Assembly: GCA_005799525.1 (NCBI GenBank)
Contig: SYGN01000040.1
Span: 1 to 36,043 of the forward strand
Direction: 5' to 3'
Origin: Opitutaceae bacterium
GTDB lineage: Bacteria > Verrucomicrobiota > Verrucomicrobiia > Opitutales > Opitutaceae
Length of the DNA stretch: 36,043 bases
The notes below the pieces were generated by a model. That model was not told where the DNA came from and ran no database searches. It was given only the letters and a program-made list of their open reading frames with translations. Shown here one piece after another: positions 1-36,043 of the stretch. The translations under genes and the position numbers were made by a program. Each line of letters begins with the position of its first letter. The stretch's first letter is position 1.

Positions 1-1626
1 AACCCCGTGCTCAAGACCCCGCACATGGACCGGCTGCACGCGGAGAGCATTCGCTTCACAGACTTCCATGTGGCCCCGATGTGCACGCCAACACGCGGGC
101 AGCTCATGACCGGCGTAGATGCGCTCCGCAACGGTGCGATGAACGTCAGCAGCGGCCGCACGAATCTGCGGCGCGATTTTCCGACGATGCCCGAAATATT
201 CGCCGCCGCCGGCTACCGCACCGGAATGTTCGGCAAATGGCACCTCGGCGACAACTACCCCTACCGCCCGCAGGACCGCGGTTTTCAGGAATCGATCTGG
301 TATCAGTCGTCGAGCATCCCTTCCGCCGCCGGCTACTTTAACAACGACTACTTCGACGACATCTACCAGCACAACGGCTCCCCCAAGAAATACGAAGGCT
401 ACACCACCGATGTCTTCTTCCGTGAAGCGCAGTCGTGGATGAAGCTAAAGGCCGAGCGTCACGAACCGTTCTTCTGTTACCTGCCACTCGCCGCCGCCCA
501 TGGTCCGTTCTTTGTCCCCGATCGTTATCGCGAACCCTACCGCCAGCAACCACCCCGCATCGGGAGCTTCTTCGCGATGATCGCCAACATCGACGAGAAC
601 CTCGGCCGGCTCGATGCCTTCCTGCGCGAAAACGGGCTGCACGAGAATACCATTCTCATTTTCATGACGGACAACGGCACCGCCACCGGCGATCCCGTCT
701 TCAACGCCGGCCTGCGGGGAAAAAAGATCGGGCTCTACGACGGCGGGCATCGCGTGCCGTTTTTCATCCGCTGGCCCGCAGGAAAACTGCGCGCCGCCGG
801 CGACGTCGCGGCCCTAACCCAAGTGCAGGACGTTCTCCCCACCCTCCTCGAACTCTGCGGCGTGGCAAAGCCCGCCGCGGCCAGCTTCGACGGCACGAGC
901 CTGACCGGCCTCCTGCGCGATCCCGCCGCGACACTGCCCGATCGGAAACTCACCATTCAGTTTTCCCGCATGAACGACTCCCGTCCGAAGCCGGGCGATG
1001 CCGTGGTGCTGTGGAAGCGCTGGCGCCTCGTCGCCGACCAGGAACTCTATGACCTCGCGACCGACCCCGCGCAGGAGCGCAACGTCATTGCGCAATTCCC
1101 GGAAGTCGCGGCAGCGTTACGCGCTCACTATGCGACGTGGTGGGCCGGAGTCGAACCGCGCCTGCTCGAGGTCAGCCCGATCCACCTCGGCTCGGCCCGC
1201 GCCAATCCCGTCCAACTCTCCCCGTGCGACTGGGTGGATGTGTTTTTCGATCAACAAAACCAAGTGCGCCGAACGAAAAAGAACGGCGCCTGGTCGCTCT
1301 TCGTCGAACACGCCGGTGACTATGAAATCGCTCTGCGCCGCTGGCCCCTCGAAGCCAATGCGCCGATTACCGCCGCCATGCCCGCCTTCGAAGGAGTGGA
1401 TGGTGGCTTTGCCGCCGGCGATGCATTTCCCGTTGCAAGCGCCGACCTGAAAATCGGCGACGTGCGCCGGCAACAACCCGTCACGCCCGAGGACAAGGCG
1501 GTGACGTTCAACCTCACGCTGTCCCGCGGCCCGATGGAACTACAAACGTGGTTTCGCGACGCCGCCGGCCAGGAAATCGCCGGCGCCTACTATGTCTACG
1601 TTCGCGCGCTACGTCCCGGAAAGTAA
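1..1626 (+). CDS. Sulfatase (arylsulfatase type), 5' partial
   Basis: A formylglycine-dependent sulfatase that removes sulfate esters, probably from a sulfated sugar. The frame is open from base 1, and the first codons (NPVLKTPHMDRL) match the part of the family that follows the N-terminal metal-binding aspartates, so the signal peptide and the first 40 or so residues lie outside the window. The GTG at 7 is therefore not the start. The maturation motif CTPTR is at bases 82-96; its Cys would become formylglycine. The active-site GKWHLG lies near bases 232-249, and FMTDNG near 661-678 supplies further metal ligands. The last 150 or so residues form an extra C-terminal domain seen in several marine sulfatases. 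It is followed after 122 bp by a secreted dehydrogenase on the same strand. The substrate cannot be read from sequence. Confidence 0.93.
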   Translation, partial: NPVLKTPHMDRLHAESIRFTDFHVAPMCTPTRGQLMTGVDALRNGAMNVSSGRTNLRRDFPTMPEIFAAAGYRTGMFGKWHLGDNYPYRPQDRGFQESIWYQSSSIPSAAGYFNNDYFDDIYQHNGSPKKYEGYTTDVFFREAQSWMKLKAERHEPFFCYLPLAAAHGPFFVPDRYREPYRQQPPRIGSFFAMIANIDENLGRLDAFLRENGLHENTILIFMTDNGTATGDPVFNAGLRGKKIGLYDGGHRVPFFIRWPAGKLRAAGDVAALTQVQDVLPTLLELCGVAKPAAASFDGTSLTGLLRDPAATLPDRKLTIQFSRMNDSRPKPGDAVVLWKRWRLVADQELYDLATDPAQERNVIAQFPEVAAALRAHYATWWAGVEPRLLEVSPIHLGSARANPVQLSPCDWVDVFFDQQNQVRRTKKNGAWSLFVEHAGDYEIALRRWPLEANAPITAAMPAFEGVDGGFAAGDAFPVASADLKIGDVRRQQPVTPEDKAVTFNLTLSRGPMELQTWFRDAAGQEIAGAYYVYVRALRPGK

Positions 1627-1748
1627 TGTGCGGCGAGCAACCACCTCATGATCCCTCACGCCCGCCCAAGCCTTCCACCTCACCGACAATCGTTCTTCCG
1701 TTCACTCCGATCCACGTCCTGCCAACCGCTTTCCCGAAATTCCGCGTC

Positions 1749-4700
1749 ATGACCCATTCAAAATTCCGTCTCTCCGTCGCCCTCTTCGCCGCCGCCCTAC
1801 CCACCGCGCACGCCGCCCACCTCACGCTGCGTCAGGACGCCGCCACGCACACGATCTCCGTGTATCGCGACAACGTCCCCGCCCCCATCCTCACGCAGAA
1901 CGCGAAACCCGATTTCCGCCCCTATCTGCACCCCATCGTTTCGCCCGACGGGAAAAGCGTCCTCACCGAGTTCAGCCCCGGCCACCACAAGCACCAGACC
2001 GGCATCTACTGGGGCCTCACGCGCGTGAACGGCCGCGACTATTTCCACAATCCCGCCAACGGCTACTGGCGCCGCATCTCCAGCGCCATCCTCGCCGATC
2101 ATGGCAGCACGGTGAAGTGGTCCACCGTCTACCATCTCCTCGACGCAGCCGGCCAGCCAATCATGGCCGAGACTCAGACGTGGACCATGCGCGACTCCGG
2201 CGACCGCTACCTCCTCGATCTCGAGTGGCAGGGCGAAGGCCTCATCGATCTCACCGTCGCCAAATACGACTACGGCGGGCTCTTCGTCCGCATGCCGTGG
2301 CGCGCCGGCATGGAGGGCGCGGTAGTCAACAGCAACCGCCAGCAGAACAAGCGGGCCACCGGCGAGCGCGCGCTCTGGGTAGACATCGGTCTCAAACTCG
2401 AGGGCCGCACCGACCAGGCACACATCGCCGTGTTCGATCACCCGAAAAACTCCGACTACCCGCTCCCGTGGCGCGTCGACGGCCAGCTGGGCGTCGGTCC
2501 GAGCCGCGCCATTTCCGGCGACTGGTCTATCGCCAAGGGCAAGACCGAGACCATCCGCCATCAGCTCGTCGTCTACACCGGCGAACTCAACGACCTCAAG
2601 ATGACCGAAAGCTGGAAGGCCTACACCGGCCAAACCAACGACAACATCCTTTGGCGCCTAGCAAAAGCCGAGGGCTTAAAGGCTACGCTTCTCACCCCCG
2701 AAGAAGCCGTCGCCAAAATGACCGTCCCCGCCGGCTTCGAAGCAAAACTCGCCGCCGCCGAACCCATGATCACCCAGCCCATGGCCTTTTGCTGGGACGA
2801 CCGCGGGCGCATGTGGGTCGCGGAAAATCGCGACTACGAAACCCGCAAGACCGGCTTCGCCAACCACGGCGACAGTCGCATCCTCATTCTCGAAGACACC
2901 GACGGCGACGGCATCTTCGATTCTCGCAAAGTCTTTCTCGAAGGCATCCCGTTCCCTTCCACCCTCGCCATCGGCTTCGACGGTCTCTGGCTCGGGTCCC
3001 CGCCCAATCTTCTCTTCGTCCCCGATCGCGACCGCGACGACCGCGCCGATGCCGGAATCGAGATCCGCCTCACCGGCTGGGGTATTCAAGATCGCCATGA
3101 AACGCTCAACTCTCTCCACTGGGGACCTGACGGCTGGCTCTACGGACTCCAAGGTTTCGCCACCCGCTCCATCGTCGGCAAACCAGCCGATGGCGGAAAA
3201 CTCTTCAAAAAGGGCGAGGCCTTCCCCGAAAAAATCGCCGTCAAAGATGGTCAATATATCGACGGCGGCGTCTGGCGCTATCACCCAACCAAGGACCGCT
3301 TCGAAATTGTCGCCCACGGTTTCAGCAATCCTTGGGGCGTCGATTTCGACGACCACGGCCAGATGTTCATCACCGCCTGCGTTATCCCGCATCTTTGGCA
3401 CATCATTCCCGGCGGAATCTACCACCGCCAAGGCGGCAGACACATCAATCCCTACATCTACGACGACATCAAGACCATCGCCGACCACAGTCACCGCTCT
3501 GCTCACGGCGGCGCGCGCATCTATTTAGCCGACGAATTCCCCGGCCAATATCGCGACCGGATTTTCATGGCCAACATCCACGAGCACGCGGTCCTATCAG
3601 ATGTGCTTGTGCCCGCGGGCTCCGGCTTTATCGGCAAACACGGCGACGACACGCTCCTCGCCAACGACGCCGCGTGGGTCGGCTTCAGCCTCGAAATCGG
3701 GCCCGACGGCGCCCTCTACGTGCTCGACTGGCACGATGGCGACATCTGCGGCAACTCCCTCACCGCAAAAGACACCGGCCGGATTTACCGTCTAGCACCG
3801 AAAGGTCTCGCCGGAAAAACCGGTCTTAACCTCGCCGCGCAGTCCGACCTCGAGCTCGTCAGCCTGCTCCAACACCGCAACGACTGGTTCAGCCGCCGAG
3901 CCCGCGTCCTCCTCCAGCAGCGCGCCGCCGCCGGCCGCCTCGATCCCGCCGTGCCTGCTCGCCTCCGATCATTGCTCGCGCAATCCGACACCGCCGCGAA
4001 AAAACTCCGCGCCCTTTGGACTCTCCACATCACCGGCCATCTCCCACCCTCCGATCTCCTGCCACTGCTCGATCATCCCGAGCCCTACCTCCGCGGCTGG
4101 GCAATTCAACTGCTGGGCGAAGATAATGCGATCGGGACGGAAGCCCTAAAGAAATTTGCCACCCTCGCTGCTACCGATCCTTCGCCAGTCGTCCGCCTCT
4201 ACCTCGCTGCAGCGCTGCAACGCATGCCATTTTCCGACCGCTGGCCGATCGCGGAGCGGCTCGTCGCCCGAACTGAGGATGTCGCCGATCACAACATTCC
4301 CAAGATAATCTGGTCCGGCATCGAGCCACTCGTCCCCGCCGATCCCACGCGCGCTCTCGCACTCGCCGCCCGCAGCGCGATGCCGCAGCTTACCCAGTGG
4401 CTCACCCGCCGCGCCGTCGCCGCCGGCCAGCTCGACGCCATCGCCGCCACCCTCGGGGCCACGTCCTCGCTGCCTGTCCGCATTTCGATTCTTGAGGGCC
4501 TACGCGACGGCCTCACGGGTGTCGGACGCAACGAAGCCCGCCCCCCAGCTAACTGGTCCGCCGTCACCACCCCGCTCGCTGCGCTCACCGACGAAAGGCT
4601 CCGCGAGCTCCTCACCCAGGTGAATCAGCTTTTTGGCGACACCAGCGCTTTCGCCGTCCAGCTCGCCCAACTCAAAGACCGCACCGCACCGGTCGGCCGC

Positions 4701-5543
4701 CGCAGCGAGATTCTTCGCACCCTCGCCCGCGACGGCTACGCCCAGTCCCTCCCGGTAGCGCTCGCGCTCCTCGACGAGGCTCCTCTTCGCCGCGAAGCAA
4801 TTCGCGCCCTCGCCGCGTTCAACGGCGCCGGCATCGCGCCCGCGCTCCTCCAGCGCTACCCGTCCCTCAACGCCGCCGAAAAAGCCGAGGTTATCCTTAC
4901 CCTCTCCGGGCGCCGCTCCACTGCGCTAGCGCTCTTCGCCGCCCTTCGTGACAACACCATTCCAAAACGCGACGTCTCCGCCTTCGACGCCCGCCAGCTT
5001 TCGCGCGTGCTCGGACCCTCGTTCGTTGACTTCTGGGGCCCACTCACCGCGCCCGCCGCTGACAAAGATGCCGACATTGCCAAGTTCAAACGCCAGCTTA
5101 CCGACAAAGCCCTCGCCGCCGCCAACCTCCCCAACGGCCGCGCCCTCTTCGAACGCGCCTGCTCCGCCTGCCACATGCTCTACGGTGCCGGCGGCAACCT
5201 CGGCCCGGATCTCACCGGTTCCAATCGCGCCAACCTCGACTACATTTTAAATCAGATCGTCAACCCCAGCGAGGTCATGAACGAGGCCTACCAGCTAGTG
5301 ACAATCGCCACCCGCGACGGCCGCACGCTGGCCGGCAATGTAGCCGCCGAGGACGAGCGCCAGCTCACGCTGCGCCTCGTCGGACAAGATACCACCGTCG
5401 CGAAATCCGATATTGTCGCGCGCGAAAAGTCTCCTGTTTCCCTGATGCCCGAAGGCCTGCTCAAAACGCTCTCGAACGACGAAGTCCGCGACCTCCTCGC
5501 CTACCTGCGCACCACCAGCCAGGTCCCGCTCCCTCAGCCCTGA
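1749..5543 (+). CDS. Secreted DUF6807 (PmoA-like) + PVC-type dehydrogenase + cytochrome c protein
   Basis: A 1264-residue secreted multidomain protein. The ATG at 1749 was chosen because it opens a clear signal peptide ending in AHA-A; the frame extends upstream to 1548, but that part overlaps the sulfatase and looks non-coding. Domains: DUF6807/PmoA-like at about 25-300 with the motif HHKHQTGIYWG near residue 79; a membrane-bound-dehydrogenase-like beta propeller (TIGR02604 type) at about 324-690, beginning near PAGFEAKLAAAEP; a HEAT-like helical region to about 1080; and a C-terminal heme domain (TIGR02603 type) with C1138-S-A-C1141-H1142 and a later SLMPEGL that could give the axial Met. 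Such proteins are typical of Planctomycetes and Verrucomicrobia and are presumed to oxidise sugars and pass electrons to the heme. The substrate is unknown. Confidence 0.9.
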   Translation: MTHSKFRLSVALFAAALPTAHAAHLTLRQDAATHTISVYRDNVPAPILTQNAKPDFRPYLHPIVSPDGKSVLTEFSPGHHKHQTGIYWGLTRVNGRDYFHNPANGYWRRISSAILADHGSTVKWSTVYHLLDAAGQPIMAETQTWTMRDSGDRYLLDLEWQGEGLIDLTVAKYDYGGLFVRMPWRAGMEGAVVNSNRQQNKRATGERALWVDIGLKLEGRTDQAHIAVFDHPKNSDYPLPWRVDGQLGVGPSRAISGDWSIAKGKTETIRHQLVVYTGELNDLKMTESWKAYTGQTNDNILWRLAKAEGLKATLLTPEEAVAKMTVPAGFEAKLAAAEPMITQPMAFCWDDRGRMWVAENRDYETRKTGFANHGDSRILILEDTDGDGIFDSRKVFLEGIPFPSTLAIGFDGLWLGSPPNLLFVPDRDRDDRADAGIEIRLTGWGIQDRHETLNSLHWGPDGWLYGLQGFATRSIVGKPADGGKLFKKGEAFPEKIAVKDGQYIDGGVWRYHPTKDRFEIVAHGFSNPWGVDFDDHGQMFITACVIPHLWHIIPGGIYHRQGGRHINPYIYDDIKTIADHSHRSAHGGARIYLADEFPGQYRDRIFMANIHEHAVLSDVLVPAGSGFIGKHGDDTLLANDAAWVGFSLEIGPDGALYVLDWHDGDICGNSLTAKDTGRIYRLAPKGLAGKTGLNLAAQSDLELVSLLQHRNDWFSRRARVLLQQRAAAGRLDPAVPARLRSLLAQSDTAAKKLRALWTLHITGHLPPSDLLPLLDHPEPYLRGWAIQLLGEDNAIGTEALKKFATLAATDPSPVVRLYLAAALQRMPFSDRWPIAERLVARTEDVADHNIPKIIWSGIEPLVPADPTRALALAARSAMPQLTQWLTRRAVAAGQLDAIAATLGATSSLPVRISILEGLRDGLTGVGRNEARPPANWSAVTTPLAALTDERLRELLTQVNQLFGDTSAFAVQLAQLKDRTAPVGRRSEILRTLARDGYAQSLPVALALLDEAPLRREAIRALAAFNGAGIAPALLQRYPSLNAAEKAEVILTLSGRRSTALALFAALRDNTIPKRDVSAFDARQLSRVLGPSFVDFWGPLTAPAADKDADIAKFKRQLTDKALAAANLPNGRALFERACSACHMLYGAGGNLGPDLTGSNRANLDYILNQIVNPSEVMNEAYQLVTIATRDGRTLAGNVAAEDERQLTLRLVGQDTTVAKSDIVAREKSPVSLMPEGLLKTLSNDEVRDLLAYLRTTSQVPLPQP

Positions 5544-5561
5544 GACCCACGCCGCACCGCC

Positions 5562-5592
5562 GCCGGTGAGTCCGGTTTTCTGACTCACCGGC
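5562..5592. terminator. Perfect 11-bp inverted repeat between two dehydrogenase genes
   Basis: GCCGGTGAGTC (5562-5572) and GACTCACCGGC (5582-5592) pair perfectly around a 9-base loop that contains TTTT. It begins 18 bases after the stop codon at 5543. No U-tract follows, so it is not a standard intrinsic terminator. It may attenuate transcription, protect a 3' end, or be a dispersed repeat. Confidence 0.5.
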
Positions 5593-5639
5593 ACACCGCC
5601 CGCTTGCTCCGCCGCCGTTGTTTCGCCCACCCTTCCCCC

Positions 5640-8582
5640 ATGCCCTTCTTCCGACTTGCCGCACTCCTGCTGCTCGCGCTGCCCTGCGCCGCCAGCCCGA
5701 TCCGCGTGCTTTATCTCGGCACCGCCGACCGCACTCCGCGCATGGCCGCCCACGCCCTGATGCGTGACCTCGGCCGCGATGCGATCTGGTTCGACTACGT
5801 CTCCGATCCCACCGCCGCCACGCCCGAGTTCGCCGCCCACTTCGACCTCGTCGTCCTCGACGCCCCGGCCGCCCCCTACGCCCCCACCCTCGCCACCGTC
5901 CCCGCCGCGAAACGCCTCGCCGCCGCCGCCCTCGGTGACGCGACCGCCGAAGGTTTCGCCCTCGCCGCGAAACCCAAACTCCTCGCCGCCGTCGGCCCCG
6001 ACCGCGTCGCCGCGTGGGAAAAATTCCTCGCCCAGCGCGAACCCGAACAGCGCGAAGCCCGCGCCACTATCGCCAACTACGAAAAACGCGCCCAGCCCGT
6101 CTCGTTTCAGTTTCCCCTCGGCGTCAAAGGCAGCACCGAACGCACCCAGGTCGCCCCCGATCTCCGCCTCGAACTCTTCGCCGCCGAGCCCGACATCGCC
6201 AAGCCCATCTTCCTCGCCTGGGACGAACGCGGCCGCCTCTGGATCGCCGAAGCCCGCGACTACCCCCACGACGTGAAGCCCGACGGCCTCGGCACCGACA
6301 CCATCAAAATTTGCGAGGACACCGACGGCGACGGTCGCGCCGACAAGTTCACGATCTTCGCCGACCGCCTCAACATCCCCACCGGCTTCGTCTTCACCAA
6401 CGGCGGCATCGTTGTCGCCCAGTCCCCGCGCTTCCTCTTCCTCAAAGACACCAACGGCGACGACAAAGCCGATGTCCGCACCGAGATCATGACCGGCTGG
6501 GGCATCAACGATACCCACGCCCAAGCCAACAATCTCCATTACGGCTACGACAACTGGCTCTACGGCGCCGTCGGCTACTCCGGCTTCAAAGGCACCGTCG
6601 GCGGCGTCGAGAAACAATTCGCCCAGGGCACGTATCGCTTTAAGGCCGACGGCTCCGCCCTTGAGTTTCTCCACCAGTTCACCAACAACACGTGGGGCCA
6701 CAGCGCCAACGAGTTCGGCGACCAGTTCGGCGGCACCGCCAATAACGCCCCCATTTTCTTCGGCGGCCTTCCCGCCTCCATCGTCCCCAAAGGCACCCGC
6801 GCCATGACCGCCAAGCGCATCAACACCGAGGACAAGACGCACACCATCACGCCCAACTTCCGCCAAGTCGACGTCATGGGCGGCTACACCGCCGCCGCCG
6901 GCAGCGCGTTCATCTACTCCGACAATCTCCCCGCCCGCCTCCAAGGTAAAGCCATGATCTGCGAGCCCACGATGAAAACCATCGCGCTCTTCGACGTGCA
7001 ACGCGACGGCGCCGGTTACGCCGCCCACGACGCCTTCAACCTCGTCGCCAGCAGCGACGAGTGGATGTCCCCCGTCTTCGCCGAGGTCGGCCCCGATGGC
7101 GCCGTGTGGTTCTCCGACTGGCAGAACTACATTATTCAACACAACCCCACGCCCAACGTCGCCCGAGGTGGCTACGCCTCCAAGACCGGCGTCGGCGGCG
7201 CGCACGAAAATCCCCTCCGCGACCATGCTCGCGGGCGCATCTACCGCGTCGTCTGGGATGTAGGCCTGGGCGCCGGCCGGGCTCCCCGGCCACCGGCCGG
7301 GCCTACACCGATCACGTCCCTTAGAGGCGCCACGACCGCCCAACTCGTCGCCGCCCTTGGCAGCGGCAATCAATTCTGGCGCCTCACCGCCCAACGCCTG
7401 CTCGTCGAAGGCCAACGCACCGACACCTCGGCTTTGCTCAAATCGGCAGTCGCCGGCAGCTCCGCCGTCAAAGCCCTCCACGCCCTCTGGACGCTGCACG
7501 GCCTCGGCCAACTCGACGCCGCCACCCACCGCAGCGCGCTCACCCACGCCGACCCCGCCGTCCGCCGTAACGCCACCCGCGCGCTCGGTCGCGATGCCGC
7601 CGCCATTTCCCTCTTCTTCGCCTCAGCCGTGATCAGCGATGCCGATCCGCTCACGCGCCTCGCCGCGTTCGCCAAGCTCGGCGAGTTTCCGACCACGCCC
7701 CAGATCAAGACCGTCGTCACCGCCCTCCTGCGCAATCCCGCCAACCAACAGGACGAATGGCTCCGGGAGGCGGCCCGCGTCGTCGGCCGTATTCACGGTG
7801 CCGGCCTCTACCGCGAGGGTCCAAACCTGCTTCCAAACATCGGCTTCGAGACTCTAGGTGAAGATCGCCTGCCCGTCGGCTGGAAGCGCCGCGACTACGG
7901 CGACAAGGAAGGCAACACCACCGCCACGTGGTCGGTTGCCGGCACCGAACGTGAATTTCACGGCGGCAAGTTTGCCCTCCGGGTTAGCTCTGCCGGCGAC
8001 GCCGACACGAGCTTTCACGCCGATGTCCCGATAAAGCCCAACACCTCATACCGTCTCGCCGGCTGGGTTCGCACCCGCGGCCTCCGCGGCAAGGCCGGCT
8101 TTAACATCCACAATATCCGCATCGAGACCGAGACCATCCGCCGCGAGACCGACTGGACTCAGGTCGAAGTCGAGTTCAACAGCGGCACCCACACAACCGC
8201 GAGCGTCAACGCCCTGCACGTCGCCCGCGGCGAAACCTTCTTCGACGATGTGCGCCTCGTCGAATTCACGTTGGTGGACGAGAACACGCAGCTTCAGCTG
8301 GGCAACGCCGCGCGCGGCGAACAGCTCTTCACCAAGCACCCCGCGGCCTGCATCCTCTGCCACGCCGTCAAGGGCGTGGGCAGCACCGTCGGTCCCGCCC
8401 TCGACGGTCTTGCTTCCCGCGCAACCGCCGCGTCCATCCGCGAGAGCTTGCTCGAACCGAGCAAGGTCATCGCCAAAGGCTACGAGCAGTTCGGCAAAAT
8501 ATCCCCCATGCCCCCGATGGCCGATATCTTCAGTCCGCAGGAAATCTCCGACCTCGAAGCCTATCTCCAGACCTTGAAGTAA
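5640..8582 (+). CDS. Secreted PVC-type dehydrogenase with CBM-like and cytochrome c domains
   Basis: A 980-residue secreted protein related to its upstream neighbour. The ATG at 5640 gives a clean signal peptide (MPFFRLAALLLLALPCAA); an earlier ATG at 5604 would put 12 odd residues before it. Regions in order: an N-terminal alpha/beta stretch at about 20-130 that resembles a ThuA/glutamine-amidotransferase-like fold (weak); a TIGR02604-type propeller at about 170-535; a short proline-rich insert at about 541-556 encoded by a palindromic repeat; a HEAT-like region at about 560-720; a carbohydrate-binding-like jelly roll at about 728-885, starting NLLPNIGFETLGEDRLPVGW; and a C-terminal cytochrome c with C904-I-L-C907-H908. 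It probably works with the neighbouring sulfatase in extracellular sugar oxidation. The family is clear; the reaction is inferred. Confidence 0.9.
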   Translation: MPFFRLAALLLLALPCAASPIRVLYLGTADRTPRMAAHALMRDLGRDAIWFDYVSDPTAATPEFAAHFDLVVLDAPAAPYAPTLATVPAAKRLAAAALGDATAEGFALAAKPKLLAAVGPDRVAAWEKFLAQREPEQREARATIANYEKRAQPVSFQFPLGVKGSTERTQVAPDLRLELFAAEPDIAKPIFLAWDERGRLWIAEARDYPHDVKPDGLGTDTIKICEDTDGDGRADKFTIFADRLNIPTGFVFTNGGIVVAQSPRFLFLKDTNGDDKADVRTEIMTGWGINDTHAQANNLHYGYDNWLYGAVGYSGFKGTVGGVEKQFAQGTYRFKADGSALEFLHQFTNNTWGHSANEFGDQFGGTANNAPIFFGGLPASIVPKGTRAMTAKRINTEDKTHTITPNFRQVDVMGGYTAAAGSAFIYSDNLPARLQGKAMICEPTMKTIALFDVQRDGAGYAAHDAFNLVASSDEWMSPVFAEVGPDGAVWFSDWQNYIIQHNPTPNVARGGYASKTGVGGAHENPLRDHARGRIYRVVWDVGLGAGRAPRPPAGPTPITSLRGATTAQLVAALGSGNQFWRLTAQRLLVEGQRTDTSALLKSAVAGSSAVKALHALWTLHGLGQLDAATHRSALTHADPAVRRNATRALGRDAAAISLFFASAVISDADPLTRLAAFAKLGEFPTTPQIKTVVTALLRNPANQQDEWLREAARVVGRIHGAGLYREGPNLLPNIGFETLGEDRLPVGWKRRDYGDKEGNTTATWSVAGTEREFHGGKFALRVSSAGDADTSFHADVPIKPNTSYRLAGWVRTRGLRGKAGFNIHNIRIETETIRRETDWTQVEVEFNSGTHTTASVNALHVARGETFFDDVRLVEFTLVDENTQLQLGNAARGEQLFTKHPAACILCHAVKGVGSTVGPALDGLASRATAASIRESLLEPSKVIAKGYEQFGKISPMPPMADIFSPQEISDLEAYLQTLK
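7260..7306. repeat. GTAG-headed palindromic repeat (REP-like, family D) inside a coding sequence
   Basis: GTAGGCC (7260-7266) and GGCCTAC (7300-7306) are inverted ends of a 47-bp GC-rich palindromic block. Inside it GGCCGGG (7275-7281) pairs with CCCGGCC (7285-7291) across a 3-base loop. Read from either strand the block starts with GTAG, the usual head of RAYT-associated REPs. It codes for a Gly/Pro/Ala/Arg linker between the propeller and the HEAT-like region of the host gene. Confidence 0.65.
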
Positions 8583-8637
8583 CTACCTCCGCTCGATCCA
8601 CCTCACCCACGATTCCAAATTTCCCCCTCCTTCCATC

Positions 8638-9762
8638 ATGAGCAAAAAAATCAACATCGCCATCATCGGTCTCGGTTTCGGCGCCGAGTTCATTCCGATC
8701 TTTCAAGCCCATCCCGACGCCAATCTCGTCGCCGTCTGCCAACGCGACCCGAAAAAACTGAAGGCCATCCAGGAGGCCTTCGGCATTCCAAAAGGCTACA
8801 CCGATTACGACGAACTCCTCCGCGATCCGGAGATCCACGCCGTCCACATCAACACCCCGATTCCCGATCACGCCGAGCACTCGATCAAGGCGCTCAAGGC
8901 CGGCAAACACGTCGCCTGCACCGTCCCGATGGCCACCTCCATCGCCGACTGCAAACGTATCGTCGATCTCACCAAGAAAACCGGCCTCAAATACATGATG
9001 ATGGAGACGGTCGTTTACGCCCGCGAATACCTCCACGTCAAAGAACTCTACGACCGCGGCGACCTCGGCAAAATCCAGTTCCTCCAAGCGAGCCACCAGC
9101 AGGACATGGACGGCTGGCCGAACTATTGGCCCGGCCTCCCGCCCATGTGGTATGCCACGCACTGCGTCGGCCCGATGCTCGCCCTCACCGACGCCACCGC
9201 CGAATACGTCTCCTGCTTCGGCTCCGGTTCGATCCGTCCCGAACTCGCCAAGAATTACGGGTCCCCTTTCGCCGTCGAAACCGCGCACATCAAATTGAAG
9301 GACTCCGACGTCACCGCGCGCATCATTCGCTCGCTCTTCGACACCGCCCGCCAATACCGCGAAAGTATCGACGTCTACGGTTCGAAAAAATCCTTTGAAT
9401 GGTCACTCGTCGAAGGCGAACCGCACATCCTCCACACCGCGAAACTCGCCGAGCACAAGATCCCGAAAAAAATCACTGTACCCGACTACGCCAAGCGCCT
9501 CCCCAAAGGCATCCAGAAGTTCACTACGAAGGGCGTCTACGACCTCGGCAAAAAAACCCACCTCAGCTTCACCCAGGGCGCCGGCCACGGCGGCTCACAC
9601 CCACATCTCGCGCACGAGTTTCTCTCTGCGCTGGTCGAAGATCGCGAGTGCTCCGTCAACGCGGTGAAGTCCGCCAACTGGACCTGCGTCGGCCTCTGCG
9701 CCCACGAATCCGCGCTGACCGGCGGAAAAATCGTAAAACTCCCCGCCTTCACCCAGGGCTGA
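8638..9762 (+). CDS. Gfo/Idh/MocA family oxidoreductase
   Basis: A 374-residue, probably cytosolic NAD(P)-dependent sugar or polyol dehydrogenase-type protein; no Tat signal is visible. The Rossmann fold begins IAIIGLGFGAEF with G11-x-G13-x-x-A16. The N-terminal cofactor domain runs to about residue 125 and the C-terminal alpha/beta dimerisation and substrate domain from there to the end. The usual EKP motif, whose Lys takes part in catalysis, is replaced by T95-V96-P97 (ACTVPMAT), while a His is kept at 175 (YATHCVGPM). It lies 55 bp after the second dehydrogenase and may share its transcript. The missing Lys suggests a divergent subfamily or altered chemistry. Family assignment is firm; the substrate is unknown. 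Confidence 0.92.
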   Translation: MSKKINIAIIGLGFGAEFIPIFQAHPDANLVAVCQRDPKKLKAIQEAFGIPKGYTDYDELLRDPEIHAVHINTPIPDHAEHSIKALKAGKHVACTVPMATSIADCKRIVDLTKKTGLKYMMMETVVYAREYLHVKELYDRGDLGKIQFLQASHQQDMDGWPNYWPGLPPMWYATHCVGPMLALTDATAEYVSCFGSGSIRPELAKNYGSPFAVETAHIKLKDSDVTARIIRSLFDTARQYRESIDVYGSKKSFEWSLVEGEPHILHTAKLAEHKIPKKITVPDYAKRLPKGIQKFTTKGVYDLGKKTHLSFTQGAGHGGSHPHLAHEFLSALVEDRECSVNAVKSANWTCVGLCAHESALTGGKIVKLPAFTQG

Positions 9763-9773
9763 CCGCTCGGAAG

Positions 9774-9863
9774 GTAGGTGCTCGCTTGCGAGCGATTTCA
9801 GGCTCGTCGCACGTCTTGTCCTCCCTGGGATTTTCAATCTATCGCGCGCAAGCGCGCTTCTAC
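9774..9863. repeat. Inverted pair of family A REP repeats upstream of RAYT
   Basis: The forward copy at 9774-9799 starts GTAGG and has the palindrome GCTCGCTTGCGAGC. The reverse copy at 9839-9863, read on the minus strand, starts GTAGAAG and has the palindrome GCGCGCTTGCGCGC. The two arms differ by paired changes that keep the hairpin. The reverse copy ends 10 bases before the transposase ATG. Confidence 0.8.
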
Positions 9864-9873
9864 ACTCCGCACC

Positions 9874-10404
9874 ATGCGCGATCCAACGAAAGGCCACGCG
9901 GCCCTGCCCCGCGGCCGCGTCTCGATTCCGCATGCGGAATATTTTCTTACCGTCTGCACCGACGAAAAACGCCCCGGCCTCACTTCGCCCGCCGCAGCGA
10001 CCGCCATCCTCACCGAGCTGCGCGCGATGGACGCCGACGGCGCGTGGCAACTCCGCTGCGCCGTCGTGATGCCCGACCACCTTCACGCCCTCGCGATCCT
10101 TGGCGAGCGCCTGACCCTTGGCCAATCCGTCGGCCGTCTGAAATCGAAAACCCATGCGTCACTTCGAGCCGTCGCCGCGAACTCCGCCGCCTCTCTCGCG
10201 TGGGAACGCGACTTCTACGACCACCACCTGCGCCCCGACGAGGTTCGCCTCGCGCCCTTCCTCTACATTTTCCTCAAACCCTATCGCGCCGACCTCTGCG
10301 CCACGGGCGACCGCTGGCCGGGGTATTACTGCTGCGATGAAGACTGGTCGTGGTTCAAAGGAGAGCTCAATACCGAGCGCCCCTACCCGGAGTGGCTGCT
10401 CTGA
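9874..10404 (+). CDS. REP-associated tyrosine transposase (RAYT, Y1_Tnp/IS200-like)
   Basis: A 176-residue Y1/HUH single-strand transposase of the RAYT group, which acts on flanking REP hairpins rather than moving as a classical insertion sequence. The HUH motif is seen in VVMPDHLHALAIL (His-Leu-His), and the catalytic Tyr region in FLYIFLKPYRADL, close to the usual YIxxNPVRAGL. The ATG at 9874 (MRDPTKGHAALPRGR) was chosen; the open frame back to 9778 runs through a REP copy and has no family similarity. REP pairs of family A flank the gene at 9774-9863 and 10406-10461. No second transposon gene is present. The Asn-Pro to Lys-Pro change beside the Tyr is slightly atypical, but the protein looks intact. 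Confidence 0.88.
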   Translation: MRDPTKGHAALPRGRVSIPHAEYFLTVCTDEKRPGLTSPAAATAILTELRAMDADGAWQLRCAVVMPDHLHALAILGERLTLGQSVGRLKSKTHASLRAVAANSAASLAWERDFYDHHLRPDEVRLAPFLYIFLKPYRADLCATGDRWPGYYCCDEDWSWFKGELNTERPYPEWLL

Positions 10405-10405
10405 G

Positions 10406-10461
10406 GTAGGAGCTCGCTTGCGAGCGATTTCCGCCACCCCTCGCTCGCAAGCGAGCTCCTA
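10406..10461. repeat. Inverted pair of family A REP repeats downstream of RAYT
   Basis: The forward copy (10406-10430) starts GTAGGAG two bases after the RAYT stop. The reverse copy (10441-10461) carries the same palindromic core GAGCTCGCTTGCGAGCG on the minus strand. The copies are nearly identical and separated by about 10 bases, the classical layout of a BIME-like REP pair. The pair could also form a long hairpin ending the RAYT transcript. Confidence 0.82.
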
Positions 10462-10496
10462 ACTCCCGACAAACTGCGTTTTCCTGTTTCCAAACC

Positions 10497-10518
10497 ATCG
10501 CGCGCAAGCACACTCCGC
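10497..10518 (+). repeat. Truncated direct copy of the RAYT upstream repeat
   Basis: ATCGCGCGCAAGC (10497-10509) followed directly by ACACTCCGC (10510-10518) repeats 9841-9853 and 9862-9870, but lacks the 8 bases at 9854-9861 that form most of one arm of the palindrome. It lies 7 bases before the ATG of the ABC ATPase, just as the intact copy lies just before the RAYT ATG. Confidence 0.7.
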
Positions 10519-10524
10519 GCCTCC

Positions 10525-11505
10525 ATGATCGAAGTCAGCCACCTTACCCGCGTCTTCCGCACCTACAAAAAACTCCCGGGCTTCTGGGGTGGCGTCAAGG
10601 GGCTGTTCAATCGCACGTTCGAAGAGACCGCCGCAGCCAAAGACATCTCGTTCACCATCGCAGAGGGCGAATTCGTTGGCGTCCTCGGACCCAACGGCGC
10701 CGGCAAGACGACGACGCTCAAAATGCTCTCGGGCCTCGTCTACCCGACGAGCGGCACCGCCCGCGTCGCCGGCTTCGATCCGACCAAACGCGAAAACGCT
10801 TACCGCCGTCTGTTCGCCCTCGTGCTCGGCCAAAAAAACCAGCTCTGGTGGGACCTCCCCGCCATCGAGTCCTTCAATCTCCTCCGCGCCATCTACGGCA
10901 TCCCCGAGGCGCAATTCAAAGCCACGCTCGACGAGCTCGTCGACCTCTTCACCGTCCGCGCCAAACTCAACGTGATGGTGCGCGAACTCTCCCTCGGCGA
11001 GCGCATGAAAATGGAGCTCATCGCCGCACTTCTGCACCGCCCGCGCGTCCTCTTTCTCGACGAACCGACCATCGGTCTCGACGTCGTTTCGCAACGTGCC
11101 GTTCGCCAGTTCCTCCGCGACTACAACCGCAAGTATCGCGTGACGATTCTCCTCACGAGCCACTACATGGCCGACATCAAGGAACTCTGCGAACGCGTGA
11201 TCGTGATCCACAAGGGAGCAAAAATCTACGACGGCGCGCTCGTCCGCCTCGAGTCCGCCGGTGGCGCGCGCAAGAAAATCATCACCTTCATCCCCGGCCC
11301 CGGCACCGCATTCGCCGACACTTGGCAGTCGCAGTTCGGCACGACTACCCGCGCCGATGATGGCAAGTTCACGCTGCGCGTCCCCGGCGAAAACGTCGTC
11401 GCCGTCTCTCAAGAAATTCTCAGCACCGGCCCGGTCGCCGACATCACGATCGAGGATGTCCCGCTCGAGGACGTGATTGCCGAATTGTTCGCGGCTCAGG
11501 CCTGA
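10525..11505 (+). CDS. ABC-2 type transporter ATP-binding protein (orphan)
   Basis: A 326-residue cytosolic ATPase of the COG4586-like exporter group. Walker A is GPNGAGKT (55-62), the Q-loop Q is near 103 (GQKNQLWW), the signature is the atypical LSLGER (155-160) in place of LSGGQ, and Walker B is VLFLDEPTIGLD (175-186), with the switch His in LTSHYM near 212. A C-terminal regulatory-type domain follows from about 235. Relatives are normally encoded next to one or two ABC-2 permeases; here the next gene is rmuC and the previous one is a transposase, so no permease is in sight on either side. The partner must be encoded elsewhere or has been lost. The start follows a truncated REP copy; no clear Shine-Dalgarno is seen. 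Confidence 0.92.
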   Translation: MIEVSHLTRVFRTYKKLPGFWGGVKGLFNRTFEETAAAKDISFTIAEGEFVGVLGPNGAGKTTTLKMLSGLVYPTSGTARVAGFDPTKRENAYRRLFALVLGQKNQLWWDLPAIESFNLLRAIYGIPEAQFKATLDELVDLFTVRAKLNVMVRELSLGERMKMELIAALLHRPRVLFLDEPTIGLDVVSQRAVRQFLRDYNRKYRVTILLTSHYMADIKELCERVIVIHKGAKIYDGALVRLESAGGARKKIITFIPGPGTAFADTWQSQFGTTTRADDGKFTLRVPGENVVAVSQEILSTGPVADITIEDVPLEDVIAELFAAQA

Positions 11506-11689
11506 CGTCACCCACCAGGCCAGTGCCCCGTTTCCCCCACGAGGGTGTGCATCAACCCGCGGAGGGTGTTCGCCGTTTTCTCGGCTCGTCGCACGCAGAC
11601 TCGCCAACGTCGCGTCGCCCTCACCTCGAAGTCGCGTCATTCACAGCGGGCATCTGAAACACCCGTCAAGAAATGCATCAGACATTGAT

Positions 11690-13045
11690 ATGCAGGAGCA
11701 TCGTCCCAACATTGTTCACATGCTTTTTAACGTTGCCTGCGCTCTTCTCGCCGCCGCGCTCGCGGGCGCCTTCACCTGGATTCTTATGCGCGGCCGGGAA
11801 ACCACCCGCACCGCCGAGCTCAATGCCGCCCGCGCCGACCACAATCGCGTCACCGCCGAACTCGCCGCCGCCCGCACTGACCTCACTCAACTCTCATCCC
11901 TGAACGCTCAACTTTCCTCCGATCTCGCCGCCGCCCGCGCCGAGTTTGCCGCCCGCCTCGCGGCCGAGCAACAGCGTCTGACCGAACGCGAAGCACTCGC
12001 CGCCCGCTATCTGGCCGACGCTGAGAAACTCAAGATCACCCTCCAGAGCGAATTCCAAGCCATCGCTTCAAAGCTTCTCGAGGAAAAATCCGCGAAGTTC
12101 ACCGACCACAACAAAACTCAGGTCGAAACCCTCCTCCATCCGCTGCGCCAACAGCTCGCCGATTTCCGCACGCGCGTGGACACCGTTTACAAAACCGAAA
12201 GCGACGACCGCTCCGCCCTCAAGGCCCAGATCGAACAACTCCGCCTCCTCAACACCCGGATCACCGACGAAGCCCACGCCCTCACCACCGCCCTCAAAGG
12301 CCAGTCGCAAGCCCGCGGTGCCTGGGGCGAACTCATTCTCGACCGCCTGCTGGAATCCGCCGGCCTCATCAGAGGCCAAGACTACCTCACCCAAGAATCA
12401 CTCACCACCGACGACGGCCGCCGCCTCCGCCCCGATGTCATCCTTCGACTCCCCGACGCCCGCCACCTCGTCATCGACTCGAAAGTCTCTCTAGTAGCTT
12501 ACGAACGCGCCGTGAACGCCGGCGACGATCCCGCACGCCTCGCCGCCACCCGCGAACACGCCGCCGCCGTCCGCACCCACGTGGAGCAACTCAGCGCGAA
12601 AAAATACGAAGACACCGGCAAACTCATCACCCCCGACTACGTGCTGATGTTTGTGCCCCTCGAACCCGCTTTTATTCTCGCCGCCGAAAACGACCGCACG
12701 CTCTACGAATGGGCCTTCGACCGCCGCGTCATTCTTTGCACCGCGCCCACGCTCCTCGTCACCCTCAAAACCATCGCCACCCTCTGGAAACAGGATCGCC
12801 AGACGAAAAATGTCCAGGCCATCGCGACCCGCGGCGGCCTCCTCTACGACAAATTCGCCGGCCTCTTCGCCGACCTCGAAGAAATCGGCAAACACCTCGT
12901 GCGCCTTCGCGAGACCTACGACGGTGCCTTGGGCAAACTGAAAACCGGCCCCGGCAATCTGCTGTCCCAAGTCGAAGACCTCAAAAGCCTCGGTGCCAAA
13001 GCCAAGAAATCGCTGCCGACCGCAACGCCTGAACTCGATTCGTAA
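11690..13045 (+). CDS. rmuC: DNA recombination protein RmuC homologue
   Basis: A 451-residue membrane-anchored RmuC family protein. RmuC in E. coli limits recombination at inverted repeats and resembles PD-(D/E)xK nucleases. The start at 11690 is the ATG that precedes the single N-terminal membrane segment (about residues 11-30); an ATG at 11720 inside the same leader is possible. A coiled coil of Ala/Glu/Arg-rich heptads covers about 35-110. The conserved nuclease-like core follows, with RGAWGE near residue 210 and RPDVILRLPDARHLVIDSK near 248-266 giving the D...DSK pattern. A 184-base leader without a gene separates it from the ABC gene, so it may have its own promoter. The nearby REP palindromes are the kind of inverted repeat RmuC is linked to, though this is only an association. 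Confidence 0.92.
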   Translation: MQEHRPNIVHMLFNVACALLAAALAGAFTWILMRGRETTRTAELNAARADHNRVTAELAAARTDLTQLSSLNAQLSSDLAAARAEFAARLAAEQQRLTEREALAARYLADAEKLKITLQSEFQAIASKLLEEKSAKFTDHNKTQVETLLHPLRQQLADFRTRVDTVYKTESDDRSALKAQIEQLRLLNTRITDEAHALTTALKGQSQARGAWGELILDRLLESAGLIRGQDYLTQESLTTDDGRRLRPDVILRLPDARHLVIDSKVSLVAYERAVNAGDDPARLAATREHAAAVRTHVEQLSAKKYEDTGKLITPDYVLMFVPLEPAFILAAENDRTLYEWAFDRRVILCTAPTLLVTLKTIATLWKQDRQTKNVQAIATRGGLLYDKFAGLFADLEEIGKHLVRLRETYDGALGKLKTGPGNLLSQVEDLKSLGAKAKKSLPTATPELDS

Positions 13046-13118
13046 GCTGGCGCTTGTCGCCGCGCCGCCCTCCGCTCACGCCCCTCCGTGCCATTTCCTG
13101 CCACTCACTCCTCCTCCT

Positions 13119-13188
13119 GGAGCCGTGAGCGCCAGCAAGTGGTCCGCCCCGCCATCTGCCCTCGTAGCCCGGAGCGTCAGCGAGTGGG
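13119..13188 (+). repeat. Two copies of a GTAG/GGAG-headed repeat (family B)
   Basis: Copy 1 (13119-13146) starts GGAGCC and contains GAGCGCCAGCAAGTGG. Copy 2 (13164-13188) starts GTAGCC and contains GAGCGTCAGCGAGTGG. They match two more copies at 22933-22960 and 22979-23006. They lie in the 213-base gap between rmuC and the TIGR03067 gene, which otherwise holds only the short CCGTG repeat at 13216-13232. Confidence 0.7.
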
Positions 13189-13215
13189 TTTTGCGGTTGG
13201 ATTTTTTCCGCCCTC

Positions 13216-13232
13216 ATCCTTGTCCATCCGTG
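13216..13232 (+). repeat. ATCCGTG repeat, period 10 (two units)
   Basis: ATCCTTG at 13216 and ATCCGTG at 13226 are spaced by 10 bases and end in CCGTGG, as in the copies at 30056 and 31028. The array is 27 bases upstream of the ATG of the next gene on the same strand. Confidence 0.5.
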
Positions 13233-13258
13233 GCTGATACTGCCCGCCCTTTCCTTCA

Positions 13259-13624
13259 ATGAGCCACTCCCTCCAAGGCATCTGGGAAATGATCCGAGCC
13301 GAGAGTGCCGGCGAACCCTCCTCCGATCTCCTCGCCCTCCGTGTCGAGCTGCACCTCGGTGCCGGAACCTACCACGTCCGCTTCGCCGGCGAGCTCGCCG
13401 ACCAAGGAACCTACTCACGCGCCGACTCCGAGCCTCAGGCCACGTTCATTCTCCTCGGCGCGAAGGGCCCCAACGCCGGCCGCACGATCCCCTGTATCTA
13501 CCAACTCGCCGGCAATCGCCTCAGGATCTGCTACGGCCTCGATGGCACCACGCCCACCGCCTTTTCCACGACCGCCGGCTCGCCCCATTACCTCGCCACC
13601 TACCGGCGAAAAACGCTGCCGTAG
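13259..13624 (+). CDS. TIGR03067 domain protein (lipocalin-like, unknown function)
   Basis: A 121-residue protein made of one domain of the TIGR03067 type, common in Planctomycetes and Verrucomicrobia. Visible family marks are LQGIWEMIRAE at the N terminus, the beta-rich middle, GRTIPCIYQLAGNRLRICYG near residues 78-97, and the C-terminal HYLATYRRK. Related domains are often secreted; this copy has no signal peptide, so it is probably cytosolic unless the start lies further upstream. The function of the family is not established. It is preceded by REP-like and CCGTG repeats and followed by a hairpin, so it may be a single-gene unit. Confidence 0.8.
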   Translation: MSHSLQGIWEMIRAESAGEPSSDLLALRVELHLGAGTYHVRFAGELADQGTYSRADSEPQATFILLGAKGPNAGRTIPCIYQLAGNRLRICYGLDGTTPTAFSTTAGSPHYLATYRRKTLP

Positions 13625-13646
13625 TCGTCTCCACACTTCCGCTACA

Positions 13647-13674
13647 GCCACCTCCCGGCCAAACGGCCGGTGGC
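13647..13674. terminator. Hairpin downstream of the TIGR03067 gene
   Basis: CCGGCC (13655-13660) pairs with GGCCGG (13665-13670) over an AAAC loop. The outer GCCA (13647-13650) pairs with TGGC (13671-13674), leaving CCTC bulged. It starts 23 bases after the stop and lies between convergent genes. No U-tract follows, so the terminator role is tentative, and a REP origin is possible. Confidence 0.4.
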
Positions 13675-13786
13675 TCACAGTCAGCAGCCCAGAACAAAAA
13701 CGCGCGCGAGGGCACGAGCGAGACGCGGGCGTGGCGCGGGCTTGAGACAATGATTCGGCGACGACCACTCAACCGCAAGGTCGCGT

Positions 13787-14944
13787 CTACGCGCGTGGCA
13801 GCGGCGGCACCCGGCGCGAGAAGAAACGGCGACAGGAAAGAGCGATGCCCGTGTAGACAAGCAAGAGGCCGCCAAGGCAGGCGAGACCGGCGACGAATTG
13901 GCCGACGAGGCCGAGCGCTTCGCCGGTGTGCAGGAAGCGCGTCCACGAGCGGACTTGTTGCGCGGCGTTTTGGTCGGCGTAGCCGGTGCGCAGGAGGACT
14001 TCGCCGGTGGAGGAATTGAGGGTGACGGCGGTGTTAGCGGTGCGGGGCCAAGCAGTCGTTTCACGGACGGTGGCGGAAAACACGTCAGGCGTGGCGCCGA
14101 GGCGCACAGTGATGGTTTGCCACGAAGGGAAATCGGTTCGCACCCGGGTGAGCAGGACGTCGGACGAGAGCGGGCGGGAGGCGGCGGAGGGCGGTGGGAC
14201 CTTGGGCGCGGGCGATCCACTGCTGCGGGAGCCGACGGCGTTGTCCGTCGGGGCCGGTGTGCCGGTGAGGGTGGCGATGAGCGTGCCACCCCAGCGGAAC
14301 GAGATCGGAACGGCCGTGAGTGTCAGGATAATCAATACAGGGGCGGACCACAGGCCGATGACGTTGTGCCAGTTAAACTCGCGGGCTTTCGCTGCAGAGT
14401 TTTGGCGGAACCAGATGACTGGGGAGACGGCGCGCCACGACCAGCTGCGCGGCATCCACAGGTAGAGTCCGGTGACGGCGAGGAGGGCGAAGGCGAGGTT
14501 GCAGATGCCGGTAATGAGTTTGCCGCGCGGGCGGCTCTCCTTGCCATCGAATCCAAGGTAGCGGTGGAGGTCGGTCATGGTGCGCATAAACGAAGCGATG
14601 GCCGTCGAGGTGGGTTGGCGAATTTCGCCGGTGTAAGGATTGACGTAGAAGGCGGGGCTGCGACCGGCGAGGAAGGCGACCGCAGCGAGGGGATCCGCAG
14701 AGACGACGAAGCTTTGGGGGCGGGCCTCGGGTTGGGCGGTGCGGAGGCGCGCGCGGAGTTCGTCGAGCGGGAGGCGGGCGGCACCGGCGGGAGGTGCGGC
14801 GATGTGGCGGGCGTCGCGTTCGGACCACGCGACGAGTTGTTTCTCGAAGGCAAGGACGGTGCCGGTGAAGCACATGATTGCAATGACGAGGCCGGAGATG
14901 AGCCCGGCGACGAGGTGGATCCAGAACACGGTTTGGCGAAACAT
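13787..14944 (-). CDS. PepSY-associated TM (PiuB-like) inner membrane protein
   Basis: A 385-residue inner membrane protein of the PepSY-TM family, found beside TonB-dependent siderophore receptors and thought to act as a ferric-siderophore reductase or periplasmic partner. Membrane segments appear at about 11-33, 140-160, 190-211 and 345-372. Candidate heme or metal histidines are H10 (WIHLVAGL) and those in TDLHRYLGF, FNWHNVIGLW and FLHTGEALGL. PepSY-like periplasmic parts lie between the segments. The start at 14944 (MFRQTVFWIH) is the Met directly before the first membrane segment; the open frame upstream overlaps the receptor gene. It lies 38 bases after the receptor on the same strand and probably shares its transcript. 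Confidence 0.88.
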   Translation of the reverse strand: MFRQTVFWIHLVAGLISGLVIAIMCFTGTVLAFEKQLVAWSERDARHIAAPPAGAARLPLDELRARLRTAQPEARPQSFVVSADPLAAVAFLAGRSPAFYVNPYTGEIRQPTSTAIASFMRTMTDLHRYLGFDGKESRPRGKLITGICNLAFALLAVTGLYLWMPRSWSWRAVSPVIWFRQNSAAKAREFNWHNVIGLWSAPVLIILTLTAVPISFRWGGTLIATLTGTPAPTDNAVGSRSSGSPAPKVPPPSAASRPLSSDVLLTRVRTDFPSWQTITVRLGATPDVFSATVRETTAWPRTANTAVTLNSSTGEVLLRTGYADQNAAQQVRSWTRFLHTGEALGLVGQFVAGLACLGGLLLVYTGIALSCRRFFSRRVPPLPRA

Positions 14945-14982
14945 GGGACGAGTGGGCGCGACTGGGAGAAAACGGTTAGTGA

Positions 14983-17130
14983 TCAAAAACGCGTGGTCAC
15001 GCCTATGCGGAGCGCGCGAGGCGAGCCGGGGGTGATGTTCGTGTTGCTGTGCGCGGAGGCGAAGTAGGCGCGATCGAGGAGATTTTCGACGTTCAGTTGG
15101 GCGCGCAGTCGGGCGTTGAACCGGTAGAAAAGCGCGGCGTCGAAACGGACGAAGCTCGGGAGGCGGACCGTGTTGTCGGTAGAGGTGAAGAGTTCGTCGC
15201 GGTAGATCGTGCCGAGCCCGAAGCCCCACTGCGGGTTGAAATCGTAGCGGCTCCAGAGCGAGACGGTGTGGCGCGGAAGTTGGGCGAGACGGGCGCCGGC
15301 GACGACGGTGGGGGACTGGGTCGTCTTGACCGTGCCGTCCTGATACGCGTAACCGACGACGACGCTCCAGTTTCGGGTGATGCGGCCCGTGAGACCGAGC
15401 TCGATCCCGTGCGCGCGCTGACCGTCGACGAGGAGCGATTGGGTCGGATCAGCGGGATCGGTAATGGCGACGTTGCGGCGGTCGAGGCGGTAGGCGGCTG
15501 CAGTGAAGGCAAGGTCCTGGGAAAAATCCCACTTCACGCCAAATTCGTAATTCGTGAATTTTTCAGGAGCGAGGGAGCGGTTGGTGACGCTCAGGGAGGA
15601 CAGTTGTTCGCCGGCGCGGGGCACGCAGGATAGGCTGTAACTCGTGTAGACCGCGAAGTGATCGGCGGGTTTGTAGATCAGACCCGCGCGAGGGGAGACG
15701 AGAGCGTCGGTGGTGGCGATGGTCGCGGCGGTGCGGCGATCCTGAAAATCGACGGAGAAATTCTCCAGACGCACGCCCGCGACGGCGAGGAGCTGCGGGA
15801 GCAAGGTGATCTGGTCTTGCACGTAGCAGGCGAGGGTTTGCGCAACGCCGTGGTTGTTGGCGTCGGTGGCGCCCGGCAGGAACGTCACGGGGAGCGTAGT
15901 ACGGGGGTTGGCGAGAGGGACGTTCAGGGAGGTGGTCGTCAGGCTAACCGAGGTGAAGTACCCGGTGAGGCGGAGATTGTCGGTGGTCTGGCGGGCGAGC
16001 TCCAGGCCGGTGAGAATCTGGTGACGGACGGTGCCGGTGGCGAAGGAGAAAACCACGTCGGTTTGATTGAAGAGATTCTCGCGGTCGGTGGCTTGGTTGT
16101 AGGCGGAGAGGGCGACGGCGGTGGCGGCGGCATTTACGGAACCGGGGTAAATATTTTGGTAGAATTTTTCGTAGCGGCCGAAGCGCGTATGATTGCGCAG
16201 CGTGATGCGGTTGGCGAACGAGTGATCGAAAATGGTGTAGGCGGTGTTGACGGAGGCGCGGGTGGAACTTTGGGCGGGATCGCCGAAGAACCTGGAGAGT
16301 GCGGTTGGCACGGGGCGACCTTGAAATGAGGATACGCCACGATCGGCGGTGCGCGCGTCGTGGAAATGTTCGCCTCCGGCACGGAGCGTGGTGCGCGGCG
16401 CGATGCGCCATGCGACGGTGGGATTGACGCCGTAACGCCGCAGCGTGACGTCGTCGCGGTAGCTGTCGGCGTCCTCGAAGAGTGCGGTGACACGGTAGGC
16501 GAGCGCGGGCGTCACGGCGACACCGAGGTCGAGGGTAGCGCGATTCTGGCGCGACGAGCCGAAGGTGAGGGCGAGCTCACGAGTGGTGGTGCCGTTGGCC
16601 TGTTTGGTAACGCGGTTGATGAGGCCGCCGGAGCCACCGCGGCCGAAGATCAGCGCGTTGGGGCCTTTCAGAACTTCGACGCGGTCGACGGAATAAAGGT
16701 CGCGGTAATAGGGGACATCGTCGCGGACGCCATCGACGAAGAAGTCGGCAGTGGTGGCATTGCCGCGCAGGACGGGCGTATCGCGGTTGCCCTCACCTTG
16801 GGCGATCCCGGCGCCGGGCACGTAGCGCGTGATGTCGCCGATGCTGTGCATGGCTTGATCGTCGATGAGTTCGCGGGTGACGACGCTGATGGATTGGGGG
16901 ATATCGACGAGGGCGGTGTCGGTCTTGGAGGCCGTGATACTACGCTGGCTGGAGTAGGATTTTTCGCGTTGGTCGTTCACCGCGAATTTCTCGAGATGGA
17001 TGGTGTCGTCCTTGGGAGGAAGGTAACTGGGGGTCGTCGCGGCCTGGGAGAAGACGGCAGAGGCGGCGAGGCCGAACGGCAGCACCAGCAAGGCGAGCAC
17101 GTGAGCCAAGGAGGACAGGTTAGTTTTCAT
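14983..17130 (-). CDS. TonB-dependent siderophore receptor
   Basis: A 715-residue outer membrane receptor of the TIGR01783 siderophore type, importing ferric siderophores with energy from TonB. A signal peptide covers about 1-30 and ends VFSQA. A TonB-box-like stretch lies near IHLEKFAVN (45-52). The plug is at about 75-180, with DIPQSISVVTRELI and VEVLKGPNALIFGRGGSGG, both hallmarks of the family. The beta barrel follows and ends in a terminal Phe (IGVTTRF), as expected for BAM insertion. The ATG at 17130 was chosen because it opens the signal peptide; its first four bases overlap the stop of an upstream frame as ATGA. The PepSY-TM gene follows after 38 bases. Iron regulation is likely from function, but the sequence evidence is weak. 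Confidence 0.93.
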   Translation of the reverse strand: MKTNLSSLAHVLALLVLPFGLAASAVFSQAATTPSYLPPKDDTIHLEKFAVNDQREKSYSSQRSITASKTDTALVDIPQSISVVTRELIDDQAMHSIGDITRYVPGAGIAQGEGNRDTPVLRGNATTADFFVDGVRDDVPYYRDLYSVDRVEVLKGPNALIFGRGGSGGLINRVTKQANGTTTRELALTFGSSRQNRATLDLGVAVTPALAYRVTALFEDADSYRDDVTLRRYGVNPTVAWRIAPRTTLRAGGEHFHDARTADRGVSSFQGRPVPTALSRFFGDPAQSSTRASVNTAYTIFDHSFANRITLRNHTRFGRYEKFYQNIYPGSVNAAATAVALSAYNQATDRENLFNQTDVVFSFATGTVRHQILTGLELARQTTDNLRLTGYFTSVSLTTTSLNVPLANPRTTLPVTFLPGATDANNHGVAQTLACYVQDQITLLPQLLAVAGVRLENFSVDFQDRRTAATIATTDALVSPRAGLIYKPADHFAVYTSYSLSCVPRAGEQLSSLSVTNRSLAPEKFTNYEFGVKWDFSQDLAFTAAAYRLDRRNVAITDPADPTQSLLVDGQRAHGIELGLTGRITRNWSVVVGYAYQDGTVKTTQSPTVVAGARLAQLPRHTVSLWSRYDFNPQWGFGLGTIYRDELFTSTDNTVRLPSFVRFDAALFYRFNARLRAQLNVENLLDRAYFASAHSNTNITPGSPRALRIGVTTRF

Positions 17131-17834
17131 ATTGAAAAAGAGAAAAAGCGGGCGGCGCGCAGCCCGGACACGCCGAGCGACGGACGGAAGCGAACGGAAG
17201 TGGGGACCGGTGCCGGTTTGCCGCGCAGGGCGAAACTCGGGGGAAATTTGAGTGCGGCCAAACGTTGACCGGCAAACTGACAGCACGCTATGCGCGCAAC
17301 GGGAGGAAAGCTAAAGGGGACGACGGGGGAGCCCATGGACCAACGAGCGGTGACGTCCTTTGGCACCGAAGTGCCAGCCGCGCGATGGGGTGGAGTGACG
17401 GGTGGCGATGGAGGGCCGACGGCGAATGGACAGCGGTGTTGGCGAACAGCGGCGGGCTCCCGGTACTGCGGGTAAGAGAACGCGAAGGCGTCGACGGGAA
17501 AGTCAGCCCTGCGGGTGGAGACGATGGGGTCATCGGATGAGCAGCCCAGCGGCGGACGCGAGAGGGTGCGGGCGGTGGATTCGTCAGCCGGTGGGTGTGA
17601 AATGAAAGCAGGCCGAATGAAGGCCTCGCGGTAGAGACCGATCGCGTGGGCTAGCAAGCCGAACGCGCGGCTGAACGACGAGTGGCGCGGGACGCTGCGT
17701 GTGACGGAGGAAGTGCCCGCGGTATCTGGTTCCGGCTGCGAGCTGGGCTCAAATCGCGAGAGGCCGACGACAGCGGCCAGCGCGATAAGCGCGGCGCACT
17801 GGGCGGATCGGATGGAGCAAACACTCGGAAACAT
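17127..17834 (-). CDS. Uncertain hypothetical protein overlapping the receptor start
   Basis: A 235-codon frame of unknown family. Its N terminus has a short hydrophobic stretch (CAALIALAAVVGL, about 13-25) that could be a signal anchor. The rest is rich in Ser, Pro, Arg and Ala without a domain I recognise. In its favour: the stop overlaps the receptor ATG as ATGA, the form of translational coupling, and the first half shows the C/G-rich third codon positions of real genes here. Against it: the second half has ordinary third positions and a composition like random GC-rich sequence. It may be a true leader gene, a decayed gene, or a chance frame over a long untranslated leader. Confidence 0.35.
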   Translation of the reverse strand: MFPSVCSIRSAQCAALIALAAVVGLSRFEPSSQPEPDTAGTSSVTRSVPRHSSFSRAFGLLAHAIGLYREAFIRPAFISHPPADESTARTLSRPPLGCSSDDPIVSTRRADFPVDAFAFSYPQYREPAAVRQHRCPFAVGPPSPPVTPPHRAAGTSVPKDVTARWSMGSPVVPFSFPPVARIACCQFAGQRLAALKFPPSFALRGKPAPVPTSVRFRPSLGVSGLRAARFFSFSI

Positions 17835-17842
17835 GGCCTATT

Positions 17843-17861
17843 GCTAATGAGACCTAGTCGC
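17843..17861. promoter_or_regulatory. Weak Fur-box-like sequence
   Basis: GCTAATGAGACCTAGTCGC agrees with the 19-bp E. coli Fur consensus at 11 positions by my hand count; the left half, TAATGAGA, is the good part. It lies 9 bases upstream of the uncertain frame that leads into the siderophore receptor, where an iron regulator would be expected. The right half is poor. Confidence 0.25.
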
Positions 17862-18044
17862 GTTAAAACAAGGGGGAAATAGGGCTCTTCGCTCATGTCG
17901 TTGGGCAGAAGATATTTCGGACGCATCTCCTGGAAGCGGTGGAAAAAAAGAACGCCCGCTATTCCCTGAAAAAAGGGTCGCTGACTCAATCTTCGCCGCG
18001 ACTGCCGCCCTCTCGGACATCTACTACCCGACGGAAACAGCGGG

Positions 18045-18410
18045 GAACCTGAAATCGTCACATTCACCACCAACGATCCCGCCGAAAAATCCGTGGCCTC
18101 GCTGATGGGCGTCGCCATCCCCGAACCCGTCGCCATCCGGCCCGCCGCCCTCCTTTATGCCAAGGGCGCGGTGCCCGCCGAAAAATCATTCACGATCCAA
18201 GTGGAAAATCACGGACACACCACCGCGACCGAAGCCACCTGAGTCAACCCGCGTTTCATCCCCCGCCTCGAACCCACCGCCAAAACCGGCACGTATCGCA
18301 TTCGAGCCCGTGTTACCGACAGCTCCGAGCTCGCCCAAACCACGATCCGTATCACGACTCAGTTGGGCGAGCGCCCGCTCATGTCGGTGGTCGCGGTGGG
18401 CATCAACTAG
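18045..18410 (+). pseudogene. DUF1573-like protein remnant
   Basis: The forward frame from 18045 translates as a beta-rich protein end: EPEIVTFTTNDPAEKSVASL, then VAIPEPVAIRPAALLYAKG, and after an in-frame TGA at 18240-18242, RFIPRLEPTAKTGTYRIRA and TIRITTQLGERP, to a TAG at 18408. The pattern of TTDDP-like, P-x-x-L and RLEPTAKTGTYRI-like segments resembles the C-terminal Ig-like repeats of DUF1573 proteins common in Bacteroidetes and Verrucomicrobia. Coding-like sequence upstream (ADSIFAATAALSDIYYPTET, about 17980-18040) is in another frame, indicating a frameshift near 18040. No start or N-terminal half is recognisable. It is therefore a relic with at least one stop and one frameshift. Family naming is tentative. 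Confidence 0.5.
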
Positions 18411-18523
18411 CCGGTCGCAGCGTTCCCGCGATGCGTCCTCGCTCGGCCACCGGCCCCGCGTCCGCCTCCCTTTTCGGGGCGTGTGCTTAAATCTGTGCTT
18501 CAGTGCCGCAGTGCGCCGGGTTC

Positions 18524-18583
18524 GGAGTCCCGGCTTCAGCCGGTCTGGACGGAGCGCGCCGGACCGCCTGAAGGCGGAACTCC
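18524..18583. repeat. Inverted pair of GGAG-headed REP repeats (family C) with covarying stems
   Basis: The forward copy (18524-18545) starts GGAGT and forms CCGGC-TTCA-GCCGG. The reverse copy (18562-18583), read on the minus strand, starts GGAGT and forms CCGCC-TTCA-GGCGG. The loop is the same and the stems differ by a compensated pair. Together they form a 60-base BIME-like element in the 308-base gap between the DUF1573 relic and the MOSC gene; I see nothing else in that gap. Confidence 0.78.
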
Positions 18584-18718
18584 CAACCGGTCAAGTCGGC
18601 GCGCTCTCCGTTGGCACAGAATGAATCACACCCGCCTCGGGCTGCGTCGCGCAGGAAGCCCCGCCTCACCGCTGTTTCATTGCGAAAACAATCCCGGCTC
18701 ATCATCACACCGGACACG

Positions 18719-19582
18719 ATGCACCTCACCGGCCTCTTCCTTTATCCCGTCAAATCCTTCCGCGGTTGCACCGTCTCCGCCGCTGATGTCGATGCCCTCG
18801 GCCTCGCCGGTGATCGCCGTTTTTTGGTGGTCGACGAACACGGCGCGCACCTCACGCAGCGTCCACTCCCCCGCATGGCGCTGATCTCGACCGAACTCAC
18901 CGCCACCGCGCTCATCCTCAGCGCCGAGGGTGCCGGCGCAACCTCCGTGCCCTTGCGCGCCACTGCGCCCGCCACCCTGCGCACCGTATCCATTTGGCGG
19001 AGTCAGGGACTGCTCGCCGAAGACTGCGGCTGCGAAGTCTCCGCCTGGCTCTCCGCTTTCCTCGGTGTCACCTGCCACCTCGTCCGCATCGGCGAAAAAT
19101 TCCGCCGCCCCGTCCTCGACCACCCGCAGTTCTCCTCCGCCCCGGCCAACACCCTGATCATCGACGACCGCATCGTTTCCGCGGATCTCTTCAATTTCTC
19201 CGACGGCTATCCCTTCCTCGTCGTCAGCGAAGCCTCGCTCGCCCACCTCAACGACCGCCTCGTCTCCATCGGCGAAGAACCTGTCCCCATGGATCGCTTC
19301 CGCCCCAGCCTCGTCGTCAGCGGTTGCCCCGCCTTCGCCGAAGACACGTGGTCGCGCCTGCGCATCGGCGCGATCACGTTTCGCAGCGGCGGCCCCTGCG
19401 CCCGCTGCATCGTGACGACCACGGACCAAGTCACCGGCGAGCGCGGCCACGAGCCCCTCCGCACCCTCGCCACCTATCGCCGCGACCCCGCCGATGCTAC
19501 CCGCATCAACTTCGCCCTCAATCTCACCCACGAGACCAAGTCAGGCACGCTGCGGCTCGGCGATCCGGTCGAGCTCTTGTAA
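18719..19582 (+). CDS. MOSC domain protein (YcbX/mARC-like)
   Basis: A 287-residue protein with an N-terminal MOSC_N beta-barrel (LFLYPVKSFRGCTV, about residues 5-18) and a C-terminal MOSC domain. Such proteins bind the sulfurated molybdenum cofactor and, in the mARC/YcbX group, reduce N-hydroxylated compounds. The Mo-ligand Cys is expected in GGPCARCIVTTTD (C227 and C230). E. coli YcbX has a C-terminal 2Fe-2S ferredoxin domain; this protein ends at the MOSC domain, so it needs a separate electron donor. The ATG at 18719 fits the family start (MHLTGLFLYPVKS); the open frame upstream runs from near the family C repeat. A Mog-type molybdenum cofactor gene lies about 11.5 kb downstream. Confidence 0.9.
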   Translation: MHLTGLFLYPVKSFRGCTVSAADVDALGLAGDRRFLVVDEHGAHLTQRPLPRMALISTELTATALILSAEGAGATSVPLRATAPATLRTVSIWRSQGLLAEDCGCEVSAWLSAFLGVTCHLVRIGEKFRRPVLDHPQFSSAPANTLIIDDRIVSADLFNFSDGYPFLVVSEASLAHLNDRLVSIGEEPVPMDRFRPSLVVSGCPAFAEDTWSRLRIGAITFRSGGPCARCIVTTTDQVTGERGHEPLRTLATYRRDPADATRINFALNLTHETKSGTLRLGDPVELL

Positions 19583-19618
19583 GGGAGACAACAGCCAAAG
19601 CCCGCGTCTGGTTCGCGC

Positions 19619-20101
19619 TCAGCGTTTTCGCTTCGCCGCGATCACGCGAAGTTCCACCGCAGTGAGCTTGTCCTTGCCCCGACCGACCGCCTCTTTCGCT
19701 ACAATGAGTTCCTCCAACGAGATCACCCAGCAAACGCGCCCATCGATTTCGAATTTCTCTGCCGCGTTCTTTAGGCGCGCAAAATCACCGAGGCCCTCCA
19801 CCGAGGAAAGAATATCCACGACGCCCACGTCCGTTTCTACCTAGAGATTGTTCACCCGCTCACCCGCCTCGGGAAATTGCAGAAACGACAACCGCTGCGG
19901 CGTCATGCGATGACGCGGATTCCACTAGGCCAAAGCCCGCCGCAACAGCTCGACATTCTCCTCTTTCAACACCGCGTAGATTTTCAGATCGCGCGTCACT
20001 TGCGACGATCCGTGCGAGACCGCCGCGTAACCACCGATCATCACAAACTCGAGACCCGAGTCCGTGAATTTAGCGGTGAGTTGGCTGAAATCCAGCGTCA
20101 T
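19619..20101 (-). pseudogene. Nucleotidyltransferase-like gene with two in-frame TAG codons
   Basis: The minus strand from ATG 20101 to TGA 19619 is one frame of 160 codons, broken only by TAG at codon 59 (19925-19927) and TAG at codon 87 (19841-19843). The start carries a nucleotidyltransferase-type motif, FVMIGGYAAVSHGSSQVTRD, near residues 19-38. The expected catalytic Asp pair D-x-D is D38-L-K40, so the second Asp is lost. After the stops the frame resumes sensibly: RHRMTPQRLSFLQFPE, then VGVVDILSSVEGLGDFARL and WVISLEELIVAKEAVGRGKD, which is the typical C-terminal motif of DUF6036/AbiEii-like small nucleotidyltransferases. No frameshift is seen. The last 70 codons could still be translated from an internal start near 19828. 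Its start overlaps the upstream gene by 32 bases, so the two formed an operon. Confidence 0.75.
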
Positions 20102-20285
20102 GGGCAGCTTTGGCCTCCTGCAATTTCAAAATGAATCGCAATGCCCCGTCGTGCTGGCGCCAGCGCTCGCCGACCGGCAGCGCGAGGTTGGTATCGATCA
20201 AATCCAGATCGATCCCCGCCTGCCGCGCCTCCTCAAACACATCTTTTTCCGGATCCACGCCTTTCACGAAGCCGTTTTAATCCAT
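20070..20285 (-). pseudogene. Small partner gene with a nonsense codon at position 3
   Basis: On the minus strand, ATG at 20285 is followed by GAT and then TAA (20277-20279), after which the same frame continues for 69 codons: NGFVKGVDPEKDVFEEARQA, then GIDLDLIDTNLALPVGERWR and QHDGALRFILKLQEAK. The pattern of a helical protein with an E-RW-RHD-AL-x-x-KLQEA type core recalls small conserved proteins encoded just before minimal nucleotidyltransferases. A GTG at codon 7 (20267) could serve as a start and rescue a 65-residue product. The 3' end overlaps the nucleotidyltransferase relic. It may be a pseudogene or a gene using the GTG. I cannot name the family. Confidence 0.55.
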
Positions 20286-20386
20286 GCGGCAAAGCGAAAT
20301 CCTCCGCTGGACCGCTCCCTCCCACAAATTTACCCTTCTGCTCCGCTTGCCACGAACCGCGCACCACCACCCCGTCTGTCGCCCCC

Positions 20387-20785
20387 TCACCACCCGTCCC
20401 CGCCCACCCGCCCACGCTTCGCCTTGTGCCCCGCTCGGTGTTTTTTCGTCTGGATCATCCGCACCTTCGCCCCGCGCGATTTCGGCCGTGTCCGCCGCCG
20501 TTCCGCCTCGCGCGCATCCACGACCGCCGCTTTTGCCGCCCGCACCCGCGCCTCCAGTTTCGCGCACAACTCCGCCCACGCCACCTCGCGGTTCGCCGCC
20601 TGCGAACGCTCCCGTTGACACCTCACTTCGACCCCCGTCGGTCCGTGGCGCAGCCACACGGTGCTGCTGGTTTTGTTGATTTTTTGCCCGCCTGGCCCCG
20701 CCCCGCGCACAAACTTCTCCTCCACGTCCGCCAACCGCACCCCGAGGACCTTGAGCCTTTCTTCAATTTGGGTTGGTAAAGCCAT
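20387..20785 (-). CDS. Peptide chain release factor-like protein (GGQ domain)
   Basis: A 132-residue protein consisting of the peptidyl-tRNA hydrolysis domain of class I release factors, with GAGPGGQKINKT (GGQ at 32-34) and a long basic C-terminal tail (RRRTRPKSRGAKVRMIQTKK). It lacks the codon-recognition domains of RF1/RF2, so it should act on stalled ribosomes in the manner of ArfB or the mitochondrial mtRF-R (C12orf65) group. The basic tail would enter the mRNA channel or bind rRNA. The start is the ATG at 20785 (MALPTQIEERLKVLGV). It is transcribed away from moxR, with a 121-base intergenic region between them. Its 3' end lies about 100 bases from the decayed two-gene module. Confidence 0.88.
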   Translation of the reverse strand: MALPTQIEERLKVLGVRLADVEEKFVRGAGPGGQKINKTSSTVWLRHGPTGVEVRCQRERSQAANREVAWAELCAKLEARVRAAKAAVVDAREAERRRTRPKSRGAKVRMIQTKKHRAGHKAKRGRVGGDGW

Positions 20786-20906
20786 CGGCGTCTCGTTTGC
20801 TCTCAGGGAAACTATTCTTCGCTGCCCGAGTCAAACGCCGCCGACTTCCTCTACTCTTTCTCCTTTCACTCGCACTTTAACTCTCACTCTCACTTTCCCC
20901 ACCCTC

Positions 20907-21872
20907 ATGCTCAACGGTCCCGCTTGGTCCCAGAAACTCCGCGCTGAAATTGGCAAAGCCGTCATCGGTCAGGACGCCGCCGTCGAGCGGTTGCTCGTCG
21001 CCCTCCTTGCCAATGGCCACGTTCTCATCGAGGGCATGCCCGGCCTCGCGAAGACGCTCCTCATCCGCTCCCTCGGCTCCGCCCTCGGCGTCCACTTCGA
21101 ACGCGTCCAGTTCACCCCCGACCTCCTCCCGAGCGACGTCACGGGCACGATGATCTTTCAGCCGAAGACCGGCGAGTTCACCCCCCACCGCGGGCCCATC
21201 TTCGCCAACCTCGTCCTCGCCGACGAAATCAACCGCGCCCCCGCCAAGGTCCAATCCGCCCTCCTCGAAGCCATGCAGGAGCGGCAAGTGACCATCGGTG
21301 GGCAAACCATCCAACTACCCAAGCCGTTTTTCGTGATGGCCACCCAAAACCCCGTCGAGCAAGAGGGCACGTACCCTCTCCCCGAGGCCCAGACGGACCG
21401 TTTCCTTTTCAAACTCATCGTCGATTACCCGACCGCCGAGGAAGAATCCCAAATGATGCAACGTTGGGGTCAGGTCACAAAACAACCCTCGCTCGTCGCT
21501 GCGTCCAGCGGCGAAGAACTGCTTGCCCTCCGCGCCGAGGTCGACCGCATTCACCTCTCGCCCGCGGTCCAGGGCTACATTCTCGCTCTCGTCCGCGGCA
21601 CCCGCGCTCTGGCCGAAAAGGGCGGCTCCGGTAAACGCTACCTCAACTTCGGCGCCTCGCCTCGCGCCTCCCTCGCCCTCTACCAAGCCGGTCGCGCCCT
21701 CGCCTGGCTCCGCGGACTCGACTACCTCTCCCCATCCCTCGTGCAGGAACTCGCCCCCGACGTCCTCCGTCACCGCATCGGCCTCACCTACGAAGCCGAA
21801 GCCGAGGAAATCACCGCCGACAAAATCGTCGCCCAAGTCCTCGAGCGCACCCCCGTCCCCACGACCGCCTAA
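20907..21872 (+). CDS. moxR: MoxR family AAA+ ATPase
   Basis: A 321-residue AAA+ ATPase of the MoxR group, a chaperone-like activator that works with VWA proteins on folding or cofactor insertion in the envelope. The Walker A variant is GMPGLAKT (43-50), Walker B is VLADEINRAP (about 103-112), and sensor 1 lies in MATQNPVEQEGTYPLPEAQ. The start is the ATG at 20907 (MLNGPAWSQKLRAEIGKAVIG); the open frame further upstream is a pyrimidine-rich repeat-like tract (about 20865-20906). It begins a five-gene cluster: moxR, DUF58, batA, batB/C, batD/E. No Shine-Dalgarno is visible. Confidence 0.94.
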   Translation: MLNGPAWSQKLRAEIGKAVIGQDAAVERLLVALLANGHVLIEGMPGLAKTLLIRSLGSALGVHFERVQFTPDLLPSDVTGTMIFQPKTGEFTPHRGPIFANLVLADEINRAPAKVQSALLEAMQERQVTIGGQTIQLPKPFFVMATQNPVEQEGTYPLPEAQTDRFLFKLIVDYPTAEEESQMMQRWGQVTKQPSLVAASSGEELLALRAEVDRIHLSPAVQGYILALVRGTRALAEKGGSGKRYLNFGASPRASLALYQAGRALAWLRGLDYLSPSLVQELAPDVLRHRIGLTYEAEAEEITADKIVAQVLERTPVPTTA

Positions 21873-21925
21873 TCGTTTTCGTTATCCTAATCGTTCTTCG
21901 TTCTCCCCACCACCGCCTGATCGTT
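21868..21925 (+). repeat. Short direct repeats CCTAATCGTT in the moxR-DUF58 gap
   Basis: CCTAATCGTT occurs at 21868-21877 (overlapping the moxR stop) and 21886-21895, and as CCTGATCGTT at 21916-21925. The rest of the 116-base gap is pyrimidine-rich. Function is unknown; these may be degenerate short tandem repeats. Confidence 0.45.
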
Positions 21926-21988
21926 CTCTTTCCTCTTTCTCTTAATCTTTCTCCACGCAGCTCCCACCTCCCCCGTCCGCCCACCCTT

Positions 21989-22909
21989 TTGGCCCTCCTC
22001 TCACCAACTCCCGCTGCCTCCGCCGCCGCGCCCACCTCGTCGCCGCTCGCCCTCCTGCGCCAACTCGAATGGCGCGTCCGCCACGCCGTGGAAAACGTCC
22101 TCAGCGGCGAATATCGCTCTGCCTTTCGCGGCCGCGGACTTGAGTTCGACCAAGTCGTCAAATACGAGTTCGGCGACGACGTCCGCGACATCGATTGGAA
22201 CGTCACCGCGCGCCTCGGCGAAGCCTACCGCAAGAAATTCGTCGAAGAGCGCGAGGTCACCTTGCTCGTCGTCTTCGAAGATTCCCCCTCACTCTCCTTC
22301 GGCTCCGGCGCACAATCCAAACGCGAAGCCCTCCTCGAACTCGCCGGTCTCGTCATGCTGCTCGGTGCCGTCAACCGCGACCGCGTCGGCTTCGTCTACG
22401 CTGGCCCGGAGGGAAAAATCGTTCGCGAGCCCGTCCGCGGTCGCGGCCAGATCATGCACGCCGCCGCCTCGCTCCTCGCCCGGACCGCACCTGCACCCAC
22501 CGGTCCCGCTCCGGAGATGCCGTGGCGTTTCCTCGCTCGCGCCGCCCCGAAACACAGCGTCCTGCTCTGGCTCAGCGATTTTCCCCCGCGCGATGTGCCC
22601 GAGGGCTGGACGGTTCTCCAACGCCGCTACCAAACCATGGGCTTCCGCGTCGACGATCCGTGGGAGCGCGCTCTCCCCGACGGCGAATCGTTCGCCGCCT
22701 ACGATCCCACGACCGGCCGCCTCGTCACCCTCGACGGCAACTCCGCCGAACGCGCCGCGCATGCCGCGTGGTGCCGCCAACGCGAGGACGCCTGGACCAC
22801 GCTCTTCCCCCACCCCCTGAGCCGCCTCGTCGTCGGCACCGAACAAAATCGTCTCGATGCCCTCGTGCGTTTCTTCCACGCCCGTATGAAAGCGGGCACC
22901 CGCCGATGA
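21989..22909 (+). CDS. DUF58 domain protein
   Basis: A 306-residue DUF58 protein, the usual partner of MoxR. The family signature is plain: SGEYRSAFRGRGLEFDQVVK, then YEFGDDVRDIDWNVTARLGE and FVEEREVTLLVVFEDSPSLS, at about residues 40-100. DUF58 proteins carry a degenerate von Willebrand A-like fold and are thought to bind MoxR and substrate. The start is not an ATG: the frame's best candidate is TTG at 21989, and no in-frame ATG exists before the conserved region. There are no membrane segments, so it is cytosolic. It lies 116 bases after moxR and 112 bases before batA; the second gap holds two family B repeats. Confidence 0.9.
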   Translation: MALLSPTPAASAAAPTSSPLALLRQLEWRVRHAVENVLSGEYRSAFRGRGLEFDQVVKYEFGDDVRDIDWNVTARLGEAYRKKFVEEREVTLLVVFEDSPSLSFGSGAQSKREALLELAGLVMLLGAVNRDRVGFVYAGPEGKIVREPVRGRGQIMHAAASLLARTAPAPTGPAPEMPWRFLARAAPKHSVLLWLSDFPPRDVPEGWTVLQRRYQTMGFRVDDPWERALPDGESFAAYDPTTGRLVTLDGNSAERAAHAAWCRQREDAWTTLFPHPLSRLVVGTEQNRLDALVRFFHARMKAGTRR

Positions 22910-22932
22910 GCCCGTACCGTCTCATTCTTCCC

Positions 22933-23006
22933 GTCGCCGCGAGCGCCAGCGAGTGGTCCGCTCCCGCCGCCGTCTCCCGTAGCCGCGAGCGCCAGCGAGT
23001 GGTCCG
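22933..23006 (+). repeat. Two near-identical family B repeats
   Basis: The 28-base copies at 22933-22960 and 22979-23006 differ only in the head, GTCG against GTAG, and both contain GCGAGCGCCAGCGAGTGG. They begin 46 bases apart in the gap between the DUF58 gene and batA, and match copies at 13119 and 13164. The second ends 15 bases before the batA ATG. Confidence 0.8.
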
Positions 23007-23021
23007 TCCTCTCTCCCCCTC

Positions 23022-24050
23022 ATGGGCCGCCTAACCTTCCACGATCCACTCTGGCTCCTCGCGCTCCTCGCGTTGCCGCTGATCAGCTGGCTCCGCGGTC
23101 GCCGCAGCGTGCCTGTCTTGCTCGTGCCCTTTGCCGCCGCCTGGCATCGCCCCTCCCTCGCCGCGCCCTCGCGCTGGCCCGTCGGATTGGCGCTCACCGG
23201 CCTCGTCCTCGTCGTCGTCGCCCTCGCCCGCCCCCAACGTGTCGAAGACAAACGCGAGGTCCGCTCCCAAGGCTACGATATCATGATCTCCGTCGACCTC
23301 TCCGGCTCCATGCTCGCGGAGGATTTCGAGAAAAACGGCGAACCCGTCAACCGCCTCCAAGCCATCAAGCCCATCATCCAAGCGTTTATTGAACAACGCC
23401 CCTCCGACCGCATCGGCATCGTCCTCTTCTCCGGCCGCGCCTACACCATGGCCCCGCTCACCTTCGACCACGACTGGTTGTCCCGTCAGCTCGAACGCCT
23501 CAAACTCGGCATGCTGGAAAACGGTACCGCCATCGGCGACGGCCTCGGGGTCGCCCTCACCCGCCTCGAACAAGCAAAACGCCAAGCCGGCGGCCAACGG
23601 CAGGGCGCCTTCGTCGTCCTCATGACCGACGGCGTGAACAACAGCGGCGCCATGACCCCCGAGCAAGCCACCGCCCTCGCCAAGGCCCGCGGCATCCCCG
23701 TCTACACCATCGGTGCCGGCAAAGACGGCTACGTGCCCATGCCCGTCTTCGACGCCAACAACCGCCGCATCGGTCGTCGCATGGTGCTGTCCGACCTCGA
23801 CGAAGCCGCCCTCCGCATCATCTCCGAGCAGACTGGCGGAAAATTCTTCCGCGCCTCCGACATCGACACCACTGAAGCCGCCTTCAAGGCCATCGACCGC
23901 GCGCAGAAAATCGAATTCCAGTCCAAGAGCTACCTCATCACCACCGAACTCTTCTGGTGGCTCGCCGCCCCCGGCCTCGCCGCCCTCGCCCTCGCCGCCC
24001 TCGCCGCCCGCCCCTTGGGAGCGCGGACGGCCCGCCTGCATCCCGCCTGA
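23022..24050 (+). CDS. batA: BatA-like VWA domain membrane protein
   Basis: A 342-residue BatA type protein with two N-terminal membrane segments (about 9-25 and 50-68), a periplasmic or membrane-proximal von Willebrand A domain, and one C-terminal membrane segment (about 307-330). The MIDAS motif is DLSGSM near residue 91, with the later MTDGVNNSG supplying a metal ligand. The start ATG at 23022 (MGRLTFHDPLWLLALLALPL) fits the family. Bat proteins are linked to oxygen or stress tolerance in Bacteroides and Leptospira, though the mechanism is not settled. It lies 62 bases before batB on the same strand. Confidence 0.92.
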   Translation: MGRLTFHDPLWLLALLALPLISWLRGRRSVPVLLVPFAAAWHRPSLAAPSRWPVGLALTGLVLVVVALARPQRVEDKREVRSQGYDIMISVDLSGSMLAEDFEKNGEPVNRLQAIKPIIQAFIEQRPSDRIGIVLFSGRAYTMAPLTFDHDWLSRQLERLKLGMLENGTAIGDGLGVALTRLEQAKRQAGGQRQGAFVVLMTDGVNNSGAMTPEQATALAKARGIPVYTIGAGKDGYVPMPVFDANNRRIGRRMVLSDLDEAALRIISEQTGGKFFRASDIDTTEAAFKAIDRAQKIEFQSKSYLITTELFWWLAAPGLAALALAALAARPLGARTARLHPA

Positions 24051-24112
24051 AATTCCAGATTTCCGATGACCGATTTTCAGTTTTCAAGATTTCCTCCTCC
24101 GTCCGCGTCCCC

Positions 24113-26008
24113 ATGACCTTCGCCACGCCCGAACTTCTCTGGCTCCTCCTCGCCCCCGTCGCGCTACTCGTCTGGGAGCTCACCCGCCGCCGCCGCACCG
24201 CCGGCCTTACGCGCCCGAAAATCCTCCGCGCCGAAGCCGGCTCCTTCGGCCTCCGTTTCTCCGCTCTCAGCTCTCGGCTCTCCACCGCCTCGTCCACCGC
24301 CCGCCCACGCTGCTGGCTTACCTTGGGCCTCGCCCTCGCAATCACCGCCCTCGCCCGTCCGCAATACGGTCGGCTCGAAGAACCCGTCTTCGACCAATCC
24401 CGCGAAATCCTCCTCGCGATCGATCTCTCGCGTTCGATGCTTGCGCCCGACGTCAAACCCTCGCGCCTCGAGCGCGCCAAGCTCCTCATCCAATCCCTCC
24501 TCGAAAAGCTCGAAGGCGAGCGCGTCGGCCTCGTCGTCTTTGCCGGCACCGCCTTCCTCCAAAGCCCGCTCAGCGCCGATTACGAAATTCTCCGCGAATT
24601 CCTCCCCGCCCTTGGTCCCGATTATCTCCCGCAAGGCGGCTCCAACTACGGCGCCCTCCTCGACGCCTCCCTCCAGGCCTTCAGCCACACCAACGCTGCC
24701 GACCGCTTCCTCATGATTCTCAGCGACGGCGAGGCCACCGACGGCGATTGGAAAAAACGCACCGAAGAACTGAAAAATAAAAACATCCGCGTCCTCGGCC
24801 TCGGCGTCGGCACACCCAGTGGTGCCATGCTGCCCGACGGCACCGGCGGCTTCGTCAAAGACGAACGCGGCGCCGTCGTCCTCTCAAAACTCGAAAGCGG
24901 CACACTCCAAGAACTCGCCACCGCCACCGGCGGAATTTACCACGACGCCAGCGGCTGGCTCGACCTCGCCGGCCTCGTCAAAGAAACCGTCGAAGCGGGT
25001 CGCAAGGGTCAGTTCCTCGAGAAGAACACCATCCGCCTCGCCGAACGTTTCCAGTGGCCCCTCGCACTCGGACTCTGGTGTCTCCTCGTGAGTTTCTACG
25101 CCGAATTCCCCGTCCGCCCCCGCCCCCGCGACATCAAGCTCACCCCTCACGTCAAACCACCCACGCCCTCCTCTGCCCCGCGCCCGCTCACCACGGCCAT
25201 GGTTTCACTCGCGGTCTGCTCCTTGGTCATTGGACCTTGGGCCTTGGGCATTAACCCCGCATCGCCCTCCACGCCCGCACCGCCCGCGTCGTCCGACGCC
25301 CTCGCTAAAATCATCGGTCGCGTCGCCGCCGCCGAATCCCGCACCGCCCGCGACTGGGCCGAACTCGGCCGCGAAACCGTCACGTGGGGCGGCCGCCTCC
25401 AATCCGAACAACAACCCATCCCCGAGGGCCCCGTCCGCGACGCCCTCGCCGCCGTCGACGCCGGCGCGAAGCTCGACGCGAAAACCGCCGACTGGCCCAA
25501 GCTCCGCGAAGAACTCGCAGCCCTCTTGAAAAAATCCGAGGAGCAAAAACAGGATCAACAAAAGCAGGACGACAAAGATCAGCAGGACCAGAAGGACAAA
25601 CAGGATCAAAAAGACCAAAATCAGAAAAATCAGGATCAAAAAAAGTCCGACAAACAGGACCAATCCAAAGACCCAAAAGACCCTCAGCAGGAAAAATCCG
25701 ACGAACAAAAAAAACAGGACCAACCACCGCAGGACAAAGACGACAAAGATAAGCAGGGCGAGTCCGCGTTCGGCGACATGAAGAAAAACGAACCCCCGCC
25801 CCCGCCTCCGCCCGAAGACCCCGGCACCCAAAAAGTCGGCGGCAACCCCGAGAAAAAAGCATCCGAGCAACAGCCCGCCGACCCTTCCCTCGCGCTCCCG
25901 CTCCAAAAACTCGAACAGCTCCGCAATCAAGATTCTCCCGCCCATCTTTTTCAAATCATGGAGGGCGAAAAAAAGCCCGCCACGAACACCAAGGGTAAGG
26001 ATTGGTAA
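24113..26008 (+). CDS. batB: BatB-like VWA protein with BatC-like charged extension
   Basis: A 631-residue protein, nearly twice the usual BatB length. Two N-terminal membrane segments (about 8-22 and 65-80) precede a VWA domain with the MIDAS motif DLSRSM near residue 104 and SDGEATDGDW; a third membrane segment is near 318-335 and a fourth near 363-380. The C-terminal part has a helical region (DALAKIIGRVAAAESRTARD) and then a Lys/Asp/Gln tract at about 475-550, a Pro run, and a conserved end (LQKLEQLRNQDSPAHLFQIM) of the kind found at the end of BatC-type proteins. It therefore looks like a BatB-BatC fusion without clear TPRs. Heptamer repeats encode parts of the first loop and of the fourth membrane segment. 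The start at 24113 was chosen over upstream codons that overlap batA. Confidence 0.9.
   Translation: MTFATPELLWLLLAPVALLVWELTRRRRTAGLTRPKILRAEAGSFGLRFSALSSRLSTASSTARPRCWLTLGLALAITALARPQYGRLEEPVFDQSREILLAIDLSRSMLAPDVKPSRLERAKLLIQSLLEKLEGERVGLVVFAGTAFLQSPLSADYEILREFLPALGPDYLPQGGSNYGALLDASLQAFSHTNAADRFLMILSDGEATDGDWKKRTEELKNKNIRVLGLGVGTPSGAMLPDGTGGFVKDERGAVVLSKLESGTLQELATATGGIYHDASGWLDLAGLVKETVEAGRKGQFLEKNTIRLAERFQWPLALGLWCLLVSFYAEFPVRPRPRDIKLTPHVKPPTPSSAPRPLTTAMVSLAVCSLVIGPWALGINPASPSTPAPPASSDALAKIIGRVAAAESRTARDWAELGRETVTWGGRLQSEQQPIPEGPVRDALAAVDAGAKLDAKTADWPKLREELAALLKKSEEQKQDQQKQDDKDQQDQKDKQDQKDQNQKNQDQKKSDKQDQSKDPKDPQQEKSDEQKKQDQPPQDKDDKDKQGESAFGDMKKNEPPPPPPPEDPGTQKVGGNPEKKASEQQPADPSLALPLQKLEQLRNQDSPAHLFQIMEGEKKPATNTKGKDW
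24263..24283 (+). repeat. Period-7 tandem repeat in batB (three units)
   Basis: Three consecutive units of GCTCTCN (N = A, G, C) lie in the loop between the first two membrane segments of the BatB-like protein. Seven bases is not a multiple of three, so each unit is read in a different frame. Confidence 0.7.
25223..25250 (+). repeat. Period-7 tandem repeat in batB (four units)
   Basis: Four units of the form TTGGNCN, the first being TTGGTCA, encode part of the fourth membrane segment (SLVIGPWALGI) of the BatB-like protein. TTGGTCA is, as I recall, one of the heptamers of the cyanobacterial STRR repeats. Confidence 0.75.
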
Positions 26009-26013
26009 CGCCC

Positions 26014-28581
26014 ATGCGCCTCCCACTCGTTCTCATTCTCTTTCTCGTTCTCCGCTGCCTCACTGCCGGCGCGCTGGCCCAAGCCGTCCGCTGGGAGCCC
26101 TCCGACGCCGACCCCGCCGAGCTGATTCTTATTTTTGAAAACTGCTCGCCCAATGGCGAACCCCGCCTCCCCGCCATCGAGGGCGTCCAGGCCGATCGCA
26201 CCGGCCAAGGCACGCGCACGGAGTTCAATAATTTCCGCCGCACCGATTACGTGCAGCTCACCTACCGCCTCCGCACGCGCTCGAACACTCCCGTCTCCAT
26301 TCCCGCCTTCGACGTCAAAACCGACAAAGGTGACCTCCGCGTGCCCGCTTTCAAGACCGCCGGGGCCGCCCGCAATCCTTCCCTCGACTCCGCCGCCTCT
26401 TCGCAACTCGTCCCCGGCAACACCACCCTCTGGGCCGGCGAGGTCTTCCCGCTCCTTTACACACTCGACGTCAACCGCCGTAATTTCAGCCAGCTCGAAA
26501 CCAACCCCGATTGGAGCGCCAGCCCCCTCGTCGCTGAAGACTGGTCCAAACCTGAACCCGGCGAACGCGTCATCAACGGCGAAGCCAAACTCAACATCGT
26601 CTACCGCACCCGCGCCTACGCGAAGAGCCCCGGCCCACTCGCGCTCAACCCCGTCACCCAAATCGTCCGCCTCCAAACCGGCAGCATCGGCTTCGGTCTC
26701 TTCCAGCAGCCGCGCCTCGAGCGCCTTTCCGTCGAGTCCGCCCGACCCGCGCTCACCATTCGCGCCCTCCCAGCCCCCGCGCCCAGCGGCTTCGGCGGCG
26801 CCGTCGGCCAATTCAAACTCGTTTCCAAAGTCGTCCCCGAAAAAGCCGCCGTCGGCGAACCCGTCACGTGGACCCTCGAACTCAGCGGCACCGGCAACTG
26901 GCCCGACCTCTCCGGCCTCCCCCAACGCGACGTCTCCAACGATTTCCAAGTCGTCCAACCCAAAGCCAAACGCACGCCTTCCGACGGCAAGCTCTTCGAA
27001 GTCACCCTCGCCGAAGACGTCGTCCTCGTGCCCACCAAACCCGGCACCTACTCACTCGGCCCCGTCAATTACGCCTACTTCGACCCCAAAACCGGCACCT
27101 ACAAAAGCATCTCCGCCCCGCGCACCACCGTCACGATCACCCCGCCCGCCGCACCGCAATTTAGCGTCACTCCAGGCTCCGGAGCCCAGACCCCAGACCC
27201 GATCGCCTCCTCCCTCACCGCCGCGTCCCCTCCCGCGGCGCCAAAACCGCCGATGGCGACCCCCGCCGCTCCCGCGGGCATCCCGCGCGATCCCCTCCCC
27301 GGCACCGGCACCGCGAGCGCCCCTCTCTGGAGCCGCACGCTGCTCCTCGGTCTCCTGTCTCCTGCCGCCGGTCTTCTGTTTTTCTGGACTTGGCTCGCCA
27401 TCCGCCGCGCCCAACAAACCGACCCTCTCCGGCCGCGCCGCGAAGCCCGCAGCCGTTTAGCCACCACGCTTGCCCAACTGCGCACCTCCGGCGATTCGAC
27501 CTCGCCACTCGCAACGCTCAACGCTCAACCCCAGCCGCAATCGCTGCTGCTGCGCTGGCAACACGACGCTGCCATCCTGTGGCAACTCACCCACGCCGCC
27601 CCGCCCGCCTCCGCCCTTCTCAGCGCTGGGGACGCAACGCCCTCGTCGCGTTCCTCGCCCGCTCCCGACACTTCGGCATGGGCCACTCTCTGGCTCGAAA
27701 GCGACCGCACCCTCTACGGCCCCGCCTCCGCTCTCCCGTCCGATTGGATCGCCCGCGCTGATGCCGCCCTCACCGCGAAACGCGTCCCCGGATTCAACCC
27801 TCTCCGCCTCTTCCTCCCCCGCAACCTACTCCCCTTCGCCGCGCTCCTCCTTCTCGCACTCTTCCTGCCGGCCCCCCTCCCCGCCGGCGAACCGGCCGCC
27901 GACTACACTGCCGGAAAATTCTCCGCCGCCGAAAAATCGTGGCGCGAAGCCCTCGCCAAAAACCCCACCGACTGGACGGCCCACCACAACCTCTCGCTCG
28001 CTCTCGCCCAGCAAGACAAACTCGGCGAAGCCGCCGCGCATGCCGCCGCCGCTTTTGTCCAAAATCCCAGCCATCCCGCCGTTCGCTGGCACCTCGCCCA
28101 CGTCTCCGAAAAAGCTGGCTACGCCCCGCCCCCACTCGCTCCGTTCCTCCGCCCGACCGCCCAACAAACGCTCGCCCAACTCGCCTCCCCCGCCACGTGG
28201 CAACACCTCCTGCTCGCCGCCACGTGCCTCACCGCGCTCGCCCTCGCCGGCCTCCTCGCGCGCACCTATGGCCATCGCTCGCGCGCCGTCGCTGTCACCG
28301 CATTCACGCTACTCCCCTTGTCCCTCCTCCTCGCCGTCGCCGCGATCGTCAGCTGGCGAACCTACGCCACCACCGCCGACGCCTCCGCCGTCGTCGCATG
28401 GCGCGCCGGCACGCTCCGCTCGATTCCCACGGAAGCCGACACCACGCAAAAAACCACCCCCCTCCCCGCCGGCAGCGTCGCCCTCGTCACCAAATCCTTC
28501 CTCGGCTGGCAGCAACTCTCCTTCGAAAACGGCCAGACCGGCTGGGTGAGAAAAGAAGAACTCGTCCCCCTCTGGAAGTAG
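26014..28581 (+). CDS. batD: BatD-BatE fusion protein
   Basis: An 855-residue protein joining BatD and BatE functions. The signal peptide (1-23) comes from in-frame hexamer repeats. The BatD beta-sandwich region runs to about 395, with GTGNWPDLSGLP and FQVVQPKAKRTPSDGKLFEV as family marks. A Pro/Ala linker and a membrane segment follow (about 430-455). A second membrane segment near 600-620 is followed by TPR-like helices (YTAGKFSAAEKSWREALAKN, about 632-705), two more membrane segments (about 730-770), and a C-terminal SH3 domain (QQLSFENGQTGWVRKEELVP) as in BatE. The ATG at 26014 lies 5 bases after the batB stop, so the two are probably translated together. Heptamer repeats at 27185, 27350 and 27513 encode linker and membrane residues. 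Confidence 0.9.
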   Translation: MRLPLVLILFLVLRCLTAGALAQAVRWEPSDADPAELILIFENCSPNGEPRLPAIEGVQADRTGQGTRTEFNNFRRTDYVQLTYRLRTRSNTPVSIPAFDVKTDKGDLRVPAFKTAGAARNPSLDSAASSQLVPGNTTLWAGEVFPLLYTLDVNRRNFSQLETNPDWSASPLVAEDWSKPEPGERVINGEAKLNIVYRTRAYAKSPGPLALNPVTQIVRLQTGSIGFGLFQQPRLERLSVESARPALTIRALPAPAPSGFGGAVGQFKLVSKVVPEKAAVGEPVTWTLELSGTGNWPDLSGLPQRDVSNDFQVVQPKAKRTPSDGKLFEVTLAEDVVLVPTKPGTYSLGPVNYAYFDPKTGTYKSISAPRTTVTITPPAAPQFSVTPGSGAQTPDPIASSLTAASPPAAPKPPMATPAAPAGIPRDPLPGTGTASAPLWSRTLLLGLLSPAAGLLFFWTWLAIRRAQQTDPLRPRREARSRLATTLAQLRTSGDSTSPLATLNAQPQPQSLLLRWQHDAAILWQLTHAAPPASALLSAGDATPSSRSSPAPDTSAWATLWLESDRTLYGPASALPSDWIARADAALTAKRVPGFNPLRLFLPRNLLPFAALLLLALFLPAPLPAGEPAADYTAGKFSAAEKSWREALAKNPTDWTAHHNLSLALAQQDKLGEAAAHAAAAFVQNPSHPAVRWHLAHVSEKAGYAPPPLAPFLRPTAQQTLAQLASPATWQHLLLAATCLTALALAGLLARTYGHRSRAVAVTAFTLLPLSLLLAVAAIVSWRTYATTADASAVVAWRAGTLRSIPTEADTTQKTTPLPAGSVALVTKSFLGWQQLSFENGQTGWVRKEELVPLWK
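26026..26049 (+). repeat. In-frame hexamer repeat in the BatD signal peptide
   Basis: Four units of CTCNTT (26026-26031, 26032-26037, 26038-26043, 26044-26049) encode the hydrophobic core of the signal peptide as Leu-(Val/Ile/Phe) pairs. Related pyrimidine hexamers occur before moxR (about 20880-20898). Confidence 0.5.
27185..27198 (+). repeat. Period-7 repeat in batD linker (two units)
   Basis: Two exact CCCAGAC units encode part of the Pro/Ala-rich linker after the BatD sandwich region. It is short and could be chance alone, but it fits the other heptamer sites. Confidence 0.4.
27350..27377 (+). repeat. Period-7 repeat in batD membrane segment (four registers)
   Basis: GTCTCCT occurs twice, then a diverged unit GCCGCCG, then GTCTTCT, all in one 7-base register. 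They encode the membrane segment after the BatD linker (LLGLLSPAAGLLFFW). Confidence 0.65.
27513..27529 (+). repeat. Period-7 repeat in batD cytosolic linker
   Basis: Two exact AACGCTC units plus AAC, preceded by the related CACTCGC in the same register, encode a linker (LATLNAQPQPQ) between membrane segments of the BatD-BatE fusion. Confidence 0.5.
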
Positions 28582-28745
28582 CGTGCGGCCTGCCCAAACG
28601 GAGCGGTGCTTTCCCCAGCGCCGATACTCCCCTGCCCTCCGTTCGCGCCCCCTTTCTCTACCGCCGTCACCGCGCGGGCCGAGTTCAGAGCCTGCACGTC
28701 AAGCAACCCCAGAAAATCCCCCACGGCATCAAAGGGCGCGCACCC

Positions 28746-28766
28746 TTAGTCATCAGTCATTAGTGA
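28746..28766. repeat. Period-7 repeat forming the NUDIX C terminus and stop
   Basis: On the plus strand three units TTAGTCA, TCAGTCA and TTAGTGA are consecutive. On the minus strand they code for the last residues (SLMTDD) and the TAA of the NUDIX gene. A small CCGCGC-GCA-GCGCGG hairpin follows at 28769-28783. The 164-base gap between batD and this gene otherwise shows nothing. Confidence 0.65.
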
Positions 28767-29318
28767 TTCCGCGCGCAGCGCGGCTGTCTTCCTGACCATC
28801 CTCGCCATCGACTCCTCCGCGTTGAGTAACGTCACCCGCGAGACCTCCACCCACGCGAGATCCTTCGACTCGCTTGAAATCACCATCGGTTCATGCGGGT
28901 CCGCCTCGAGCATAAAGCGCAGATCGTAGTGATCGTGCCCCGGCTCCGTCTTCCGCGCCGGTATCCCATGCCGGTCCACGTCAAAAATCTCCGCCCTCAC
29001 CGCACGCACGTTGACGAGCCCACTCTCTTCGGTCGCCTCCCGCAGCGCCACCGCCAACAAATCCGGATCGCCATCCGCGTGCCCACCGAGCTGCAGCCAC
29101 TTCCCCAATTTCCGATGGTGCGTCAGCAACGTCCGCGTCCGGTCCGGACTCACGATCCACGCCGATCCCGTCACATGCCCCGGCCCACACGTCCGCTCCA
29201 AACAATCCACCTCTGCCTCCACAAACGTGATCGCGGCCGCGACCATCTCCGCTTCATGCGCATCCGCTACCCGCTCCGCATGTTTCCTGAGCAAAATCAA
29301 AACCGCGTTTCGGTGCAT
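28746..29318 (-). CDS. NUDIX hydrolase
   Basis: A 190-residue NUDIX protein, hydrolysing a nucleoside diphosphate linked to another group. The NUDIX box runs GHADGDPDLLAVALREATEE, with REATEESGL matching the REUxEExGU core; the first Glu of the box is replaced by Pro. The N-terminal part (MHRNAVLILLRKHAERVADA) is helical. The ATG at 29318 was chosen; the frame extends to 29408, but that part is a CCGTG repeat within the upstream gene. The gene start overlaps the end of the LOG gene by 22 bases. Three heptamer units (28746-28766) form the last codons, including the stop. The substrate is unknown. Confidence 0.85.
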   Translation of the reverse strand: MHRNAVLILLRKHAERVADAHEAEMVAAAITFVEAEVDCLERTCGPGHVTGSAWIVSPDRTRTLLTHHRKLGKWLQLGGHADGDPDLLAVALREATEESGLVNVRAVRAEIFDVDRHGIPARKTEPGHDHYDLRFMLEADPHEPMVISSESKDLAWVEVSRVTLLNAEESMARMVRKTAALRAESLMTDD

Positions 29319-29986
29319 AAATTCTCCGCGTTTTCTTTCAGCTTTCCGTGGTTTCCGTGCGTTCCGTGTGTTCCGTGAGCCACTCTGATTCCGCATTCTC
29401 CCGCACACCGCGTCTCAAACCACTTCGGCTCCGCCTGCACGCGCGCCGACGCTTCGATCTGCGCAAACACCTCCGGCACCGTCGCCGCCGTGCGATACAG
29501 CTCCATGTTCGACGGCTTGAAAAATTTCTCCGCGAGCATCCGCTCAAACAGCTTCACGAGATCGTCGTAGAACCTATCTTGATTCAAAAACACACACGGC
29601 TTCTTCACGATATCGAGCTGCCGCAGCGTGAGAATTTCCATGATTTCCTCCAGCGTGCCCCAGCCGCCCGGCAGCGTCACGAACGCGTCCGCCCGCGCCT
29701 CCATCAGCAGCTTTCGCTCCCGCATCGTCACCACACTGATGAGTTCATCCGCCTCAGGGAACGCCAGCTCGCGCACCTTCATAAATTCCGGAATCACGCC
29801 GACGACCTTTCCGCCCTTCTCCTTCACCGCCCGCGCCACCGCTCCCATTAACCCAGTCTTCCCGCCGCCGTAAACGAGCCCCCACCCGCGCGCCACCAAC
29901 TCATGCCCCAGCTCCGTCGCCGCCGCATAATACTTCGCATCGAGCCGGTCGCTGGAGGAACAGTAAACGCAAAGCTGTTTAGTCAT
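29297..29986 (-). CDS. LOG family protein (TIGR00730), lysine decarboxylase-like fold
   Basis: A 229-residue member of the LOG (cytokinin riboside 5'-monophosphate phosphoribohydrolase) family, which cleaves ribose-phosphate from nucleoside monophosphates. The hallmarks are VYCSSSDRLD at the start, GWGLVYGGGKTGLMGAVA (about 40-57), and the catalytic PGGWGTLEEIMEILTLRQ (about 107-124). The start at 29986 (MTKQLCVYCSSS) was preferred to a GTG or ATG five codons upstream. The core ends near residue 190. A tail of about 36 residues follows that includes HGTHGTHGNHG, encoded by a period-9 TTCCGTG array at 29344-29377, and the gene then overlaps the NUDIX start. The tail is not part of the family fold and looks like read-through into a repeat. 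Confidence 0.9.
   Translation of the reverse strand: MTKQLCVYCSSSDRLDAKYYAAATELGHELVARGWGLVYGGGKTGLMGAVARAVKEKGGKVVGVIPEFMKVRELAFPEADELISVVTMRERKLLMEARADAFVTLPGGWGTLEEIMEILTLRQLDIVKKPCVFLNQDRFYDDLVKLFERMLAEKFFKPSNMELYRTAATVPEVFAQIEASARVQAEPKWFETRCAGECGIRVAHGTHGTHGNHGKLKENAENLCTETRF
29344..29377 (+). repeat. TTCCGTG repeat, period 9 (four units)
   Basis: TTCCGTG recurs at 29344, 29353, 29362 and 29371, exactly 9 bases apart. Because 9 is a multiple of 3 it encodes a repeating His-Gly-x motif in the minus-strand LOG protein. Confidence 0.8.
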
Positions 29987-30055
29987 GAGTGAGGGCCCCA
30001 CCGATGACGACCATTCCCTCCGGACAAAAGCTCAGAATCACCTTTCACCTCAGCC

Positions 30056-30082
30056 ATCCGTGTCTATCCGTGTTCATCCGTG
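30056..30082 (+). repeat. ATCCGTG repeat, period 10, spanning the gluQ start codon
   Basis: ATCCGTG recurs at 30056, 30066 and 30076. The last unit contains the GTG (30080) that opens the gluQ frame. It is followed by GTTAAAAAT, as at the mog copy. Confidence 0.8.
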
Positions 30083-30943
30083 GTTAAAAATCCTCCCCCC
30101 TACCTCGGCCGCCTCGCCCCCTCGCCGACGGGCCATCTCCACCTCGGCCACGCTCGCACATTTTGGCTCGCTGCCGAACGCGCCCGCGCCGCCAGTGGCG
30201 AACTCCTCCTCCGCAACGATGACCTCGACGCCCTCCGCTTCCGCCTCGATTTCGTCGCCGCCATGCTCGCAGACCTCCGCTGGCTCGGCTTCACGTGGCG
30301 CGAACCCGTGGTCACGCAAAGTGCCCGGCTGCCCCGTTACCGCGCCGCGCTCGCCGCACTCCACGCCGCCGGCCTCATCTTCCCCTGCACGCGCACGCGC
30401 CGCGATGTCCTCGAAGCGGTCTCCGCTCCTCACGAATCCGCCGCCACGCCCGCCCCCGACGATGCCCCCCTTTACCCGCCGCGATTCCGCCCTCCGCTCG
30501 ACGCACCCCTGCCACCGCTCGGCTCCGTCATCGCCGTGAACTGGCGCTTCCGCGTCCCCGACGGCGAAGAAATTTCCTTCCACGACGCCCGCTTCGGACC
30601 CCAACGCGCCGTCGCCGGTCGCGACTTCGGCGACTTCCTCGTCTGGCGCAAAGACGACGCCCCCAGTTACCAACTCTCCTGCGCCGTCGACGACGCCGAG
30701 CTCGGCATCACCGAAGTCGTCCGCGGCGCCGATCTCATCCGCTCCACTTTTCGGCAACTCCTCCTCCTCCGCGCCCTCGGGCACATCGCCCCCGCCTACT
30801 ACCACGCCCCGCTCATGCTCGACGACCGCGGCGAGCGCCTCGCCAAACGCCACGACGCCCTCTCCCTCCGCACCCTCCGCGCGCAAGGCGTGACTCCCGC
30901 CGAAATCATTGCCCAATTCCGCACCGCCGCCCCCACCCCCTAA
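30080..30943 (+). CDS. gluQ: Glutamyl-Q tRNA(Asp) synthetase
   Basis: A 287-residue truncated glutamyl-tRNA synthetase paralogue that charges glutamate onto queuosine-34 of tRNA(Asp). The HIGH-like motif is HLGH (21-24) in APSPTGHLHLGHARTF, and the KMSKS-like motif is near residue 253 (ERLAKRHDALSL). The anticodon-binding domain is absent, as expected for this family, and its length agrees with E. coli YadB. The zinc site looks degenerate: the family CxC (CTCTR) is CTRTR here, and no later Cys matches. The start is GTG at 30080, inside a CCGTG repeat; no in-frame ATG lies before the HLGH motif. It is divergent from the LOG gene, with 93 bases between them. Confidence 0.88.
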   Translation: MVKNPPPYLGRLAPSPTGHLHLGHARTFWLAAERARAASGELLLRNDDLDALRFRLDFVAAMLADLRWLGFTWREPVVTQSARLPRYRAALAALHAAGLIFPCTRTRRDVLEAVSAPHESAATPAPDDAPLYPPRFRPPLDAPLPPLGSVIAVNWRFRVPDGEEISFHDARFGPQRAVAGRDFGDFLVWRKDDAPSYQLSCAVDDAELGITEVVRGADLIRSTFRQLLLLRALGHIAPAYYHAPLMLDDRGERLAKRHDALSLRTLRAQGVTPAEIIAQFRTAAPTP

Positions 30944-30975
30944 CGCCCCAATCACCCTTCATGCCGTTCGTCTCT

Positions 30976-30998
30976 CTCTGTGCCTCCGTGTCTCCGTG
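30976..30998 (+). repeat. CTCCGTG repeat, period 8 (three units)
   Basis: CTCTGTG at 30976, CTCCGTG at 30984 and CTCCGTG at 30992 are 8 bases apart, followed by GTGAAAAAT. It lies in the gap between gluQ and mog, 30 bases before another, period-10 array. Confidence 0.65.
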
Positions 30999-31027
30999 GT
31001 GAAAAATGATTCTCTGCCTCCGATTTT

Positions 31028-31054
31028 ATCCGTGTTCATCTGGGTCCATCCGTG
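31028..31054 (+). repeat. ATCCGTG repeat, period 10, just upstream of mog
   Basis: ATCCGTG at 31028, ATCTGGG at 31038 and ATCCGTG at 31048 are 10 bases apart, followed by GTTAACAAAT. The last unit contains an in-frame GTG (31052) six codons before the mog ATG. Confidence 0.75.
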
Positions 31055-31069
31055 GTTAACAAATTTCCC

Positions 31070-31600
31070 ATGACCGTCCCCAAAATCGGCATCCTCAACA
31101 TCTCCGACCGCGCCAGCGCTGGGATCTACTCCGACGAACCCGGCCAGGCCTGCCTCGCCCTCCTGCGCGAGTGGGTCATCACCCCCTTCGAGACCGACTA
31201 TAGAATCATCCCCGACGAGCGCGCCGTCATCGCAGCCGAACTCCGCCGCATGGCCGACGAATCCGGCTGCTGCCTTGTCGTCACCACAGGCGGCACCGGC
31301 CCCGCCCCCCGCGACGTCACGACCGAGGCGACGCTCGCCGTAATCGAAAAAGAACTACCCGGCTTCGGTGAGCTCATGCGCGCCACGTCTCTCCGCTACG
31401 TCCCCACCGCAATCCTCTCCCGCCAAACTGCCGGCATCCGCGGCCGCACCCTCATCGTCAATCTCCCCGGTCGCCCCAAAGCCATCCGCGAAAACCTCGA
31501 GGCCGTTTTCCCCGCGATCCCCTATTGCCTCGACCTCATCGGCGGCCAACGCCTCGAAACCAACGAGTCCGCGATGAAGGTCTTCCGTCCGAAATCCTAA
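31070..31600 (+). CDS. mog: Molybdopterin adenylyltransferase (Mog/MoaB family)
   Basis: A 176-residue MoCF_biosynth domain protein that adenylates molybdopterin before molybdenum insertion. Family marks are GILNISDRASAGIYSDEPG at the start, TTGGTGPAPRDVTTEAT (about 73-89) and the C-terminal NLPGRPKAIRENLEAVFP. The ATG at 31070 (MTVPKIGILNISDR) was chosen over the in-frame GTG at 31052 that belongs to a CCGTG repeat; the GTG start would add six residues. The gene follows gluQ by 126 bases of repeats and may share its transcript. It supplies the cofactor needed by MOSC-type and other molybdenum proteins; no structural molybdoenzyme other than the MOSC protein is in the window. Confidence 0.9.
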   Translation: MTVPKIGILNISDRASAGIYSDEPGQACLALLREWVITPFETDYRIIPDERAVIAAELRRMADESGCCLVVTTGGTGPAPRDVTTEATLAVIEKELPGFGELMRATSLRYVPTAILSRQTAGIRGRTLIVNLPGRPKAIRENLEAVFPAIPYCLDLIGGQRLETNESAMKVFRPKS

Positions 31601-31623
31601 GTACCAGGGGCTTTCCAACCCAT

Positions 31624-31728
31624 GTCAGTCCTCACTGACGCAACCGCACCAACACTCGGTTGGTCGTGCGGGCCGAACCGGCAACCTGAGTGGCTCCCGT
31701 TCGTCGGACCGGCGGCATTCCTGCCGCC
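31624..31728. other. Cluster of three hairpins between convergent genes
   Basis: GTCAGT/ACTGAC pair at 31624-31639 with loop CCTC. CCGCAC (31644-31649) and CAAC (31650-31653) pair with GTTG (31659-31662) and GTGCGG (31666-31671). GGCGGCA/TGCCGCC pair at 31711-31728 with loop TTCC. None has a U-tract. The region lies between mog and the reverse-strand membrane protein gene and may serve as a bidirectional 3' end or be repeat-derived. Confidence 0.4.
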
Positions 31729-31758
31729 GCCCGCGCCACGCCCCCGCTCACCAGCGCC

Positions 31759-32121
31759 CTACCCCCCCCGCGGATTCGCCCACTCCACCGGGAGCACCGA
31801 CGCCGGCCCCACGATATAGACGCGGTAATAGAGCCAGAAAATCACCAGCCCGAGCATCAGTAAAAAAAATAGCTCGCCCAACCCTCCCCACCGCTGGCGA
31901 CTGCTCCGCTGCATCCAACTCACGAGTAACCCGATCGCCGGCGCCACCACGAAACCCACCAGCGATCCGCCAAAAATCACCATCCCCATAATGGCCAGCG
32001 TCCGCAGCAAAACATCGTCGATCATCTTTGCTTTGTAGCTCACCAACTCGACGCACAGATTGAGCAGCAGCAGACAGCACGGGAGCACGTAGTAATGACG
32101 GACAACATTCGGATTTTTCAT
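31759..32121 (-). CDS. Small hypothetical membrane protein
   Basis: A 120-residue integral membrane protein of no family I recognise. Three hydrophobic segments are visible: VLPCCLLLLNLCVELVSY (about 10-27), a long one at about 39-64 (GMVIFGGSLVGFVVAPAIG), and ELFFLLMLGLVIFWLYYRVY (about 82-101). The second-third loop is basic (MQRSSRQRW), which suggests it is cytosolic. The start ATG at 32121 (MKNPNVVRHYY) was chosen because the longer frame upstream overlaps the DUF5069 gene on the other strand. The gene is divergent from DUF5069, with 99 bases between starts. Third codon positions are less GC-biased than its neighbours, but the membrane pattern supports a real gene. Confidence 0.65.
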   Translation of the reverse strand: MKNPNVVRHYYVLPCCLLLLNLCVELVSYKAKMIDDVLLRTLAIMGMVIFGGSLVGFVVAPAIGLLVSWMQRSSRQRWGGLGELFFLLMLGLVIFWLYYRVYIVGPASVLPVEWANPRGG

Positions 32122-32220
32122 GGCGCAGATTGACTCTCTCCGAGACTCACACCCACTCAACTCCTTCTTCGGCTCCGCCGAATTTTCCGCAACCAAACCA
32201 TCAAGCCAAATCGTCCATCC

Positions 32221-32667
32221 ATGATCAACTATTCCACTCCCGATCTCTCGCAACACCCGCCCCGCAGTCTGCGCGTGCGCATCGGCGGCTACGCCCACCT
32301 CGCTCGCCTCCTCGATAAGGCCCGCGCTGTCATCGCCGGCAAAGCCGGCGATTTCCACTACAACTGCCCACTCGACAAACTGTTCTTCACTTTCACCGGC
32401 ATCACCGAGGACGTCATGCTCGCCGAAATCAAAACCGGTAAAACCGACCTCCAAATTTTAACGTGGGTCAACGAGCGGTCAAACCGCGCCCCGCACGAGG
32501 TCATCGCTTGGTCCGCTTGGTTGGAGCAAGTCGGCCCCGGCGGTGCCGAGGGCCACGAGTGGGCCGCGAGCGTCATCAAGGGCAACAAGTCCGAGCGCGA
32601 CGACATCCGCTCGTTCGCCGATCTCCTCGATTTCGACGATTACCACAGCTACGGCGGCAAAGCCTGA
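32221..32667 (+). CDS. DUF5069 domain protein
   Basis: A 148-residue protein of the DUF5069 family, common in Verrucomicrobia and Planctomycetes. Family-like segments are PRSLRVRIGGYAHLARLLDK (about 14-33), CPLDKLFFTFTGI (about 49-61) and VIAWSAWLEQVGP (about 93-105). It has no signal peptide or membrane segment, so it should be cytosolic. No function is established for the family. The ATG at 32221 fits the family start. It is followed by a strong intrinsic terminator at 32722-32750 and is likely a single-gene unit. Confidence 0.82.
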   Translation: MINYSTPDLSQHPPRSLRVRIGGYAHLARLLDKARAVIAGKAGDFHYNCPLDKLFFTFTGITEDVMLAEIKTGKTDLQILTWVNERSNRAPHEVIAWSAWLEQVGPGGAEGHEWAASVIKGNKSERDDIRSFADLLDFDDYHSYGGKA

Positions 32668-32721
32668 TCAGAGTCGGGCAGATTCTCTGACCCGCCCTGA
32701 AAAACCCTTCGCAGCCCCAAC

Positions 32722-32750
32722 GGGCCGGTCGCCCGACCGGCCCTATTTTA
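32722..32750 (+). terminator. Intrinsic terminator after the DUF5069 gene
   Basis: GGGCCGGTCG (32722-32731) and CGACCGGCCC (32734-32743) form a perfect GC-rich hairpin followed by TATTTTA. It starts 54 bases after the stop codon. Confidence 0.75.
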
Positions 32751-32813
32751 TGCAGCACCCCAAGGGCGGTTCAAAGACCCTGCGCTACGCTGCCCGCCGC
32801 GACGCTCCCCCGA

Positions 32814-33188
32814 TCATAGCTCGGTATACTTCTCCGAACGTCCCTTCGCCTTTTCCACCGGATATTTTTTTACGTTCGCGATCATCTTCGCCTCGATCGA
32901 CGCCGCGACATCGAGCCCCGTCGCATTCGCAAACTCCAGCGCGTAGACGACCACATCCGCCAATTCGTCCGCGATTTTCTGCCGCTTGACCGCATCTTGC
33001 ACGATGGCCTTCGACGCCTCCGGGGTCGCCCAAAGAAAGTGCTCCATCAACTCACCTGCCTCGGCCGCCAGCGCCATGCTCAGGTTTTTCGGAGAGTGAA
33101 ACTGCTCCCAATCCCGCTCGCGCACAAAGGCGAGCACGCGGGTTTTTAGTTCTGCGACAGTTGTGGTGGAATCAGTGAGCTCGGCCAT
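32814..33188 (-). CDS. MazG-like nucleotide pyrophosphohydrolase
   Basis: A 124-residue all-alpha NTP pyrophosphatase of the MazG/RS21-C6 (dCTPase-like) group, which removes non-canonical or excess nucleoside triphosphates. The metal-binding pattern is seen in LAAEAGELMEHFLW (about 40-53, E-x-x-E type) and DELADVVVYALEFAN (about 74-88, E-x-x-D type). The N-terminal helix carries RERDWEQFHSPKNL, typical of this subgroup. The start is the ATG at 33188 (MAELTDSTTT). It is convergent with the DUF5069 gene, and the strong terminator lies between them. It is likely active as a dimer. Confidence 0.9.
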   Translation of the reverse strand: MAELTDSTTTVAELKTRVLAFVRERDWEQFHSPKNLSMALAAEAGELMEHFLWATPEASKAIVQDAVKRQKIADELADVVVYALEFANATGLDVAASIEAKMIANVKKYPVEKAKGRSEKYTEL

Positions 33189-33517
33189 GGGAGGACCATG
33201 GCAAACCGCACAGCGTCACGCAATCTTCACTGACACAAAATAGTTTCCGCTTGGCAGATCGGCTGCGTTAGCGAAACTACACTTGTTCCAATGACCGCGT
33301 CCCTTCAACGTCACCACAGCTCTGCTGGCACTTCGCTCACGAAGGCCGAGCAGCCGCGCTGCGTCGCGAGGCGGCCGGTTGTCATTTCCCATTGGAATAA
33401 ACAATCCGCCGCGGGCTTCACCCACTAAACCATCCGCTTTCACGGAATGCGTTTAGTCCCGAAGTCCGGAGGCCCCCCGCCCCCGAGGAAAACGCACCCG
33501 TTTTCATTTTTCCTCCC
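33189..33517. other. Intergenic region between divergent MazG-like and Hsp20 genes
   Basis: A 329-base gap that should contain the promoters of two divergent genes. I see no clear sigma-70 boxes, CIRCE element or ROSE-like hairpin. A minus-strand frame of 75 codons with a GTG start (33216-33443) is possible but has no recognisable family, and its first half looks non-coding; the C-terminal TLKGRGHWNKCSFANAADLP is slightly more protein-like. Confidence 0.3.
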
Positions 33518-33925
33518 ATGCACACGATCATCTACCCGCTGAATCCTCGTACGCGTAGCCCAGCCGCCGAGCCGACGTCGCACGTCGCGTTCCGGCAACC
33601 CAACTACGACTACCTGGAACATTCCGACACCATTACACTCGTCGTCTACGTGCCCGGGGTGGATGCCGCCGGCGTCGAAATCGAAGCCCGCGGCTCCGAC
33701 CTGACTGTGACTGCAAAAAAGTCCCACTTCGTGCGGGTCAACTGGCAGTCCCTCCATCTAGAGACCGCCCAACGCGCCTATCGACTCCGCCTGCGGCTCG
33801 GCTCCGGTTTCGACTACACCTCAATGCAGGCCGAAATTCACAACGGCGTTCTCAGCGTGACGCTGGCCAAGCGACTCTCCGCCACTGCTGCCAATGCGCC
33901 CCATCAACGTCGCGTCGCGGCGTAA
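33518..33925 (+). CDS. Hsp20/alpha-crystallin family small heat-shock protein
   Basis: A 135-residue small heat-shock protein, an ATP-independent holdase. The alpha-crystallin domain runs from about 30 to 120: YLEHSDTITLVVYVPGVDAA at the start, LTVTAKK in the middle, and the hallmark IHNGVLSVTLAKR near residues 107-119 (family G-V-L-x-V/I-x-x-x-K). The N-terminal arm and C-terminal tail are short, and the usual I-x-I tail motif is not present. The ATG at 33518 (MHTIIYPLN) was chosen. A bidirectional terminator lies downstream. It is probably induced by stress, but no heat-shock element is visible. Confidence 0.85.
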   Translation: MHTIIYPLNPRTRSPAAEPTSHVAFRQPNYDYLEHSDTITLVVYVPGVDAAGVEIEARGSDLTVTAKKSHFVRVNWQSLHLETAQRAYRLRLRLGSGFDYTSMQAEIHNGVLSVTLAKRLSATAANAPHQRRVAA

Positions 33926-34053
33926 GGGTTCCCTTTCGCGACGACGACGGCGGCGGATCGCCCGGGAGACGGGAGCGGAGGGCTGCCCTGTGCCTCAGCG
34001 CCACCGCCACCGTCGGGCAAAGTTCACTTCACGCTCAATCGCGAAAACAAAAA

Positions 34054-34092
34054 AGGCCGCACCTCAAAAAGGTGCGGCCTGAATTTTTTTTT
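34054..34092. terminator. Bidirectional intrinsic terminator between Hsp20 and MFS genes
   Basis: AGGCCGCACCT (34054-34064) and AGGTGCGGCCT (34070-34080) pair perfectly over a CAAAA loop. On the plus strand a run of nine T follows (34084-34092). On the minus strand the other side reads TTTTTGTTTT. It can therefore end both the Hsp20 transcript and the convergent permease transcript. Confidence 0.92.
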
Positions 34093-34127
34093 GGGCTAGG
34101 CGTCCAACGCCGGACCACGACGCAGCG

Positions 34128-35720
34128 TCAACTGGCGGGCTTCTCAGCCTCAGCGAGCGTGATGGTTTTGTAACCGCCGGTGCTCTTAAAATAGAGCAAC
34201 AGGCCCAGGTAGATCAGTGCCATCACGGCCGGAATGTAGGAATCAGCCTTGAGCGTCGCGCGATCGCCAGCTTGGTCGGCGGCGATGATCGCCTTGTGTG
34301 CAGCGGTCTTGTCCTTGGCCTCTTTGGCTTCGGCCAGTTTCTTACCGTCGATCGGCACCGCCTCGAAACCGAGGAACTTCGAGGGCGCCGCCGCTTTCAC
34401 CTGCGCGTACACTGCGGGACTCGACACTTGGAGGGCCTCAGCAGCATACTTGTCCTTGCCGAAGCCGAGTCCGGGACCACCGATCAATCCGGCGGACAAC
34501 ATGCCGACACCACCCATAATGGAGATGGCCACGGCACCGGTGCGCGGGAAGCGGTCGGATGCGACCGCCAACATGGTCGGCCAGAAAAACGTTTTGCCGA
34601 TGGCGTAGATCGTCAGCGCGACGAAAGCCATACCCACCGTTTGCACGCCACTCGTCATCTGCAAACCGACGCAGGCAAAGACGGAGCAGACCAACAGCAG
34701 CGCGACCGGCGAGAGACCAAGCTTGGTCTCGATAAAGTGGGCGCAAAAACGCAGACTGAACATCACCGTCGAAGTCCAGATGAGCAGCCATTTACCCTGC
34801 TCGGACGAGAACATATTGCCGGTAATATTCGCAATCCATCCGTCGGTGCCCAGCTCGACCGCGCCCACGAGGGCGTGCGTGATGAACAACACGAAAAGCA
34901 CGACCGAACCGATGGAGAATTTGGTCAGCACGCCCACCCCAATCAACAAGGCCAGGCCAACCCCGTAGCCCACCGACTCTGGGAAACTCGCCATGCCAAA
35001 CAGCGAAGCCAGCGGTCCGGAGACAAACATGCTCAGAAGATAGCAGGCGACGGCGGCCCCGATGAGGCCCACATCCTTGAGCATCTCGCCCAAGTTCGCA
35101 CCCTTCTGTGACGCTTCCGATTTCGGCATGTGCTGGCCGAGGAACATGAAACCGTAAATGACCGTCGGCACGAGGTAGAGGGCGAGTTGCACCTTCCAAT
35201 GGACGTTCATCTTGTCGTCTAGCACCCAGCCGACGGCGGCACCGGCCACAATGCCAGCCGGCCAACTGGCGTGAAGGATATTGAGAAAGTGCGTACGGTT
35301 CTTCGGAAAGAGCGTCGCCACGAGCGGATTCGCCACGGCTTCCAGCGTCCCGTTGGCAAAGGCAAAAATAAACATGCCGATGGTCAGCATCTGATAGGCG
35401 TTCGCCGGGGTGTTCGCCATGAACGTGACCAGCGCCGACAACACGTGCAGCGCAAAAGCCGCGATCACCAGCTTGCTGTAGCCGATTTTGTCGCAGATGA
35501 CTCCGCCGATAATAATTCCGAAGCAAAAGCCGGTGAATCCGGCGCCGCCGATGGCGCCCAGTTGCGTGGCGGTGAAGCCAAACTCGGAGCCCCAGTTGTC
35601 GAAAATACCGCCGCGGATGCCGAAGCCCATGCCGGCGGCGAGGATGGCCATAAAGCCTGCCCAAAGGAGGCGTTTAGCGTTGGGCGCGATGCCCTCATTG
35701 CTGACGTGTTCGTTGCTCAT
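34128..35720 (-). CDS. MFS permease, sugar (FucP-like) type
   Basis: A 530-residue major facilitator with about 12 membrane segments, most like sugar:proton symporters of the FucP/GlcP side of the family. Evidence includes [20 protein letters not shown] (second-half motif of segment 4), and [16 protein letters not shown], which parallels the family N-x-x-H-x-x-x-x-x-G segment. Between the last two membrane segments there is a polar insert of about 75 residues (roughly 425-500), rich in Ala and Lys ([18 protein letters not shown]), which is longer than usual. The ATG at 35720 ([14 protein letters not shown]) was chosen. It is convergent with the Hsp20 gene. It may supply sugar to the pathway at the other end of the window, but that is only inference. 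Confidence 0.88.
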
Positions 35721-36043
35721 AGATGTCGATTAGCGTGGGTTGATGTTGGGGAGAAAATTGCTCTACGCCCCCGCATGGCACGAGCGGTCGCTCGCAAAAG
35801 CGAGTGATCCAAGCCGGGTGGCGGGGTGCGTTGCAGTGGGGCGGAAGGCAATCGACGGAGAAGTTGAGCGGCGGGCCCGCGCTCGGCAAGGGCGCAGTTT
35901 GGCTGATCTTTGCAACGTGTGTCCTCGAGAGGCTTAGAGAGGCCGATGCCGTCGACAGCTCAGTGCCGAGTGCAAAACCAAACGGTGAAGCGTGTTTTCA
36001 GGCGTGTCGTCGCGTGTCTCAGCCCTCAGCTCCCAGGCCTCAG
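35721..36043. other. Right-end intergenic region with two repeats
   Basis: A 323-base stretch with no convincing gene. It holds the presumed promoter of the MFS gene (no clear boxes seen), a degenerate family A palindrome at 35788-35804 (CTCGCAAAAGCGAG core, in place of CTCGCAAGCGAG), and a heptamer repeat at the very end. Confidence 0.5.
36018..36043 (+). repeat. Period-7 repeat at the window end
   Basis: Units of the form CTCAGCN recur in a strict 7-base register (36018, 36025, then the diverged CCCAGGC at 36032, and CTCAG at 36039). The array may continue beyond the window. Confidence 0.65.

Follow-up and report, generated by a model that had tools for sequence, protein, structure and literature searches.

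Heptanucleotide tandem arrays recur at homologous sites of the bat operon in Opitutaceae

The DNA analysed here (the window) is a stretch of 36,043 nucleotides, positions 1 to 36,043 of contig SYGN01000040.1 from an Opitutaceae bacterium. It carries genes of a bat operon and a NUDIX gene, together with tandem arrays of period seven detected by Tandem Repeats Finder (TRF), by a lag-7 scan, or by both:

23022..24050, plus strand: batA-like gene, VWA (Pfam VWA)
24113..26008, plus strand: batB-like gene (Pfam VWA) with a C-terminal extension, read as a putative fused BatC
24257..24285, plus strand: array S1, unit CTCAGCT, near BatB residue 53 (TRF and lag-7 scan)
25220..25253, plus strand: array S2, units TTGGTCA and CCTTGGG, at the BatB hotspot, about residue 376 (TRF and lag-7 scan)
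26002..28581, plus strand: batD-like gene (Pfam BatD and TPR)
27185..27200, plus strand: array S3, unit CCCAGAC, 2.3 perfect copies, in a BatD linker (TRF)
27350..27379, plus strand: claimed array S4, GTCTCCT, weak (TRF)
27501..27533, plus strand: array S5, unit CTCAACG, about BatD residue 506 (TRF and lag-7 scan)
28744..28769, plus strand: array S6, unit TTAGTCA, at the 3' end of the NUDIX gene (lag-7 scan)
28746..29408, minus strand: NUDIX gene, with its stop codon inside S6 (Pfam NUDIX; ORF end)
36018..36043, plus strand: claimed array S7, CTCAGCC, degenerate, running off the contig end (TRF)

At a score of at least 30, TRF returned 45 rows over all periods in the window. Its period-7 rows (24258-24282, 25221-25249, 27185-27200, 27350-27379, 27512-27529 and 36018-36043) cover six of the seven sites proposed by the initial annotation, with one further row at 15542-15560; site 28746 has no row at this score, though the lag-7 scan detects an array there. 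The arrays beginning at 24257, 25220, 27501 and 28744 are solid and that at 27185 is short, while the proposal did not hold for 27350, which is weak and behaves like ordinary coding sequence, and the array at 36018 is degenerate and cut by the contig end. The placement of five sites within bat genes, two in batB and three in batD, is correct, as is that of the NUDIX stop within an array.

Alignment with related loci gave a different picture for each site. S1 occurs in L004 with equal length and flanks, and L003 and L005 have no array and are 9 bases shorter. S2, which encodes LVIGPWALGI, aligns without gaps among the window, L003, L004 and L005. S3 is also present in L003, and almost so in L029. 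S4 failed the strict scan and aligns without gaps in L029, L003, L004, L006, L007 and L009, behaving as conserved coding sequence. At the S5 site, L006 and L007 carry different units. The initial annotation had named gain or loss of whole 7-mers or 21-mers among bat orthologues of close relatives as a sign of expansion. One length difference of whole heptamers between relatives was found: between the borders of S6 there are 174 bases in L003 and 20 in both the window and L086, a difference of 154, or 22 x 7; the direction of change between L003 and the other two is one that we infer. Gap-length spectra of the window against six relatives contain 0 to 4 gaps of exactly 7 per comparison, too sparse for a 7-base peak.

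The free-standing BatB-like ORFs of other groups (326-380 aa, 12 loci) align only as far as window residue 292-336, and the C-terminal extension of the batB-like gene is, to judge by its position, probably BatC. The strongest result of the analysis is an array hotspot at BatB residues 345-383. It lies just beyond the point at which the free-standing BatB of other phyla stops, and two genes appear to have been fused there. Arrays occur here in 15 of 49 readable loci. Between residues 340 and 390 there are 17 period-7 arrays (15 loci), as against 0, 0, 1, 0 and 0 for periods 5, 8, 10, 11 and 13, and seven units are represented: TTGGTCA, TATCCGG, TTTCCGG, GATTGCC, CTCTCGC, GGGAGCA and CCGGAGG. 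Parsimony on a tree of 47 rows requires at least 11 changes of array state at the hotspot, on a tree that leaves out L029, L030, L034, L092, L099 and rows shorter than 150 residues, has 22 of 44 inner branches weakly supported, and bears 16 array labels (the 15 called loci and L003, labelled by eye). Since both the units and the encoded peptides differ at this one site, among BatB segments that were picked stop-free, selection on the protein is rejected as the source of the period. The initial annotation was therefore right to regard the period as a property of the DNA: a homologous site carries different units in different species.

Similarity to BatE lies further downstream, as window BatD residues 600-859 match separate BatE-like ORFs of 252-282 aa in L041, L044 and L046 (phmmer). 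Because this similarity begins only near residue 600, we dropped a batD-batE junction as the cause of an array cluster at BatD 494-506; the only arrays near the BatE-like start are those at BatD 593, 622 and 624 (L032, L104 and L100). The tail of BatB, charged and low in complexity over about residues 470-600, also appears loosely constrained, and no array mapped to it, so that tolerance alone does not predict where arrays lie.

Arrays within bat coding sequence, first proposed for the window, extend to several genera of the family. BatD loci contain 26 arrays in 152 kb, compared with 3 in 235 kb of control loci, the latter restricted to family f1 (IF-2, 21 of 30 loci; FtsK, 18 of 30; and the protein encoded at 1548-5543, one of a many-membered family, with 13 of its 24 loci used). 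Nine of the 30 BatD loci belong to the window's own genus, the window included, and supply 16 of the 26 arrays; the remaining 21 loci supply 10. Three of the 16 are fragments of a single long array in L079, which represents the same DNA as L003. Arrays are also enriched outside genes as called by our own simple model, with 20 of 40 in the sampled stretches (11.6% of bases) and 17 of 60 in bat loci (10.8% of bases).

With a strict lag-7 setting (14 bases, at most 2 mismatches), the window has 5 period-7 arrays, whereas 40 dinucleotide-shuffled versions average 0.3 and never exceed 4. The control periods 5, 8, 10, 11 and 13 give 0, 1, 1, 1 and 0 arrays, and the codon-multiple periods 6, 9 and 12 give 5, 4 and 3. 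At up to 3 mismatches there are 8 places, 6 of them within 24257-28769. Across 32 bat loci (486,861 bases, leaving out L029 and L030) we counted 60 arrays of period 7, the long L003 array entering three times, compared with 10, 8, 16, 9 and 2 for periods 5, 8, 10, 11 and 13.

A genome-wide excess over neighbouring periods, also expected by the initial annotation, was borne out in part. In 40 stretches of the window's own genome (518,006 bases) there are 14 period-7 arrays, 3 of them from L062, a stretch selected for a known array, against 11 of period 8; periods 5, 10, 11 and 13 give 4, 4, 1 and 2. The codon-multiple periods 6 and 9 give 39 and 30. By eye, CT-rich or GA-rich runs account for several of the 11 arrays with period 8. 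Two single-contig genomes, sampled at 200 kb each, have 9 and 9 arrays of period 7 and 2 and 6 of period 8; L133, a stretch selected for bat genes, contributes 3 of the 9 G011 arrays. The excess is clear in bat loci, G005 and G011, weaker in G012 and, in the own genome, slight relative to period 8; G001, G006, G014 and G031, each sampled on a small scale, do not show it. Four of the eight genomes lack a clear lead of period 7 over period 8 (own, 14 versus 11; G014, 3 versus 4; G031, 1 versus 3; G001, 0 versus 2). Together, 79 sampled stretches of the eight genomes hold 40 arrays of period 7 and 28 of period 8, leaving out the bat stretch L133, which the period census of the genomes includes.

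The units themselves are shared more often than random heptamers would be. Two arrays from one genome have identical units in 4.9% of pairs, compared with 1.5% for arrays from different genomes and 0.16% for random heptamers, which is not what pure local slippage predicts, and the same-genome sharing was reached in only 10 of 2000 label shuffles. In the frequent units (AATGACC, AAGGACC, AACTCTC and AATGACT), neither G nor C occurs three times in a row. Triples of TTGGTCA are patchy: of 387 genomes in the phylum 13 contain them, G012 with 81 exact overlapping matches and G234 with 54, and the window's own genome has none. These patterns, and the frequency of inverted pairs, would fit dispersal by copying, in which gene conversion or a small mobile, REP/MITE-like repeat carries a vocabulary of units to new places in one genome and into other genomes, the units then drifting. 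We nevertheless judge this explanation unlikely: no shared flanks were noticed at the sites read by eye, a single genome mixes many units (L004 has six arrays of six units within 9 kb), the window and L004 agree in the length and flanks of S1, and S2 is gap-free in four loci.

An inverted partner lies within 200 bases of 31 of 118 arrays, mutual partners being counted twice, compared with 0.4% of 2121 control draws; of loci duplicated between two collections, one of each pair was dropped from these counts and from the hotspot listing, and L092 and L133, from one genome, were both kept. Inverted partners also accompany arrays of period 8 (7 of 43) and period 10 (9 of 37), counted with the same duplicates left out. 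Long hairpins are predicted at L008 6780-6950, L155 2590-2775, L133 1705-1850 and L027 6405-6640, the last directly after batD, and inverted arms flank the hydrophobic segment, by eye, in L035, L107, L089, L027, L013, L097 and L100. It is conceivable, and in our view improbable, that selection keeps such pairs as RNA or DNA hairpins acting as terminators, mRNA 3' ends or a brake between BatB and BatC. Fold energies lead us to reject the idea that the BatB site generally carries a conserved hairpin, with a mean z of -0.17 at the site and -0.29 upstream (49 loci), z below -2 at 6 of 49 sites and 3 of 48 usable controls, and a z of +1.67 at the window's own site. As the mean at the site is not below that upstream, hairpins are a feature of a subset only. 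A dedicated process, distinct from plain slippage, that writes 7-base units at reused places, copies them into inverted partners and rewrites the BatB-BatC junction with another heptamer in different lineages is an equally doubtful reading.

Cyanobacterial STRRs have a period of 7 and an intergenic bias; such heptamers of heterocystous cyanobacteria were reportedly treated by Mazel in 1990 and Vioque in 1997, and TTGGTCA is, we assume, one of their units. Kinship behind the STRR comparison of the initial annotation is not supported, the period and, presumably, that one unit being all that is in common; the bat arrays differ in their many units and coding hotspot. Both are tandem short repeats, and the available text on an STRR in the hoxW promoter region describes it as able to form a hairpin (PMC2670836).

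Many bacterial genomes are reported to have an excess of heptamer repeats (PMC4692102), which makes such repeats in a verrucomicrobial genome less surprising than the initial annotation held. The paper describes the repeat GGGAATC in Xanthomonas and GGGGA(C/T)T in Nostoc, with period 7, 2-26 units and an intergenic bias, 70 cases (of 186 patterns) in Xcc of two nearby repeat sites on opposite strands, and variation in length and sequence between the same genes in relatives (PMC4692102). The arrays share the period, the intergenic bias, the opposite-strand pairs and the variation among relatives. As far as that text goes, the Xanthomonas and Nostoc repeats have one G-rich, quadruplex-forming unit, whereas the bat arrays have diverse units, few G or C runs of at least 3 and a site within a gene; no GGGNATC-type unit with G runs occurs among the units listed from our sampled stretches. 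In the available text on marine Beggiatoaceae, TAACTGA heptamers form direct repeats mostly just 5' of start codons, with a proposed role in translation, and small differences between two Cyanothece strains are mostly 7-nt steps (PMC4679880). The bat arrays resemble these as heptamer direct repeats, and differ from that single unit upstream of starts in their many units and coding hotspot. Literature searches for heptamer repeats in Verrucomicrobia and for a TTGGTCA repeat listed no matching report.

Phase-variable contingency loci likewise have tandem units of changeable copy number, and a paper on phase variation of Haemophilus HMW1A refers to 7-bp tandem, or heptanucleotide, repeats (PMC8262952). 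A unit length not divisible by 3 means that gain or loss of a heptamer in batB or batD could flip the frame and switch the complex off or on. We regard this as very improbable, since the coding arrays are short and imperfect and the listed BatD matches of at least 25 bits are stop-free; no frame-shifted or on/off allele was seen, one genome per species making this a weak test. Low complexity arising by chance in a GC-rich coding strand accounts for S4 and perhaps S7, and the period-8 counts of the own genome and the 79 stretches lean that way, but for the set as a whole it is refuted, as the arrays exceed chance by shuffles, control periods, control genes and the BatB hotspot.

Measured against bacterial heptanucleotide SSRs, the arrays have 7-base units beyond chance and neighbouring periods, most clearly in bat loci, G005 and G011, a whole-unit copy-number difference at one site (S6) and an intergenic bias. 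We consider it reasonably probable that they are heptanucleotide microsatellites, changing by slippage in seven-base steps and persisting at junctions under weak constraint. They would then reflect a habit of bacterial DNA copying that is already known, if poorly explained, and not a new gene system. Slipped-strand copying would make the arrays, a role for slippage linked to polymerase contact having been proposed earlier for heptamers (a 2007 study, as cited in the available text of PMC4692102); the choice of 7 over 5 or 8 stays outside this proposal. At some sites, hairpin-templated copying by template switching would probably add the inverted partners. Arrays would survive where sequence matters little, at gene ends, in intergenic gaps and in a few linkers. 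The bat operon may be rich in such places, chief among them the stretch past the last BatB membrane helix, where fusion with a BatC-like part apparently took place and where a loose linker with a hydrophobic, signal-peptide-like segment may be all that is needed.

Why bacteria favour 7-base tandem repeats is an open question in the literature consulted, and the bat operon is a place to study it. A bat coding site with at least 11 heptamer state changes within one family, beside control genes nearly free of arrays, offers a natural test series for both period and place. It also illustrates how, at a gene fusion, linker and membrane sequence can come from a process acting on the DNA without protein selection behind it.

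The window carries the gene order moxR-like, DUF58, VWA (batA), VWA (batB) and BatD with TPR, followed by a NUDIX gene on the opposite strand, and is one contig of a genome of 343 contigs and 4.7 Mb. The features at issue are:

24113..26008, + strand, batB
24257..24285, array S1, unit CTCAGCT, near BatB residue 53
26002..28581, + strand, batD
27501..27533, array S5, near BatD residue 506
28744..28769, array S6, unit TTAGTCA, at the NUDIX end
28746..29408, - strand, NUDIX gene

A strict lag-7 scan (14 bases, at most two mismatches) found five arrays in the window, at 24258, 25228, 27179, 27507 and 28748; 40 shuffles averaged 0.3 and gave 4 at most. Seven period-7 loci had been proposed in the initial annotation; as a set they exceed chance and TRF finds six of them, but 27185 is short, the 27350 stretch aligns without gaps in six relatives, and 36018 is truncated by the contig end. 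The well-supported sites are 24257, 25220, 27501 and 28744. At 29979-29992 there is an extra, degenerate match to the TTRGTCA pair, made of TTAGTCA-like heptamers with two mismatches.

The expected genome-wide excess of period 7 over period 8 proved uneven: small in the window's own genome, variable in relatives and clear in bat loci.

Arrays by period (5, 7, 8, 10, 11, 13; strict setting unless stated)
Own genome, 40 stretches, 518,006 bases, including L062, a stretch picked for its array: 4, 14, 11, 4, 1, 2
Eight genomes, 79 stretches, leaving out bat stretch L133: 14, 40, 28, 16, 5, 9
Bat loci, 32, 486,861 bases: 10, 60, 8, 16, 9, 2
The same bat loci, longer setting (21 bases, four mismatches): 0, 39, 1, 6, 0, 0

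In the own-genome sample, CT-rich period-8 runs bring period 8 close to the frequency of period 7, and at the longer setting the counts there are 7 versus 6. Two such runs lie in L058, at 7734-7777 and 15278-15314. The single-contig relatives G011 and G012 (200 kb each) have 9 and 9 period-7 versus 2 and 6 period-8 arrays, or 8 and 5 versus 0 and 0 at the longer setting, and G005 has 7 versus 0 in 58 kb; samples of 63 to 80 kb gave 0 versus 2 (G001), 0 versus 0 (G006), 3 versus 4 (G014) and 1 versus 3 (G031).

For comparison with control genes, loci from the same family were fetched by the same procedure. The BatD loci hold 26 arrays in 151,699 bases, in 14 of 30 loci; nine of these loci, the window included, belong to the window's genus and supply 16 of the arrays, with one long array counted three times, and the 21 loci of other genera supply 10. 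IF-2 loci gave 3 arrays in 97,686 bases (3 of 21 loci), while neither the 18 FtsK loci (63,578 bases) nor a paralogue set of 13 loci (73,788 bases) gave any. Array-bearing loci thus number 14 of 30 for BatD versus 3 of 39 for IF-2 and FtsK together (Fisher p 4e-4, kinship ignored).

Arrays from 55 loci, comprising the window, L003-L036 and 20 further loci, were mapped onto the window's proteins; 17 period-7 arrays in 15 loci fell within BatB residues 340-390, a site readable in 49 loci, versus 0, 0, 1, 0 and 0 arrays of periods 5, 8, 10, 11 and 13. The units at this site are TTGGTCA, TATCCGG, TTTCCGG, GATTGCC, CTCTCGC, GGGAGCA and CCGGAGG, and twelve of the 15 loci lie outside the window's genus. 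Seven loci form another, lesser cluster at BatD 494-506. On a quick tree of 47 BatB cores, built with the hotspot excluded and with half of its inner branches weakly supported, array presence requires at least 11 changes; the unit labels also require 11, so that no change from one unit to another is needed. Of the 16 labels on the tree, that of L003 was assigned by eye.

In the protein alignment the hotspot follows a conserved EFPVRPRPR, itself past the last BatB helix, and by eye consists of a variable linker and a hydrophobic run, often with an A-x-A motif. We read it as resembling a signal peptide in mid-protein, at an apparent BatB-BatC junction, the segment ending in A-x-A in many relatives. 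Twelve loci of other groups have a free-standing BatB-like ORF of 326-380 amino acids, stop to stop, whose similarity stops at window residue 292-336, and we infer that in the window a BatC has been fused on as the remainder of BatB. Similarity does not establish this: the sole significant match of the tail was L055 (E 1e-18), itself Opitutaceae, followed by E 0.04 and 0.3. Residues 600-859 of BatD match separate BatE-like ORFs of other groups (L044, E 2e-10; L041, E 2e-9), and therefore 26002-28581 looks like a BatD-BatE fusion, a form also present in L039 and L040. The apparent BatB-BatC fusion might be cleaved into two proteins.

That the arrays change by whole 7-mers among relatives, as had been anticipated, was borne out at one site, the NUDIX end. 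Between shared borders there are 20 bases in the window and in L086 but 174 in L003; the additional 154 (22 x 7) bases are mostly readable as heptamer copies and probably represent a gain in L003, since the window and L086 are both shorter. S1 is common to the window and L004, and L003 and L005 have an array-free stretch 9 bases shorter. At S5 the window and L004 carry CTCAACG, L006 carries TTCAACT and L007 carries CTCAGCC/CTCAGCT. Between batA and batB, L003 and L005 carry a TTGGTCC array and L004 a degenerate TTAGACA-like one, with no array in L006 in the alignment of relatives. Between batD and the NUDIX gene, L006 has two small ORFs (9995-10692) that the window lacks; by eye they look like a putative antitoxin and a PIN-type toxin.

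Among 268 same-genome pairs of arrays, 4.9% have identical units; the figure is 1.5% for other pairs and 0.16% for random ones. Of 2000 label shuffles, 10 reached the same-genome value. Three own-genome contigs (L109 13883, L113 13134, L075 1930) carry the units GTAGCGA/GTAGCGG and, on the opposite strand, the similar CTACCCG, which hints at a vocabulary specific to the genome. Of 387 genomes in the phylum, 13 contain TTGGTCA triples (reversed control, 4), and the own genome has none. G012 has 46 + 35 exact overlapping triple matches genome-wide, and a nearly perfect 154-base TTGGTCA run lies in its stretch L139 (16868-17021).

An inverted partner (a reverse complement agreeing at 14 or more of 16 positions and no more than 200 bases away) accompanies 31 of 118 arrays versus 0.4% of 2121 control draws, and a direct partner 21 of 118. 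Because periods 8 (7/43) and 10 (9/37) also have inverted partners, those of periods 5 and 11 being 0/26 and 0/16, such pairing is not special to period 7. Some inverted pairs are predicted to fold into long hairpins; judged by mean z-score, folding is no different at the BatB site than upstream of it.

We favour a mechanism in which slippage by 7 bases would generate the arrays, hairpin-templated copying would accompany it, and arrays would be kept at weakly constrained places. This mechanism leaves open chiefly the biased vocabulary, the weak own-genome excess and the array-free charged BatB tail. One study treats heptamer repeats as an over-represented class, puts forward slippage as their cause, and describes heptamers in inverted pairs as well as repeats that vary where they lie between the same genes (PMC4692102); another describes TAACTGA repeats and 7-nt indels (PMC4679880). 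In the open-licence literature we found no publication on heptamer repeats in Verrucomicrobia, and searches there, not targeted at the pair as such, met no account of unit diversity at one coding site together with an apparent gene-fusion position. The arrays are of a known repeat kind, and it is the bat setting that makes the repeat testable.
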